From NCBI RefSeq assembly GCF_000428825.1, contig NZ_AUAR01000009.1, forward strand, positions 1 to 64,000: a stretch of 64,000 bases of DNA, written 5' to 3'. Below, piece after piece: positions 1 through 64,000 of the stretch. The DNA comes from Desulfomicrobium escambiense DSM 10707 (lineage in GTDB: Bacteria; Desulfobacterota; Desulfovibrionia; Desulfovibrionales; Desulfomicrobiaceae). Below the pieces are notes generated by a model. It had not been told where the DNA came from. It searched no databases and was given only the letters and a program-made list of their open reading frames with translations. The translations under genes were made by a program, and so were the position numbers. Position 1 is the first letter of the stretch; every line of letters begins with the position of its first letter.

Positions 1-198
1 TCTGTCGATGGAATGGTTCCGGTGTCGGGCCGAGGCGCGGGTTGTGATCGAGGAATGGAGGCGGCACTACAACTCCGTTCGCCCGCATTCAAGCCTGAAC
101 AACATGACGCCAGAACATTTCTGTCGGCAGTATGGAAAAAACATGAACCGTGGGGAAACCCTCAAGAATTGAGTGGTCCGAAGTTTCCCGGCAGGTCA
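1..198 (+). mobile_element. IS3-family insertion sequence, right end only
   Basis: The 3' end of an IS3-family element, entering from outside the window. It holds the last part of the OrfB transposase and, directly after its stop codon, a terminal inverted repeat at 174-198 that ends in TCA, as IS3-family ends do. The element stops exactly where the truncated IS1634-like transposase frame begins, so it inserted into that older element. The left end and target duplication lie outside the window. Confidence 0.8.
2..172 (+). CDS. IS3-family transposase OrfB, C-terminal fragment (5' end outside window)
   Basis: The frame opening at base 2 is open from the window edge to TGA at 170-172. It encodes the classic IS3-group OrfB tail: the WRRHYNSVRPHSSL motif, which carries the last glutamate region of the DDE integrase core, then a short LxxMTPEHF ending. 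The family catalyses copy-out/paste-in transposition and OrfB is usually about 270-300 residues, so only about 56 residues are visible here. Whether the full copy is intact cannot be judged. The stop lies immediately inside the right terminal repeat. Confidence 0.85.
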   Translation: MSMEWFRCRAEARVVIEEWRRHYNSVRPHSSLNNMTPEHFCRQYGKNMNRGETLKN

Positions 199-1260
199 AT
201 ACCGCTGCTTGGTTGCCGTGAGCGGGTTGTACGTCACGACGACGGTGCGTTCCCGGCCCCAGTATTCGCCGGTCGTGCGCCAGGCCGAAAGAAGGTCGTC
301 CTCGCGGCCCTGAGCCTTGAGTTCCAGGTTGTGCACCGTCTCGACTACCGAGAACTGATCGCGCCCGGCATGAATGAGATCTTCGGCAAAATATGGAGAA
401 TACGTGGTGATGAAGTGAGCGCCTTCCGTGGCGTCAATGGCGCTGATGTTCTCCGGAGAGTTCATTCCCTTGTCAAAGACGATGGTCACGTCCTTTTGTC
501 CGCAACCCTGCATTGTCGCGCAGACCTCGTCGATGATCGACTGGAACAACCGGGAGTCATGCCGGTTGCCTTCGTATTCGCGGTAAAAGAACGGCAGCCG
601 GGTTTGCCTATCCACCAGCAGGGCCAGTCCGACCTGCCTGAGCCAGTCCCGTCCTTCCTTGTTCTTGCCGCGTTTGGTCAGTTCCGATTCGGTATCGCTG
701 GCCATGAACGTGAAGTAATTGGTGGTATCGAACAAGAAGCATCCCGAGGCCGAAGGGCGCAGTTCCGCAATCCTGGCAAAGAGCTTCTGGGCGATGTCGC
801 GCAGATGCTTCTCCTCGACCAATCCCCATTTGCGCCAATAGCCATCTGAATCCAGCACCTGGATATCGGTGGCTCGAATGGACTGGATGGCGGTATGGGA
901 GAACCATTCCGGCAGCGCTCGTTTGGACGTGGAGTCGACCATGCGGTTGAAGGCGGCGTAGAGAAAGTACTCACCGACGCTTGGCCCGGAATCCTTGGAT
1001 TTCTGCGGGACAATCTCGTCAATGATCCCGGTCACGCCAACCATCTTTTCGATCTCGTTTGCCAGCCACAACGCGCCGAACTCCTGGACCTGAATGCGAC
1101 TCAGGTCCGTAGACTTCTGCCCAGTGACCAAGCTGAGAATCTTTTCCACTGTGCCGAGGTAGACCTGATTCACAACCTTGGGCTTGCCGTTCACACGGGC
1201 AATCTCACGGATGTAGAAGTAGGGTCTTCCGTTTTTCATTTTCTTATGAAGGTGCGCCAT
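196..1260 (-). pseudogene. IS1634-like (IS4 superfamily) transposase, C-terminus cut off by IS3 insertion
   Basis: A 354-codon frame read leftwards from ATG at 1260. The N-terminus (RPYFYIREIARVNGKPK and a following YLGT) is typical of IS1634-family transposases, and the DDE core shows FDTTNYF (first Asp) and IVFDKGMNS (second Asp). Family members are usually about 500-600 residues and carry the catalytic Glu further on; that part is missing. The stop codon is TGA at 198-196, made from the terminal bases of the IS3 right repeat, so the IS3 insertion created the truncation. It should be inactive. A 17-bp palindrome (CTTACA-N5-TGTAAG) at 1362-1378 upstream may mark the outer end of this element, but I cannot confirm it. 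Confidence 0.8.
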
Positions 1261-1948
1261 GTCTCGGCCATATCATAAGGGTCTTACATGTGCAAGAAAA
1301 ATCATTCTTTTTGGTAAAAAATCAGCAAGTTGTGTCGTGGAAAAACGGGAAAGGAAGGGGTCTTACAGGAAATGTAAGGGTAATAGTCTGGAATTATGAA
1401 GAAAATGGGCCTGGATCAGGAGATTTTTTCGAAACTCCTGTCTAACGATTCGCGGACCCCTCATGTCACCTCAAAAGTCACCCTTTTTCATATTCCCCAG
1501 GGTGTCGATCACCTTATTGGTTTGTTCTAAAAAAAACGAACGGGGATGAGAAATCAATCGGAATAGTCGGGAGCGGCCTTGGCTCCGGTGCGATGTCGGT
1601 CTCGCGGTCCGCGAGCAAACTGATCTCGCACTGCATGCGCTTCAATTTATCACAATCATGGTCACTGAAGAATCTCGGGCAGCTTTTTGAGCATACACGA
1701 AACTCCTGCGTCCAGTCCAGGCGAGATGCGGAGACTGGGCAATGTTCGAAGGCCCGGAAGTTTTTGGGGCATTTCTGAATATTCCTTGAGACGAAAATGC
1801 TGAATGAAGGTGGCAGCCAGGGAATAAAATGTCTTGCGAATATGTACGGTTTTCTGCTAATAACTGCACGTTTTGTATGTACTTATTTTTCAAAGTTCGG
1901 TGTTTTTTTTAAACTGTATACGAGATAACGATATGTTCTATCGTGCGC
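1261..1948. other. Non-coding, AT-rich stretch between IS remnants and the tolC operon
   Basis: No convincing gene. The short open frames here lack ribosome binding sites and recognisable sequence. The left part probably holds the end of the IS1634-like element (palindrome 1362-1378). From about 1840 base composition becomes clearly AT-rich, as expected of a promoter region for the downstream operon. Confidence 0.5.
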
Positions 1949-1978
1949 TTGCCATGTTAATTTATGTAAAGATGTAAT
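1949..1978 (+). promoter_or_regulatory. Candidate sigma-70 promoter for the tolC/giant-protein operon
   Basis: TTGCCA (1949-1954), an 18-base spacer and TGTAAT (1973-1978) form a reasonable sigma-70 promoter about 90 bases before the tolC start, inside an AT-rich tract. It is the best match seen here, but other AT-rich hexamers are nearby and no transcription data exist. Confidence 0.4.
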
Positions 1979-2065
1979 CTATCTGTTTTGATTGTATGTT
2001 GTGTATTTCGTTTTTTTGAAAATAATAGAAAATTTTCGACCTTCATGATTTTCCAGGAGGAAGCA

Positions 2066-3436
2066 ATGAAGTGGGTTTTCGCGTTCCCGGAGGGTTCCAT
2101 CGCGGTTCAGTGCAGAAAGACCATGCTGTTATTGGCAGCTCTCCTTTTTCTTTCAACGTCTGCACGTGCAGCGAGTCTCATGGATGTTTACCGGCAGGCG
2201 ATCGCGAATGATCCAACCTTTCAAAGCTATCAATTCCGGACACTTGTCGCCACTGAGGGCAAGCGGCAGGCTTTGGCCGCCATGCTGCCCACTGTCGTCG
2301 CCACGGCGGGCTACGTGCATCAGAACCAGGACATCGTCAGCACCGAGAACGAAGTCTACGATGCCGGCACTGCCGATTACGGGACCACGACGTATGCGGT
2401 GACCCTGACCCAGCCCCTGTTCGACTGGGGGGCGTACGTCGGATGGAAACAGGCCGAAGTCGTCCGGGCCAGGTCCGAGATGGAATACGTGCTTGCCGGG
2501 CAGGAACTCATCACGCGCGTCGCGGACCTCTACTTCCAGGCCCTGGCCGCAGGGGACAGGCTGGAATACGCCGTCATCGAGCAGACCGCCGTGGAGAAGC
2601 ACTTCGAGCTCGCCCAGAGCCGCCTGGACATGGGGCTCGTTCCCATAACCGACCTGCACGACGCCAAGGCGCGCCTGGCCGCCACCGAGGCCCAGACCAT
2701 CGAGGCCCGCAACAAGCTCGCCGACGCCCTGCAGGGTCTGAGTGAGGTCACTGGGGAACCGGTGGATGCCCTGGTTCAGCTGGGGCCCAATGTGCGTTTC
2801 AAGGGCGCCGAGCCGGCGGACATGGATTCGTGGCTCAAGGGCGCCGTCGACGGAAATCCGGCCATAGAACTGGGCCGGAAAGCCGTAGCGGTGGCCGAAC
2901 TCGAGGTTTCGCGTCAGAACGCCGGGCATTACCCGACCCTAAACCTCGTCAGCTCTTTTGACAACGAGGACACCGAAGACTCCCTCTTCGGCGGCAGCAG
3001 CGAGGTGGAGACGTACAAGGTCGGCGTGCAGCTGAAAGTGCCGCTGTACCAGGGCGGAGAAGTGGCGTCCAAGGTGCGTTCGGCGAGGCACGAAGTGAGC
3101 GTCGCCCGCCAGGAATTGATCAAGCAGGAGCGGTCGGTGGACCGCAAGACCCGAGCGGCCTTCCTCGGAGTCGACAGTTCCCTGAAGCGCGTCGACGCCC
3201 TGGCCGAGTCGGTGGAAGCCAACAAGCTGGCCCTGCAGGCTAAGCAGGAAGGGTTCATGTCCGGGCTTTTCACCAGCCTGGCCGTCCTGGATGCCGAGCG
3301 CGACCTGGCGATGGTCAGCATCGACCACGCTCAGGCCCGCTATGACTACATCCTCAACAGTCTCAGGCTCAAGCAGGCCGTAGGCACCCTGGCCGAGAAG
3401 GACCTGCGGAATCTGGAAAACTGGCTCGTGAAGTAA
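2066..3436 (+). CDS. tolC: TolC-family outer-membrane channel protein
   Basis: A 456-residue outer-membrane efflux/secretion channel. The N-terminus has a signal peptide (hydrophobic MLLLAALLFL core, cleavage likely after SARA), then the ASLMDVYRQAIANDP start typical of mature TolC proteins and two outer-membrane-efflux repeats with long amphipathic helices. TolC trimers form a beta-barrel plus periplasmic tunnel that docks onto HlyD-type adaptors. ATG at 2066 is preferred over an in-frame start at 1988 because AGGAGG lies just upstream and the signal peptide follows. It sits 49 bases before the giant-protein gene in the same direction, with no clear terminator between, so it is probably the outer-membrane exit of that protein's export system. 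The gap holds a short GC hairpin (CCGCCC/GGGCGG) just before the next ribosome binding site. Confidence 0.93.
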   Translation: MKWVFAFPEGSIAVQCRKTMLLLAALLFLSTSARAASLMDVYRQAIANDPTFQSYQFRTLVATEGKRQALAAMLPTVVATAGYVHQNQDIVSTENEVYDAGTADYGTTTYAVTLTQPLFDWGAYVGWKQAEVVRARSEMEYVLAGQELITRVADLYFQALAAGDRLEYAVIEQTAVEKHFELAQSRLDMGLVPITDLHDAKARLAATEAQTIEARNKLADALQGLSEVTGEPVDALVQLGPNVRFKGAEPADMDSWLKGAVDGNPAIELGRKAVAVAELEVSRQNAGHYPTLNLVSSFDNEDTEDSLFGGSSEVETYKVGVQLKVPLYQGGEVASKVRSARHEVSVARQELIKQERSVDRKTRAAFLGVDSSLKRVDALAESVEANKLALQAKQEGFMSGLFTSLAVLDAERDLAMVSIDHAQARYDYILNSLRLKQAVGTLAEKDLRNLENWLVK

Positions 3437-3485
3437 ACCGTTCACCGCTTTGCCGCCCTCGCAGGGGCGGTGGGAGGGTTTGGGC

Positions 3486-6400
3486 ATGTTGAAGCTGCTG
3501 CGCAAGAAGATCGCCGGCCTGCGGCGTGAAGTCGCTCCCCATACGGAACCTCGCCGCAAGATGAAGTTCGAGACGCTGGAGCCCCGCATCCTGCTCTCGG
3601 CCGACATCGGCCTGGAACACCACGATCTCGGGGCGCAGGAGCAGGCCGCGGCGGTAGCCATCGAGCAGCCTCTCGTCCAGACCCCGGACCCTGCAGTGGC
3701 GGCCTCCGACGACACGTCGGCCGCGGACAGCCCCGGCCTGGACCGCAAGACGGAGGTCGTACTCGTCGACCCGTCCGTGGGCGATTACCAGTCCCTTCTG
3801 GACAGCCTGCGTTCCCCCTCCGGAAATCTCGCCCAGTACGATATTCACGTGCTCGACGCCGGCCGGGACGGCTTCGCGCAGGTCAGCGAAATCCTGCAGG
3901 ACTGCAGCAACGTCGGGGCCGTGCACCTCCTCTCACATGGCTCCGATGGCGAGGTGCGGCTGGGCGGCAGCGTCCTGAATGCCGAAACGGCCAGCCTTCA
4001 CGCCGCCGAACTCGGCAGATGGGGCGAGGCCCTCGGGCCGGACGGCGACTTCCTGCTCTACGGATGCAACGCGGCCGCCGGGCCGGACGGCGTTTCCCTC
4101 GTCGCTTCCCTCGCGGCTCTGACCGGAGCCGACGTGGCCGCCTCCGACGACGCCACGGGTGCCGCGGCCCTGGGCGGGGACTGGAGTCTGGAACACGCGG
4201 TCGGTTCCGTCGAGGCCGAAACCCTGTCCTTCGGCGCGTACGACGGCCTCATGTCCGGCTACACAAGCACGTCCGCAGACGAGAGCTTTACCGGAACCTC
4301 CGGCCCGGACACCTACTTCTTCTCCGACGACTGGGGCGCCGACACCCTCTCCGATGCCGGCGGCGCGGGCGACACCCTCGATTTCTCCGCCGTCACCGCG
4401 GACCTGACCGTTACGTTTCACGCGGACGGCACCCTGTCGGTCACGGACGGGGCCAACAGCCTGAACCATGTCGGAGGGATGGAAAGGGTTGTCGGCGGAT
4501 CGGGCAACGACACCTTCGTTTTCGAGAGCGGCGCGATCTTTGCCGGAACCATCAGTGACGGCACTGGCGTCAACACGGTCGATTTCTCCGCCTGCAGCGC
4601 GAAGCTGACGGTCACTCTCCATGCCGACGGCACCCTGTCGGTGGCCGGCACCGACGCCATCCTGACGCGGGCCGGCGGCATGTCCGCGTTCATCGGCGGG
4701 TTGGGCGTCAATCGCTACGTATTTGAGAACGGCGCGTCCTTCGTCGGCTCCATCGACGGCGGCACGGCCGACAACATCCTCGACTTTTCGTCGTCCGCCG
4801 CGGGTCTGACCACGACCTTTCATGACGACAGCACCCTCGCCCTGGTCCTCGGCACGAACTCCGCCGCGTACCGGGGCAACGTCGCCTCCATCTTGGGCGG
4901 CACGGGTGACGACCGGTTCGTCTTCGAGAACGGCGCAACCTACGCCGGTTCCATCGATGGCGGCACGGGCGCCAACTCCCTCGATTATTCGGCCGCGACG
5001 GCCGATCTGACCGCAACCTTTAAGGCCGACGGCAGCCTGACTCTTGTGGACGGCACCAATACGGCGACCTACAAGGGCTCTCTGGCCGCCTTCACCGGCG
5101 GCGCGGGCAACGACACCTTCATCTTTGAGAACGGCGCGTCCTTCGTCGGCTCCATCGACGGCGGCACGGCCGACAACATCCTCGACTTTTCGTCGTCCGC
5201 CGCGGGTCTGACCACGACCTTTCATGACGACAGCACCCTCGCCCTAGTCCTCGGCACGAACTCCGTCGCGTACCGGGGCAACGTCGCCTCCATCCTGGGC
5301 GGCACGGGCGCCAACTCCCTCGATTATTCGGCCGCGACGGCCGATCTGACCGCAACTTTCAAGGCCGACGGCGGCCTGACTCTTGTGGACGGCACCAATA
5401 CGGTGACCTACAAGGGCTCTCTGGCCGCCTTCACCGGCGGCGCGGGCAACGACACCTTCGTCTTCGAGAACGGCGCGACCTACGCCGGAGCCATCGACGG
5501 CGGCGCGGGCATCAACAGCCTCGATTTCTCCGCGTACCAGACCCCGGTTCTGGTCGATCTGGCCTCCGGCACCATGTCCGTGGGCGGAACCATTGTCGGC
5601 GCGTCCATGGCCGGTTTTTCCGGCGCCACCACTGTGGCTGCCCTGAACCGGGGCGCGGGCGTGAGCACGGCCACCATGACGGGCGTCACCTCGCTTGCCT
5701 CCCTGGGCGTGAGCGCGGCTACGATCACCCCCTCGACCTTGCTCAGTTCCCTGAACCAGGGCGCAGGCGTCGATACGGTTTTCGGTACGGATCTGCGCAT
5801 CACGCTGTCCTCCGGCGACACGGTGGACGTTGATGTGGGCACGGCCACAACAGTCGGTGACGTGATCGCCGCCATCAACAGCGCCGGGTCCGGCCGGGTC
5901 GTGGCCGCCATCAACGCTTGCGCCAATGGCATTGCCCTGACAGACGGCGCCGGTGGCACGGGCGCCCTGATGGTGGACAACTTCAGAGGCTCCACCACGG
6001 CCACGGATCTCGGTCTGGACGGCATATGCACTGTCGGAACCCTGGCGGGCCGCACCCTGGTCAATGATCTGCGCATCACCCTGAGCGACGGATCGCTTCT
6101 CGCGGTCAGCCTGGCCGGTCTGACCACGGTCCAGGACGCTCTGGACCGCATCAACGCCGCCAGCAGCCTGCTTGCGGCGGACCTGAATGACCGCGGCAAC
6201 GGCTTCGCACTGTCCGATATCGCCGACGGCTCCGGCGATCTACGCGTGGAGAATATGTCCGTCACCGGCGCGGCCACGAAGCTGGGCATCGAAGGCAGCG
6301 GCTCGGGCTCCGCGCTGGTAGGCGCGTCCCTGCTGCCGACCATCGGCATCACCTTGCGCAGCGGTGTCACGGTCGACGTCAACCTCGGGGATTGCGATAC

Positions 6401-9400
6401 GGTGCAGGATATCCTCGACGCCATTTCCGACGCGCATGCCCATCTCTCCGCGACCATCAACCTCGCGGGCGGCATCACCGTGACCGACGCCTCGGGTGGG
6501 GGCGGTCACTTCAGCATCATGAATCTGAACGGCTGCACCGCGGCCACGGATCTGGGCCTGGTCCAGAACGTGGACACCTCGTCCATCATCGGCGCGACCC
6601 TGGCCTTCGGCGTGGTCACGGCGCAGATCAGCCATATCGCCAATGTCACGGGGGGGGCGTCCGACGACCGGTTCGTCGCCGGTGGCGCGGCCAATGTCCT
6701 GACCGGGGGGGAGGGGGCGGACACCTTTGTATTCGCGGATTCCTGGGGAACGGATACCGTGAGCGACTTGGGGGCACGTGGAACGGACACCCTCGACTTC
6801 TCGCAGGTTGGGGCGAACCTGACCGTCACCATCCGGGCCGATGGCGGCATTGCCGTCACGGACGGCGTGAACACGATGGCCACGACCTCCGACGTCGAAA
6901 GAATCATTGGCGGGTCCGGCATCACGGCTTTCGTCTTCGAGGACGGGGCCGAATTCGCGGGTATCCTGGACGGCGGCAGCGGCAGGGGCTCCCTGGATTA
7001 TTCGGCCTACACCACGGCCGTGAGCGTGGATCTGAGCCTGGGCACTGCCACGGGCACGGAAGGAATCCGCAACATCGTTAATGTCACAGGCGGCGCGGGC
7101 GACGACACCCTGACCGGCGACAGCCGGGCTAACGTCATTCGTGGCAACGCCGGGGCCGACAGCATCACCGGCGGCGGTGGCGCCGACGGCCTGATCGGCG
7201 GTGATGGCGATGACACCTACATCATGAAGCCGGACGCGGGCACCGTGACGGTCACGGAGCTTGCGGGCGGAGGCGTGGATACCCTCGACTATTCCGCATA
7301 CACAACGGCCGTGGCGGTCAACCTGCAGGCCGGGAGCGCCTCGGGGACCACGGGCGCGACCAACGTCGAACAGGTTGTCGGCGGCTCGGGCGGCGATGTC
7401 TGGACCGGTACTGACGGCAATGACGTGTTTTCCTTTGCGGACGATTGGGGCGTGGACAGGGTCACTGATCCTTCGACGTCGGACAGCGATATCCTCGATT
7501 TTTCGGCCGTGACCACTGACCTGACGGTGACATTCAACGCGGGCGGCACGCAGACCGTGTCCGTGGCGGACGGCAACGGCAATGCCGTGAACGGCGTCGA
7601 CAACGTCAACGTGCTCATGACCGGCACCGGGAACGATTCCTTCGTCTTCCACGACGGATGGGGTGCGTACACCATCTCCGACGCGGGCAGTACGGACAGG
7701 GATGTCCTGGATTTTTCGGCCGCGACCGTCGATCTGACCTTCACCATGCACAGCGACGGCACGGTGTCCGTGACCGACGGCCACGGCAACACGCTGGGCG
7801 CTTCCGCCGGCATTGACCGCATCATCGGCGGCCAGGGGAACAACACCTTCGTCTTCGAGAACGGGGGGGGCTTCGGCGGGTATATCGTCGGTGGAGCGGG
7901 CGGCACGAACACCCTCGACTATTCGCGGTATACGACGGCCGTGACCGTCGACCTGACGGACATGGACACCGTGAGCTCCGGTGGCGGGGTGGCTTCGGGG
8001 CTGGCCACGGGCGTGGCCGGCATCAACGGCATCCAGGCCGTCATCGGAGGATCCTCGGACGCGGATATCCTGATCGGCATGAACCGGGACAACATCTGGG
8101 CCATCAGCGGATCGGACGCCGGCACCCTGAACGGGACCTTGGTGTTCTCGGCAGTGGAGACCCTGGTCGGCCAGGACGAGTATGCGGATACGTTCACCCT
8201 GGCTGTCTCCGCGGGTTTCGACGGCACGCTGGTCGGCAGTACGGGCGACGAGGCCTCAGGGCTGGACAGGATACAGGTTGCCGGCGGGACATCCTCGAAC
8301 GTCCTCTATGCGATCTCCAATCTGGATTCCGGCGTCATCGACCGGGACGGCGTCCAGCTCTACTATGCGGGGATGGAACTGATCACGGATGCGTCGGCAG
8401 CCAATACGCGGACCGTGGATTACGTGGCTGACCAGACGGCTCTCATCTCCCTGGCCGGCCTGCTCTCGGAGGGCCAGGATTGGGGCGTCGTGGTCGACGG
8501 CGAGGAGTACACGCACACGGTCAGCGCCAACGAGAGCCTGGCCGATGTCATGGCCGATCTGGCCGGCCAGCTGACGGCCAGGGGCTATCTGGCAATCCTG
8601 CAGGGGAACACCCTGATCCTGTCGTCGCGGGCCCTCGGCGGCATGACCGTAAAAACGGTCGATGCCGCCGGCAATTCCACACTGCCGGGCAGCGCGTCGG
8701 TATCCGTGGAACTGGCCGGGGCCACGGATGCGGGGCTGCGCGTGGGGCGCGACGATCTGTCCGGCATGCTGAACGTGTACAGTCTCAACGCCAGTTTCGG
8801 CTATTTCCAGCTGGCCGACCCGACCTCCGTCTTCACGCTGCGCGGCGGCGTCTGCAACGACACATTCCATGTGGGCGCGTTCACTTCGCCCGCGTCCTTG
8901 TCCATCGACGGCGAAGGCGGAATCGACACCATCACCTATGACGTGCCGGCGGCCACGTCGGCCACCGTGGGAGCGACCACGACGGGATCCCTGATCTTCA
9001 GCGGCACCCCCCACGCGGGTGAAGTTTGGACAGTGACCATTGCTGTGAATGTAGCCTCCACCGCCGTCGAAACGCAGTTCAGCCATATCGTGGCTGCCGG
9101 GGAGGGCCTGACTGATGTGGTCGCGGCCCTTGCCGTGCAGATCAACGGTTCCGCGGATTTTGCGGCCGGCGTGGAGAACGGCACGCTGACCGTCGTCAGC
9201 ATGGCGGGCATGGCCATGACCATCACGACCGACCTCCGGGCCGCGACCCCTGGCGACGTGTACAAGACGGTGGCCTCCTCGACCCGCGTCACGCTGAGCG
9301 GCACGCCCGCGGCCGGTGAGGTCTGGACCGTGACCGTTGATGGTACGGTCTATGCACACACCGTCACAAACGGTCAGGATCTGACGGCCGTCAGCGCGGC

Positions 9401-12400
9401 TCTGGCCGCGCTGATCAACGCCAATGACGCCTATGTGGCCGGCGCCATGGACGCCGCCATCACCGTCCTGCAGCTGTCCGGCGAGGCGTTGCGCGTCACC
9501 GCCTCCGCACCGGCCGGCGCCGGGGCTACGGTGGATGCCTTTGCCTCGACCACTCATGTCGTCGATCTGAACGGAACCCCGCGGGCAGGGGAGGCATGGA
9601 CGATTTCCGTGGGCGGCATCGCGTATTCGCACACCGTGAGCGGCGGTGAAACCTGGATCGGCGTGGTCGCTGCGCTGCAGGAGCAGATCGAGGCCGCCGG
9701 GTACGCCACGGCGGTCAAGGCCCAGTATCTGCTGGTAGTCACTCCCGGAGCGCAGAAGGTCGCCGCGGAGCTGCGGGCCGGCGGGCAGGCCGCTGCCGAC
9801 AGCGGCGCCGCTTCGCAGCTGGTATGGCTCAGCGGGACGGCGAAACCCGGACAGACCTGGACCATCACCGTAGGCGGCGAGACCTACTCCCACATCGTTT
9901 CCGGCTACGAATCCATGGCCCAGGTGCTGGCCGATCTGGCCGGCCGGATCAACGCGGTCGGCGGATACACGGCCACGTTCAAGGACGGCGTCGTCATCGT
10001 CACGTCCTTGAACGGCGTGCCGTCCGTCAGCGCAGACACGCCGGACGCTTCCGCCCTGGACATCGTCTACACCGACTCCACCCTGAGCCTGAACGGCGCC
10101 ACGGTCCTGACCTACACCCATGTGGAGAACGCCCGGAACCTGATCGTGACCGCTTCCGGCGCTGCCGACAACCTGACCCTGGCCGCGTCCGGTTCTCGCT
10201 ATACGCTTGGCGACGTGGCGTTTGACGATCTCGGAACAGGCTCCCTGACGGTGCGTCTGGGCCGTGGCAACGATACCCTGGCTCTGGAAACGTCCTTTGC
10301 CTCGGCCCTGTCCGTGTCCGGCGGTCTTGGAGACGACAAGCTCGATCTGGGCTCTGTCGACAACGACTTCACCACCCTGGCCTTCGGATCGGATGTGGAA
10401 AACGTCACGGGCGGCGGCAGCATTCAGGATGTGGTCTTCAACGCCTACGGCGCGGACGACAACATCGCCTTCGGCTACCTGTCGCTGACCGCCCTGCCTG
10501 CCGCCATCCTTTTGGGGCCGGTGCTCGGCCCGGTGGCCGTCGTGGCCGGCCTGGCCGGAACCGCGGTCACGGACGTGATCCGGCGCACGCCCAACGCCGT
10601 CGAGGTGAGGCTCGACGGCGGCAAGATCGGCATTTCGGACACGAACTGGCTGTCATCCAGCACGGTCACGGTGCTGCCCACCCGCTCCCTGACCATCAAC
10701 ACGGGCATGAGCTACGCCTGGGCCGGCGACAGTGTGGTCATCGACAGCCTGGGCACGGTCAATTTTGCCCTGACGGTCAATGCCGGCAAGCTCAACACGA
10801 ATCTCTACAGCCCCGGTGAAGTGACCTTCAAGGGGGAGAGCCTTTTTCACGGCCGCGATGTGACGGTCAACGCCAGAACCATCAGCGTGGAAGAGGATGC
10901 CGAGGTCTCCACGAGTACCATCGCCGGGCTTGATGCGCAGGCCGGCGACATCGTCTTCAACGGTCACTGGATCACCCTTGGCCAGAACGCGCAGTTGCTG
11001 GCCAAGGATGTGACGTCCCCCGGAGTGGTGGTCACCGATGGCGACATCACCCTGAGCGCGGTCAACGATACCTCCATGTGGACGCCGTTGGCGGACATCG
11101 ACATCGCCTCCACGAAGGTGACCGTCTCCACGGGCAGCGTCATCACCGGTCGGGACGTGACCCTGCTGGCCAGCGTGGACAACAGCGCCTCCATTTCCTC
11201 TACAGGCACCATCGAAAGCCTGGGTGCGTTGACCTCACTGTCCAACACGGTGCTCGGCCTGATCGAGGATCTGGCCAAGGTGGAACTGGCCGTGTCCGTG
11301 GTCGTGTCTTCGGCCACCATCGACGTGCAGGCGGGATCGACCATTGTTTCCGACAATTTCCTGGCCCATGCCTCGACCAACTCCTCGACCAGCGCTTCGC
11401 CCGTCAAGGCGTGGCTGGTCGGCCTGGCGGCCAGCGTCGTGGTGGCTGAAGCCGATGTGACCATCTCCGGCACGGTGTCCAGCGCCACGGATATGATCAT
11501 CCGGGCCACCACGGATCAACATGTGACGACAGCGGCCTCGCCCGGCGCGGTCAAGGGCGTGTCCGTGGCGCTGGCCACGGGCGTGGTCGTGTCCGATGCC
11601 ACGGCCGAGGTCACCGACGAGGCTGTCCTGACCGTGGGCCGGAACCTGTATGTCCTGGCCGACAACACGGACGGTATCCTGACCAGCGCCAATGCCAGTT
11701 CCGGCACGGACGGCATCGCCGGGGTGGCCGTCGCCGTCACGATCGAGTCCGGGCAAGCCAACGCCTTCATGGACGGCACGGCCGTTGTCGGCGGCAACGC
11801 CCAGATCAAGGCGGCCATGACCCAGGACGTGGTGCCGGCGAAGAAAGCCTACGTTCTGCAATCTTCCAGCATCGGAACCTCGGCCACATCCGGCACCGGG
11901 GACGAGACCGAGACGGATGTCCTCGATGTGGTCAAGGATCGGATCACGTCCAACGGCGTCAGCGTCGCCAAGCTGGTCGGCGGGAAGATCAAGAACTGGG
12001 TGCTTTCCAAGCAGAAGGAGGACACGGAGGACGAAGCGGACACGGCCGCCGATGCCAACGCCAAGGTCGATCTGGCCGGGTCCGTGGCCGTGGTGGTCAA
12101 TATCCAGTCCACCGAAGCGCGTATCGGCGACAGCGGCAGCGACGGGGACAGCCTGAACGGCTCGCTGAAGGCGGACGGCAAGGTCGATGTCCTCAGTTCG
12201 GTGGTGTCCGCGCCGTACGTCAGTTCCAACGCCTCCACGGCCAAGAACCCCAAGGCGGACGAATCGAGTTCGACCACGCTGTCCGGATCCCTGGCCGTGT
12301 CTGTGGGTGTCTGTCTGAACACGGCCGAATCCTTCGTCGGTTCCGGAGCCGCGGTCGATGCCGGGGCAGCCCTGACCGTGGATGCCCAGACCCTGAACCA

Positions 12401-15400
12401 GTACGAGTTTTCCTGGATCGCGAATCTGGTCACGCCCTGGAGCGAGCAGGCCACGTACACCCTGGACGACGTGGACGGAGTCGACGTGACCGCGGGCGAT
12501 ATCGTCGAAAGCACGACGGACGCGGGTGAGGTCGGGTCCTGGTACGTCTATGTCGGCACCAATCCGCATACCGTGGATCTGGAGAGTGAGGATTTTTTCG
12601 ACACCTCGTTGTGGGAAACGACGAGCCCCGCTTCCTATCGGTCGTCCCTGTTCTTCGAAAATCTGTGGACATACCTGAATGGCGATTTTGGATTCTCCAA
12701 CTGGATCGGCAATTCCTGGAGTCAGGCCACGGCCGAGGGGGCCAAGCTGTCCGTGGCCGGGTCCGTGACCTTCCTGGAACTGGCCAACACGGCTACGGCC
12801 ACAATTCTCGACGGCGCCCTGATCAACCAGGACGCCGACATGCGCAACGAAGATCAGGACGTGGTCGTTTCCGCGCTCAGCGTGAACCAGGCCGTGAACC
12901 TGACCGGCAACATCAACCTGCCCAATATCGTCAACGTCACCGGCAATCCGCATAAGGTCGCGGGGACGGAATTCAATTCGCTGAAACTCAAAAAACCCAC
13001 ACTGTTGCCGAGTTTCGGAACGGAAGGACAGTCCGGCGTGGGCGTGGCCATCGTGGCCGTGGACTATGCAGATGCGGTCACGGCCCGGATCGCGGACGGT
13101 GTGAAGCTGTACGCCGATTCCCTGGCGGTCACGGCCCATAACGAGGTCATGAGCGTCACGGTCGGGGCTTCGGGCGGCAAAGCGGAAAATGTCGGGGTCA
13201 ACGGCGCCGTGGGCGTCAACGTGGTCCGCAACGCCACCCTGGCCCGGATCGAGAACGGGGCCGAAATCACCGTCGGCTCCGGGACGACCGCGGCGGACGC
13301 GGACAGTTCCCTGCTTGTTTCGGCCACGGATTCCACCTCCCTGTTCGACATCATGGGCGGCGTGGGCGTGGGCGGCGGTATCGGCGTGGGCGCATCGGTC
13401 AGCACGAACGTCGTGGTCCGTCAGACCCAGGCCGTCATGGGCGACCTGGACGGCGAAACCTCGCCGGGTGCGCGCGGTTTCATCTCCTCCGCCGGGGATG
13501 TGCGGGTGCGCGCGGCCAATTCCGGCGTGATCCTGTCCGTGGCCGCATCAGGCGCGGTCGGCACGGGCAAGGCCGCCTCCGACAACGGCACGAGCGCTGG
13601 TGGGGCGACCAACCCCGGCACCGGCGGCACCCAGGGTTCCAACGGCACCACGCAAGGCAACGCAGATCTTTCATCCTGGCAGGGTCGGTACGGCAACGTG
13701 CTGCAGGAATTCGTCAAGAGCGGCAAGGCCGCGGTCAACAGCGACGTGGCCAAGCTGGCCTCGGACACGGCCGACACGGTTTCCAAGAACTCCCAGTCCA
13801 AGGGCGGCATCGGCGTCTCGGCGTCCGCAGCCGTCAACTGGGTCGACGAGGACGCCCTCGCCTACATCAGGAACGCCGGCCCGATCATGCTGGCGGACGG
13901 TGCGGACCTGGCCGTGGCTGCGTCCACGAGCACGGGCGTCATTTCCGCGGCTGGTGGAGTGGCCGTGGCCCTGGGCAAGGGGTCGAACACGGCCGTGGGC
14001 TTCGGAGGAGCTCTGAGTCTGAATGTGCTCCAAGGATCCACGAACGCCTTTATCGACGGCGTGACCACCCTTGATGTCGACGATCTCGTTCTCGACGCCG
14101 TGCGCACGGGCTGGACCGTGGCCATGGCCGCCGGCATCGGCGTGGCCACGGGTTCCAAGGGCGTGGCCATCGGCGGTTCCGTGGGCGTGAACGTCATCGA
14201 TTACAGCACGGAAACCGGACTGCGTGACATTACCGGTGAAACCGTGGCGGAATCCGGCGTGATCCTGAACGCGAAGGACGATACGGTCCTGGTGGCCGTA
14301 GGCGGTTCCGCGGGGTTCGGCGGCAAGGCGGGCGTGGGCTTGGCCATCGGCGTGAACGTGGTCGACAACACCGTGCGTTCGGAAATCGACGGTGTGAAGA
14401 AGTTTCAGCATGGGGGCGACCTGACCGTGCAGGCCGACAACGCCACGACCATCGTGGCCGTGACCGGTTCGGCCGGCATCGCGGCCGGATCGGGCTCCAC
14501 GTTCGGCGGCGCGGGCACCGTGTCCGTCAATGTGGTCAACGCCACGGTCGAGGCCAACGTTCTGGATACCACGGAAACCTTGGCCTCGGCCGGCGATTAT
14601 CTGATCAGCGCCATGGATTTCACGGGCATCTTCAGCTTCGCCGGCGCGCTGGCCGTGGGCAAGACCTTTGGCGGCGGCGCGTCCATCGCGGTGAACACGG
14701 TGACCAACACGGTGCGAACCAGGGTCGAGGATTCGCACCTGGAAACGAGCGGTGCTTTCACTGCCGAGGCCGAAGAGGGGGCGGTGGTCGTGGCTGTGAC
14801 CGTGGCCGGCGCCGGGGCGGAGAAACTGGCCCTGGCCGGTTCCACCGCCTTCAATTTGTTCGTCAACACCATTGAATCGGAGATCGTCAACAGCGCCGTC
14901 ACCGCGGGCAATGCGGTCACGATCTCGGCCACGGATACGGAAGTCTGCGCGGCACTCTCCGGCGGCATGGCCGTGTCCACCGGTCAGGCGGCCATCGGTG
15001 CGGCCATCGGGCTGAACCTGTCCTTCAACACCGTGTCCGCGACGGTCAGCGCTTCGGACATCACGTCTGCGGACTCGACCGTCGACCTGGACGCCTCGGC
15101 CCGGGAGACCATGGTCAGCGTGACCCTCGGCGGAGCGGGCGGCGAGAAGTTCGCCCTGGGCGGGTCCGTTTCCGGGTCCATCGTCGCCAACACGGTGGAA
15201 GCCGAAGTTATCTCCGGATCGACGCTGACCGCGTCCAAGGATATTGGCATTGCGGCCGCCGACAGCACGACCGTTGTCATGATCGCCGGCGGGTTCGCCG
15301 GAGCGGCCAAAGCCGGAGTGGGCGCGGCCCTGTCCACGGTCTACGAGGGCAACGCGGTGCAGGTGGATATCGACGCGTCCACCGTGACGTCCACGGGAGG

Positions 15401-18400
15401 TGCGGTGCTGCTGTCCGCGGGCATCGCTCCCCCGAGTTCGTCCATGAATCTCGCCGACCTGCCCTTGGGCGTTTCCGGCATCGACCTGCCGCCCAGCGTC
15501 AGTTCGCAGATCGTCAGCGTAACTGTCGGCGGGGCCGGATCGGGCCAGTATGCGGGCGGCATCGGCATCTCCGTGAACGTGGTCAAGAACACCCTGAAAG
15601 CCGGCGTCACGAACGGTTCCATTGTCCGCGCCCTGACCGGCGTGGCCCTGACCGCCATGGACTCCTCCGTCATCGACGCCCTGGCCTTCGGCGGAGCGGG
15701 AGCGGGCTCCTGGGCCGGCGGCGGGGCGGTTTCGGCCAACGTCATCGCCAATTCCATCACTACCCTCGTGGACGGTTCCACGGTCAGCGCGGGCCTGAAC
15801 GATGCCGGCACGGCCATCGCCACGGACGGGGACGACGCGGCCATTCTCATCGGCTCCACATCTTCGGCCATCGTCCGCGCCCTGGGCCTGGGCGTCTCGG
15901 GCGGGGGCTCGGGCGCCATTTCCGTGTCCGCCCTGGGCAACGGCGTGGCCAACACGGTTTCGGCCACGGTTGACGAAGCGACCGTCCGTGCGGCGGGCGA
16001 CGTGACGGTTCTGGCGCGGGACATCGCGCCGACGGGCCTGCCCACCTGGATGCTCCCGAAGGACAAGGTTGCGGCCGTAGCAGACGCCCTGGACGGATCG
16101 CCCATCGATCCGGACGCCAACATCCTGGCCGTCAACGTCAGCGTGGCCGGTTCGGGCAGCACGGCGGTCAGCGCGGCGGTCATGGGCAACGTGGTCAAGA
16201 ACACGGTCGAGGCCAAGGTTTCGAGCGATGCCACGGTCCTGGCCGGCGTCAGGGCGGACAACGGAGAAGTGCTCGACGTTGAATCCGACATCGCCGTCAC
16301 GGCCGAAAGTGACGCCGGCATAATCGCCCTCAGCGTGGGTGTGGGAGCCTCGGGCAGCGTCGCCGTGCAGGCCAGCGGCTTCGGCAACGTCATCACCAAC
16401 CGGACCTCGGCCCTGGTCGAGGACCTCACGGCCAACGCCACGACGACACGTCTGGCCAGCGGCGGCGATACCTTTGTCACCGCCGAGGATCAGTCCCAGA
16501 TCCGCTCCCTGGCCCTGAGCGTGGCGGCCTCGGGCAGCGTGGCCGTTTCCGTGCTGGTCGGCGCCAACGTCATCGTCAACGATGTGAACGTGTTCATTTT
16601 CGGTTCCACCGTATCCAGCGGCGACGCCCTGGATCTGTCCGCCTCGAACATGACCAGCATTCTGGCCTTTACCGGAGGTGTGGCCGGAGCAGGGACTGTT
16701 GGGGTCATGACTTCGCTCTCGGCCAACGTGGTCACCAACAGGACAACGGCCAAGGCTGAAGATGCAACCATCGTGACCGTTGGCGCCATCACCGTGGAAG
16801 CGACGGACAACACCTCCATTGATGCTCTGTCCTTTGGTGTTGCGGCGGGGACCGTCGGAGTGGGCGTGGCGCTCTCCGCCAATATGATCGTGAATTGGAC
16901 GGAAGCTCTGATCAGCGGGTCGACTGTCACCGGTGATGCATCACTCGGTGTTCTTTCCGAATCGTCGGCGATCATCCGTTCTTTGGCCGTCAACGTGGGT
17001 GCGGGCGCCGTTGGCGTCAATGTTAACGTTCAAGGCAATGCGCTGACCAATCACGTCCTGGCGACCGTCGAGGATTCCGCCGTCACGGCAGACGGGGATA
17101 TCGTCATTTCCGCCGTGGATCAGGCGCCAAGCAGCATTCCCGACTGGATCGTTCCGGCCGAGCACCAGGCGATACTTGACGACTCCCCCATCGACTTGGA
17201 TGCCAACATCCTCTCGGCCACGATCAATGTCGGCGCCGGCGCCGTGGGTGTCAACGTGGCCCTGGTGGGCAACCTCGTCGTCAACACCACAGAAGCGAGG
17301 ATCGACAACTCCACCGTCACATCGACCTCCGGCAAGGTGGCGCTGGGTTCCGCCTCCGAATCGGGCATCACCTCGTTCAACGTGGGCGTGGGCGGCGGCG
17401 CCGTGGCCGTCAACGTGGTCGGCTACGGCAATGTGATCACCAGCATCGTCGGATCGACGGTTGAAAATGATTCCGTGATTGATGCCGGCGGAGCGGTGGT
17501 GATCACCGCCGAAAACAACGCGACCATCCGTGCCCTGGGGATCGGTGTCGCGGGTGGCGCCGTCGCCGTCGGCGTCATGGCGGCGGGGAACCTGATCGTC
17601 AGTTCGACAGCGGCGAGCGTCGATGCCTCTGAGATGTCCAGCGGCACGACCCTGGACATCGGCGCCTACTCGGATATGGATATCCTGGCCCTCACCGGCT
17701 CGGTCGGCGCGGGCGCGGTCGGGGTCAATGTCAGTTTTTCCGCCAATATCATCACCGGCACCACCATGGCCGGAGTGGTTGCCGGGTCGGTACTCGAGTC
17801 CGGCGGTGCCGCCACCATCGAGGCGGTCAACAGCTCCACCATCGACGCCCTGGCCTTTGGTGTCGGAGCAGGCGCTGTCGGAGTCGGCGTGGCGCTTTCC
17901 GCCAATGTCATCGTCAATACCACCGAGGCCCTGATCAGCGATTCGACCCTGACCGATGCCGCCTCGCTGGACGTACTGGCCGAGTCCTCGGCGATCATCC
18001 GCTCCCTGGCCGTCAACGTGGGCGCGGGCGCCGTCGGCGTCAACGTCAACGTGCTCGGCAATGTGCTGACCAATCACGTCCGGGCGACCGTCGAGGATTC
18101 CACCATCACGGCAGACGGGGATTTTGTCATTTCCGCCGTGGATCAGGCGCCAAGCAGCATTCCCGGCTGGATCATTCCGGCTGATTACAAGGCGGATCTT
18201 GAGCCGATTTTTGACGACACGCCCATCGACTTGGATGCCAACATCCTCTCGGCCACGATCAACGTTGGCGCTGGAGCCGTCGGTGTCAACGTGGCCCTGG
18301 TGGGCAACCTCGTCGTCAACACCACAGAAGCGAGGATCGACAACTCCAGCGTCACTTCGACCACCGGCAAGGTGGCGCTGGGTTCCGCCTCCGAATCGGG

Positions 18401-21400
18401 CATCACCTCGTTCAACGTGGGCGTGGGGGGCGGCGCCGTGGCCGTCAACGTGGTCGGCTACGGCAATGTGATCACCAGCATCGTCGGATCAACGGTTGAA
18501 AATGGTTCCGTCATTGATGCCGGCGGAGCGGTGGCGATCACCGCCGAAAACGAGGCGGCCATTCGAGCCCTAGGGATAGGCCACCAAAAAATCAATGTCA
18601 GTTTTTCCGCCAATATCATCACCGGCACCACCATGGCCGGAGTGGTTGCCGGGTCGGTACTTGAGTCCGGCGGCGTCACCACCATCGAGGCGGTCAACAG
18701 CTCCACCATCGACGCCCTGGCCTTTGGGGTCGGAGCCGGTGGTGTCGGAGTCGGCGCGGCGCTCTCCGCCAATGTCATCGTCAATACCACCGAGGCCCTG
18801 ATCAGCGGTTCGACCGTGACCGATGCCGCCTCGCTGGAAGTCTTGTCCGAGTCCTCGGCAAGCATCCGCTCCCTGGCCGTCAACGTGGGTGCTGGTGGTG
18901 TGGCCGTCAATCTCAGCGTTCTCGGCAATACGGTTACCAGTGATGTCAGGTCGGCCATAACGGGTTCCACTGTCACGGCCGCCGGCGATATCCTTGTTTC
19001 CGCGCAGGACGTTGCGCCGAGCGACATTCTTCCCTGGATCGTTCCTGATCAAGACCAGGCGGTTCTTGCTGCGAGCCTTGCTGATTCCCCCATCGACCTG
19101 GATGCCAACATCCTGGCCGTCAACGTCAGTGTGGCCGGCGGCGGAGTGGCCGCGAGCGGCGCTCTGACCGGCAACGTCATCACCAACAGCGTGCAGGCGG
19201 AAATCGACGACGCCGACGTGACCTCCAGCGCGGGCAGCGTGACCCTGGACGCATCCAGTTCGTCCGGCATCACCGCCCTGACCGCCGGCGTGGGCGTCAG
19301 CGGCAGCGTGGCCCTGAACATCACCGGGTTCGGCAACGCCATCGTCAGCACCGTGGACGCGTCCATCAGCAACGGCTCGAACGTCACTGCCGACACCACG
19401 GCCTCCCTGTCGGCCACGGACTCCTCGTCCATCACCTCCATCGGCCTCGGCCTGGCGGGTTCCGGCGGCGTGGCCATTAACGGCACGGTGGGCTACAACC
19501 TCATCACCAATTCCATCACCGCCGAAGTGTCGGGGTCGAGCTTGACCAGCAACGGTGCGGCCAGTCTTCTGGCGGCATCGGAAGCCGACGTGCTGAGCTT
19601 CGTCGGCGGCGTGGCGGGTTCGGGCCTGGTTGCGGCGCAACTGTCCCTGACCATCAACGAGATCGAAAACACGATCAGCGCCTCCATTGTCGACGACGCT
19701 GCGGGAGGCTCCACGGTGACCGCGGGCTCCCTGTCGCTGACCGCCACGGACGCCTCGACCATCGACTCCGTGGCCATGGGCCTGTCGGCCTCGGGCTTTG
19801 CGGCAGGCGGGGCGGCCATTTCCAAGAACCTCATCGCCAACGAGGTGAGCGCGACCATCTCGGGTTCCGAAGTGACGGCCTCCGGCGCGGTCTCCCTTGA
19901 GGCGGAATCCTCGGACATCATCCGTTCCTACGCCATCGGCGTGGCCGGCGCCGGGCTCGGGGCGGCGAACGCTTCCCTGACCCTGAACGATCTCGGCAGC
20001 ACCGTCACGGCAAAGGTCGAGGATTCGACCGTCACCGCCGGGGGCGACATCTCGCTTTGGGCTTCGGAGAAGGCTCCCGCAGTGGTGCCCGATTTCAATT
20101 CGGCCATCGCCGCTCCGGCGGGCATGGTCTCCACTTTGACCTCTGCCCTGAATGGAAATGAGGTCAACGCCAACGCCAACATCGTCTCCTTCGCCGGCAG
20201 CATCTCGGTCAGCGGCGTGGCGGCCCTGGGCGCGGCCGTGGCCGACAACGCCATCCACGGCACCGTCACGGCGGAGATCGTCGATTCCACGGCGACCTCG
20301 ACCGGCGGATCCGTGACGGTTTCGGCCGCATCCGATACGGCCATCGCCAGCCTGGCCGCCGGTTTCGGCGCCTCGGCCGGCGTCGCGGCCAACGCCTCGG
20401 CCGTGCACAATACGCTGACCTCGACGATCCAGGCGGGCATCGTCGGCGAGTCCACGCTTTCCGCGGACGGCGACGTCACGGTCGACGCCTCGGACACGGC
20501 CGCCATCGACGCCCTGGCCTTCAGCCTGGCCGGTGGGTACGCCGCCGTGGGCGGGGCGGTGGTCGTCAACACCGTCGCCGACACGGTCCTGGCCGGCATC
20601 GACGGCGCCTCCGCGAGCCTCAAGGCCGCGGTGACCGCCGCCGACACGCTCGGCGTCACGGCGACTTCGGACTACACGGTCTCGGGCCTGAGTCTGGGCG
20701 CGACCGTGGGCGTTGCGGCTGCCGGCGGTTCCGTGGTCTCCAACTCCATCGGCGGCACGACCTCCGCGTACATCGGCGACTACACCGACATCGGCGGAAC
20801 GGTCGGCAACGTCTCCATTAGCGCGCAGACCACCGTGGATGTGTCGTCCAGCGCCTACGGGCTGAGCGGCGGCATCCTCTCCGGCGGCGTGAACTCCGCC
20901 GACGCGACCGTCGGCACGGCCGTGGACGCGCATATCGGCGACGCCGACGTCCATGTCGCGGGTGCGGTCGGCGTCGCTGCCGGCGCCACGATCACGGCGG
21001 AAACCGATGCTTTTGGCCTCAGTGTGGGCGGGCTGGCCATCGGCGCTTCCCTGTCCGACATAGAAATCAGCTCCGCGGTCTCTGCATATGTGGAAGGGGA
21101 TGCGGACATCACGGCGGCCAGCCTGTCCGTTCAGTCCTCGGCTACTGCCGACGCCAACGCCTACGCCAACGCCTCGGGCGGCGGAGTCCTCGCGGGCAAC
21201 GGCGCGGATGTCGATGCCGTCGTAACGCCCGTGATACAAGCCTTCGTCGAAGACGGCGCCATCATCGCCGTCAGCGGCCTGCTATCGGTCACGTCGGCGT
21301 CCACGGGCAAGGCCAAGGCCAAGGGCGAGGGAATCACCGCGGGCATCGCCGGAGTTGGAGTCATCCTGGCCGACGCGGAGCTTTCGCCCGAGATCAGTAC

Positions 21401-24400
21401 GTACATCGGTAGCGGCGCCGACGTCACAGCCGGTTCCATCGAACTCCGCTCACGCCACAACGTGAACGTCGACGGAAGTCTCGTCGATCAGGGCGCCGAG
21501 GCGTATGCCGGGGCTTCCGGCGGCGGCCTGGTCGCCGGCAACGGCGCCGTGGCCACGGCCACGGCCGCGGCCATCGTCGACACGGGCATTGCCGCCGGGG
21601 CCGAGGTCACGACCACGAGCGGCGACCTGGTCGTTTCCTCCGCAGCCAACAACAAATCCGGGGCAAACGGCAACGGCGTCACCATCGGCGGCATCGGGGT
21701 CGGGGCCATGGTGGCCACGGCGGTCAGCGGCGGTAGCGTGACCACGCATGTCGATTCCTCTCTCGTCTTCGCGCATGACAATCTGACCATTGAGGCCGAT
21801 GCCCACGGCTCGGCCGATGCCGACGTCAAGGCGGCAACGGGTGGTTTGGTCTCGGTCGGCGTGAACAAGGCCACTGCGACCGTCACGCCGGTGGTCACAG
21901 CCAAGCTTGCCCCCGGAGCCGAGGTCGAGGCCGGTGGAACCGTGACGGTCGGTGCGTCCGCGACGCCGCAGGCCGTAGCCGCGACTTCGGGTGTCAATGT
22001 CGGCGGCGCGGCCGCAGGCGGGTCGACGGCTACGGCCACGGTCGCACCGGTCATCTCAGCCTTTGCCGGGGAAGGCTCCCGGATCGCGGCTGAAAATCTC
22101 GTGCTAAGCGCCCGGCAGGAGTTGCCCGGCAGTGGGACGTCCGCTTCGGCGTCGGCCACGGGCTCCAGCGGCGGGCTGCTTCTCGGGGTGAACGCCACGG
22201 AAGCGACGGCCAGGGGCAACGGGCAGGTCGCGGCATACCTCGATGCGGACAGCGTTCTGAATATAGTCGGCTCGGCGCACATTCAGGCTGATCTCGACAG
22301 TTTCCAGACGAGCACGGCCAACGGCAAGTCATTCGGCATCGTCGCAGTCGGCGGGAACACGGCCACGTCCTCCAGTGACACGAACGTCGGTTCGTATCTG
22401 GCCGACGGTGTGAGCGTCACGGGCGGCGCGCTGTCCGTCGACGCCGGGGGCACCGAGAAAAATCTGGCCGCGGCCGTTTCCGGCTCCGGCGGCGTGGTCT
22501 CCGTGTCCGCATCCGAAGTCCACACCTCGAGCACGAACACAACCCTGGCCGCGGTGGGCGCCAAGGGGAGCGGAACCGGCATCAACGTGGGCAGCCTGAC
22601 CATCATCGCCGACCATGAAGCTCTCTTCAACGGATCCGCCGACAGTTCGTCTGGCGGCGTTGTCGACGCTCCCGGCGCGAAAATCGGCAACACGACGGAC
22701 ATCGACGTCGAAGCGCGGATCGGCGAGGGGGCGGCCGTCACGGCCAAGGCCCTGTCCGTGGAGGCCGACACGACGGTGCTCAAGGATTGGCTGCTCGGCT
22801 ACAATCTGATTTCCGCCTCGGGCGGAGTCGGGGCCTTCCCGGCCGGGGCGAGCACGACCACCATCGCCAACGAAACGCGTGTCAGGATCGGCGACAATGC
22901 GAGCGTCCTGGTCAATGACGGAGCGGGCGGCGGCGATATCGGACTTTCCGTGCACAACGACGTCACGGCCAGGGACAAGGCCACCATCGACGCCGGCGGC
23001 GCGGTGGCCACGGCCAGGACCGAGTCCTACATCTACAACGATACCAACACGGCCGAGATCGTTGTCGGCGACGCCACCCTGCAGGCCGGCGGCGGCATCG
23101 CCGTGTCCAACTGGACCGATCTGGAGTTGCATGCTCAGGCCGACGCCAAGACCTATGGCGCGGCCGGTTATGCGCAGGGCATTTCCGTGGCGCACGCCTC
23201 TCCGAAGAACATCGTGACCATCATGGACGGGGCAGCCATCGAGGCCGCGGGCGACATAGCCATCACGGTCGGCGGCAGCGCGGACAACCTGCGGCGCTCG
23301 GCCATCTCCGTCTCCGCCCGTACCGATCTCTGGAACAAGACGGCCTTCCCCATCAGGTCCAACCCCACGGCCGACGCCGTCGTCAATCAGGAGTCCCGCA
23401 TCGATGTGGCCGAGGATGCATGGATCGGCAGCAATCAGGACGTGCTGCTGACGGTCGATGGCGGGACACGCTCCGTATCGGGCAACTGGAACTATCAGGA
23501 CGCCTACATGGGCCTGGCCGAGGACATCGCCAACGGTCTGATCTCCCTCTTCACCGGTTCGAGCGGTTCCGTGTCCCTGAAGGAGAGCGGCGGCAGCGAG
23601 CAGGACAATCTGGACCGGAACGTCAACATCGACGGCACGGTCGAGGCGGGGCTGAACAACAAGCAGTTCCTGGTCGTGGACGGGTCTCTTGGCGAGCCCA
23701 ACAATCCTGCCATGAGCGGAACCCCCGGGCTGGTCTTCACCAGCACCTCGGGCGAGGACAGCATCGAACGCACCGATGGTGGCAACTGGGCTACAGACGG
23801 TTTCAGCGCCGGTATGTACATTCAGGTTTCCGGAGCCGAAAATCTGGACGGGGCTTACCTGATCAAAAGCATCACGGGTTCGACCATCACGTTGAACGCC
23901 GAGACGCCCCTGGGCGGCGAAAATGAACCTGTGATCGGGACCGTGTCCGCGTCCGGCGTGACCATTTCGCACCTTGTCATGACCGGTGCTCCGAAACTGA
24001 CGATCAAGACGGCGGACAACTCCATCACCCGCAGCTCCGGCAGCTTCGTCGAGGACGGGTTCCTGGCCGGCCAGTGGATCTTTGTTGAAGGTGTCGAAGC
24101 GAACAGCGGCTTCTACAAGATTTCCGGGTTCTCGGGCGACGGTGTGATCATGTATCTGAACGCGTCATCGTCGCAGCTCGCAGCTAACGCGCAGAACGTG
24201 TTCGGCGCGACGATCCGGGGAGCGGCCGAACCCGTCGTCGCGGTTGAGGGCAGTGTCTATCCGTTGCTGGATATTAAGTCCCAAGGGGAAGTAGCATGGA
24301 TTGACCGACCTGGCGGCAGCGGCAGCTTCATCGACGACGGCTTTGAAGTCGGCCAGCATCTGCGCATATCCGGTTCGTCGGACAGCGACAATGACGGCAC

Positions 24401-27400
24401 CTATCTGATAACAGGGGTGACCGACACCCGATTGACCATATTCTCGAGCAATTTCGACTGGTTCAGCGATTCGTCAGGGGAGAATCCCGGCATCATGTTC
24501 GCGTATGCGGAGGCCATGACGGTCATGGCGACGGATTCGGTGACGTTGAATTTCGACGCATCGGCCAATACCATCACGCGCTCCACCAGCGACCAGACTT
24601 TCGTGAGCAACGGATTTGCCGCGGGTCAAACCCTGATCGTCAGCGGCACGGCCAATGCCGGGATCTACACGATCAAGGAAGTTGCCGGTAATGTCCTCAC
24701 GCTCAACGAGCCATTGCCGGCCGACGCATCCGGCGTCGTTTCATCCGCGATCAAGGCCTATGAGGACTACGCGACGGTCCAGCTCGGTTCCCGGACCATG
24801 TCCTTTGACGCCGCAGCTCGAACCATCACTCGCAACGACGGACTGGACTGGTCCGGCGTTTCCGCAGGGCAGATCATCGAGGTCACGGGTTCGCAGCACA
24901 ATGCCGGCTTCTTCACTGTCGCCGGGGTCAGCGGTTCGATCCTCACCCTGGTGGAAACCGACTCCCTGACGGATGAAGGCCAGGTTTTCGGCGTGACCAT
25001 CGTGGCCGCGACGTTGCAGGACATCGTGACCACCGTCGACCTCGGCCTGACACACACCGATCCACGGGACACCATCACTCGCCAGGACGCGGCGTGGGCG
25101 GATGACGGATTCGAAGCAGGCATGTTCATCAATGTGAGCAACACGACCAGCAATAATTCCTCCTTCAGGATCGACAGCATATCGGGCAACACCCTGTATT
25201 TGGCCAAAGAACATACGCTGATCAACGAAACCCTTTCCGCTGCGCAGAGCACCGCGCAAAAGGTGGCCATCACCAGCTCGAACCCACGGCCCATCACCAT
25301 TCACACCACCACCGTGCAGGGTGCTCCTGACCTGACCTTCGCCAATGTCTACGGCGGGCGCGACACCATCACCCGCTCGACGGGCAGCTGGCTGGCCGAC
25401 GGCTTCCTGGAAGGGCAGACCATCACGGTTTCCGGTTCAGGTGCGAACGACGGCGTGTATCAGATCGCCACCATCAGCGCCGACGGGTTGACCCTCGGAC
25501 TGTCCATGAAAGACACGCTCGCCTCGGCATCCGGGGTGAGCGGGGTGTCCGTCAGCGGCTCCGGCATTTCCTCCGGCGTCTCGTATTCGCTGAGCGTCGA
25601 GGATCTGGGTGTGAACATCGCCAAGGAGATCGACCGGCTGCAGAAACTCAAGGCCGAGCATTACGGCAATAGCGCGGCCATCGCGGGCTACAACGCCCAA
25701 ATCACCCAGCTCAAGATGCAGGCGCTGGAACTCGGACTGATCGACGCGAGTGATCCCGGGCTGCTGAACGAGAACACACCTCTGTCCCCGAAGCAGGAAT
25801 TGCTGGTTACCTACATCGTCGTGTCCGACATCGAGGCCAGTTCCGGAAACATCGAGGTTTTGGCGGGAACCCTGACCGGCACCGGAAATCTCTACGCCAA
25901 CAACGACACCGGCGTGGTCATCGAGAATGCCAGCCCGTACTATTTACGTGTCGGCGACGTGATCATCCCCACGAACCAGGGAGGTATGGTCTTCTTCAAC
26001 GTTCTGCCGGTGACGAGCAACGCGGACATCGAGAGTGTCTACGATTTCCTGTACGCTTCCGGCCAAGTCAGTCCAACTCCGCAATTCGCGGCCATCGGCA
26101 CGGACGCGGGGGAAACCGAACCCGCCATCTCCATCAGGAGTACCTTCAATCCGACGTTTCCGGAGCAGGAGGAATTCCGCGGCATCACCGCTCCGGACAT
26201 CGAGATTTCGGGCAGCATCGTGAACCGCCTGGGCAGCGTAACCATTCACGACTCCAAGGGCAGCGTGCTCATCAAAGGCGAGGCCGGCAAGACGGCCGTG
26301 GCGGCCAAGACCATCGACATTTCCGCCGGCCGCGATTTCGTGCTGACCAGCGAAGGGTTCTACAATACCGCCGGAGAGCCCTACGGCTCGCAGAACACGC
26401 CCACTGTCGCCGGCAACAACATCTTCCTCACCGCGCGCTATCTGAACTTGAACGGCATCGTGCAGAGCGGTCGACCCGACCGCTCCGTGACGCTGGACAC
26501 CTCCCTTGATGATGATATCGCCGCGTTCAAGGCCAATGCCCTGGCGGGGCGGTACCTGACCCTGACCAGCGACGACGGCAAGGGGCAGGGCATCGAGGTC
26601 CGCTATGACCGGGATACGGACTCGATCGTCGTCGACTCCGTCGCCATCGAGGGCGGTTTCATGCTGCTGACCGGCCAGATCATGAACACCAACGCCAACG
26701 CGGTACTGAAGTCCGTGGACGGCTTCGGTCGCGTCACCATCAACAATAAGACCGGCTACGCCGTCATCGTCAACGATATCGACACCGGCGGGGACGGCAT
26801 CGAGGGCATCATCAAGATCGTCGACACGGTCGATACGTACTCTCCTGCCGGCGTCTTTCAACCTGGTGTCGAGCCCACCGTGACCACGTACACCCGGATC
26901 GGCGACACGATCAGCAAGACGGTGACCCGCGGCGGGACGCTGCTTTCGACCTCGGACTCCAGCGGCAGGACGCTGACCGACGGCTACACTCCTGCGGCAG
27001 GACAGCGCTACGTATACGTGACGGGGCAGACGCAACTGCGTCAGATCTACAAGGAATACATCACGTCGAGTTTCTGGGGCATCGACTGGCTGTCGCCTGA
27101 TCCCGGCCAGCAGCCTGACAAGGTCTGGACCGTCAACGTGGGGGGGCCTGTGCCGACAGGAAGCGGAACTTTCGTGGAATGGAACACCTCGCTGACCGGC
27201 ACGCCCACGAAGATCACCCCGCTGAGCGTCAACCTCGCTGCTGAGCAGTATCTGTACGGTTACAGCTACACAACGACGACCGGGTGGTGGATCTTTTCCA
27301 CTACAGAATACCACAATGTCCTCGTCTACGCGCAGGGATCTGTGACGTATTCAAACAACAGTATGAAAGCCGACTATCCCATCGACATCGAGTTCATCGG

Positions 27401-30400
27401 TTACGATGCGGGCGGCATCACCATCAACTCCGCGACGGATGTCATCGTGGCCGGCTCCCTCGTCAACGTGGCCGGCACGACGGCCATCACCAGTGACGGC
27501 ACGGTCACCAGCACGGAGTACGGCCAGGTTCAGGGCAAGGACATCGACTTGGTCGGCGACACGGGCATCGGCTCCTCCGACAGGGCTTTGCAGGTCGATC
27601 TTGCGGGAGGAGTTCTGGATGCGGTCAGCAGCGCAGGCGACATCTTCATCGAAGGATTCACCGGCGCCCTGAACGTCGGCACGGTCGACGCGTCCGACGG
27701 CGACGTGACCATCGGCGCCTATGGTTCCATTACCGCCGCCGGCGGGGTATCGCTGGTCAGCGGCAACTCCATCAACCTGTCCTCCCGGGCGGGCGGCATC
27801 GGTTCGGCCGTCCAGTCTCTGCGCATCGACAGCGGCATCTCCGGGTCGGGCAGCCTGACGGTCTCGGCCATGGACGACGTCCATCTTGCGGAAACAAGCG
27901 GCGACCTGGGCTTGAACACGGTGCGATCGGTGCGCGGCGACGTGTATATCCAGGTGCTCGACGGCAACCTGACCGACGCCAACGGCAACGACACCCGCGA
28001 CGAACGGGCCATCGCCGACCTGGAGGCCTTGTGGAGCAGCATGCGCCTGACCCTCGCGACGGGCGCCGGCGAAGCCGCGCAGCAGAACATCGCCGCCTAC
28101 GAGGGACTCAAGACCAGGGAATACCACAGTTATTGGAACTACCGCGAGCAGCAGGCCGTTCCGTCGGTTTACGACTCTGCCTTCGAGGTCCGGCTGTCGG
28201 ATCTGGAACTGGACTACTACCGGTCCGTCGGCTGGACCGATGAGGATCTCGCGGATCTGGTGGCCAAGCGGACGCTGGAGTATCACGATCTGCACGCGGT
28301 CTACGGCGCCCTGGGCGATGCACGCATCGCCGGCTATGCCTACCAAGTGGTCGTGGGCAGTTCGGAATACGAGGCCCTCATGGCCGGTCATGCCTGGACC
28401 GAGGCCGAACTGGGCACGACCTTCAATCCGTCCTTGCTGCGGGCCAAGACGGACACGGAGACGAAGATAGAGGAAGCCAACATCACGGCCCGGAACGTTT
28501 CCGTCGTCGTTCAAAACGGCGGCATGGGAGGCATCAGCGGTCATGCGACGTTCACCTTGCCCATGAATGCCGATTCCCTGACGGAACAGCAGCGGCTCAT
28601 CCTGGCCGCCGCCGAGCGCGACGACATGATCGCCCGCGATGCGGCCGGCAATATCGTCAACATCTTCGACCCCGGCAGCAACGCGAAGACCCTGGAGGTT
28701 CTGCTTCATGACGATGTGGATATTGCGGCCAGGGGCAGCATCTCCATCACGGGCGATACTCATGTCTACCTAGGCAGCGAGCAGGATATCAACATCGACA
28801 GCGTGTCCGGCGGGGACGCCATCCGCATCAAGGGCGCAGAGGGCATCTACTCCGTGGGCGGAGGAACCGCGGTGACCGGCGGCGGGACGAATGGAGGGGT
28901 GATTCTCGAAGGGGCGAACGCCGCCATCGGCACTTCCGCCCGGCCCGTCTCCGTGGACCTGCAGGCCGGCAATCTGACCGCCAGAGCCACGGGCGACATC
29001 CATCTATCGGCTGTGGGGCACGATCTGTTCATCGACGGGATATATTCGCAGGATGGCTCCGTCGTGGTCGCGGGCACAGGTTCGATCTTCAACGGCAACA
29101 ACGACAGCGAGTGGAACATCCGGGCCAATTCCGTCATCTTGACCGCCGCAGGGTCCATCGGCCAGGACGGCAACGCCCTGAACACCGAACTGCCTCTGCT
29201 CGACGCCGCGCAGCCCGGCCTGGGCGTGATCGACATGACCGCGGGCGGCGACATCTTCGTGAACGAGGTCAGCGGCGACATGAACATCGGCCGCGTCCGG
29301 GCCGGCGGCACTGCCTCCCTGGCGGCGGCCGTGTCCATTCTGGACGCGAACGACGATCCGGACCCCGATGTCATCGCCAACTCCATCACCCTGAACACCC
29401 AGCTCGGAGGCATCGGCGCAGCCGGCAACGACCTGGACATCGATTCGTCCGTCACGGCCGACGGCCTGGTCAACATCTCCTCGGCCGAAAACGTGTACCT
29501 GATCGAGACGATCGGCGACCTGCGCCTCGAGCAGGTCCTGCTGACGGCACTGAACAAGAAGGCCTATCTCGCGGCCCAGGGCAGCATTCTCGGCGCCAAT
29601 TCCTCTGGCGATTACGCCGTGATCGCCGGGGCGGTCATCTTCCGCTCCGACCAGAACATCGGACAGTCCGACGACGCCCTGAACATTCAGGTTCAACGTC
29701 TGGAGGGGTCCGTATCGGGCGACATGTGGGTGCACAACCACGGCGCACTGGTCGTAGGCAACGCCGGCGACGGCACCAGCGGGCTGACCTCGGCCGGCGG
29801 CGGCATCCGGATAACGGCAAGCAGTCCGGTGACCATCGAGGCCGACGTCGTCTCGACGGGTGTGACCAACGACGGGGATATCACCATCACATCCACGGAT
29901 CACGCGGGACCCGGAGACGATATCACCGTCCTCTCCGGCGCGATCATCCAGAGCGTCGGCGGCAATGTCACTCTCCTCTCCGGCGATGACGTCATCCTGC
30001 ACAGCGGCAGCGTCATCATGGCCGACGGGACCGTGCGCATCGTCGGCGATCACGGCGATGCGGATTCCGGCGCGGGCAGCCTGATCGACCTGCACGGAAC
30101 CATCACCGCTCAATCCGTGCTGCTCGAAGTCGGCGATGACGACGACACGGTGGTCGTTCCCGGTATCGCGGTCGCGACCACGATCCGCACCGGCGGCGGC
30201 GACGACGTCATCTACACCGGCAGCAACGCCACCGCGTCGGGCAGCACGGGCGGAACCATGGACGGGATCACGGCCCTGCTCGACATATACGGTGGCGACC
30301 ACCGGCACGGCGACACCCTCGTGATCGATGATTCCGGCAATACGGGCGGCAACAGCTGCATTCTCGACGGGACCACGCTGACCATGACCGGCATGGCCGG

Positions 30401-32006
30401 GTCCATCCGGTACGTGGAGATCGAAAATCTGAACGTCGCCTTCGGCAGCGGCGACAACGTCGTCAATGTGCGAGGCACGGCAGCCGGGTCCACCACGTTC
30501 CTGACCATGGGGGATGGAAACGACACCTTCAATATCTCCTCCGACGCGCCGGTCAACCAGGGCAACCTGGACGGCATCCGGGGCGATCTGGTCCTCGACG
30601 GCGGCGGGGGGACAAACACCCTGAACGCGAGCGACCGGGGCAACACCACAGGCCGCACCGGCGTGGTCGTCACCGACCACGACATCTCCGGCATGACCGG
30701 CGACGCGGGCGGTTCCGGGGTCATCGCCTTCAACGGCAGCTTCAGCGGCGGCGTCAATCTCCTCTTCGGGTCCGGGGCGGACGACATCACCGTCGAGGGC
30801 GTTCTGTCCGGCAGGGTTGTCACGGTCAGGGCCGGCGCGGGCGACGACACGGTCACGGCCAACAACGCCGTCGCCGGCGGCGACGGACTGCTGATCGCAT
30901 TCGGCGAGGGCGGCTCCGATGTTCTCGACGCTTCGGCCTGGAGCAACGGGGCCATCCTCTTCGGCGACGGCGGATCGGACACGGGAGGAGGGTCGAAGAC
31001 TCCGCAAACCCTGCTTTCCGTGGAATCCATGGCGCCCGACGGTGACGGAAACGATATTCTCATCGGCGGTCTCGGCGACGACATCCTTGTCGGCGGCGGC
31101 GGAGACGATCAACTGCAGGGCGGCGCAGGCAACGACGTCCTTATCGGCGACGCCGGCCGGGTGACCTTCAGAAGCGGCGCCCTGCACGAGGCCGGGACGC
31201 TGGGACGGTACAGTTCCTCAGACGGCAGCGACACCCTCGTCGGCGGCGCGGGGAACGACTTCATGTTCGGCGGCGGCGGCAGCGACCTGTTCTACGGCGA
31301 CCTGTCCGAGGACGTCATGGCCGGCGAGTTCGGCAAGGTCACCCTGAGCGGCGGCAAGGTTGACGAGGTTGTCGCCATGGGCGACCTCATCAGCATGACC
31401 ATGGTCGATCTCTACAGCGTCGAGGAAACGCATGGCGAGTCCAGGGGACGCACGGTCGCGCCAGGCGTGTCCCTCACCCCGGAACCCGCGTCCGACGCGT
31501 TGGAGATCGAACAGGTGCGGTCCGAATCGAGCTACGCCCGTCGTGTGAGCCACCATGGGGGCCAGTCGGTTCCGGCAGTCCGGGCGCAGTCCGGAAAGGA
31601 CGCCGCCCCGACGCAAGGTCCGGCCCCGAAGCCAGGGGCTCCGGCGGAGGATGCGGCCGGGCCGCGACCCGCCGTTTTCGGCCCGCGCCAGCCTGGAGGC
31701 GAGCCGTCCGCGCTGGCGGATGACCGGGCCGGTTTGGCCGCGGTCCGGGAAATCTTTGAGTCGACGGGCCTCCAAGGCGCCGTGGCCGGCCTGACCTGCA
31801 TGGGCGCGCTGTCGTCTCGAAGCAGGGATGAAAAGCGCCGGCTGGCCTCGGAGGAACTGGAGCGTTTCGCCAGGCCCAAGGCGCGCAGTTGGAGTTGGGA
31901 CGGGGAGAGGCTGCGCGACAAGGAGAAGACTGGCTCTTCGTCCGTGCGACTGGTCAATGTAACGGAATTCATGTTCGAGAAGAAACTTCAGGACGCGGAC
32001 GCATAG
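3486..32006 (+). CDS. Giant LEPR-XLL / DUF4347 repeat surface protein (9506 aa)
   Basis: A single uninterrupted 28.5-kb frame encoding a roughly 0.9-MDa protein. ATG 3486 is chosen over 3450 because GGGAGG precedes it. Order of parts: basic leader with LEPRILLSAD (residues 31-40) and no hydrophobic Sec signal; DUF4347 domain (~89-250); RTX-like GGxGNDTFVFENG repeats; five ~90-residue TWTVTVDG-type repeats; a very long Gly/Ala/Val-rich beta-repeat region (~nt 11,000-23,400); seven DTITR...DGF...GQ repeats; haemagglutinin-like beta-helix repeats (~nt 26,000-30,900) with a helical insert; classical Ca-binding RTX nonapeptides (~nt 31,050-31,310); and a basic, non-repetitive C-terminus. Such proteins are thought to be exported adhesins or matrix proteins. 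Channel, adaptor and SecA-like genes lie on both sides. Function as adhesin is inferred; secreted or anchored state is unknown. Confidence 0.9.
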   Translation: MLKLLRKKIAGLRREVAPHTEPRRKMKFETLEPRILLSADIGLEHHDLGAQEQAAAVAIEQPLVQTPDPAVAASDDTSAADSPGLDRKTEVVLVDPSVGDYQSLLDSLRSPSGNLAQYDIHVLDAGRDGFAQVSEILQDCSNVGAVHLLSHGSDGEVRLGGSVLNAETASLHAAELGRWGEALGPDGDFLLYGCNAAAGPDGVSLVASLAALTGADVAASDDATGAAALGGDWSLEHAVGSVEAETLSFGAYDGLMSGYTSTSADESFTGTSGPDTYFFSDDWGADTLSDAGGAGDTLDFSAVTADLTVTFHADGTLSVTDGANSLNHVGGMERVVGGSGNDTFVFESGAIFAGTISDGTGVNTVDFSACSAKLTVTLHADGTLSVAGTDAILTRAGGMSAFIGGLGVNRYVFENGASFVGSIDGGTADNILDFSSSAAGLTTTFHDDSTLALVLGTNSAAYRGNVASILGGTGDDRFVFENGATYAGSIDGGTGANSLDYSAATADLTATFKADGSLTLVDGTNTATYKGSLAAFTGGAGNDTFIFENGASFVGSIDGGTADNILDFSSSAAGLTTTFHDDSTLALVLGTNSVAYRGNVASILGGTGANSLDYSAATADLTATFKADGGLTLVDGTNTVTYKGSLAAFTGGAGNDTFVFENGATYAGAIDGGAGINSLDFSAYQTPVLVDLASGTMSVGGTIVGASMAGFSGATTVAALNRGAGVSTATMTGVTSLASLGVSAATITPSTLLSSLNQGAGVDTVFGTDLRITLSSGDTVDVDVGTATTVGDVIAAINSAGSGRVVAAINACANGIALTDGAGGTGALMVDNFRGSTTATDLGLDGICTVGTLAGRTLVNDLRITLSDGSLLAVSLAGLTTVQDALDRINAASSLLAADLNDRGNGFALSDIADGSGDLRVENMSVTGAATKLGIEGSGSGSALVGASLLPTIGITLRSGVTVDVNLGDCDTVQDILDAISDAHAHLSATINLAGGITVTDASGGGGHFSIMNLNGCTAATDLGLVQNVDTSSIIGATLAFGVVTAQISHIANVTGGASDDRFVAGGAANVLTGGEGADTFVFADSWGTDTVSDLGARGTDTLDFSQVGANLTVTIRADGGIAVTDGVNTMATTSDVERIIGGSGITAFVFEDGAEFAGILDGGSGRGSLDYSAYTTAVSVDLSLGTATGTEGIRNIVNVTGGAGDDTLTGDSRANVIRGNAGADSITGGGGADGLIGGDGDDTYIMKPDAGTVTVTELAGGGVDTLDYSAYTTAVAVNLQAGSASGTTGATNVEQVVGGSGGDVWTGTDGNDVFSFADDWGVDRVTDPSTSDSDILDFSAVTTDLTVTFNAGGTQTVSVADGNGNAVNGVDNVNVLMTGTGNDSFVFHDGWGAYTISDAGSTDRDVLDFSAATVDLTFTMHSDGTVSVTDGHGNTLGASAGIDRIIGGQGNNTFVFENGGGFGGYIVGGAGGTNTLDYSRYTTAVTVDLTDMDTVSSGGGVASGLATGVAGINGIQAVIGGSSDADILIGMNRDNIWAISGSDAGTLNGTLVFSAVETLVGQDEYADTFTLAVSAGFDGTLVGSTGDEASGLDRIQVAGGTSSNVLYAISNLDSGVIDRDGVQLYYAGMELITDASAANTRTVDYVADQTALISLAGLLSEGQDWGVVVDGEEYTHTVSANESLADVMADLAGQLTARGYLAILQGNTLILSSRALGGMTVKTVDAAGNSTLPGSASVSVELAGATDAGLRVGRDDLSGMLNVYSLNASFGYFQLADPTSVFTLRGGVCNDTFHVGAFTSPASLSIDGEGGIDTITYDVPAATSATVGATTTGSLIFSGTPHAGEVWTVTIAVNVASTAVETQFSHIVAAGEGLTDVVAALAVQINGSADFAAGVENGTLTVVSMAGMAMTITTDLRAATPGDVYKTVASSTRVTLSGTPAAGEVWTVTVDGTVYAHTVTNGQDLTAVSAALAALINANDAYVAGAMDAAITVLQLSGEALRVTASAPAGAGATVDAFASTTHVVDLNGTPRAGEAWTISVGGIAYSHTVSGGETWIGVVAALQEQIEAAGYATAVKAQYLLVVTPGAQKVAAELRAGGQAAADSGAASQLVWLSGTAKPGQTWTITVGGETYSHIVSGYESMAQVLADLAGRINAVGGYTATFKDGVVIVTSLNGVPSVSADTPDASALDIVYTDSTLSLNGATVLTYTHVENARNLIVTASGAADNLTLAASGSRYTLGDVAFDDLGTGSLTVRLGRGNDTLALETSFASALSVSGGLGDDKLDLGSVDNDFTTLAFGSDVENVTGGGSIQDVVFNAYGADDNIAFGYLSLTALPAAILLGPVLGPVAVVAGLAGTAVTDVIRRTPNAVEVRLDGGKIGISDTNWLSSSTVTVLPTRSLTINTGMSYAWAGDSVVIDSLGTVNFALTVNAGKLNTNLYSPGEVTFKGESLFHGRDVTVNARTISVEEDAEVSTSTIAGLDAQAGDIVFNGHWITLGQNAQLLAKDVTSPGVVVTDGDITLSAVNDTSMWTPLADIDIASTKVTVSTGSVITGRDVTLLASVDNSASISSTGTIESLGALTSLSNTVLGLIEDLAKVELAVSVVVSSATIDVQAGSTIVSDNFLAHASTNSSTSASPVKAWLVGLAASVVVAEADVTISGTVSSATDMIIRATTDQHVTTAASPGAVKGVSVALATGVVVSDATAEVTDEAVLTVGRNLYVLADNTDGILTSANASSGTDGIAGVAVAVTIESGQANAFMDGTAVVGGNAQIKAAMTQDVVPAKKAYVLQSSSIGTSATSGTGDETETDVLDVVKDRITSNGVSVAKLVGGKIKNWVLSKQKEDTEDEADTAADANAKVDLAGSVAVVVNIQSTEARIGDSGSDGDSLNGSLKADGKVDVLSSVVSAPYVSSNASTAKNPKADESSSTTLSGSLAVSVGVCLNTAESFVGSGAAVDAGAALTVDAQTLNQYEFSWIANLVTPWSEQATYTLDDVDGVDVTAGDIVESTTDAGEVGSWYVYVGTNPHTVDLESEDFFDTSLWETTSPASYRSSLFFENLWTYLNGDFGFSNWIGNSWSQATAEGAKLSVAGSVTFLELANTATATILDGALINQDADMRNEDQDVVVSALSVNQAVNLTGNINLPNIVNVTGNPHKVAGTEFNSLKLKKPTLLPSFGTEGQSGVGVAIVAVDYADAVTARIADGVKLYADSLAVTAHNEVMSVTVGASGGKAENVGVNGAVGVNVVRNATLARIENGAEITVGSGTTAADADSSLLVSATDSTSLFDIMGGVGVGGGIGVGASVSTNVVVRQTQAVMGDLDGETSPGARGFISSAGDVRVRAANSGVILSVAASGAVGTGKAASDNGTSAGGATNPGTGGTQGSNGTTQGNADLSSWQGRYGNVLQEFVKSGKAAVNSDVAKLASDTADTVSKNSQSKGGIGVSASAAVNWVDEDALAYIRNAGPIMLADGADLAVAASTSTGVISAAGGVAVALGKGSNTAVGFGGALSLNVLQGSTNAFIDGVTTLDVDDLVLDAVRTGWTVAMAAGIGVATGSKGVAIGGSVGVNVIDYSTETGLRDITGETVAESGVILNAKDDTVLVAVGGSAGFGGKAGVGLAIGVNVVDNTVRSEIDGVKKFQHGGDLTVQADNATTIVAVTGSAGIAAGSGSTFGGAGTVSVNVVNATVEANVLDTTETLASAGDYLISAMDFTGIFSFAGALAVGKTFGGGASIAVNTVTNTVRTRVEDSHLETSGAFTAEAEEGAVVVAVTVAGAGAEKLALAGSTAFNLFVNTIESEIVNSAVTAGNAVTISATDTEVCAALSGGMAVSTGQAAIGAAIGLNLSFNTVSATVSASDITSADSTVDLDASARETMVSVTLGGAGGEKFALGGSVSGSIVANTVEAEVISGSTLTASKDIGIAAADSTTVVMIAGGFAGAAKAGVGAALSTVYEGNAVQVDIDASTVTSTGGAVLLSAGIAPPSSSMNLADLPLGVSGIDLPPSVSSQIVSVTVGGAGSGQYAGGIGISVNVVKNTLKAGVTNGSIVRALTGVALTAMDSSVIDALAFGGAGAGSWAGGGAVSANVIANSITTLVDGSTVSAGLNDAGTAIATDGDDAAILIGSTSSAIVRALGLGVSGGGSGAISVSALGNGVANTVSATVDEATVRAAGDVTVLARDIAPTGLPTWMLPKDKVAAVADALDGSPIDPDANILAVNVSVAGSGSTAVSAAVMGNVVKNTVEAKVSSDATVLAGVRADNGEVLDVESDIAVTAESDAGIIALSVGVGASGSVAVQASGFGNVITNRTSALVEDLTANATTTRLASGGDTFVTAEDQSQIRSLALSVAASGSVAVSVLVGANVIVNDVNVFIFGSTVSSGDALDLSASNMTSILAFTGGVAGAGTVGVMTSLSANVVTNRTTAKAEDATIVTVGAITVEATDNTSIDALSFGVAAGTVGVGVALSANMIVNWTEALISGSTVTGDASLGVLSESSAIIRSLAVNVGAGAVGVNVNVQGNALTNHVLATVEDSAVTADGDIVISAVDQAPSSIPDWIVPAEHQAILDDSPIDLDANILSATINVGAGAVGVNVALVGNLVVNTTEARIDNSTVTSTSGKVALGSASESGITSFNVGVGGGAVAVNVVGYGNVITSIVGSTVENDSVIDAGGAVVITAENNATIRALGIGVAGGAVAVGVMAAGNLIVSSTAASVDASEMSSGTTLDIGAYSDMDILALTGSVGAGAVGVNVSFSANIITGTTMAGVVAGSVLESGGAATIEAVNSSTIDALAFGVGAGAVGVGVALSANVIVNTTEALISDSTLTDAASLDVLAESSAIIRSLAVNVGAGAVGVNVNVLGNVLTNHVRATVEDSTITADGDFVISAVDQAPSSIPGWIIPADYKADLEPIFDDTPIDLDANILSATINVGAGAVGVNVALVGNLVVNTTEARIDNSSVTSTTGKVALGSASESGITSFNVGVGGGAVAVNVVGYGNVITSIVGSTVENGSVIDAGGAVAITAENEAAIRALGIGHQKINVSFSANIITGTTMAGVVAGSVLESGGVTTIEAVNSSTIDALAFGVGAGGVGVGAALSANVIVNTTEALISGSTVTDAASLEVLSESSASIRSLAVNVGAGGVAVNLSVLGNTVTSDVRSAITGSTVTAAGDILVSAQDVAPSDILPWIVPDQDQAVLAASLADSPIDLDANILAVNVSVAGGGVAASGALTGNVITNSVQAEIDDADVTSSAGSVTLDASSSSGITALTAGVGVSGSVALNITGFGNAIVSTVDASISNGSNVTADTTASLSATDSSSITSIGLGLAGSGGVAINGTVGYNLITNSITAEVSGSSLTSNGAASLLAASEADVLSFVGGVAGSGLVAAQLSLTINEIENTISASIVDDAAGGSTVTAGSLSLTATDASTIDSVAMGLSASGFAAGGAAISKNLIANEVSATISGSEVTASGAVSLEAESSDIIRSYAIGVAGAGLGAANASLTLNDLGSTVTAKVEDSTVTAGGDISLWASEKAPAVVPDFNSAIAAPAGMVSTLTSALNGNEVNANANIVSFAGSISVSGVAALGAAVADNAIHGTVTAEIVDSTATSTGGSVTVSAASDTAIASLAAGFGASAGVAANASAVHNTLTSTIQAGIVGESTLSADGDVTVDASDTAAIDALAFSLAGGYAAVGGAVVVNTVADTVLAGIDGASASLKAAVTAADTLGVTATSDYTVSGLSLGATVGVAAAGGSVVSNSIGGTTSAYIGDYTDIGGTVGNVSISAQTTVDVSSSAYGLSGGILSGGVNSADATVGTAVDAHIGDADVHVAGAVGVAAGATITAETDAFGLSVGGLAIGASLSDIEISSAVSAYVEGDADITAASLSVQSSATADANAYANASGGGVLAGNGADVDAVVTPVIQAFVEDGAIIAVSGLLSVTSASTGKAKAKGEGITAGIAGVGVILADAELSPEISTYIGSGADVTAGSIELRSRHNVNVDGSLVDQGAEAYAGASGGGLVAGNGAVATATAAAIVDTGIAAGAEVTTTSGDLVVSSAANNKSGANGNGVTIGGIGVGAMVATAVSGGSVTTHVDSSLVFAHDNLTIEADAHGSADADVKAATGGLVSVGVNKATATVTPVVTAKLAPGAEVEAGGTVTVGASATPQAVAATSGVNVGGAAAGGSTATATVAPVISAFAGEGSRIAAENLVLSARQELPGSGTSASASATGSSGGLLLGVNATEATARGNGQVAAYLDADSVLNIVGSAHIQADLDSFQTSTANGKSFGIVAVGGNTATSSSDTNVGSYLADGVSVTGGALSVDAGGTEKNLAAAVSGSGGVVSVSASEVHTSSTNTTLAAVGAKGSGTGINVGSLTIIADHEALFNGSADSSSGGVVDAPGAKIGNTTDIDVEARIGEGAAVTAKALSVEADTTVLKDWLLGYNLISASGGVGAFPAGASTTTIANETRVRIGDNASVLVNDGAGGGDIGLSVHNDVTARDKATIDAGGAVATARTESYIYNDTNTAEIVVGDATLQAGGGIAVSNWTDLELHAQADAKTYGAAGYAQGISVAHASPKNIVTIMDGAAIEAAGDIAITVGGSADNLRRSAISVSARTDLWNKTAFPIRSNPTADAVVNQESRIDVAEDAWIGSNQDVLLTVDGGTRSVSGNWNYQDAYMGLAEDIANGLISLFTGSSGSVSLKESGGSEQDNLDRNVNIDGTVEAGLNNKQFLVVDGSLGEPNNPAMSGTPGLVFTSTSGEDSIERTDGGNWATDGFSAGMYIQVSGAENLDGAYLIKSITGSTITLNAETPLGGENEPVIGTVSASGVTISHLVMTGAPKLTIKTADNSITRSSGSFVEDGFLAGQWIFVEGVEANSGFYKISGFSGDGVIMYLNASSSQLAANAQNVFGATIRGAAEPVVAVEGSVYPLLDIKSQGEVAWIDRPGGSGSFIDDGFEVGQHLRISGSSDSDNDGTYLITGVTDTRLTIFSSNFDWFSDSSGENPGIMFAYAEAMTVMATDSVTLNFDASANTITRSTSDQTFVSNGFAAGQTLIVSGTANAGIYTIKEVAGNVLTLNEPLPADASGVVSSAIKAYEDYATVQLGSRTMSFDAAARTITRNDGLDWSGVSAGQIIEVTGSQHNAGFFTVAGVSGSILTLVETDSLTDEGQVFGVTIVAATLQDIVTTVDLGLTHTDPRDTITRQDAAWADDGFEAGMFINVSNTTSNNSSFRIDSISGNTLYLAKEHTLINETLSAAQSTAQKVAITSSNPRPITIHTTTVQGAPDLTFANVYGGRDTITRSTGSWLADGFLEGQTITVSGSGANDGVYQIATISADGLTLGLSMKDTLASASGVSGVSVSGSGISSGVSYSLSVEDLGVNIAKEIDRLQKLKAEHYGNSAAIAGYNAQITQLKMQALELGLIDASDPGLLNENTPLSPKQELLVTYIVVSDIEASSGNIEVLAGTLTGTGNLYANNDTGVVIENASPYYLRVGDVIIPTNQGGMVFFNVLPVTSNADIESVYDFLYASGQVSPTPQFAAIGTDAGETEPAISIRSTFNPTFPEQEEFRGITAPDIEISGSIVNRLGSVTIHDSKGSVLIKGEAGKTAVAAKTIDISAGRDFVLTSEGFYNTAGEPYGSQNTPTVAGNNIFLTARYLNLNGIVQSGRPDRSVTLDTSLDDDIAAFKANALAGRYLTLTSDDGKGQGIEVRYDRDTDSIVVDSVAIEGGFMLLTGQIMNTNANAVLKSVDGFGRVTINNKTGYAVIVNDIDTGGDGIEGIIKIVDTVDTYSPAGVFQPGVEPTVTTYTRIGDTISKTVTRGGTLLSTSDSSGRTLTDGYTPAAGQRYVYVTGQTQLRQIYKEYITSSFWGIDWLSPDPGQQPDKVWTVNVGGPVPTGSGTFVEWNTSLTGTPTKITPLSVNLAAEQYLYGYSYTTTTGWWIFSTTEYHNVLVYAQGSVTYSNNSMKADYPIDIEFIGYDAGGITINSATDVIVAGSLVNVAGTTAITSDGTVTSTEYGQVQGKDIDLVGDTGIGSSDRALQVDLAGGVLDAVSSAGDIFIEGFTGALNVGTVDASDGDVTIGAYGSITAAGGVSLVSGNSINLSSRAGGIGSAVQSLRIDSGISGSGSLTVSAMDDVHLAETSGDLGLNTVRSVRGDVYIQVLDGNLTDANGNDTRDERAIADLEALWSSMRLTLATGAGEAAQQNIAAYEGLKTREYHSYWNYREQQAVPSVYDSAFEVRLSDLELDYYRSVGWTDEDLADLVAKRTLEYHDLHAVYGALGDARIAGYAYQVVVGSSEYEALMAGHAWTEAELGTTFNPSLLRAKTDTETKIEEANITARNVSVVVQNGGMGGISGHATFTLPMNADSLTEQQRLILAAAERDDMIARDAAGNIVNIFDPGSNAKTLEVLLHDDVDIAARGSISITGDTHVYLGSEQDINIDSVSGGDAIRIKGAEGIYSVGGGTAVTGGGTNGGVILEGANAAIGTSARPVSVDLQAGNLTARATGDIHLSAVGHDLFIDGIYSQDGSVVVAGTGSIFNGNNDSEWNIRANSVILTAAGSIGQDGNALNTELPLLDAAQPGLGVIDMTAGGDIFVNEVSGDMNIGRVRAGGTASLAAAVSILDANDDPDPDVIANSITLNTQLGGIGAAGNDLDIDSSVTADGLVNISSAENVYLIETIGDLRLEQVLLTALNKKAYLAAQGSILGANSSGDYAVIAGAVIFRSDQNIGQSDDALNIQVQRLEGSVSGDMWVHNHGALVVGNAGDGTSGLTSAGGGIRITASSPVTIEADVVSTGVTNDGDITITSTDHAGPGDDITVLSGAIIQSVGGNVTLLSGDDVILHSGSVIMADGTVRIVGDHGDADSGAGSLIDLHGTITAQSVLLEVGDDDDTVVVPGIAVATTIRTGGGDDVIYTGSNATASGSTGGTMDGITALLDIYGGDHRHGDTLVIDDSGNTGGNSCILDGTTLTMTGMAGSIRYVEIENLNVAFGSGDNVVNVRGTAAGSTTFLTMGDGNDTFNISSDAPVNQGNLDGIRGDLVLDGGGGTNTLNASDRGNTTGRTGVVVTDHDISGMTGDAGGSGVIAFNGSFSGGVNLLFGSGADDITVEGVLSGRVVTVRAGAGDDTVTANNAVAGGDGLLIAFGEGGSDVLDASAWSNGAILFGDGGSDTGGGSKTPQTLLSVESMAPDGDGNDILIGGLGDDILVGGGGDDQLQGGAGNDVLIGDAGRVTFRSGALHEAGTLGRYSSSDGSDTLVGGAGNDFMFGGGGSDLFYGDLSEDVMAGEFGKVTLSGGKVDEVVAMGDLISMTMVDLYSVEETHGESRGRTVAPGVSLTPEPASDALEIEQVRSESSYARRVSHHGGQSVPAVRAQSGKDAAPTQGPAPKPGAPAEDAAGPRPAVFGPRQPGGEPSALADDRAGLAAVREIFESTGLQGAVAGLTCMGALSSRSRDEKRRLASEELERFARPKARSWSWDGERLRDKEKTGSSSVRLVNVTEFMFEKKLQDADA
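3576..4250 (+). other. LEPR-XLL motif and DUF4347 domain of the giant protein
   Basis: Residues 31-40 read LEPRILLSAD, the motif that defines the LEPR-XLL N-terminal class of very large repeat proteins. Residues ~89-250 match DUF4347: VVLVDPSVGDYQ, a conserved HLLSHGSDGE (His151), LLYGCNAA (Cys194) and the GADVAASDD...LGGDWSLE ending. A conserved His-Gly followed about 40 residues later by a Cys resembles clan CD (caspase/CHAT-like) peptidases. Catalytic activity is inference only. Confidence 0.8.
4725..5308 (+). repeat. Tandem near-identical RTX-like units in the giant gene
   Basis: The stretch 4725-4906 recurs at 5127-5308 with only a few base changes (offset 402). The following unit beginning at 4962 recurs at 5301 (offset 339). 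The 63-base difference means the second array has lost one 21-codon DDRFVFENGATYAG unit, consistent with recombination between GGCACGGG repeats. Reading frame is kept throughout. Confidence 0.85.
8430..10020 (+). repeat. Five ~90-residue TWTVTVDG-type domain repeats in the giant gene
   Basis: Five successive copies begin near nt 8430, 8990, 9290, 9560 and 9820. Each has a hydrophobic strand, SGTPxAGExWTVTVDG, a Y-S/T-HTV strand, a helix (DVVAALAxQI) and a closing LxVxS strand. They are diverged at DNA level, so they look like an old domain expansion rather than recent duplication. They resemble a small alpha/beta carbohydrate- or matrix-binding module, but I do not recognise a named family. 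Confidence 0.65.
16811..18697 (+). repeat. Long direct repeat (~1 kb units) with an internal deletion, in the giant gene
   Basis: Copy 1 starts at 16811 and copy 2 at 17831 (1020 bases apart); copy 3, more diverged, starts at 18698, only 867 bases on. Copies 1 and 2 share long near-identical tracts encoding VNVGAGAVGVNV and SIPxWIxPA segments. Copy 2 lacks about 56 residues: after RALGIG (near 18580) the sequence passes through the unusual triplet run for HQKI straight into NVSFSANIITG. The frame is kept. Confidence 0.8.
23720..25530 (+). repeat. Seven DTITR...DGF...GQ domain repeats in the giant gene
   Basis: Seven ~80-100-residue units, each with a DTITR-like strand, a GSWxADGFxxGQ turn, xIxVSG, a short insert with NDGxYxI, and a closing SGxTLTLxxxxxL strand. 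They are diverged from one another at DNA level. They separate the Gly/Ala-rich repeat zone from the C-terminal beta-helix zone. Immediately after them (nt ~25,610-25,760) comes a short charged helical stretch. I do not recognise a named family. Confidence 0.65.
27995..28480 (+). other. Alpha-helical insert within the beta-helix region of the giant protein
   Basis: About 160 residues rich in Glu, Leu, Arg and Tyr (from DERAIADLEALW to near TKIEEANITARN) interrupt otherwise beta-repeat sequence. The composition predicts several helices and contrasts with the Gly/Ser/Asp-rich flanks. It could be a folded side domain protruding from the fibre. No family recognised. Confidence 0.55.
31050..31310 (+). 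repeat. Classical RTX calcium-binding nonapeptides near the C-terminus of the giant protein
   Basis: Residues read GGLGDDILVGGGGDDQLQG followed by GGAGNDVLIG and, after a spacer, GGAGNDFMFGGGGSDLFYG. These match the GGxGxDxUx nonapeptide of RTX proteins, which bind calcium and fold outside the cell after export by type I systems. They lie about 230-320 residues before the stop. Confidence 0.85.
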
Positions 32007-32052
32007 TCCGCCCTTATTCATACGGAGCCCGCAACATACAAGGAGTGCACAC

Positions 32053-32373
32053 GTGACTATGGAAGACAGGACGCCCCAGGAAAAGACGGAAGAACAGGCG
32101 GCCCAGATCCGCTGGGACGGGAGCCGCATGCAAACCACGTACGCCAACGTCTGCAACGTATCGAGCACGCGCGAGGAAGTGGCGCTCATGTTCGGTGTCA
32201 ACAAGAACTGGCACCCGTCGCAGAAGGACCTGGTCATCGAGCTTTCCGACCGGATCATCATCAACCCTTACGCGGCCAAGCGCCTGGCCATTCTCCTGGC
32301 CAACACCATGAACGAGTACGAGAAGCGTTTCGGCGTGATCAATCTCGAAATGCCCGACGTCACGCCGCAATAG
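32053..32373 (+). CDS. DUF3467-family small protein
   Basis: A 106-residue protein with the DUF3467 pattern: YANVCNVSSTREEVALMFG near the start and LSDRIIINPYAAKRLAILLANTMNEYEKRFG near the end. Family members are small cytoplasmic proteins of unknown role. GTG at 32053 is favoured over ATG 32059 because AAGGAG at 32040-32045 has the better spacing. It lies 46 bases after the giant gene and before the export genes, so it may be a chaperone or regulator of cargo handling; that is inference from position only. Confidence 0.8.
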   Translation: MTMEDRTPQEKTEEQAAQIRWDGSRMQTTYANVCNVSSTREEVALMFGVNKNWHPSQKDLVIELSDRIIINPYAAKRLAILLANTMNEYEKRFGVINLEMPDVTPQ

Positions 32374-32392
32374 GTGGGAACGCAGCCTTTCG

Positions 32393-32428
32393 CATCAGGC
32401 CCGGCACGGTGGCGTGTCGGGCCTGATG
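32393..32428 (+). terminator. Hairpin after the DUF3467 gene, possible terminator or attenuator
   Basis: A 15-base inverted repeat (CATCAGGCCCGGCAC and its complement, one G-T pair) with a 6-base loop. There is no T-run directly after it; a T-rich tract appears only ~25 bases later. It may partly terminate transcription between the giant gene and the export genes, lowering their level relative to the cargo. Confidence 0.45.
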
Positions 32429-32549
32429 CGTCTGATGTCGGGTTTCCCCTTGTTTTTTGACTAGATAGCTGGTTAACTAAGTACGTAAAAGGGGTTGGGC
32501 ATTCTTCCTGCACCGGTTTCTCCGTTGCATTTGGTCAGGTTTCACCATT

Positions 32550-34388
32550 ATGAGCAGCAACAATACCATACAGGGTTCCGCGCCGGCCGATGCAGCCCAA
32601 GCCCTGCCATGGGCCGAATTCTCCTCTGCTTCGAGCACGCGGGAATACTGCCAGGGTTGGATCGGGCTGCAGAGCGCCATGATTCCGGGCGTGATCCAGG
32701 GGATTCTGGTCACTGCAGGGGAGGACGGGCAGTTCACCCCCGCGGCGGTGTGGCCGTACGGCGGTGCGGACCCTGTCCGGCTGGCCGATGCTTTGGAGCG
32801 GGTCATTGAGGACGGGCGCGGCCTGGTGCTGGAGTTGGATGCTGCGGACCGGTACGCCATGGTCTACCCCGTCCGGGTGGACGGCAGGCTGTTCGCCGTG
32901 GTGGCCATGGAGCTGGCGGCGGAAGGCGAGGCCGACCTGAACCGGGCCATGGAGCAGTTGCAGTGGGGTTCCTCGTGGCTGGAGCTGCTGCTGCGCCGCC
33001 AGGAGGCCGACGAGGACAAGGCCCGCCTGCTGCGCCTTGGGACGGCCGTGGACATGCTGGCCTTGACCCTGGACCGCTCGTCGTGCGGCGAGGCGGCCAT
33101 GACCTTCGTCACCGAGTTGGCCGCGGCCTCGGGCTGCGAGCGCGTCAGCCTGGGCCTGGTGCGCGGGAGGTCCGTGACCCTGGAGGCCGTTTCCCATAGC
33201 GCCGAGGTCAACCTGAAGATGAACCTGACCCGCGCCATCGAGCGGGTCATGGACGAGGCCCTGCTCCAGCGCCGCGAGATCGTGCACCCCTCAGACGACG
33301 CGACCCTCATCTGCCGCGAGCACGAGGCCCTGTCCAGACAGCAGGGCATGGCCTCGGTCGTCACGCTGCCCCTGTACGGCCAGGGCCGCTACTACGGGGC
33401 GCTGACCGCGGAGAGGGGGGCGGATCAGCCGTTCACGGAGCGCGACGTCGAGTTTTTCCGGGCCGTGGCGGCCCTGGTCGGCCCCATTCTGGAAGCCAGG
33501 CGGCAGGCCGGCCTCTCCCTGGCGGAGTACCTGCGCGCCAGCCTGCGCCAGGCCGCGGGCCGGCTGTTCGGCCCCCTGCACTACGGCCGCAAGCTCGCCC
33601 TGGGGGGGATCGTCTGTCTGGCGCTGTTCCTATTCTTCGCCGAGGGCGAGTACCGGCTGCGGGCTGACCTCGCCTTGGAGGGGGCCGTGCGGCGGGCGGT
33701 GACCGTGCCCTTTGACGGGTTCATCCAGCAGGCGCAGCGCCGCGCCGGGGATATGGTGGGGGAAGGGGATCTCCTCTGCCGGCTCGACGACCGCGACCTG
33801 CGCCTGGACCGCATGGTCACGGCCAGCCGGTACCGGCAGCTGGAGCAGCAGTACCAGGAGGCAATGTCCGTCCACGACCGGGCCCAGTCGAGCATCGTCC
33901 GTGCGCAGCTGGAGCAGGTCCAGGCCGAGCTGGACCTGGCCGACGCGAAGCTGGCGCGGACAAGCCTCACGGCGCCGTTTCCCGGTCTCATCGTCAGCGG
34001 CGACCTCAGCCAGCGCCTCGGCAGCGCGGTCAGGCAGGGGGACGTGCTCTTCGAACTCACCCCCCTCGACTCCTACCGGGTCATCCTCAAGGTCGACGAG
34101 CGGCGCATCGCCGACGTGCGGGAAGGGCAGCGCGGGGAACTGGTGCTTTTCTCCCTGCCCGGCCAGGAATACCGCTTCACGGTCACCAAGGTCACGCCCA
34201 TCGCCAAGGCCGAGGAGGGGCGCAATTTCTTCCGCGTCGAGGCGGCCCTCGACAGCGTCGACGCGACGCTGCGGCCCGGCATGGAGGGCGTCGCCAAGGT
34301 CGACGTCGACCGCCGCAGGCTGGCCGGGATCTGGGTCCGGGACATGCGGGAGTGGCTGACCCTCTTCTTCTGGAAGTGGCTGCCTTGA
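32550..34388 (+). CDS. GAF-domain HlyD-family membrane fusion protein
   Basis: A 612-residue inner-membrane adaptor. Residues ~172-320 form a GAF-like sensor domain, followed by one transmembrane helix (~346-366, LALGGIVCLALFLFF). After it comes a HlyD-like periplasmic part: a biotinyl-lipoyl half (VPFDGFIQQAQRRAGDMVGEGD), a helical hairpin (~420-470), the second lipoyl half (LTAPFPGLIVSGD) and a beta-barrel. HlyD proteins bridge an inner-membrane transporter to TolC. A cytosolic GAF domain on such an adaptor is unusual and suggests ligand- or redox-gated export. The ribosome binding site is weak (TCAGG ~10 bases upstream). The next gene starts 18 bases after its stop, indicating one operon. 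Confidence 0.85.
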   Translation: MSSNNTIQGSAPADAAQALPWAEFSSASSTREYCQGWIGLQSAMIPGVIQGILVTAGEDGQFTPAAVWPYGGADPVRLADALERVIEDGRGLVLELDAADRYAMVYPVRVDGRLFAVVAMELAAEGEADLNRAMEQLQWGSSWLELLLRRQEADEDKARLLRLGTAVDMLALTLDRSSCGEAAMTFVTELAAASGCERVSLGLVRGRSVTLEAVSHSAEVNLKMNLTRAIERVMDEALLQRREIVHPSDDATLICREHEALSRQQGMASVVTLPLYGQGRYYGALTAERGADQPFTERDVEFFRAVAALVGPILEARRQAGLSLAEYLRASLRQAAGRLFGPLHYGRKLALGGIVCLALFLFFAEGEYRLRADLALEGAVRRAVTVPFDGFIQQAQRRAGDMVGEGDLLCRLDDRDLRLDRMVTASRYRQLEQQYQEAMSVHDRAQSSIVRAQLEQVQAELDLADAKLARTSLTAPFPGLIVSGDLSQRLGSAVRQGDVLFELTPLDSYRVILKVDERRIADVREGQRGELVLFSLPGQEYRFTVTKVTPIAKAEEGRNFFRVEAALDSVDATLRPGMEGVAKVDVDRRRLAGIWVRDMREWLTLFFWKWLP

Positions 34389-34406
34389 GGCGCCTGGGCG
34401 GGTAGG

Positions 34407-36551
34407 ATGAGCGTTTCGCTGCTGAGTCCGTCCTGGTACCGGGTCGCGCCCCTCGCGCCGCGCCTGCGCAGCCACGTGCACATCGACCGCCACGAGTACC
34501 GCGGCCAGGACTGGTACGTGATCCAGGACAGGTTCACGGGCCGTCACCACCGCTTTTCCGCCGAGGCCTACCAGCTGGTGGGCATGATGGACGGCCGCAG
34601 GACCCTGGACCAGATCTGGGAGGCGGCCTGTGCCCGCCTGGGCGACCACATGCCGACACAGGACGAGGTCATCGACCTCCTGGCCAGGCTCTATCAGGCC
34701 GACCTGCTGCAGACCGGCGCGAACCTGGACTTCTCGGACCTGCACCGGCGCAGCGTCAGCGGCAGGCGTCACCGTCTGCTCACGCTTCTGGCCTCGCCGC
34801 TTTCCCTGCGCATCCCGCTCCTCGACCCGGACCGCTTCCTGGAACGGACCCTGCCGTACGTGCGCCCGCTTCTCGGCTGGCAGGCCTTTGCCGTGTGGGC
34901 GGTGGTGGTGGGCTGGGCCGCCATTCTGGCCGTGCTGCATTGGGACGGGCTGCGCGGCGATTTCTCCGACGCGCTGCTGGGCATGGAAAACCTGGCGCTG
35001 ATCAGCCTCATCTACCCCGTCCTCAAGGTCCTGCACGAACTCGGTCACGCCTATCTGGTCCGGAAGGAGGGCGGCGAGGTGCATGAGATGGGCGTCATGT
35101 TCCTGGTCTTCATGCCCCTGCCCTATGTCGATGCGTCCTCATCGGCCGCGTTCCGGGACAAGCACCGGCGCATGCTCGTCGGCGCCGCCGGCATCATCGT
35201 GGAGCTCTTCGTGGCCGCGGTCATGCTTTTCGTGTGGCTGAACGTCGAGCCCGGGGCCGTGCGGGCCCTGGCCTACAAGACAATGCTCGTGGCCGGCGTG
35301 TCGACGATCCTGTTCAACGGCAACCCGCTGCTGCGCTTTGATGCGTATTACGTACTGTCGGACTGGCTGGAGATACCGAACCTCGCCCAGCGCAGCAGGG
35401 CATATCTGGGGTATGTCCTGAAGCGCCGCCTGCTCGGCGTGAGCGAGGCGGAGCCGCCGACCCTCGACCCGGGGGAGGCGCGCTGGCTGCTGGCCTACGC
35501 CGTCGCCTCCTTCTGCTACCGCATCATCATCTCGCTGCAGATCGTGATCTTCGTCGCCGGCCGGTTCTTCTTCATCGGCATACTCCTGGCCTTGTGGGCC
35601 CTGGCGATGATGCTCGTCATGCCCACGTGGCGCGTGGGCCTTTTTCTTCTCAAGGATGTGCATATGCAACGCAGACGCATGCGCGTGACGTTTGTTGTCC
35701 TTGTCCCGCTCCTGCTGCTGGCGGCCGGCCTGACGGCGGTGCCCGTGCCGCTCTACACGAGCTGCCAGGGCGTGGTCTGGGTATCCGACGATGCGCGGGT
35801 CTTCGCCTCGGCCGCCGGGTTCGTGGAGGCCGTCGTCGCGCCGGGAGGGTCCATCGTCGAGCCCGGCGACCCGCTCGTGCGCAGTTCCGACCCGTTGCTG
35901 GAGACGCAGATCAGGGGGCTGCTGGCCCGTCGCGAGGAGTACCGGGCCCGCCGCCAGCTGAGCATGAACAGGGACCGGACCGAGACGGCCATGCTGGACG
36001 AGGAACTCGGGAGCATCGAGACGGAACTGTCCCACGCCCTGGAACGCCGGGCCGCCCTGGTCACGCGCAGCCCTGCGGCCGGAACCTTCGCGCTGCAGGA
36101 CGAGGCTGACCTGCCCGGACGCTACCTGCGGCGCGGCGAGCCCGTGGGCTACATCGTCGATCCGGGGCGCATGCGGATCAGGGTGCTGGTCGCCCAGGCC
36201 GACATAGAGCGCGTGCGGACGGATGTTCGGGGCGTCGAGGTGCGCCTGGCCGAGAGCATCGGACGGGTCATGGGCGCCCACGTGGAGCGGGAGGTGCCTG
36301 CGGCCAGCCGGGTGCTGCCGAGCCTGGCCTTCAGCCTGGACGGCGGCGGGCAGTTCGCGCTGGACCCGCGTGAAAAGGACGCCCCGCAGGTGCTGGAGCG
36401 TCTCTTCCAGTTCGATCTGGTGGCCGACGAACCCGTCGCGGCCCGCGTCGAGGAACGCGTCTTCGTCCGGTTCGAGCACAGTCCCGAGCCGTTGGCGTGG
36501 CGGGCGTACCGGGCCCTGAGGCGGCTGCTGCTCAGCCGTTTCGCCTGGTGA
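34407..36551 (+). CDS. PqqD-like / M50 site-2 protease / HlyD fusion protein
   Basis: A 714-residue polytopic membrane protein. Residues ~20-105 resemble PqqD (WYVIQDRFTGRHHRFS, then a winged-helix stretch ending in LARLYQADLL), the fold used as RiPP recognition element for leader peptides. Residues ~150-425 are an M50 metalloprotease: HELGH at 210-214 supplies the zinc ligands and the catalytic Glu211, and NPLLRFDAYY supplies Asp312 (the usual Gly after it is Ala). After another transmembrane helix (~427-450) come lipoyl-like and coiled-coil segments of HlyD type. Similar proteins occur in peptide- and bacteriocin-export loci. A GGGTAGG sequence precedes ATG 34407. Inference: it recognises the LEPR leader and takes part in translocation or leader processing. 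Confidence 0.85.
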   Translation: MSVSLLSPSWYRVAPLAPRLRSHVHIDRHEYRGQDWYVIQDRFTGRHHRFSAEAYQLVGMMDGRRTLDQIWEAACARLGDHMPTQDEVIDLLARLYQADLLQTGANLDFSDLHRRSVSGRRHRLLTLLASPLSLRIPLLDPDRFLERTLPYVRPLLGWQAFAVWAVVVGWAAILAVLHWDGLRGDFSDALLGMENLALISLIYPVLKVLHELGHAYLVRKEGGEVHEMGVMFLVFMPLPYVDASSSAAFRDKHRRMLVGAAGIIVELFVAAVMLFVWLNVEPGAVRALAYKTMLVAGVSTILFNGNPLLRFDAYYVLSDWLEIPNLAQRSRAYLGYVLKRRLLGVSEAEPPTLDPGEARWLLAYAVASFCYRIIISLQIVIFVAGRFFFIGILLALWALAMMLVMPTWRVGLFLLKDVHMQRRRMRVTFVVLVPLLLLAAGLTAVPVPLYTSCQGVVWVSDDARVFASAAGFVEAVVAPGGSIVEPGDPLVRSSDPLLETQIRGLLARREEYRARRQLSMNRDRTETAMLDEELGSIETELSHALERRAALVTRSPAAGTFALQDEADLPGRYLRRGEPVGYIVDPGRMRIRVLVAQADIERVRTDVRGVEVRLAESIGRVMGAHVEREVPAASRVLPSLAFSLDGGGQFALDPREKDAPQVLERLFQFDLVADEPVAARVEERVFVRFEHSPEPLAWRAYRALRRLLLSRFAW

Positions 36552-36573
36552 TCGGGAACATCGGAAAACACCC

Positions 36574-38553
36574 ATGCTCTATCTGACCCATCCCCCAGCC
36601 AGCCGCGACGTGCGGGCCGAGAGGCCCGACCGGGTGGAAACGTGGCTCGAACGGCAGGTGCACCGGCTGCACGGGCGCATCGGACGGATGTCCGGGAGCG
36701 GGTGGGTGCGGCGCGAAGCGGAGGCTGTCGAGCAGGCCGGGAGGCGTCTGGCCGGCATGACCGACGACGGGCTGCGAGAGGAGAGGCTGGGCCTGCGGGT
36801 GCGGCTTCTGACCGACGGGCTGCTGCCCGCGCATGTGGCCGACAGCTTCGCCCTGATCCGCGAAACGTCCCGGCGCGTGCTGGGCATGAGGCATCACGAC
36901 AGCCAGGTCATGGGCGCTCTCGTCATGCTGCGCGGCATGGTGGCCGAGATGGAGACCGGCGAGGGCAAGACCCTGACCGCGACCCTCGCCGCGGCGACGG
37001 CGGCCATGGCCGGGCTGCCCGTACACATCATCAGCGTCAATGATTACCTGACCGCCCGCGACGCCGAGGGCATGGGCCCCCTGTACCGGGCCCTGGGGCT
37101 GCGAGTGGGTTGCGTGGTGCATGGCCAGAGCCCGGGCGAGCGGCGGCAGGCCTATGGCTGCGACATCGTCTACGCCACGAACAAGGAGTTGGTCTTCGAC
37201 TACCTGCGCGACCGTCTGACCCTGGCCGACAGGCCGGACCCCATCATGGTGCAGGCGGAGGTCCTGGGGGGGCGGGGCGGCCGGACCGATCGTCTGCTCA
37301 TGCGCGGCCTGCATTTCGCCATCGTCGACGAGGCCGACAGCGTGCTCATCGACGAGGCCAGGACGCCGCTCATCATTTCCGGTTCATCGGGCATCAGGGA
37401 GGAACGGGAGTTTCTGGAGCAGGCCCTGGCCTTGGCCGAGGATTTCGTGCGCGGCGAGGATTTCCTTCTGGACGACGCGCGCCGGCAGATCCTCCTCACT
37501 CCCGTGGGGCGCGGGCGGATCGAAGAGTCGGCCAGGCGTCTGGGCGCCCTGTGGAGCGGCATGGTGCGGCGCGAAGGCGTCGTGCATCAGGCCCTGACGG
37601 CCCTGCACCTGTTCCGGCGCGACGAGCAGTACCTGGTGCGCGACGGTAAGGTGCAGATAATCGACGAGTTCACGGGCCGCGTCATGCCGGACCGGTCTTG
37701 GGAACAGGGCCTGCATCAGCTGATCGAGCTCAAGGAGGGCTGCGAACTGACCCAGCGGCGCGAACCCCTGGCCAAGATCAGCTATCAGCGTTTCTTCCGG
37801 CGCTACCTGCGACTGGCCGGCATGACCGGGACGGCGCGGGAAGTGCGGGACGAACTGTGGGCTGTCTACGGGCTGGCCACGACGCGCCTGCCGACGCACC
37901 GGCCGGTGATCCGTCGCCGGTTCGAAGACAGGATTCACGCGACTCGTCTGGAAAAGTGGGCCGCAGTGGTGGACAGGCTCGGGGAACTTCGCCGCCAGGG
38001 ACGGGCCGTGCTCGTCGGGACGCGCACCGTGGCAGCCGCGGAGGAACTGGCCGCGCAGGCACGGGAAGCCGGAGTCCCGTACCGGGTGCTGAGCGCCAAG
38101 CAGGACGCCGCCGAAGCCGAGGTCATCGCGGGCGCGGGCCGGGCCGGAATCGTCACCATCGCCACCAACATGGCCGGACGCGGCACGGACATCGCCCTGG
38201 CCCCCGGGGTGCGCGAGGCTGGGGGGCTGCATGTCATCATCACCGAGTGTCACGAGGCGGCGCGCATCGACAGACAGCTGGCCGGCCGCTGCGGCCGCCA
38301 GGGGGACCCTGGCAGTTTCGAGGGCATCCTCTCGCTGGAGGACTTTCTGTTCCAGGGCAAATGGGGGGACCCGTTCATCCGCGTGCTCCGGATCGTGGTG
38401 GTCCGGACCGGGACGCCGCAGTTCGCCGCCAGGTGGCTGCTGCGGCTCATGCAGCGGAAGGTCGAGAGGCATCACGCCCGCATCCGCCGTGATCTTTTCC
38501 GGCGGGACCAGGCCCAGGGGAGCCTGATGTCGTTCGCGGGGCGTTTCGAATAG
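36574..38553 (+). CDS. Shortened SecA-like ATPase
   Basis: A 659-residue paralogue of SecA (canonical ~850-900). Visible motor motifs: METGEGKT Walker A (126-133), VNDYLTARDAEGMGPLY, VDEADS Walker B (251-256) followed by LIDEARTPLIISG, IIDEFTGRVMPDRSW, LAGMTGTA, and TNMAGRGTDI with QLAGRCGRQGDPG in the second RecA fold. The segment between LIISG and YLVRDGK, where SecA carries its preprotein-crosslinking domain, is shorter than usual. The long C-terminal helical scaffold is reduced and the zinc-binding Cys tail is absent. The gene lies 22 bases after the M50/HlyD gene. It is very unlikely to be the housekeeping SecA; I infer a dedicated motor for the giant protein. Confidence 0.88.
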   Translation: MLYLTHPPASRDVRAERPDRVETWLERQVHRLHGRIGRMSGSGWVRREAEAVEQAGRRLAGMTDDGLREERLGLRVRLLTDGLLPAHVADSFALIRETSRRVLGMRHHDSQVMGALVMLRGMVAEMETGEGKTLTATLAAATAAMAGLPVHIISVNDYLTARDAEGMGPLYRALGLRVGCVVHGQSPGERRQAYGCDIVYATNKELVFDYLRDRLTLADRPDPIMVQAEVLGGRGGRTDRLLMRGLHFAIVDEADSVLIDEARTPLIISGSSGIREEREFLEQALALAEDFVRGEDFLLDDARRQILLTPVGRGRIEESARRLGALWSGMVRREGVVHQALTALHLFRRDEQYLVRDGKVQIIDEFTGRVMPDRSWEQGLHQLIELKEGCELTQRREPLAKISYQRFFRRYLRLAGMTGTAREVRDELWAVYGLATTRLPTHRPVIRRRFEDRIHATRLEKWAAVVDRLGELRRQGRAVLVGTRTVAAAEELAAQAREAGVPYRVLSAKQDAAEAEVIAGAGRAGIVTIATNMAGRGTDIALAPGVREAGGLHVIITECHEAARIDRQLAGRCGRQGDPGSFEGILSLEDFLFQGKWGDPFIRVLRIVVVRTGTPQFAARWLLRLMQRKVERHHARIRRDLFRRDQAQGSLMSFAGRFE

Positions 38554-38620
38554 GGCCGGTCGTCCGGACCGCGGCATACGGCCGCGGCCGGGGACGGCGC
38601 AACACTGCAAGGAGCGGACA

Positions 38621-39334
38621 ATGAGACAGGCTTTCGTGCTCGTGCTGTTTTTCCTGCTGGCCCCGGCGGTCCACGCCGGCGGGATGCCAGCTTTCGAGGG
38701 GCTCATCGAACCCCGGGAGATCGTCAATTTCGGCAGTCAGGTGCCGGGGATCCTGGAGAAGGTCTATGTCGAGCGCGGCGACAGGGTCTCGACGGGCCAG
38801 GTTCTGGCCAGGCTCAAGTCCGGCGTCGAGGCGGCGGCCCTCAGGTCGGCCGAGGCCAAGGTGGATTTCGGGCAGCGCAAGTCCCAGCGCAACGAGGAGC
38901 TGACGAAGAAGAAGCTCATCTCCGTGCACGAGAAGGACGAGATCGAGACGGAGCTGCAGCTGGCCAGGCTGCAGGTCAGCGAGGCCCGGGAGCAGCTTGA
39001 GCTGCGGGTCATCCGCAGCACCGTCGACGGGGTGGTGGTCAAGCGCACGGGCGCTCCGGGCGGGTATGTCGGCGAGGAACCCTTCCTGACCGTGGCCCGG
39101 ATCGACCCCCTGAACGTCGAGCTGGTCATCCCGGTCCAGTTCATCGGAGCCATCAAGGAAGGCATGACGGCCAAGATCCTGCCGGACGAACCCGTGGGCG
39201 GCGAATACGAAGCCAGGGTCGTCATTGTCGACAAGGTCGTCGACGCGGCCAGCGGTACTTTCGGCGTGCGCCTGGAGCTGCCCAACCCGAAGCTGGCCCT
39301 GCCGGCGGGCCTCAAGTGTCGAGCGCTGTTTTGA
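38621..39334 (+). CDS. HlyD/RND-type periplasmic adaptor
   Basis: A 237-residue exported adaptor. A signal peptide (MRQAFVLVLFFLLAPAVHA) is followed by a lipoyl half (GSQVPGILEKVYVERGDRVSTGQVLARL), a short helical hairpin (~60-120), the second lipoyl half (VDGVVVKRTGAPGGYVGEEPFLTV) and a beta-barrel. It is shorter than typical RND adaptors (~370), lacking the membrane-proximal domain. AAGGAG precedes the ATG. It follows the SecA-like gene by 67 bases, a gap containing a GC-rich hairpin, and ends the export block. It presumably contacts the TolC-type channel. Confidence 0.85.
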   Translation: MRQAFVLVLFFLLAPAVHAGGMPAFEGLIEPREIVNFGSQVPGILEKVYVERGDRVSTGQVLARLKSGVEAAALRSAEAKVDFGQRKSQRNEELTKKKLISVHEKDEIETELQLARLQVSEAREQLELRVIRSTVDGVVVKRTGAPGGYVGEEPFLTVARIDPLNVELVIPVQFIGAIKEGMTAKILPDEPVGGEYEARVVIVDKVVDAASGTFGVRLELPNPKLALPAGLKCRALF

Positions 39335-39353
39335 ATGCACGATGTTCTGGAAT

Positions 39354-39671
39354 TCAGGAGCTTGAGAGCTTCATCAGGACGAGGCCGGACACGATGAGTC
39401 CGGCCGCAAGGATTCGCACCGCGTTGAACGGTTCGGCCAGGAACGTGACGCCGACGATGAACGCCCCGATCGAGCCTATGCCTGTCCAGACAGTGTAGGC
39501 GGTGCCGAGGGGGATTGCGCGCATGGCGATGGCCAGGAGCCAGAAGCTGCCTGCCATGGTGACCAGCGTGACGAGTGACGGGATAGGCCGGGTGAAGCCG
39601 TGGGACAGCTTCATCGAAGAGGCCCAGACCACTTCGAGAACTCCGGCAAGCAGCAGATACGTCCAGGACAT
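39354..39671 (-). CDS. gdx: SMR-family guanidinium exporter (Gdx/SugE type)
   Basis: A 105-residue small multidrug resistance protein with four transmembrane helices. It belongs to the Gdx (formerly SugE) branch: MSWTYLLLAGVLEVVWASSMK with the essential Glu (residue 13), WTGIGSIGAFIVG, and an LKLSSS-type end. Gdx dimers exchange guanidinium for protons. The start at 39671 is fixed by AAGGAGG just upstream and by homology; a longer frame from 39710 would run through the riboswitch and is rejected. It is convergent with the adaptor gene. The guanidine-II riboswitch just upstream supports guanidinium as substrate. Confidence 0.93.
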   Translation of the reverse strand: MSWTYLLLAGVLEVVWASSMKLSHGFTRPIPSLVTLVTMAGSFWLLAIAMRAIPLGTAYTVWTGIGSIGAFIVGVTFLAEPFNAVRILAAGLIVSGLVLMKLSSS

Positions 39672-39689
39672 GAGCCCTCCTTGTTCCAA

Positions 39690-39742
39690 GGGCCAGGCCG
39701 TCCTGGGCATTCTTCCCGAAGCGGGGGAGGTCGTCCTCCTGC
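39690..39742 (-). promoter_or_regulatory. Guanidine-II (mini-ykkC) riboswitch
   Basis: On the minus strand there are two hairpins with the diagnostic ACGR loops: GGAGG-ACGA-CCTCC at 39739-39726 and CCAGG-ACGG-CCTGG at 39706-39693. The spacer carries a small CCCG/CGGG hairpin. This is the complete signature of the guanidine-II class. The second hairpin ends 21 bases before the gdx start, close to the ribosome binding site, so control is probably at translation initiation: guanidine binding would free the Shine-Dalgarno sequence. Confidence 0.92.
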
Positions 39743-39747
39743 ATAAA

Positions 39748-39776
39748 ATGCTATTTCACATGCCCTGGCGAAGCAA
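39748..39776 (-). promoter_or_regulatory. Candidate promoter for the guanidine riboswitch-gdx transcript
   Basis: On the minus strand TTGCTT (39776-39771), a 17-base spacer and TAGCAT (39753-39748) would start transcription right at the 5' edge of the first riboswitch hairpin. Both hexamers are imperfect; position is the main support. Confidence 0.45.
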
Positions 39777-39893
39777 GCTCTCGCCATTTGCTCAATCAGC
39801 ATCCTGATATCGTTCATAAATGGTCTTGGTCGGGTTGTGGAAGCCGACGCGAAATCCCATTGTTCCGATATTGGTTTATTTTTTCCAAAATGC

Positions 39894-39923
39894 TTGTCAT
39901 GGAAGAACTGGAATGGGTAAATC
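39894..39923 (+). promoter_or_regulatory. Candidate promoter for the flavodiiron protein gene
   Basis: TTGTCA (39894-39899), 18 bases, TAAATC (39918-39923), 37 bases before the start codon. A plausible but unproven sigma-70 site. Confidence 0.35.
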
Positions 39924-39960
39924 TGTTTTTTGATGGTGACACACGTCAACGGAGTGAAAA

Positions 39961-41136
39961 ATGAGAAAAATCGCAGAGTCGGTGTATTGGGTTGGGGTGG
40001 TCCATTGGGACAGAAGGCTGTTCGATTCGCTTGTCCCGTTGCCGGATGGAACGACGTACAACGCTTACCTGGTCCAGGGGTCTGAAAAGACGGTGCTCAT
40101 CGACGCTGTCGACCCGGAGTTCGTGCAGACGCTCATGACGTACCTGGATGGCGTCGAGCGCATCGACTATGTCGTGTCCCAGCATGCCGAGCAGGACCAT
40201 TCGGGCGCCATCCCGCAGGTGCTGGCCCGCTTTCCCGAGGCCAAGGTCATGGTCACCGCCAAGGCCAAGCCCATGCTCATGGACCTGCTCAACATCCCGG
40301 AAGACAAGTTCGTGGTCGTGGCCGACGGGGAAACCCTGTCCCTGGGCGACAAGACCCTCAAATTCATCCACACGCCCTGGGCGCACTGGCCCGAGACCAT
40401 GTCCACCTATCTGGCCGAGGACAGGATTCTCTTCAGTTGCGACTTTCTGGGGTCGCATATCGCCAGCAGCGACCTCTTCGTCACGGACAAGTGCCGGGTG
40501 CACGAGGCCGCCAAGCGCTATTTCGCCGAGATCATGATGCCGTTCCGCCACATCCTCGCCAAGAATCTGGACAAGCTCGCGGAGTACGACATCGCCATGG
40601 TGGCGCCAAGCCACGGGCAGATCTACGACAGTCCGGGCTGGATCATCGAGGCCTACCGGGAATGGGTTTCGGCTCCGCCGCGCAATCTCGTGGCCCTGCC
40701 GTACGTGTCCATGCACGGCAGCACGGCGCGCATGGTCGACCACCTGACCGCGGCTCTGGCCGAAAGGGGCGTGCAGGTCGAACTCTTCAACCTGGCGGTG
40801 ACGGACATCGGCAAGCTGGCCATGTCCCTGGTGGATGCCGGAACCATCATCGTCGGCGCGCCCACGGTACTGGCCGGGCCACACCCCCTGGCCGCCTATG
40901 CGGCCTTCCTGGCCAACGCCCTGCGGCCCAAGGCGCAGTACCTGTCCATCATTGGTTCCTACGGATGGGGCGGCAAGACCGTCGAGACATTGGCCGGCAT
41001 GATCCCGAACCTCAAGGTCGAGGTGCTGGAGCCGGTGCTTTGCAAGGGGCTGCCGAAAGAGGAAACCCTCGAAGCGCTCAACAGAATGGCGGACGCCATT
41101 GCCGCGAAGCATCGCGAAAGCGGTTTCCGCGATTGA
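39961..41136 (+). CDS. roo: A-type flavodiiron protein (rubredoxin:oxygen oxidoreductase)
   Basis: A 391-residue soluble enzyme that reduces O2 to water (or NO to N2O) with electrons from rubredoxin. The N-terminal metallo-beta-lactamase-like half carries the diiron site: HAEQDH (His75, Glu77, Asp79, His80), then further ligands in the HTPWAHWPETM, SCDFLG and PSHGQIY segments. The C-terminal half (~250-391) is a flavodoxin domain binding FMN (PYVSMHGSTARM, GSYGWGGKT). Length is standard for the family. GGAG lies 8 bases before ATG. In sulfate reducers it protects against oxygen. It is divergent from gdx and monocistronic. Confidence 0.94.
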   Translation: MRKIAESVYWVGVVHWDRRLFDSLVPLPDGTTYNAYLVQGSEKTVLIDAVDPEFVQTLMTYLDGVERIDYVVSQHAEQDHSGAIPQVLARFPEAKVMVTAKAKPMLMDLLNIPEDKFVVVADGETLSLGDKTLKFIHTPWAHWPETMSTYLAEDRILFSCDFLGSHIASSDLFVTDKCRVHEAAKRYFAEIMMPFRHILAKNLDKLAEYDIAMVAPSHGQIYDSPGWIIEAYREWVSAPPRNLVALPYVSMHGSTARMVDHLTAALAERGVQVELFNLAVTDIGKLAMSLVDAGTIIVGAPTVLAGPHPLAAYAAFLANALRPKAQYLSIIGSYGWGGKTVETLAGMIPNLKVEVLEPVLCKGLPKEETLEALNRMADAIAAKHRESGFRD

Positions 41137-41234
41137 CAGGGCATGCTGACGGATATGATTTTTGCGGTGAGGTCTTTTCGGTGCTGCCGTTTCTGCTGTG
41201 TCCGTTCGAATTCCCTGATACAATCGTAAAACTG

Positions 41235-41265
41235 CATGGAGGGGCGACATGCTCGCCCCTCCATG
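41235..41265. other. Perfect 13-bp hairpin overlapping an upstream ATG of the DUF488 gene
   Basis: CATGGAGGGGCGA, a 5-base loop and its exact complement. On the minus strand it is followed by TTTT and could be a weak terminator; on the plus strand there is no T-run. The left arm contains a GGAGGGG Shine-Dalgarno-like run in front of ATG 41249, so the hairpin could also influence translation. Confidence 0.6.
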
Positions 41266-41284
41266 CGATCCGGGTGTGTTCGAT

Positions 41285-41635
41285 ATGGGTATTGCCGTCA
41301 AAAGGGTTTATGATCCCGTTGGTGACGACGGGACGCGCATCCTGGTGGACCGTCTTTGGCCGCGCGGCGTGAGCAAGGAGGCTCTGCAGGGGATTTGGGT
41401 CAAGGAGATCGCCCCGAGCACCGAGTTGCGGAAGTGGTTCGACCATCAGCCTCAGAAGTGGCCGGAGTTCACGAGAAGATATTTTGCCGAGCTGGATGGC
41501 CGCCCTGAATCCGTCGACAGGATTGTCCGATTGGTTCGGAGTGGGAAGGTGACGCTCCTATATGCGAGCAAAAATGAAGAATTCAATCATGCCATCGCGT
41601 TACGTGAGTATCTGCAGAATGCTGTTCGCACGTAA
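41285..41635 (+). CDS. DUF488-family (YeaO-like) protein
   Basis: A 116-residue protein with the DUF488/YeaO pattern: VKRVYDP, VDRLWPRGVSKEAL, WVKEIAPSTELRKWFDH, and TLLYASKNEEFNHA. The family is cytoplasmic and of unknown function. ATG 41285 matches where relatives start; an in-frame ATG at 41249 has a better Shine-Dalgarno sequence, but both sit inside a perfect hairpin and would add 12 unconserved residues. Confidence 0.85.
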   Translation: MGIAVKRVYDPVGDDGTRILVDRLWPRGVSKEALQGIWVKEIAPSTELRKWFDHQPQKWPEFTRRYFAELDGRPESVDRIVRLVRSGKVTLLYASKNEEFNHAIALREYLQNAVRT

Positions 41636-41729
41636 GGCACGTTCGAACTTTGGAACGAACTGAGGTGCATTCAGTGCAAGAGATCGTGAACGAGCACGAG
41701 GGTATTCAGTAGATCTTGGTATTGTGGAA

Positions 41730-42686
41730 TCAGCTCTCCTCAAGGTCGGGCCAGAGATAGAGGGCATTGTCGCGGTCCATGGAAGCCAGGAAGACGGCGA
41801 GCCGCTCCTCGTTGCCGAGGATGCATTCATGGAAGCGGACGAATTTTCCGGTCTTCGACTTGACCCCGAAATCACCCACCCGCATTTCCACCTGTTCCAG
41901 GCGCACATGGCGTTGCGGCGCGAGGAGGATGTCGCGGATTTCCTGCAGGCATTTCTCCGGATCCGGTTTGGCTGAAAGGGCCGAAAGCTTCGCCAAAAGC
42001 CCCTCCATCTCCTTTGTCCCCTGCGAAACCTTGGCTTGCAGGGGCGCGGGCGCGGCGAAGGGCCTGCTTTCCCGCAGCGCGTAATTCAGCGTTTTCATCT
42101 GCGCCTTGAGCAGTTCTTCGGAATGGTGGATTTCGGTCCGCACTCTCTCGTCCCGCCGCAGGCGTTCTGGCGCCAGGTCGGCCAGGAAGAGGACCACGTT
42201 CTCCGTCAGCAGATCCCGCAGTTCCGCCAGTGACGGGGCTGCCGCGGAGAAATGGTGGTCCCTGAATTCCACCGCGTCCTGCATGACATCCCGCCGGACC
42301 ATTTCCCCCTCGATTTCCGTGCCGAAGATGACGTATTCCCTGCGGTGCATGGTCAGGAGAAAGACGCATTGGCGTACACGGGGATCGGCAAAAACCTGCC
42401 TTATTTTGGATGCACTGCGCAAGGCGCCCACGGCATCCTGTCGGGAGTCGAAGAGAATGGGGCCAAGGGCGCTGCCGGTTCCCTTGGCGCGGTCCAGGGC
42501 AAAGGGCTCGCCCAGTTCGTCGACCATGGCGCGGACGTAGGCGCAGGCCGCCTGCACCGCCTCGGCGAGCGCGTCGGCGCATTTCGCATCCGACATGTCG
42601 AGGGCGTTGTCGGCGCCGATACGGTTGGCGATGCGCGTCACGATGGGGTCCTTGTCCTGCGCGCTGTTGCGGGAAAAAAATTTCAT
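41730..42686 (-). CDS. Hypothetical protein, 318 aa
   Basis: I do not recognise this protein. The start at 42686 has an excellent AAGGAGGT Shine-Dalgarno sequence. It has no signal peptide or transmembrane segment. The N-terminal ~55 residues are polar (MKFFSRNSAQDKD...), a central part (~80-190) alternates strands and helices (LGPILFDSRQD, QCVFLLTMHRREYVIFG, LTENVVLFLADLAPERLRRDE), followed by an amphipathic helical stretch (~190-260) and a C-terminal segment with HVRLEQVEMRVGDFG and ALYLWPDLEES. It is transcribed convergently with the DUF488 gene. A soluble cytoplasmic protein is likely; function unknown. Confidence 0.75.
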   Translation of the reverse strand: MKFFSRNSAQDKDPIVTRIANRIGADNALDMSDAKCADALAEAVQAACAYVRAMVDELGEPFALDRAKGTGSALGPILFDSRQDAVGALRSASKIRQVFADPRVRQCVFLLTMHRREYVIFGTEIEGEMVRRDVMQDAVEFRDHHFSAAAPSLAELRDLLTENVVLFLADLAPERLRRDERVRTEIHHSEELLKAQMKTLNYALRESRPFAAPAPLQAKVSQGTKEMEGLLAKLSALSAKPDPEKCLQEIRDILLAPQRHVRLEQVEMRVGDFGVKSKTGKFVRFHECILGNEERLAVFLASMDRDNALYLWPDLEES

Positions 42687-42962
42687 GGCGACCTCCTTGC
42701 CGCGAGCTGTTGCCGCCACCATGCGCCGACGACGTGTGCCAAAGCCTTGCCCCCGCCCGGTCGCGGTTCGGCAGGGTTACCGCATAGCAGGTATGGGGCC
42801 GAAGGGGAATCGGAGGCGGAACATGCGCGGGATTTTTGAGGTGACAACTCCTGCGGAGCCGGGTGCCCGATCGCCGTGGACGGGACCGGCGGTGGCCGGT
42901 TGCGGTTTTGGCGCACGGGAGAAGAACGCTCCGGCGCATGATGGCGCAGGGGGAGAGATTTT

Positions 42963-43994
42963 TCAGTCCGCTCCGGGGCACGACGCCCGCAGGTTCGCCA
43001 GGGCCAGCAGGGCGATCCGGGTCGCGTTTTCCACGGCGTCCAGATAGTCATGGTCGAAGGTTTGCGTACGGCGGTTGGCGAGAGCCGGGCAGATGGCCCC
43101 GGCCCGGTGGCCGATGGCGCCGAGGAAGTGGCAGAGGAAACTTGTCTCCATTTCCATGTTTTCCATGCGCTGGTCGCCGAGGCGCGGGTCGAAGTCCGAG
43201 AAGAGGCGGTCCAGTTCCGGCACGCTGGGCCGCAGGCGGGACACGTCGCGTCCTTGCGGGGCGAAGAAACCGCTGTTGGAAACCGTCAGGCCTCGCCGGA
43301 CGGGCAGTCCGAGGCTTGTGGCGGCCTGCGTCAGGGCTTCGCATACGACCGGTTCGGCGCGGGAGACGTAGGGCCGGACGTGGCCGCGGAAGCGCGAGCC
43401 TGCGGGCATGGCTTCCCGGACGGCCGCGGTCAGCTCCCGCTCCAGCCGCGCGCATGTATCGTCGGGGCAGGGCGCCTCGTAGAACAGCCCGGTGTTGTCC
43501 ATGCCCACGGCGTATGACGTGACAATGGGCGTGCCGAGTTTGGTCGAGGCCTGCAGTGCGCCGGACGTGCCCACGCGGATGACGTTCAAGGTCGGGAAGC
43601 TGTCCTTGCGCCTGCGCGTGGCAAAATCGATCTCGTGCAGGGCGACCAGTTCGTTCAGCACGATCTCCAGGGACGGCGTGCCCATGCCCGACGTGGCCAC
43701 CGTGGTCCGCAGGGGAGAGATGACGGTCGTCCGGGCGCCCGTGATCTCCGCCGTTCCCGTCACCGTGATCAGGCCGCGATGCTCCCGGGCGACCTCCACC
43801 TCGCGCAGCAGGTACGACCCGATGAACTCCGCCCGGCCGGGATCCCCGACCAGCAGGATGTCCGGGGCGAGCTGCTCCGGCTTCAGCTGCAGATGGTAGA
43901 TGCGCCCGTCGGCGTCGATGGGCAGGTCCGCTTCCGAAAAGGGGCCGGTCGGGCAAAGTGAGGTCGGACCGGGCTCAGGCGTTTCATTCGTCAT
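42963..43994 (-). CDS. Nucleoside phosphorylase (uridine phosphorylase-like, PNP_UDP_1 family)
   Basis: A 343-residue member of the purine/uridine phosphorylase superfamily, which splits nucleosides with phosphate to a free base and ribose-1-phosphate. Visible motifs: ILLVGDPGRAEFIGSYL (phosphate-site Gly-Asp-Pro-Gly-Arg), ISPLRTTVATSGMGTPSLEIVLNEL, VIRVGTSGALQ, and ENMEMETSFL (ribose-binding Glu/Met-Glu). It is longer than classic Udp/DeoD (~250), with extra sequence between the core strands, so substrate specificity is uncertain. ATG 43994 is chosen over the upstream in-frame 44156 because GAAGGAA precedes it and homology begins just after. It lies downstream of tRNA-Arg, separated by a terminator. 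Confidence 0.85.
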   Translation of the reverse strand: MTNETPEPGPTSLCPTGPFSEADLPIDADGRIYHLQLKPEQLAPDILLVGDPGRAEFIGSYLLREVEVAREHRGLITVTGTAEITGARTTVISPLRTTVATSGMGTPSLEIVLNELVALHEIDFATRRRKDSFPTLNVIRVGTSGALQASTKLGTPIVTSYAVGMDNTGLFYEAPCPDDTCARLERELTAAVREAMPAGSRFRGHVRPYVSRAEPVVCEALTQAATSLGLPVRRGLTVSNSGFFAPQGRDVSRLRPSVPELDRLFSDFDPRLGDQRMENMEMETSFLCHFLGAIGHRAGAICPALANRRTQTFDHDYLDAVENATRIALLALANLRASCPGAD

Positions 43995-44243
43995 CGCGTA
44001 GTGTTCCTTCAAAGGGATAAAGGGGCGGACGAGCCGCGTCCGAGCGCAACTTCCTGGCACAGCGTTCGTGTGCACAGTGCGCGACGCCGGTACGTTGCCT
44101 GACCGGTCGCGTGCCCACATAGCTTTTCCGGACGCGCTTCTGCAAGGCTCGTCCATCGCCCTCCGGAACGAGCGGGGGGCGACAGGACCTTTCGTCGTTG
44201 GCTCTCGCCGGACTCGAGGTCGGCAAGGCGCTCGTGGGGTTCC

Positions 44244-44287
44244 GGAAAACGAAAACCCCCCAGCCGCTTTCGCGGGAAGGGGGTTTC
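44244..44287 (-). terminator. Rho-independent terminator after tRNA-Arg
   Basis: On the minus strand a GC-rich hairpin (AACCCCC paired with GGGGGGTT, plus an inner GCG/CGC pairing) is followed by TTTTCGTTTT. It lies 34 bases beyond the tRNA-Arg 3' end, and separates it from the phosphorylase gene. Confidence 0.8.
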
Positions 44288-44320
44288 AGGGGGTGGGAGC
44301 GGCCAGCTCCCTTGAATTCG

Positions 44321-44397
44321 TGGTGCGCCCGGCATGATTCGAACATGCGACCTACTGATTCGTAGTCAGGCACTCTATCCAACTGAGCTACGGGCGC
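44321..44397 (-). tRNA. tRNA-Arg (anticodon ACG)
   Basis: A complete cloverleaf on the minus strand. The acceptor stem GCGCCCG pairs with CGGGCGC; the D arm has GCTCAGTTGGATAGAG; the anticodon loop is CTACGAA with anticodon ACG; the T arm contains GTTCGAATC. A discriminator A and an encoded CCA end complete it. The ACG anticodon (A34 normally edited to inosine) reads CGU, CGC and CGA. Confidence 0.97.
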
Positions 44398-44507
44398 ATC
44401 GGGAGATCGCTTACTAGGCGCGGTCGTGTCCGAGGTCAAGTGTTTTTTCGAACATCCTGAAAGGATTGAGAATCACAGCTGTTACCGACAGGTATGCAGT
44501 TTTTTGC

Positions 44508-44536
44508 TTGACGTGTAATTAACTTATGTTAATCAT
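44508..44536 (+). promoter_or_regulatory. Promoter with overlapping palindromic operator for the S24 repressor gene
   Basis: TTGACG (44508-44513) and TAATCA (44530-44535) form a sigma-70-like promoter. A perfect palindrome ATTAAC-TTAT-GTTAAT occupies 44518-44533, covering the spacer and -10 element. The same half-sites recur at 45201-45216 after the gene, so this is very probably the repressor's own operator (autoregulation). Confidence 0.7.
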
Positions 44537-44553
44537 GCAGGCACGGAGCACGC

Positions 44554-45183
44554 ATGAAATTCGACGAATTCTTCCAGAGAGTGGTCAGGGCCACCGGCAT
44601 CGGGACGCAGAAGGAACTGGCGGCCCTGTTGGGCATCGACCCTGCGGCCATCACCCTGGCCAAGTCGCGGGGGGTGCCCAAGTCCTGGGGCCTGAGCCTG
44701 GCCGCGAAGTTCGGACTCAACCCCGAGTGGCTCCGTTCGGGCGCCGGGCCCGTGCACCAGCACGAGCAGGGGCGGACGGTGTTCGTGCCCAAGGTCGCGG
44801 CCAGGGCCTGCGCCGGCGGCGGCTCCCTGGAGCTCGGCGACGCCGTGGTGGACGAGCTGCCCTTCGAGCGCTCCTGGCTGGCGCGCAAGGGCAACCCGGC
44901 AAGGATGGTGGCCATGGACGTCGTCGGCGACAGCATGTCCCCGGAAATCGAACCCGGTGACACCATCCTCATCGACCAGAGTCAGTCCCACGTTGCCGAC
45001 AACCGGCTCTACGTCATCGGGCTGGGCGAAACCATCCAGGTCAAGCGGGTCCAGGTCCGGCCGGGTCTCGTCATCCTTTTCAGCACCAACCAGCGCTATT
45101 CCCCCGTCACCCTGCAGGGCGACGAGATGGACACCTTGCGGGTCATCGGGCGCGTGCTGTGGTGCGGCCGGGACTACGCGTAG
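44554..45183 (+). CDS. S24/LexA-like phage-type transcriptional repressor
   Basis: A 209-residue protein with an N-terminal CI-repressor helix-turn-helix (~1-65, TQKELAALLGIDPAAITLAK) and a C-terminal S24 peptidase domain (~95-209). The Ser-Lys dyad is present: GDSMSPEIEPGD (Ser127) and QVKRVQV (Lys164). An ACAGGGS stretch (~88-94) lies where Ala-Gly self-cleavage occurs in relatives. Such repressors are cleaved with RecA help after DNA damage, though some S24 regulators act without cleavage. GGAG precedes ATG 44554. Twin palindromes flank the gene and point to control of itself and the next small gene. No phage genes are nearby. Confidence 0.88.
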   Translation: MKFDEFFQRVVRATGIGTQKELAALLGIDPAAITLAKSRGVPKSWGLSLAAKFGLNPEWLRSGAGPVHQHEQGRTVFVPKVAARACAGGGSLELGDAVVDELPFERSWLARKGNPARMVAMDVVGDSMSPEIEPGDTILIDQSQSHVADNRLYVIGLGETIQVKRVQVRPGLVILFSTNQRYSPVTLQGDEMDTLRVIGRVLWCGRDYA

Positions 45184-45200
45184 TTTTTTTTGTCATCATG

Positions 45201-45216
45201 ATTAACAAATGTTAAT
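45201..45216 (+). promoter_or_regulatory. Second palindromic operator, before the small zinc-ribbon gene
   Basis: ATTAAC-AAAT-GTTAAT, the same half-sites and spacing as the operator at 44518-44533. It lies between the repressor stop and the Shine-Dalgarno sequence of the next gene, so the repressor probably controls that gene as well. Confidence 0.65.
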
Positions 45217-45239
45217 TCACGAATTCAAGGAGGTATCCC

Positions 45240-45398
45240 ATGCAACAGCGTTATTGTGAATGCGGGCATCCGATCCTGGTGGCGTACGTGATCACGAAGC
45301 GGGGCATCCTGCACGTCTACAGCGTCAACGCCCGGTTCGGCTCACCCATGCGCTGTCCGTGCTGCGGGCGGCATGTGGACATCAACGAACTGCGTTAG
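45240..45398 (+). CDS. Small zinc-ribbon protein, 52 aa
   Basis: A short gene with an excellent AAGGAGG Shine-Dalgarno sequence 8 bases before ATG. The protein has an N-terminal CECGH (residues 6-10) and a C-terminal CPCCGRH (39-45), giving four or more Cys plus His that could bind one zinc ion in a ribbon, separated by a beta-rich VAYVITKRGILHVYS segment. It recalls small Com-like zinc fingers, but similarity is too short for a firm family call. Its position directly after the S24 repressor and its operator suggests that it belongs to the repressor's regulon. Confidence 0.7.
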   Translation: MQQRYCECGHPILVAYVITKRGILHVYSVNARFGSPMRCPCCGRHVDINELR

Positions 45399-45508
45399 AC
45401 CGGCAGGCCGCAGCCATGCAGCCCACGCGTCGGCGGCTGCGGTCCGGCGCGCCCCTTGATCGGCTTTCCCGAGAAGCCCATCCCGCGGCCGGCCTGAATT
45501 GACGTTAT

Positions 45509-45521
45509 GCAACAGGGTTGC
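45509..45521 (+). promoter_or_regulatory. Putative Zur operator, distal copy
   Basis: GCAAC-AGG-GTTGC, a palindrome within TTATGCAACAGGGTTGC, just upstream of the znuA -35 element. A matching element in reverse orientation lies at 45539-45551. Confidence 0.5.
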
Positions 45522-45528
45522 GCTCCCC

Positions 45529-45556
45529 TTGACTGGATGCAAGTCTGTTGCATAAA
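45529..45556 (+). promoter_or_regulatory. znuA: znuA promoter with overlapping Zur-like site
   Basis: TTGACT (45529-45534) and CATAAA (45551-45556), 16 bases apart, precede znuA. A palindrome-like GCAAGTCTGTTGC (45539-45551) sits between them and shares TGTTGCATAA, in reverse, with the distal site. Repressor binding here would block RNA polymerase, as expected for Zur under zinc sufficiency. Assignment to Zur is inferred from the gene controlled. Confidence 0.5.
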
Positions 45557-45582
45557 CATCGTTGCAAAATCATGGGGGAAAT

Positions 45583-46521
45583 ATGAGAAATCGCATCTGG
45601 CTGCTGACATTTGCCTTTGTCCTGTGCGCGGGAGCGGCCCTGGCCGCGCCGTCGGTCTTCGTGACCGTCGCGCCGCAGAAGTATTTCGTGGACAAGGTCA
45701 GCGGCGGCAAGGCGTCCGTTTCGGTCATGGTCGCGCCCGGCGCCAACCCCCATGCCTACGAGCCGCGTCCCAGGCAGATGGCCGCCCTTGCCGGCGCGTC
45801 CGTCTACTTCACTATCGGGGACGCCTTCGACCAGACCTGGCTGGGGCGCATTGTCGGGGCGAGTCCGGGGATCGCCGTCGTGCACACGGCCGATGGCATC
45901 GAGAAGATCCCCATGACCGCCCATCATCACGCCGAAGACGAAGGGCACGCCCATGGCGGTCACGGTGAGCATGATAACGATGCGGCGCAGACCGGCCGCG
46001 CAGGGGCTGACGATGCGGACGGGCACGGCACCCTCGATCCGCACATCTGGCTGGACCCGGCCCTGGTCAAGATCCAGGTCGGCCACATCCGCGACGGGCT
46101 GTCCAAGGCCGACCCGGCCGGAGCGCAGGAGTACGCCGCCAACGCCGAGGCCTTCATGCTGGAACTCGACCGTCTGGACGCCGAAATACGAGCGACGCTG
46201 TCCGTCCTTCCCCCGGACCGCCGCGCGTTCCTCGTCTTCCACCCCTCCTGGGGTTATTTCGCCAAGGCCTACGGACTTGAGCAGGTGCCCATCGAAGTGG
46301 AGGGCAAGGAGCCGAGTCCCAAGGATCTGGGGCGTATCATCGCCATGGGCAGGGAGACGGGTGCGAAGGTCGTCTTTGTCCAGCCGCAGTTTTCGGAGAA
46401 GAGCGCGGCAGTCATCGCCCAGCAGATCGGCGCCACTGTCGTGCGTCTGGACCCCCTGGCCGAAGATTGGTCCGAGAACCTGCATCGCGCCGCCCGCGCC
46501 TTTGTCGACGCACTGAAATAG
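45583..46521 (+). CDS. znuA: Zinc ABC transporter substrate-binding protein ZnuA
   Basis: A 312-residue periplasmic metal-binding protein of the cluster A-I (TroA) family. A signal peptide (MRNRIWLLTFAFVLCAGAALA) leads to VFVTVAPQKYFVDKVSGG; the first His ligand is in GANPHAYEPRP, a His/Asp/Glu-rich loop (HHHAEDEGHAHGGHGEHD) is typical of zinc-specific members, and DPHIWLDP and FLVFHPSWGYFAKAYG carry further ligands. ATG 45583 follows a G-rich ribosome binding site and begins the signal peptide. The partner genes znuB and znuC are not adjacent; a terminator follows directly, so this gene stands alone. Confidence 0.92.
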   Translation: MRNRIWLLTFAFVLCAGAALAAPSVFVTVAPQKYFVDKVSGGKASVSVMVAPGANPHAYEPRPRQMAALAGASVYFTIGDAFDQTWLGRIVGASPGIAVVHTADGIEKIPMTAHHHAEDEGHAHGGHGEHDNDAAQTGRAGADDADGHGTLDPHIWLDPALVKIQVGHIRDGLSKADPAGAQEYAANAEAFMLELDRLDAEIRATLSVLPPDRRAFLVFHPSWGYFAKAYGLEQVPIEVEGKEPSPKDLGRIIAMGRETGAKVVFVQPQFSEKSAAVIAQQIGATVVRLDPLAEDWSENLHRAARAFVDALK

Positions 46522-46535
46522 CCTGCCCTGCCCCC

Positions 46536-46561
46536 ACGACGAGGGCTTCGGCCCTCGTCGT
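46536..46561 (+). terminator. Rho-independent terminator of znuA
   Basis: ACGACGAGGGC, a TTCG loop region and the complementary GCCCTCGTCGT, followed by TCTTCCTGTC. It is a strong 11-bp stem, although the downstream T-run is interrupted. Confidence 0.75.
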
Positions 46562-46990
46562 CTTCCTGTCAGCCTCCTGCCCCGAATCCGCTCCCCGGTT
46601 GCGCTGAACAGCGCTCCCGAGTCTCCACCCGTCTTGTGCATTCGTGCCGCGTGGAAATTTCTGCGGCAATGTTTCGTGAAACAATCCGCTCTGCTCGTTC
46701 AAAGTCATGTATTCTTAATACGTTTCGCTCGACTGTATGACGTCGGCAAAAAACGTATCACTGCAAGGTTCGTGTAAGACATTTTTTGACATTACGCGTG
46801 CCCGCTTCTTCACGTATATTGTCTGCAAAACGCCAATCCTAAATTTTTTTGCAAAAGCAAGATGGAGCCTTGTTCAAATATCTCCACGCGTCGGGTAAAT
46901 CTTCAGCTGGGATGTTGGCAGGTTAGGGCGGTCCCCAGGATTGCCCCGGAATTTCGTTCTCCACAGGTCGTTCGCATGCGGTGAGGTATC
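46562..46990. other. Non-coding region upstream of the hybrid kinase gene
   Basis: No gene seen. AT-rich from about 46660. A perfect TTGACA at 46786 and TATATT at 46815 are 23 bases apart, too far for a standard promoter, so I do not call one. Confidence 0.5.
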
Positions 46991-49900
46991 ATGGTTCGAA
47001 AAGGTGTCGGGACACGGCTGAGGTTGTTTCGCCAGCTGCGCGGCCTGACTCAGGAGGGCCTGTCCGAGGCCATCGGCGTTTCGAAGCAGCATCTCGGTCA
47101 GATCGAACGCGGGGAATGCAAGCCGTCGCTGGATTTTCTGACCAAGGCGGCCACAGCCCTGAACACCCCTGTGGCCAATTTCTTTCTCGGCCATGGTCAA
47201 GCCCCTGGTGAAATCGACCCCAAGTCAAACCCCGCCGGCGCATGGCAATTCCAGCCCCTCACCGGGTGCGGGCTGTGGACCGTCGATATCCGCACCGGGC
47301 GGCACACATGGTCCAGATCCTTTTGCCGGATGCTCGGCCACTCATCGGTCCGCCTCCCGTCCCTTGAGTACTTTTCCCGGCATGTGAGCGACGCCGGGGC
47401 GAACGCCTTCCGCGACTTTTTTCAGCGCGTGCTCGACCGCGACCCGCCGGAACCCATGGTGGTCGAGGTGGAGCGCAAGGAGGGTGTGCGCAGGGATATG
47501 CAGGTTCAGGCCGAAATCCTGAATTCCAATGGAGGCGACACGGCGTGCATCGTCTTCTGGGACATTACGGATTGGATCGAGGCCCAGCGGCTGTTTCATT
47601 GCACCCAGTTGGACCTGAGCGAAACCATCCGGGAAAGGACCGCCGCCCTTTCGATGGCCGTGGCCGAAGCGAACAGGGAATTGGCGCTGCGTCATGAAGC
47701 GGAGAGGTCTGCCCAGCGGGCTCATGAGGACCTGCAACGCCTGATCCGGACCATCCCGGCCATCGTCTACTCCAGAAACCTGAGCGGGACGGGGGGGCAC
47801 TACTGCTCGCCCCAGATCCGGCATGTTCTGGGGCTCCCGCCTGGCGAATCCGAGAGCGGCTTCTGGAGCGACCGCATTCACCCCGACGATGTCGGCTTGT
47901 ACAGGGAATCGCTGGAGAAGCGGGCCCAACCCGGGGGGCACGACGTCGAATACCGCGTGCTCGACGGGTCCGGCAGCTACAAATGGCTGCACGACAGGGG
48001 TGTGGTGGTCGCCGAGAACGGCGGGCTGGTGATGCATGGCGTGGCCACGGACGTCACGCAGCAGAAGGAGGAGGTCGCGGCTCGCAAGGCCATGGAGCGC
48101 AAGAGCCAGCAGCTCGACACGATGCTGCGGCTCATCTGCGACAACGTGCCGGACATGATCTGGGCCAAGGATCTGGGTAAGAAGTATATTTTCGCCAACA
48201 AGGCCATCTGCGAGAAGCTGCTGGGGGCCTCGGACACGGCGGAGCCCGTGGGCAGGACGGACCTTTTTTTTGCCGAACGCGAACGAGCCCGGCATCCCGA
48301 GAATCCGGACTGGCATAGCTTCGGGGAAATCTGCCGCGATACGGACCAGATGACCATGGACTGCGGGACGGAAAGGCAGTTCGACGAGTACGGCAACGTC
48401 ATGGGCAAGTTCCTGTTTCTGGACGTGCGCAAGGCGCCGCTGGTCGACGATGCGGGCGTCATGATCGGGACCGTCGGATCGGCCCGGGACGTGACCGTGC
48501 AGAAGCGAATGGAGCGGGAACTCGAAGCCGGGAACACCGCCCTGCGGGCCATCCTCGACAGCGTCCCTGCGGAGATCTGCGTCATTGACGAGGCGACGCA
48601 GGCGATCCTCTTCGTGAACGCATCCCTGCGCGAGAGCCTCGGACCCGATGCCCCGGACCAGTTTTGTTTCGGCGCATGGGGCACCTCCGGTTTCAAGACG
48701 GCTGCGCCAGCCTGCCCGCATCCCGACGGAGTGACGACCTGGGAGGAACTCGATCCCGTGAGCGGAACATGGCGGCTGTATTTCGACCGCCATGTCTCCT
48801 GGCTCGACGGCCGCCCTGCCAGGGTCAGGATCGCCATGGACATCACCGAGCGCAAACGCAGCGAGAGCCTGCTGGCCAAGGCGGCGGAAGAGCAGGGCAT
48901 CCTCCTCAACCATATCCAGACGCAGGTCTGGTACCTGAAGGACGAACAGACCTACGGGGCCGTGAACGAGGCCCATGCGGCCTTCAACGGTCGCAGCATC
49001 GAAGAGATGGCGTTCAGGAACTTGGGCGACATCTACCCGGAGGATGTCACCCAGGTTTGCCGGCAGGGCAACAGCGAGGTCTTCGTCACGGGGCGTCCGG
49101 TACGCACCGATGAGTGGGTGCCGCATTTTTCCGGCGAACGCCGGCTACTGTCCATCCTCAAATCTCCCAAGCTCGGGCCCGACGGAGAGGTCGAGTACGT
49201 GGTCTGTTCGGGCGAGGACATCACGGAGCGTCGGCGCTTCGAAGAGGCCCTGCAGAAGGCCAAAGAGCAGGCCGAAAACGCCAACAGGGCCAAGTCGGCC
49301 TTCCTAGCCAGCATGAGCCACGAGATCCGCACGCCCATCAACGGAGTGATGGGCATGCTCCAGCTGCTGCAGTCCTCGGACCTGAGCGCGGACCAGGCCT
49401 CCTTCGTGAACATGGCCGTGCGGTCCTGCGACCGTCTGGTCCGTCTGCTGACGGATATCATGGATTTTTCCCGCATGGAGGCCGGCCGGCTCGACATCGT
49501 GGCCGCGCCCATGAGCCTTGCGGACATCTTCGGTCAGGTCCGGGAGCTGTTCGCGCCGCTGGTCGCCGGCAGCGGGGTCGAGCTCTGTTTCGACCTGGAC
49601 CCGGCCTTGCCTGGGCGGATGGACGGCGATGCGGTCCGGCTGCAGCAGATTCTCATCAATCTCGTGGACAACGCGTGCAAGTTCACGACCTCCGGTCGGA
49701 TCAGCGTCGAGGCCTGGGCCCTGCCGGAGCTGAGTCCCGGGTCGGCGCGCGTGTACTTTTCCGTCACGGACAACGGCGTAGGCATCCCTGATGAAGAGCT
49801 CAAGTCGCTCTTCGACCCGTTCACCCAGTTCGGGGAAGGCTGCGTCCGCGGTCGGAAGGGGGCCGGGCTTGGCCTGTCCATCTGCAAACGGCTCGTGGAC

Positions 49901-50413
49901 CTCATGGGCGGGAACATGTCCGTGAGCAGCGAGGCCGGGCGCGGCACGACCTTCGCGTTCACCCTGAGCTTCGCCGGAGACTGCCGGGCAGTGGCCGACA
50001 AGGAATCCCGGGTCGCCGGGAGCGCAGCATCCCTGCGGGGCACGCGCGTCCTGCTGGTCGAGGACGATGCCGTCAGCGCCTTGGCCGGAGTTGCCCTTCT
50101 GGGCAGACAGGGGGCCGAGGTGACCCACGTCAGGAGCGGCCAGGAAGCCTTGTCCGCCCTGCACGGCGAGTCTTTTGACCTCGTGGTCATGGACGTGCAG
50201 ATGAACGGGATGGACGGTGTCGAAACCACCCGCTGCATCCGGGACGGCCACGCCGGAGAGGCGGTCCGGAACATCCCCGTCATCGCCCTGACCGCCTGCG
50301 CCATGACCGGCGACAGGGAACGGATGCTGGCCGCGGGCATGAACGGCTACGTGGCCAAACCCATGGACATCAGGGACGTGCTGCGCGTCGCCCTCGAAGC
50401 CATGCACCCTTGA
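46991..50413 (+). CDS. XRE-type HTH / multi-PAS hybrid histidine kinase with receiver domain
   Basis: A 1140-residue cytoplasmic hybrid sensor kinase. Residues ~1-70 form an XRE/Cro helix-turn-helix (RLRLFRQLRGLTQEGLSEAIGVSKQHLGQIE), an uncommon partner for a kinase. About four to five PAS/PAC modules follow (~90-750), one with HPDDVGLYRESLEKR and another with WYLKDEQTYGAVN. Then HisKA with the phospho-acceptor His777 (SMSHEIRTPINGVMG), HATPase (ILINLVDNACKFT, VTDNGVGIP, GLGLSICKR) and a C-terminal receiver with Asp1068 (VVMDVQMNGMDG). No transmembrane segment. It may bind DNA directly while sensing a small ligand or redox state. No response-regulator gene is adjacent, so the output is unknown. 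Confidence 0.88.
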   Translation: MVRKGVGTRLRLFRQLRGLTQEGLSEAIGVSKQHLGQIERGECKPSLDFLTKAATALNTPVANFFLGHGQAPGEIDPKSNPAGAWQFQPLTGCGLWTVDIRTGRHTWSRSFCRMLGHSSVRLPSLEYFSRHVSDAGANAFRDFFQRVLDRDPPEPMVVEVERKEGVRRDMQVQAEILNSNGGDTACIVFWDITDWIEAQRLFHCTQLDLSETIRERTAALSMAVAEANRELALRHEAERSAQRAHEDLQRLIRTIPAIVYSRNLSGTGGHYCSPQIRHVLGLPPGESESGFWSDRIHPDDVGLYRESLEKRAQPGGHDVEYRVLDGSGSYKWLHDRGVVVAENGGLVMHGVATDVTQQKEEVAARKAMERKSQQLDTMLRLICDNVPDMIWAKDLGKKYIFANKAICEKLLGASDTAEPVGRTDLFFAERERARHPENPDWHSFGEICRDTDQMTMDCGTERQFDEYGNVMGKFLFLDVRKAPLVDDAGVMIGTVGSARDVTVQKRMERELEAGNTALRAILDSVPAEICVIDEATQAILFVNASLRESLGPDAPDQFCFGAWGTSGFKTAAPACPHPDGVTTWEELDPVSGTWRLYFDRHVSWLDGRPARVRIAMDITERKRSESLLAKAAEEQGILLNHIQTQVWYLKDEQTYGAVNEAHAAFNGRSIEEMAFRNLGDIYPEDVTQVCRQGNSEVFVTGRPVRTDEWVPHFSGERRLLSILKSPKLGPDGEVEYVVCSGEDITERRRFEEALQKAKEQAENANRAKSAFLASMSHEIRTPINGVMGMLQLLQSSDLSADQASFVNMAVRSCDRLVRLLTDIMDFSRMEAGRLDIVAAPMSLADIFGQVRELFAPLVAGSGVELCFDLDPALPGRMDGDAVRLQQILINLVDNACKFTTSGRISVEAWALPELSPGSARVYFSVTDNGVGIPDEELKSLFDPFTQFGEGCVRGRKGAGLGLSICKRLVDLMGGNMSVSSEAGRGTTFAFTLSFAGDCRAVADKESRVAGSAASLRGTRVLLVEDDAVSALAGVALLGRQGAEVTHVRSGQEALSALHGESFDLVVMDVQMNGMDGVETTRCIRDGHAGEAVRNIPVIALTACAMTGDRERMLAAGMNGYVAKPMDIRDVLRVALEAMHP

Positions 50414-50739
50414 AATCGCTTACGGCCGTCCCCTGGCTCATGAAGCCGGGACAGCCGAATGCCTGGCTGCCGTGGCGCCCGTGCGAAGTAGCCAATACGT
50501 CGCGCATGTCTTCGAGCAGCTTGCGGCGGCGCAGTCTCGGGCGTCCCGCGGCAACCCTTCGAATGATTGAAGATATCCGCCGCGGCATGGCCCTCCACGT
50601 TGCAGACGCCCGCGAAACGTGCTATCCCCATCTGCAAACAGTCCCGTTCGAGCCGGTTTGACCCGTGGCAGGTCCGGCTTTGCCGGCCGGTACTTCCGGG
50701 TCGCCACATCTTTACGAACTTCAACACCAGGAGCGTATC
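50414..50739. other. Non-coding gap between hybrid kinase and small Lys-rich gene
   Basis: Only short overlapping frames on both strands with no ribosome binding sites or recognisable sequence. A small GC hairpin (CCGGC/GCCGG) occurs near 50671. I see no gene. Confidence 0.5.
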
Positions 50740-50850
50740 ATGGGAGACAAGGGCGGAAAGAAGGACAAGGAAAAAATGCAGAAGCAGAAAGCGGCCAAGG
50801 ATACCAAAAAAGTTCAAGTAAAAAATGAGAAACAAGTCAAGAAAGTGTAG
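50740..50850 (+). CDS. Small lysine-rich protein, 36 aa
   Basis: A short frame with AGGAG 6 bases before ATG. The product is almost entirely charged: MGDKGGKKDKEKMQKQK followed by more Lys, Gln and Glu, with no hydrophobic core, so it is probably disordered and may bind nucleic acid or a partner. A strong hairpin lies about 60 bases downstream. It is too short for family assignment; the good ribosome binding site and terminator argue that it is real. Confidence 0.55.
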   Translation: MGDKGGKKDKEKMQKQKAAKDTKKVQVKNEKQVKKV

Positions 50851-50907
50851 TGTCCAGTTTGTTCTCGCGTGATGGTTCCGAACCCTCGTGCAGGACGCAA
50901 CGCACAC

Positions 50908-50936
50908 CATGAAGGAGAGCCCGGCTCTCCTTCATG
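50908..50936 (+). terminator. Hairpin downstream of the Lys-rich ORF
   Basis: CATGAAGGAGAG and its exact complement around a CCCGG loop, followed by only a short T-tract (GTTT). Probably the terminator of the small gene. Confidence 0.55.
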
Positions 50937-51494
50937 CGTTTGAGGGTCGTGTCCCGTCCGCGGGCTGTTCCCGACATAGCCGACCAGTGGGAAGGTCTGC
51001 CCTTCCACCTCCATTCCAGTCTCGAGGGAGGAGAACTGCAGGATGATACGACACTGCGCACATTAGGCTGCCCATTCATGTCCACCTTGCCCATAATCGA
51101 GACCTTATGCCGAAGCAGTCAAGGCGGGGTGGATGTCAGGTAGTGTGTAAAAATTCGAGCAGAACCAAGACTTATCCCTAGTATTGAAATGAAGGCACAA
51201 AAAAAGCCCACTTTCGTGGGCAAATTTTTGTTGTTGGTGGAGGGAACGCCGACCTACCGCAAAACAGTCTCAAAGCCCGCGCTCCTCGTAACTCCTTGAT
51301 AATAAACGCCGAAGTCATCTTACACAACCACTTCCCAACAACCCGACCAGAGAAACGATTTTCTCCCCTGATTTCCCGGCACCGGACGAGGGTGACGGGT
51401 TTGCAGTAAAACCGGATACCTGGCGTCGAGCAGCAACAACTTCGAATCCAGTTTTCGGACGCCGGTTCGGTTCCCAAAACGGAATCGAATTGAC
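50937..51494. other. Non-coding junction region before the acquired island
   Basis: No supported gene. It contains a terminator hairpin (51206-51221) and, on the minus strand just before it, a CCTCCACCA sequence (51243-51235) like the 3' end of a stable RNA gene. The rest is unrecognised. Base composition and gene content change to the right, so this is the likely edge of the island. Confidence 0.45.
51206..51221 (-). terminator. Terminator-like hairpin with T-run on the minus strand
   Basis: GCCCAC-GAAA-GTGGGC followed on the minus strand by TTTTTTTGTG. The plus strand also has TTTTT 3 bases after it, so it may work both ways. It lies 13 bases beyond a CCTCCACCA sequence. Confidence 0.7.
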
Positions 51495-52058
51495 CTATGC
51501 CTGCCCGCCAAAAACCGTGCTGATCAGGTAGGCCGTATAGCCCACGTAACAGACCAACAGCACCGCGCCCTCGATGCGGTTGATACGTCCTGGTCCCCGG
51601 AATCCATAGCCGATCACGAATAGCGACAGGGTCAGTGCGGCCATCACCAGCATGTCCCGGTTGAAGACTTCCGGCCCAACGGCCAGCGGGTGAATCGTAC
51701 CGGCGATCCCCACCACCGCCAGGGTGTTGAACAGGTTGGAGCCGAGAATATTACCGAGAGCGATATCGTGTTCGCCTTTCCTGGCTGCAATGATTGATGA
51801 AGCCAGTTCCGGCAACGAGGTGCCGACCGCGACCACGGTCAGGCCGATGATCAGATCGCTGACTCCGAATCCATGGGCGATCTCCACCGCGCCCCAGACC
51901 AGTACACGGGAGCTGACAATTAAAAGCGCCAGCCCCACCACCAACCAGAAGACCGCACGGCGGATGGGCATGGCGCGAACGTCCAGTTCCTGCTCCATCT
52001 CGTTTCCCAGCGCATCCTCTTTCTTCCGCAGCCCCTGCCAGATGGAGATGGCTACGAT
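51495..52058 (-). pseudogene. Na+/Ca2+ antiporter (CaCA family), C-terminal half only
   Basis: An open frame for the second half of a YrbG-like calcium/sodium antiporter (~320 residues when whole). It shows the second alpha-repeat, VAVGTSLPELASSIIAARKGEHDIALGNILGSN, and the following hydrophobic helices. An internal Met at 51998 could serve as a start, but homologous sequence (ISIWQGLRKKEDALGNEMEQ) continues upstream to about 52058 without a start codon and then runs into a TGA. The first alpha-repeat and half of the ion-binding site are absent, so it cannot function. It is a remnant at the left edge of the exporter cassette. Confidence 0.8.
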
Positions 52059-52169
52059 CTGTTGTGCAAGGTCATTTCGCCTACTTTGGTGTGCCCGTCA
52101 GTCGGGCTTCAAAAAGACCAGGCAGGATAGCGAAGTAACCAACTGATCCATTACTCGTAACGCGCACTA

Positions 52170-53216
52170 TCAAAGTTGTAGTGAAAGGCTGAGCACCCCG
52201 AAATCATCGCGGCGGTCGCCCTGGCCTTTGAACTCCCGTGTCCTGAGCACATGGGTATAACCCAAACGCAGGTTCCGCCAGGTAATAGCGATACCGAACT
52301 GGAGGTCTCCCACCAGCGGTTCTTTGTCTACGTTGCGGCTGTCGCGAAAGGTGTTGCCGTCAAGAAAGATGTTGCGGGCGACGGCCCGGCCCTCAATGCC
52401 TGCAAACAGATACCAGCCGAAACCGTGCCGAGGAATAAAAAAGCCTGAGCCCGGCACGCTGGGCTGGATTCGGGGAGGGCCATAGTCGAGCGGCAGGTTT
52501 TTGCCGTAGCGCAGCATTAAGCCGGCATTGGCGTAGGTGAATATGTTGCCCAGGGCGCCACCCGCATGCGGAGTCAGGTCGAAGGGAATGCCCAGCAGTG
52601 ATTCCGCAACCAAACTACGCCAACTGCGGCTATAGGCCAGGATGAACCCTGGCTCGTTCTTGAGTTGGGTGTCCCAGCCTCGCGGTTCATCCGCGTTCAC
52701 GAATGAATGAACGCGCTTCTGGGTCTGTTCAGCAAGCGAGGCGGGGCCTACCATGCCCACGGTCAATTCGAGTTGATCAAGACGTTGCCCGGTTTCGGCG
52801 ATTAAGCCAACGGAACCATAGAGCCAGCCGCCATAAGGGCGGTCATCGAGCGGGGGGTCCCGCAAAGTGATGTCCTCCGGAGTATACATGTTCTGGCCGA
52901 CCGCGTAGCTCGCCCGCACGGCTTTGCCGACAGGGAACAAAGGGAACTTGTCGGCCAGGCGCAACACCCACTCCGGAGTTTTGTCTTCGGCAGACAACCA
53001 GGATACACGCACCCCGTTGGTGTAATTCCGGTCGGTATTGTAGAACAGGTCGTTTTCCAGGACCAGGCTGAGGATGCCCTTCTCCGCCTTCTCGGCGGCG
53101 AAGGCCGCCGTGGGCGCGAGCAAAAGCATGCCGATCAGGATGGCGGCGATTCTCCTTCCCGGGTGGATCACTCCGGGATTTATGGTGAGCATCGGGGCTG
53201 CCGTCATTCTGCTCAT
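52170..53216 (-). CDS. lpxR: LpxR-family lipid A deacylase-like outer-membrane protein (DUF2219)
   Basis: A 348-residue predicted outer-membrane protein. After a polar N-terminus comes a signal sequence (RRIAAILIGMLLLAPTAAFA), then the LpxR/DUF2219 start LSLVLENDLFYNTDRNYTNGVRVSWLS, with the conserved END and DRxYTNG residues, followed by alternating beta-barrel strands and a terminal strand ending in a hydrophobic residue (LSLSLQL). LpxR removes the 3'-acyloxyacyl group of lipid A in a Ca-dependent reaction; distant relatives may differ. The ATG overlaps the yhhJ stop in ATGA, so it is translationally coupled as the last gene of the exporter operon. The role of LpxR with this exporter is not known. 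Confidence 0.85.
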   Translation of the reverse strand: MSRMTAAPMLTINPGVIHPGRRIAAILIGMLLLAPTAAFAAEKAEKGILSLVLENDLFYNTDRNYTNGVRVSWLSAEDKTPEWVLRLADKFPLFPVGKAVRASYAVGQNMYTPEDITLRDPPLDDRPYGGWLYGSVGLIAETGQRLDQLELTVGMVGPASLAEQTQKRVHSFVNADEPRGWDTQLKNEPGFILAYSRSWRSLVAESLLGIPFDLTPHAGGALGNIFTYANAGLMLRYGKNLPLDYGPPRIQPSVPGSGFFIPRHGFGWYLFAGIEGRAVARNIFLDGNTFRDSRNVDKEPLVGDLQFGIAITWRNLRLGYTHVLRTREFKGQGDRRDDFGVLSLSLQL

Positions 53217-54334
53217 CCCATGGTCTCGATGGTTTTCCGAAATCGCGCAAGCGCGAAACCAAACAATGCCGTTCCGATCAGGGCCAGGCTGACGAACTGC
53301 GGCCAGACCGCCGTGAGGCCAGCGCCCCGGTACAGGATCGACTGAGCCAACATCACAAAATGCGTGTTGGGCGCGGCGAGCATGATGTACTGGACGGCCT
53401 CCGGCATGCTCTCGCGCGGCGTCGAAGCGCCGGAGAGCATTTGTAGCGGAAGCAGCACCAGCAACAGCAACAAGGCGAACTGCGGCATGGAGCGGGCGAC
53501 GGTGCCGAGGAAAATGCCCATCGAGGTGGTCGCGAACAGATGCAGCGCCGTGCCGGCCAGGAACAGCGCGAGCGAGCCCTGGATCGGTACGGAAAGCCAG
53601 CCCTGCACGACGACGGTGAGTGCCGTGGCAGTGGCGGCAAGGACGATCAGCCCCATCGCCCACACCTTGCTCGTCATGATCTCGAATGGCGTGACCGGCA
53701 TGACCAGCAAATGCTCGACCGTGCCGTGCTCGCGCTCGCGGATCAGCGCCGCGCCGGTTAGCACGATGGAGAGCATGGTCACGTTGTTGATGACCTGCAT
53801 GACGGCGCCAAACCATGACTTGTTGAGCTGGGGATTGAAGCGCGCGCGCAGCACCAAATCGACCGGCAGAGCTGGCACCTCGCGATAACGCTGCACGAAA
53901 GCGCGCACCTCGTCGCTCACGATGGTCTGGATATATCCACTGCCGGTGAACGCCTGGCTCATCCGTGTGGCGTCCACATTGAGCTGAATCGTGGGTTGGC
54001 GCCCGGCGAGCAGATCGCGCTGGAAGTTCAGCGGAATATCCAGGGCGAAGGTGGCCAGGCCGGCATCCATGCGGGCATCCATCTCCGCGTGGTCGATGAT
54101 TTCGGGGGTCACGAAATAAGGCGGGTAAAAGGCGCTGACGATGCGCCACGACAGCGGTGAGCGATCCTCGTTGACGACCGCGATCGGCGCCTTGTTGAGG
54201 GTCTCCGGCATGGCCGTTGCCGCCGTGTAGACCGAAATGGTGAAGGCATAGACGATCAGCACCAGCATGATCGGGTCGCGCATCAGGCTGCGCAACTCCT
54301 TGATTCCGAGATGAAGGATGTTGGCCGGGCGCAT
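53213..54334 (-). CDS. yhhJ: ABC-2 type permease, YhhJ-like
   Basis: A 373-residue ABC-2 permease. One N-terminal transmembrane helix (PIMLVLIVYAFTISVY), a large periplasmic domain (~45-170), and then about five helices including the conserved GAALIREREHGTVEHLLVMPV loop between helices. It matches E. coli YhhJ in length and order. It is separated from the rbbA stop by 3 bases and coupled to lpxR by an ATGA overlap. Together with RbbA and YhiI it should form an ABC exporter of unknown substrate, perhaps xenobiotic. Confidence 0.9.
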   Translation of the reverse strand: MRPANILHLGIKELRSLMRDPIMLVLIVYAFTISVYTAATAMPETLNKAPIAVVNEDRSPLSWRIVSAFYPPYFVTPEIIDHAEMDARMDAGLATFALDIPLNFQRDLLAGRQPTIQLNVDATRMSQAFTGSGYIQTIVSDEVRAFVQRYREVPALPVDLVLRARFNPQLNKSWFGAVMQVINNVTMLSIVLTGAALIREREHGTVEHLLVMPVTPFEIMTSKVWAMGLIVLAATATALTVVVQGWLSVPIQGSLALFLAGTALHLFATTSMGIFLGTVARSMPQFALLLLLVLLPLQMLSGASTPRESMPEAVQYIMLAAPNTHFVMLAQSILYRGAGLTAVWPQFVSLALIGTALFGFALARFRKTIETMG

Positions 54335-54337
54335 GGA

Positions 54338-57130
54338 CTATCGCTCCTGCTTCTTGAGCAGCGCGGCGGCGAGCGCGATCAGGATCGGCACGGCCAGCGC
54401 CAGCGGGACGAAGGCCGCCTGCAGATCGGAGAAGTCGAGCGCCTTCGAGAAGGTGCCGCGTGCAATGGTAAGGAAATGGGCGGTCGGGTAGATCTGGCCG
54501 ATCAGCCGGCCCGCTCCTTCCAGCGATGAGACTGGATCGATCATGCCGGAGAAGTTGACCGCCGGCAGGATGGTGAGTACCGCCGTGCCGAAGATCGCCG
54601 CGATCTGGCTGCGCATGAAGGTGGAAATCAGCAGCCCCACGGCCGTGGCGGCGCCGACATAGAGCAACGCACCCGCCGCCAGGGTCAGGAAGCTGCCCTT
54701 CAGCGGCACGCCGAAGACGGTCACAGCGAGCAGGGTGAGCAACAGAAAGCTCAGGAAGGACAGCACTATATAGGGTAACTGCTTGCCGAGCAGGAACTCG
54801 AGCCGCGTGGTGGGCGTGACGTAGAAGTTGGTGATCGAGCCGAGCTCCTTCTCGCGCACCACGCTGAGCGCCGCGAGCATGGAGGGGATCAGCATGAGCA
54901 GCAGCGGGATCACCGCCGGCACCATCGCCACCAGGCTCTTGACATCCGGGTTGTAGCGGAACCGGGTCTCGATATTCACGAGCCCCGCCAAAGCCTCGCC
55001 GTGCCCAGCCTCGCGCGCCTTGGTCGCCAGCCAATGGGCATGAATCCCCTGCACATAGCCGCGGATGGTCTCTCCCCGTGTCGGCATGGCGCCGTCGATC
55101 CAGGCGCCGATCTCGACCCGCCGGCCCCGTGCGATGTCGCGCGCGAAGCCCGGCGGGATCTCGATCGCCAGACTGATGTCGCCTTCGCGCATTCGCCGGT
55201 CGAGATCAGCATAACCGGTAATCGGAGCCCGCTCGATGAAGTACCGGGAGCCGGCGAGGTTGAGCGTATAATCGCGGCTGACGGTGGTCTGGTCGCGATC
55301 CAGCACCGCGAAGGTGAGATTCTCCACATCGAGGCTGATCCCATAGCCCATCACGAACATCAGGATGACGCTGCCGAGCAGGGCCAACGTCAACCGGATG
55401 GGATCACGGCGCAGCTCCAGCCCTTCGCGCCGGGCATAGCTGATCATGCGCCGGGGGTCGAATCGGCGCCGCCAGCCCTGTGGTTCGACATGACTTGGCG
55501 AGGCCTCGACTGAATCGAGCGAAGTGCTTGCGTCCGGTTGGCGTGCCTCGCCAGCGCTCTGCGCTTCGGCATCCTTCAGATAGGTGATAAAAGCCTCTTC
55601 CAGGCTGTTCTCGCCATGTTTGCTTGCCAGGGTGGCAGGCGCGTCAGTCACCAGTACCCGACCTGCATGCATCAGCGAAATGCGGTCGCAGCGTTCGGCC
55701 TCGTTCATGAAGTGGGTGGAGATAAAGATGGTCACCCCGTCGCGGCGCGAGAGCTCGACCAGCATGCGCCAGAAGGTGTCGCGCGCCACCGGGTCGACAC
55801 CTGAGGTGGGCTCGTCGAGAATCAGCATTTCGGGCTTATGGATCATGGCGACTGCCAGCGACAGGCGCTGGCGGTGGCCGAGGGGCAGCCGGCCCGGCAA
55901 GCTGTCAATCACTGTGGTCAGATCGAAGCGTTCAACCATTTCGTCCACGCGCCCTGAAATCTCGGCAGCGGGCACGTGGAACAGCCGGGCATGCAGCGTC
56001 AGGTTCTGTCGCACCGTCAGTTCGGTATAGAGTGAGAAGAACTGCGACATGTAGCCGACGCGGCGGCGGGTCGCGAGGTCGTGCGGGTCCACCTCGTGTC
56101 CGAACAGCCAGGCCCGGCCTTCGCTCGGCGGCAGGAGACCGGTCAGCATCTTCATCGTCGTGGTCTTGCCGCAGCCGTTGGAGCCGAGAAAACCGAAGAT
56201 CTCACCCCGTGGGACACGCAGGTTCACATGATCGACCGCGGTGAACTCGCCGAAGCGCATGGTCAGATCCCGGGCCTCGATCGCGGTATCGCCATCGTCT
56301 TCCGGCCGCGGCGGAATCTCGACCGCCCGATAATCCCGGCGCTTGTCTTCCGGCAGCAGCCGGATGAAGGCCGCCTCCAGCGAAGCCGCCCCCGTGCTTT
56401 GCAGCAGGCCTTCGGGCGTGTCGCTGGCCAGCACCCGCCCACCGTCCATCGCCGCCAGCCAGTCGAAGCGGGCCGCCTCCTCCATATAGGCCGTGGCCAC
56501 CAGCACGCTCATGCCGGGCCGGGAACGACGGATGCCGGCGATCAACTCCCAGAACTGGCGGCGCGAGAGGGGATCGACGCCGGTGGTCGGCTCGTCGAGG
56601 ATGAGCAGATCCGGATCGTGGATCAGTGCACAGCAGAGGCCGAGTTTCTGTTTCATGCCGCCGGAGAGCTTGCCCGCCGGGCGAGCGAGAAACGGCCTGA
56701 GCCCGGTGGCCTTGGTCAGGGCCTCGATGCGGCGCGTCCGTTCGCTACGATCCTGCCCGAACAGCCGTCCGAAGAAGTCGAGGTTTTCGGCCACCGAGAG
56801 CGTCGGATAGAGGTTTCCTCCCAGACCCTGGGGCATATAGGCGATACGCGGGCCGAGTGCGCGCCGATGGCGCGCATCGGCCATATCGCCGCCGAGCACC
56901 TCAACCTGCCCCGTCTGGACCGCGCGGGCGCCCGCGATCAGCGCCAGCAGGCTCGACTTGCCGACCCCGTCCGGGCCGATCAGCCCGGCCATGCAGGCCG
57001 CAGGGAAATCGAAGCTGACCTCGTCGAGCGCACGCACCTTGCCGTAGCGCAGGGACACATCCCGCAGGCGGGCAACCGGTGCGGCAGCACTCACGCCATC
57101 CTCGATCTGTGCATGTATGTCCCGGCTCAT
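54338..57130 (-). CDS. rbbA: RbbA-type ABC transporter: two ATPase domains fused to an ABC-2 permease
   Basis: A 930-residue fusion. The first ATPase domain (~20-240) has [18 protein letters not shown] and [12 protein letters not shown]; the second (~285-510) has GSNGCGKTT, a variant signature ([10 protein letters not shown] in place of LSGGQ) and [13 protein letters not shown] ~70-residue linker leads to an ABC-2 permease half (~565-930) with one helix, a periplasmic domain and a terminal helix bundle ([17 protein letters not shown]). This is the layout of E. coli RbbA/YhiH, described both as an exporter and as a ribosome-associated ATPase. Its ATG overlaps the yhiI stop (ATGA), so translation is coupled. 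Confidence 0.92.
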
Positions 57131-58200
57131 TGCGGCAGCCTCGTCTGCAGTTCAGGCGGCCAATCCACCCGTGGGTCGAGCCGCACATAGGCCATGCCCG
57201 GCAGGCCGGTCTTGACCTGGAGGAGGTGCTCTCTGAGCAGATCCGGGGCGATCCGCGCCTTGACCCGGAACATCAGCTTCAGGCGTTCTTCCGTTGTTTC
57301 CACCGTTTTCGGGGTGAACTGGGCCTCGTCGGCGACGAACGAGATCTCGGCCGGGATGACGTATTGCGGGGCGGCATCGAGCACAAGACGCGCTTCGGTA
57401 CCCAGTGCGATCCGTCCGGCCGCCTTCGTCGGCAGGAAGAAGGTCATGTAGACATCGGTGAGGTCGATCATGTTCAGGACAGTGCCACCGGAGGCCAGCA
57501 CCTCGCCGGGCTGGGCCACCCGGTATTGCACCCGTCCCTTCTGCGGCGCCTTCAGCACGCTGTCATCAAGGTCAGCCTGGATTCGCTCAAGCATCGCCCG
57601 GGTCGCCTCCACATCGGCTTGCGCGCCAAGCACCTGCGATCTGGCCGTGGCAATGGCCGCGGCCGCCCTTGCGACATCAGCCTCGGCAGCGCGCAACATA
57701 GCTTCGGCGCTGAGAAAAGCGGCTCGATCGTCGTCGAATTTCTGCTGGGAAACGGCTTTGTCGGCGACCAGCGATCGCGACCGCTCAAGCCGTATCCGTG
57801 CCACCTCGGCCTCGGCCACGCGTTGCGAGACCACTGCCTGCGCTGCCGTTTTCTCGCTTTGGCGCTGCACGACCTGGCTGTTGGCGATCCGCACCGAGTT
57901 CTCAGCCTGGCGCAAGCGGGCCAGCCCTTCTCTCAGCTGAGCTTCCAATACGGCGGTGTCCATCTTCGCCAGAACTTGTCCGGCCGTGATGAAATCGCCT
58001 TCGTCCACCAGGATATCCTTGAGCCGCCCCGCCGTCTTGGCGGCTATGTCAATCTCCACCGCTTCAATGCGGCCGTTGCCGCTGGTGAAGCCGTCGGGAA
58101 GACCCTTTTTCTGCAAGGATTGCCAAGCAAAGAGTGCGGCCCCGATAACAAGCACCCCTATGGCGATGGCCAGCAACCGTCCTTTATTAAGCTTCGACAT
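57127..58200 (-). CDS. yhiI: HlyD-family membrane fusion protein, YhiI-like
   Basis: A 357-residue periplasmic adaptor anchored by one N-terminal helix ([18 protein letters not shown]). It has the lipoyl half [22 protein letters not shown], a long coiled hairpin (~85-225), the second half [22 protein letters not shown] and a beta-barrel. It is the adaptor of the RbbA/YhhJ exporter. GGAGG precedes ATG 58200; the longer frame to 58245 is rejected, because its upstream bases are read in another frame as the truncated hsdS. No promoter is obvious between hsdS and yhiI, so it may now be read from the restriction operon. Confidence 0.9.
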
Positions 58201-58330
58201 TTTTTGACCTCCGCTTTGCCCCGTTCCCAGAGAACAGGCGGCCATTCCGGAACAGATTCCAGTGAGCCGAAATATCTCCTAAAAACGGCTGCCCGGAATC
58301 CTTGTATTCTGGATAAGGGGCCAGCTTCAT
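58187..58330 (-). pseudogene. Truncated second hsdS, N-terminal ~35 codons
   Basis: A 47-codon frame starting MKLAPYPEYKDSGQPFLG and continuing ISAHWN...RNGRLFS, the typical opening of type I specificity subunits. After RLFS the hsdS similarity ends and the frame runs into the yhiI leader, stopping inside yhiI. A complete HsdS is about 400-450 residues. The ATG overlaps the preceding stop (TGATG), so it was once a coupled member of the restriction operon. The yhiI-rbbA-yhhJ-lpxR cassette has replaced the rest. Confidence 0.7.
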
Positions 58331-58509
58331 CACTCAGCCTCCCCGACAATCTGTTCCAGAAAGCCTTCGGTCTCCTGCTCCAGGGCGTAGATATCGGCCT
58401 TGATCTTATTTAAAGTGCATCCATTACGGAAGATCAGATGGCTTTTGATTTTGCTTATCCGTTCAATGGCCATTCTGTTCCCCACCGTTCCTCTGTCAAT
58501 CGTGCTCAT
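58330..58509 (-). CDS. Small ORF in the type I restriction operon, 59 aa
   Basis: A 59-residue frame whose ATG overlaps the Mrr-like gene's stop (ATGA) and whose stop overlaps the hsdS fragment start (TGATG). It is too short to be annotated by length but tightly coupled on both sides. The protein is amphipathic and probably helical (MAIERISKIKSHLIF, IKADIYALEQETEGFLEQIVGE). Short ORFs like this are common just before hsdS in some type I loci, but their role is unknown. Confidence 0.65.
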   Translation of the reverse strand: MSTIDRGTVGNRMAIERISKIKSHLIFRNGCTLNKIKADIYALEQETEGFLEQIVGEAE

Positions 58510-59552
58510 TTCACATCCCCTCCCATAGCAAACTCCTCATCGATCTCGAACAGATCCGGCGTCGAACGATGGACGCCGATGCCGTGTTCCATCAGCAGCA
58601 TTACAAGCTGTTCCCCGTTCATCAGGGCGATGGGAGTCTTGTCGGGCTGGGCCGCTTCCTTGATGGCTCCGGCACTGAAGTCGCTGGTGGTAATGATCAG
58701 CCCTTGCTCGTGTGCTCCGAGGCTGCCGCGCACCTGCTGCACAACCGGAGCTTGGATATTATTCTTGAGCTTCCATTTCTTGACCTGGACGGCCATCTTG
58801 ATGCGGACCACGGCACCGACCACCAAGGTGCCCCGGACATCGATGCCGCCGTCGCCGCTGAGTTTGGTCACCTCGACCATCTCGAAACCCATCTCCGCCA
58901 GTAACTGAGAGATGAACTCCTCGAACTCACCGGGCTTCATGGCCAGCAAGCGCTCGCGCAGGACCTTGCGGACCTGGTGGTTGTGCTGCTCGATTTGGAA
59001 TGCGAGTCCACGCCCCATCCATTGGCTCAGGCCCACATAGCCACGACCGTGCTGAACGAAGCGGGGCCGCTCACCGCGTTTCTGCTGGCGCTTGATCTCG
59101 GTGATCACCTGGGCGTACATGGTGGCCTCGGGCGTTTTGCCGCCTGTCACCAGCCAGCCTTTTTGCAGGGCCTTCTCGGTTATTTCCTTGTAATGCATCG
59201 GCTTCTTGCCGCCGAACTCTTCGAGCACCTTCTGAGCGCAATCAGTGAAGGAGAAACCCGCGTTCGGATGATGTTTTGGGGCTTCTTCGACGGCCGCAGG
59301 AACCGGCGCAGCGCCGCTCGATATTTCAGTGGAATCTCGAAGTGCGAAGGTCTGAGGGCCGACTTTTACAAAGGGCGACTTGTCCCCATTGCTCTTGATG
59401 TCGGAGTAGAGCCGGGCGCTGACAGTGGCGTCTGGGGTCTTACCTCCGGACTGCCAGAGACCGGCAGCCATGATCTGCTCGGCGATATCCTTGGCGTGCA
59501 GCGCCGTTCCGGCCTGTTGCAAAACCTGAATTGCGGCCGTTTTAACGTCCAT
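58506..59552 (-). CDS. Mrr-like restriction endonuclease with two HARE-type winged helices
   Basis: A 348-residue protein. Two N-terminal HARE/HB1-like winged helices (~1-70 and ~98-165, each with a GKTPxATxxAxxxxxI core) precede an Mrr-type PD-(D/E)xK nuclease domain (~205-310). Visible active-site pieces are FEEFISQLLAEMGF, SGDGGIDVRG and the QVKKWK motif. Mrr enzymes cut methylated or otherwise modified foreign DNA; HARE domains are proposed DNA-modification readers. Its start overlaps the hsdR end by 11 bases and its stop overlaps the next small ORF, so it is part of the restriction operon. Confidence 0.88.
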   Translation of the reverse strand: MDVKTAAIQVLQQAGTALHAKDIAEQIMAAGLWQSGGKTPDATVSARLYSDIKSNGDKSPFVKVGPQTFALRDSTEISSGAAPVPAAVEEAPKHHPNAGFSFTDCAQKVLEEFGGKKPMHYKEITEKALQKGWLVTGGKTPEATMYAQVITEIKRQQKRGERPRFVQHGRGYVGLSQWMGRGLAFQIEQHNHQVRKVLRERLLAMKPGEFEEFISQLLAEMGFEMVEVTKLSGDGGIDVRGTLVVGAVVRIKMAVQVKKWKLKNNIQAPVVQQVRGSLGAHEQGLIITTSDFSAGAIKEAAQPDKTPIALMNGEQLVMLLMEHGIGVHRSTPDLFEIDEEFAMGGDVK

Positions 59553-62532
59553 GGCTCGTTCCCGTTGCGGATTGTTCGGCCTGTTGCTGATAAGTCACGC
59601 CAAAGATGGTGTCGCCCAGCCATTTCTTGAACGACGGATTGTCGCTGAACTGCTTGAACAGCTCGGTGTGGTCGGACAAGAGGTCGATCATGACGCGTTG
59701 CAGCGCGGCGTCGTGTTCGATCCGGGCGGTCTTCTTATCGTTGTTCTTCATGGCGTTCTGGTAGGCGGCGTCCGCTGCGACCTTGGCCGGGATCTCCTCG
59801 GCGATGACCTGGCGGATCTTGTCGCCGTCCTTCCAATCGATGTTGCCGAACTGGTCGTTGAACGCCTTGATGATGTTGCTCAGTTGGTCCAGCTCCGGTT
59901 CCGGTTTGCGGCCACCTCCGCTGGTCGGCACCGGTCCGATTTCAGCATCCTGATCCGGAAGGCCTATCTTCAGGCTGGTTTTCACCTCGACACGGTAGCT
60001 GTCCATGTCGATGGCCTCCAGGATGCCCCGGGACAGGTCCTCTTCCTTGGGCGCGGGGAGTTTCGGGATCAGGAAGTTCAGGAAGATCGACAGCTTTTCC
60101 CAGTCGGCATTCGAATACGCCAGAATCGAGGACAGAAAGCCGTAGGTGCGGACGAAAGCCTTGGCCTTGCCCTTGAAGTCCACCTGGCCATCTTCGTCGA
60201 GATCGGCGTTGTAGGTGGCCACGCAGGCGTCCAGGATCGGGTCGAGCTTGTCGCGGTCCGCGCCGTTCAGGTAGAGCCCCACCAGGTCGTCGATTTGCTC
60301 CTGGGAGTAGACCTGGTAGCCGTCCAGATCCGACTTCAGGTCGTGCAGTTTATTCGGGTCGGTTTCGTCACTGAGGATAGTGGTGCGGTAATAGGGCTCG
60401 AACGACTTCTGGATGGTCTCCGAGTCGTTGTGGAAATCGAGCACAAAGGTATCGTGCTTTTTCGGGTGGGCGCGATTGAGCCGTGAGAGGGTCTGCACCG
60501 CCTTGATGCCGGAGAGCGCCTTGTCTACGTACATGGTGTGCAGCAGCGGTTCGTCGTAGCCGGTCTGGAACTTGTCGGCGACGATCAGGAAGCGGTACGG
60601 GTCCTGTTGTACCTTGTCCGGGATCTGGCTGCTGGGGAAGCCGTTCAGCGTCGCTTCGGTCACTTTCTTTCCGCCATACTCGTGCTCCCCGGAAAAGGCC
60701 ACGATGGGCGCGTAAGGGCTTTTACGCTCCTTGAGGTAGTCCTTGAAGGCGTGGAAATACTGAATGGCTCGCTCGATACCGTTGGTGATGACCATGGCCC
60801 GGGCATGGCCGCCGATCTTGCGGTGGCCGATCACCTGGGTGTGGAAGTGGTCCACCATGATCTCCGCCTTCTCGCGGATGGCGTGATCATGGGACTCCAC
60901 ATAGCGGCGCAGCTTTTTCTGGGCCTTGTTAGCGTCGAAGAGCGGATCGTCCTCCACTGTCTTGGCCAGGCGGTAATAACTCTCCACCGGGGTGTAGTTC
61001 TTCAGCACATCGAGGATGAAGCCCTCCTGGATGGCCTGCTTCATGGTGTAGCTGTGGAACGGGTGATGCTTCACGGTGCCGTCGGGCTGCGGGTCCGGCT
61101 CGCCGAAGATCTCCAGGGTCTTGTTCTTGGGGGTGGCGGTGAAGGCAAAGTAGCTGGCGTTGGTCACCATCTTCCGGCCTTCCATGATCTTGTTGATCTT
61201 GTCCTCGGTATCCAGTTCATCCCATTCCGCCTTGTATTCACCCGGCTTTTCCGCAACGGCCATGTTCATGGCGGCGGTGGTCTTGCCGCCCTGGCTGGAA
61301 TGAGCCTCGTCGATGATGATGGCGAATTTGCTCTTGCGGTGTTCGTCGCCGATCTCATCGAGGATGAACGGGAACTTCTGCACGGTGGTGATGATGATTT
61401 TCTTACCGGCCTTGAGGAAGCGGCGCAGGTCGCCGGAATGCTCGGCATGGCCGACGGTGGCGGAAACCTGGGCGAACTGCTTGATGGTGTCGCGGATCTG
61501 TTTGTCGAGCACCCGTCGGTCGGTGACCACGATGACCGAATCGAACAACGCCTTGCTCTCGTGTTCCAGCCCCACGAGCTGGTGCGCCAGCCAGGCGATG
61601 GAGTTACTTTTGCCGCTGCCCGCCGAGTGCTGGATCAGGTAGCGTCTGCCGACGCCGCTCTCAGCGGCATTGGCCAGCAGCATGCGCACCACCTTTAGCT
61701 GGTGGTAGCGGGGGAAGATCTGCTTGTGCCTTTTTTTGCCGGTCTTCTCGTCCTTTTCCTTCACCACCTGGGCGTAGTTTTCCAGAATGTCGGTCAACCC
61801 CGCCTTGGAGAGGGCCTCCTTCCACAGATAGTCGGTGGCGAGCCCGGCCGGGTTGGGCGGATTGCCAGCACCGTCGTTGTAGCCCTTGTCGAAGGGCAGA
61901 AACCACGAGCCCTTGCCCTTGAGGTGGGTGCAGAAACGCACCTCGTGATCGTCCACGGCAAAATGAACGACGCAACGGCCGAACTGAAACAGCAGCTCCT
62001 TCGGGTCGCGGTCACGCTGGTACTGCTGCACGGCATCGAGCACCGTCTGCTTGGTGAGCTTGTTCTTGAGTTCGAAGGTGGCGATGGGCAGGCCGTTGAC
62101 GAACACGGCCATGTCGAGGGAGAGCGCAGTCTCATTGCGGCTGTAGCGGAGCTGGCGGGTGACGCTGAAGACGTTGGCCGCGAACCGCTCGGCCGCCTTC
62201 ACGTTGCCTGGCGTCGGCGTGCCGTAGAAAAGGTCCACATGGGCCGGGCCGTGCTTGATGCCGCCGCGTAGCACGTCTACCACGCCGCGCTTGGCGATCT
62301 CGCCCTGCAGGCGGTGCAGGAACTGGGTGCGCTTGGGGCCTTCCTCGTCGATGCCAAGAGCCTCATAGGTGTCGGGCTGGGTGGCGGAGAGGAATTGCAG
62401 CAGCTTGGCCCGGTCGACGGCGTGTTCCCGGTCGTAGTCCTGCGGGTCGCCCTGAACGTATCCGGCCTCCTCCACGAGGGACGCGACGATGATGGACTCC
62501 AGGCCCTTTTCGCTGGTGTCGGTCGGTTTCAT
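59542..62532 (-). CDS. hsdR: Type I restriction enzyme R subunit (HsdR)
   Basis: A 996-residue motor/nuclease subunit. The N-terminal RecB-like nuclease has DMAVFVNGLPIATFELKN (~140-160; Asp, Glu and Lys of PD-ExK). Then SF2 translocase motifs: HSAGSGKSNS Walker A (~305-315), IIIDEAHSSQGG (~410-420), FAFTATPKN, TGYDEPLLHTMYVDK and LSRLNRAHP. Length is normal for the family. HsdR cleaves DNA after translocation when bound to HsdM2S. It overlaps the DUF1016 gene by an ATGA and mrr by 11 bases. HsdM is not in the window and presumably lies further right. Confidence 0.94.
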   Translation of the reverse strand: MKPTDTSEKGLESIIVASLVEEAGYVQGDPQDYDREHAVDRAKLLQFLSATQPDTYEALGIDEEGPKRTQFLHRLQGEIAKRGVVDVLRGGIKHGPAHVDLFYGTPTPGNVKAAERFAANVFSVTRQLRYSRNETALSLDMAVFVNGLPIATFELKNKLTKQTVLDAVQQYQRDRDPKELLFQFGRCVVHFAVDDHEVRFCTHLKGKGSWFLPFDKGYNDGAGNPPNPAGLATDYLWKEALSKAGLTDILENYAQVVKEKDEKTGKKRHKQIFPRYHQLKVVRMLLANAAESGVGRRYLIQHSAGSGKSNSIAWLAHQLVGLEHESKALFDSVIVVTDRRVLDKQIRDTIKQFAQVSATVGHAEHSGDLRRFLKAGKKIIITTVQKFPFILDEIGDEHRKSKFAIIIDEAHSSQGGKTTAAMNMAVAEKPGEYKAEWDELDTEDKINKIMEGRKMVTNASYFAFTATPKNKTLEIFGEPDPQPDGTVKHHPFHSYTMKQAIQEGFILDVLKNYTPVESYYRLAKTVEDDPLFDANKAQKKLRRYVESHDHAIREKAEIMVDHFHTQVIGHRKIGGHARAMVITNGIERAIQYFHAFKDYLKERKSPYAPIVAFSGEHEYGGKKVTEATLNGFPSSQIPDKVQQDPYRFLIVADKFQTGYDEPLLHTMYVDKALSGIKAVQTLSRLNRAHPKKHDTFVLDFHNDSETIQKSFEPYYRTTILSDETDPNKLHDLKSDLDGYQVYSQEQIDDLVGLYLNGADRDKLDPILDACVATYNADLDEDGQVDFKGKAKAFVRTYGFLSSILAYSNADWEKLSIFLNFLIPKLPAPKEEDLSRGILEAIDMDSYRVEVKTSLKIGLPDQDAEIGPVPTSGGGRKPEPELDQLSNIIKAFNDQFGNIDWKDGDKIRQVIAEEIPAKVAADAAYQNAMKNNDKKTARIEHDAALQRVMIDLLSDHTELFKQFSDNPSFKKWLGDTIFGVTYQQQAEQSATGTSHGR

Positions 62533-63572
62533 AGATCCTCCAGCAAATGGGCGATGTCCTTCGGCGACGGCAGTTGACCTTTCAGCGCCTTGGGCAGGGT
62601 CTTGGTGATTTCATAAGTGGCCACGCCGATGGGCTTGCGGGCGTCGTGCAGGGCGTATTCCACAATCGTGCGGCTCTTCTCCTTACACAGGATGATGCCG
62701 ATGGAGGGGTTCTCGTCCTCCTGGCGGACCTGCCGGTCCAGAGCCGCCAGATAAAACTGCATCTTGCCGACGAACTCCGGCAGGAACTCGCCGACTTTCA
62801 ATTCAATGGCGACAAGGCAGCGCAGACGGCGGTGAAACAACAAGAGGTCGATGAAAAACTCTTTGCCGTCCACCTCCAGCCGGTATTGGCTGCCCATGAA
62901 GGCGAACATGCCGCCCATGGCCCGGAGGAAATCCTCGATCCGGGCGATGAGCGCCCGCTCCAGCTCCCGCTCGCTGTGCTCCTCGCCCAGCTCCAGAAAA
63001 TCGAAGGTGTATTCGTCCTTCACCGCCAGCTTGGCCTGGGCGCGAAGTTCCGGTGTGAGCGCCTGGTCGAAGTTGGTCTGGCCGAGCAGGGATTTTTCGT
63101 AGCTCTGGTTGTCGATCTGATGGATGAGCACGTTCTTGGACCAGCCGAACTTGCGGGTCATGCGCAGATAGAATTCCCGCTCCAGCGGGTCCTTGCAGCG
63201 CTCCAGGATGGCCAGGTTGTGGCTCCAGCCGATTTCTCGCACCAGTGGTGCGAGTTTTTCGAGTCCGTTGTACGCCTCGAAAAAAGCCTTCATCCGCCAG
63301 AGGTTGGAAGCCGAAAAGCCCCCCACGCCGGGAAACTCCGTCCGCAGATCGGCGGCGAGCTGTTCCACCACCGCCTTGCCCCAGCCTTCAACATCCTGCC
63401 GCTCCACGATCATCCGCCCGATGTCCCAGTACAGACCGACCAACTCCTTGTTGACCGCCTTGAGGGCTTCATACTGGGCGGAGCGGATGCGCTCCTTAAT
63501 CTCGGACAGCAGGCGCGGGTAGTCCTGCGGTTTGCCGAGGCTGTTTTTTGGGGTTTTGTCAGTCGGTTTCAT
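62529..63572 (-). CDS. DUF1016 / YhcG-family PD-(D/E)xK nuclease domain protein
   Basis: A 347-residue protein. The N-terminal helical part (~15-160, with YWDIGRMIVERQ and FSASNLWRMKAFFEAY) and the C-terminal PD-(D/E)xK fold (~200-330) with FFIDLLLFHRRLRCLVAIELKVGEF (Asp, then Glu-x-Lys) are the hallmarks of DUF1016/YhcG. Members are often found inside type I restriction loci and are thought to act as accessory nucleases. ATG 63572 is preferred to the frame start at 63590, because GGGGGAG precedes it and relatives start there. It overlaps the hsdS end by 14 bases and couples to hsdR by ATGA. Confidence 0.88.
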   Translation of the reverse strand: MKPTDKTPKNSLGKPQDYPRLLSEIKERIRSAQYEALKAVNKELVGLYWDIGRMIVERQDVEGWGKAVVEQLAADLRTEFPGVGGFSASNLWRMKAFFEAYNGLEKLAPLVREIGWSHNLAILERCKDPLEREFYLRMTRKFGWSKNVLIHQIDNQSYEKSLLGQTNFDQALTPELRAQAKLAVKDEYTFDFLELGEEHSERELERALIARIEDFLRAMGGMFAFMGSQYRLEVDGKEFFIDLLLFHRRLRCLVAIELKVGEFLPEFVGKMQFYLAALDRQVRQEDENPSIGIILCKEKSRTIVEYALHDARKPIGVATYEITKTLPKALKGQLPSPKDIAHLLEDL

Positions 63573-64000
63573 CCATCTCCCCCTCGTCATCGATCACGTC
63601 ATCGGCATCGGCGGTGTCCTCTTCCAGCGCCAGCAGCTCTTCATCGGCAACCTCCGGCACCTCGATTCCGCGCACATCCACCTGACCGGTGACCACATCG
63701 GAAATCAGCCGGGTACGGTATTCGCGCATCAGCTCGATCTCGCGTTGGGCGCGGGTGATTGCTTGGTCGATCTCGGCCGATTTTTCCTGGATGTGTTCGA
63801 GAATCTCCCGCTGCTCTTTGATTGGCGGCAAACCGATTGGATAGTTTTTCACAAAATCCGATGGAATCCTCTGCTGGCCAGCCGCGCCGGTCATGTATTG
63901 CTCGCCCAGCAACAAGAACTGTTTGGTTGACGTGAGGAACCGAAGGAAAGCGCCGTCAATGGCCTTTGAAGGACGAAGAACGATCAGTTCGGTAGTGCCA
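63559..64000 (-). CDS. hsdS: Type I restriction specificity subunit HsdS, C-terminal part (5' end outside window)
   Basis: The frame is open from the window's right edge to TGA at 63561-63559. It encodes the end of the second target-recognition domain and the conserved coiled coil: ELIVLRPSKAIDGAFLRFL, GAAGQQRIPSDFVKNYPIGLPPIKEQREIL, then IDQAITRAQREIELMREYRTRLISDVVTGQVDVR and an acidic tail. HsdS directs the HsdM/HsdR complex to its DNA sites. It overlaps the following DUF1016 gene by 14 bases. This is a different gene from the truncated hsdS at 58187-58330. Confidence 0.9.
   Translation of the reverse strand, partial: GTTELIVLRPSKAIDGAFLRFLTSTKQFLLLGEQYMTGAAGQQRIPSDFVKNYPIGLPPIKEQREILEHIQEKSAEIDQAITRAQREIELMREYRTRLISDVVTGQVDVRGIEVPEVADEELLALEEDTADADDVIDDEGEMDETD

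Follow-up and report, generated by a model that had tools for sequence, protein, structure and literature searches.

We lean towards the view that a 714-residue protein of Desulfomicrobium escambiense DSM 10707, which joins a PqqD-like domain, a site-2 protease and a HlyD-like arm, acts as both substrate receptor and leader protease in an exporter dedicated to giant surface proteins. The fusion protein is a strong candidate for receptor and cutter of the LEPR tag because in different bacterial phyla it accompanies giant surface proteins with this tag at their start. The window, i.e. the whole stretch of 64,000 nucleotides that was analysed, also encodes such a giant protein and the neighbouring genes listed in Table 1. 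The original prediction took the fusion protein alone; our analysis places it, as the signature component, in a larger cassette that includes a truncated SecA. What is new here is a HlyD-armed variant of an RRE-protease inside a secretion system, possibly undescribed; the LEPR-like motif itself was known earlier.

Table 1. Features of the cassette, the cargo and the fusion protein in the window.
Feature	Position	Strand	Basis
TolC-type outer-membrane channel	1988..3436	+	TIGR01844 above cut-off
Giant cargo, LEPR-XLL + DUF4347 + repeats, 9506 aa (ATG at 3486, GGGAGGG upstream)	3486..32006	+	ORF call, NCBIfam/Pfam
Cargo leader FETLEPRILLSAD	3567..3605	+	Motif position, aligned leaders
DUF3467 protein, 106 aa, between cargo and adaptors	32053..32373	+	Pfam
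GAF-HlyD adaptor, 612 aa	32550..34388	+	Pfam
PqqD/RRE - site-2 protease - HlyD fusion protein, 714 aa	34407..36551	+	ORF call, Pfam, NCBIfam
Predicted PqqD-like/RRE domain, residues ~18-104	34458..34718	+	AlphaFold model, profile vs PDB, Foldseek, relatives' Pfam matches
Seven-helix membrane domain with M50 active site, residues 158-444	34878..35738	+	Hydrophobic helices
HELGH zinc/catalytic motif, residues 210-214	35034..35048	+	H, E, H invariant in alignments
NGNPLLRFD, residues 304-312, with Asp312 as expected third zinc ligand	35316..35342	+	N, P, D invariant
HlyD/MacA/MexA-like periplasmic adaptor arm, residues ~445-700	35739..36506	+	Pfam, structure comparison
SecA-like ATPase, 659 aa	36574..38553	+	Pfam, alignment to housekeeping SecA
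HlyD/RND-type periplasmic adaptor, 237 aa	38621..39334	+	Pfam, NCBIfam

Architecture of the fusion protein

The three-part fusion in one open reading frame, as first read from the sequence, was borne out by Pfam, NCBIfam and structure comparison. With the single sequence, Pfam detected Peptidase_M50 (E 2.8e-6) and HlyD_3 (E 1.5e-6), and gave a weak PqqD match (E 0.076, below the cut-off). Among 43 relatives, PqqD was matched in 23 (best E 1.9e-7), and M50 and HlyD_3 in 40 each. Names given by PGAP are piecemeal: PqqD family chaperone, site-2 protease or HlyD.

The best PDB sequence for the profile of the N-terminal domain was PqqD 3g2b (E 0.0019). An AlphaFold model of residues 1-123 (pLDDT 82.8) had the RRE order beta-beta-beta-alpha-alpha-alpha, and its best Foldseek matches were lasso-peptide B1 RREs solved with a leader peptide, together with PqqD 5sxy (E 0.0027-0.04). 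In VIA, RRE matches reached a Z of ~10, in a tie with non-RRE structures such as the C-terminal domain of GdmN, so that the fold alone is no proof; it is the modelled fold and the sequence relation to PqqD together that make the case for a predicted PqqD/RRE domain. Seven hydrophobic helices were found (residues 158-177, 193-220, 252-279, 284-304, 357-386, 388-416 and 424-444), and this count, with the basic N-terminal part, suggests a cytoplasmic RRE and a periplasmic arm. Compared with MacA (3fpp), the arm gave a Z of 14.0 (rmsd 5.4, 226 residues aligned); MexA was also matched, and adaptors were among the matches listed when Foldseek was run with the full-length model. The arm is of the HlyD, or membrane fusion protein, type (barrel-sandwich, alpha-hairpin, beta-barrel), its periplasmic side being taken from the helix count.

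An invariant protease active site

HELGH and Asp312 are intact, as had been claimed, and Asp312 closes the second S2P motif, NGNPLLRFD. An alignment of 25 diverse homologs drawn from two clades (see below) left H210, E211, H214, N304, P307 and D312 invariant, although overall identity drops to ~25-30%. The HExxH and distal Asp motif was kept in 79 of 79 full-length relatives, which had been found via the FNxNPLxR part; HExxH and Asp played no part in their selection. With HExxH and a distal Asp set in a bundle of membrane helices, the protein belongs to the Peptidase M50, or site-2 protease, group. It shares family and motif with SpoIVFB and RseP, which are not known to carry an RRE or a HlyD arm. 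A chance fusion or a pseudo-protease was ruled out, since the active site never varies: confirmed relatives are encoded at 574 loci in GTDB genomes, and the site is invariant wherever examined.

The giant cargo and its leader

The LEPR-XLL leader ascribed to the cargo was confirmed by NF012209, which matched N-terminally with 31.1 and 36.6 bits for a 17-bit cut-off; the planctomycete model PF07595 stayed below its own cut-off, at 23.6 bits for the 25.5 required. In 36 cargo proteins the aligned leaders read (F/L/I)-E-x-L-E-P-R-x-L-L-S-A-D, often preceded by a basic stretch, and beyond S-A-D this alignment held no clear conservation. A LEPR-like motif, RRLxxExLExRxLLA (PF07595), was proposed by Studholme et al. 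in 2004, as cited in PMC8567305, to be a planctomycete export signal of very large surface proteins; in Tuwongella immobilis, 8 of the 10 longest proteins carry it (PMC8567305). The cargo leader fits this planctomycete consensus, and like the planctomycete motif LEPR-XLL marks the largest proteins of its genome. LEPR-XLL/PF07595 was known as a motif only, whereas here a candidate receptor and protease come attached. We found no receptor or protease for the motif, nor a named secretion system, in the open-access literature; for each of the two roles, the fusion protein is a specific candidate.

The cassette and its co-occurrence with LEPR proteins

The cassette order is (DUF3467), GAF-HlyD, fusion protein, truncated SecA, HlyD. 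Among the best 80 of the 574 relatives, the neighbours were GAF-HlyD (79/80), SecA-like (76/80), HlyD (63/80) and DUF3467 (35/80), and the taxa listed for these 80 include Alpha-, Beta-, Gamma- and Deltaproteobacteria, Nitrospira, Rokubacteria, Myxococcota and Omnitrophota. The environmental strain Pseudosulfitobacter sp. DSM 107133 also has the cassette. One public example annotated by PGAP reads LEPR-XLL protein, HlyD, site-2 protease, SapC, 'prepilin peptidase' at the SecA position, and RND adaptor.

LEPR-8K was present in 38 of 40 cassette genomes. Genomes of two orders were sampled for the reverse relation. In the window's order, LEPR proteins occurred in 11 of 150 genomes, all 11 with a relative of the fusion protein, itself present in 24 of the 150; in the second order they occurred in 16 of 146, each of them again with a relative, which 40 of the 146 genomes have. 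The association, seen in all 27 LEPR-positive genomes of the two samples, has a Fisher p below 1e-9. Three cassette genomes that seemed LEPR-negative (G237, G247, G259) were rejected as counter-examples, as they carry the variants LEPRLLFSAT, LEPRVLFSAG or MEERLLYSAT beside the cassette. As for other apparent negatives, the sequence beside the cassette is N in G220, G205 and G252 have theirs on short contigs, and G281 and G332 were left out. Intermediate cassettes with 31-35% identity and no adjoining SecA were also seen (L225/L226 in G220, L227/L228 in G247, L229/L230 in G259), with LEPRLLFSAT and MEERLLYSAT as readable leader variants.

A sister clade with its own leader type

A sister clade, at 25-30% identity, has TolC, HlyD, GAF-HlyD and the fusion protein, with no adjoining SecA. 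Its giant cargo starts LExRx(L/M/V)(L/F)D(G/A), where D replaces S after LExRxLL. Counting only cases in which cargo and fusion protein are encoded on the same stretch, leader type tracked protease clade: S went with the first clade 16:1 and D with the sister clade 8:0 (p ~8e-6, a value that overstates independence, the pairs being phylogenetically related). The N-terminal domains of the two clades matched each other in hhalign with a probability of 93%, and the profile of the sister-clade domain alone found no PqqD match among PDB sequences.

Both clades share the fusion protein, GAF-HlyD, HlyD and TolC; of these, the fusion protein alone has a fold known to bind leaders, which makes it the best candidate for the leader reader. 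GAF-HlyD is conserved equally, so recognition could lie there. Leader recognition by the PqqD-like domain, as originally proposed, gained strong indirect backing from co-occurrence, from the matching leader variants and from homology to RiPP RRE-proteases; we consider it likely that this domain recognises the LEPR leader.

A SecA-less cassette was also found on an E. coli plasmid (NZ_CP081687.1; L237:1-9752, L238), whose Ig-like giant protein begins ...LESRQLFDGAA. Of 5426 complete E. coli genomes, 24 have the protease gene, which is mostly plasmid-borne.

Relation to the daptide protease MpaP

NF041824, the NCBIfam model for daptide intramembrane metalloproteases, matched residues 19-406 (E 1.8e-42). 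Its 145.9 bits lie well under the equivalog cut-off of 300, hence the protein was not filed as MpaP. The same model matched 43 of 43 relatives, and Streptomyces mpaP was also among the homology matches. Daptide RREs are described as joined to the N-terminus of a site-2 protease, with the RRE-dependent peptidase MpaP taking the leader off precursors that carry the N-terminal motif ELExMEAP (PMC10036551). Leu(-7) and Met(-4) are required for processing through the related MpaB RRE (PMC10036551), and their spacing fits the hydrophobic-E-x-L-E of the first-clade leader. This likeness of ELExMEAP to FExLEPR was noticed post hoc and may be due to chance, as the E at leader position -2 is missing in the sister clade.

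The RRE-protease core is homologous to MpaP and resembles a RiPP-type leader protease, with the HlyD arm as an added part. Shared with MpaP/DapP are the N-terminal RRE, the intramembrane site-2 protease and, on the substrate side, a short conserved N-terminal motif. In contrast, the MpaP model spans 379 positions without a HlyD arm and the daptide substrate is a short peptide, whereas here there are an arm and a protein of 9500 residues. A daptide or RiPP cluster was ruled out: beside the fusion gene there is no small precursor and there are no MpaB/C/D/M modification genes, its neighbours being adaptors, a SecA-like protein and a giant protein. At another locus (L063:6467-8726), a PqqD-M50-like protein without HlyD arm adjoins a 103-residue NHLP-like leader peptide, likely in an uncharacterised RiPP cluster.

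Proposed mechanism and alternatives

In the scheme that we propose, the cytoplasmic RRE would bind the N-terminal FExLEPRxLLSAD leader and take the cargo to the membrane, where the seven-helix protease would cut at or just past LEPR-xLL and free the mature N-terminus. The arm would join GAF-HlyD, the small HlyD adaptor and TolC into a trans-envelope conduit, with truncated SecA as the putative motor in the window's clade. Binding, cleavage, the order of steps and the role of the motor are what we infer in this scheme. That the protease cuts the cargo leader is plausible, and we hold it slightly more probable than not.

The leaders contain no transmembrane helix (maximum 19-residue hydropathy 0.1-1.5), unlike classic S2P substrates, so that cutting would have to proceed in a mode resembling MpaP or SpoIVFB/pro-sigma-K. 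The same feature favours a receptor that does not cut the leader, in which the RRE recruits the leader, the arm builds the conduit and the protease acts on another target, such as a regulator, a partner adaptor or, at release, retained cargo. The near-constant presence of GAF-HlyD, a second conserved partner, agrees with this, but among homologs to which a role is assigned, the nearest (daptide MpaP, YydH/LiaK) bear the names of leader or maturation proteases, and we regard a receptor without cargo cutting as unlikely, if worth keeping in mind.

The TolC channel, the HlyD/MacA-type adaptors and the giant repeat cargo recall type 1 secretion and tripartite efflux. The cassette differs from these in having no ABC, RND or MFS pump among its genes, an N-terminal leader and, in the window's clade, a SecA-like ATPase. 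Two LssB-type ABC transporters are encoded on other contigs of the genome (C20 and C37), and the giant protein might be exported by such a conventional system while the cassette serves another substrate; this we judge quite improbable, for these transporters lie outside the cassette, whereas in many lineages LEPR proteins turn up together with the cassette and next to it. A purely structural role for the retained M50 site, as a scaffold anchoring adaptor and channel, would suit cleavage being a deduced step, but is very improbable given residues that stay unvarying at such low identity.

If the receptor-protease reading is true, RiPP-type leader recognition would extend to the export of proteins thousands of residues long, and a second use for the SecA motor is indicated. 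The residues to mutate, the matched pair of leader variants and the control clade make the question of the LEPR receptor directly testable.

The truncated SecA

The alignment of the SecA-like protein stops at residue ~603 of the genome's own 838-residue housekeeping SecA, with the ATPase motifs kept. In SecA, the missing portion holds the wing, the two-helix finger, the C-tail and what remains of the helical scaffold. As with accessory SecA2, this is a second SecA paralog, presumably for selected cargo; unlike SecA2, it lacks everything past residue ~603. That the SecA-like motor feeds the HlyD-TolC conduit is a tentative proposal that we hold to be rather doubtful. Equally speculative is the wider picture of an undescribed secretion system, in which the RRE-protease-adaptor would read an LExR leader at the N-terminus and cut it, and a truncated SecA without the C-terminal part that contains the two-helix finger would drive megadalton cargo straight into HlyD-TolC, replacing the ABC transporter.

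In the 76 of the best 80 loci that have one, the SecA-like protein has a median length of 662 residues. Finally, one genome assembly (G061) contains two diverged copies of the cassette, on contigs C82 and C8 (L040, L046), which are suited to tests of leader specificity.
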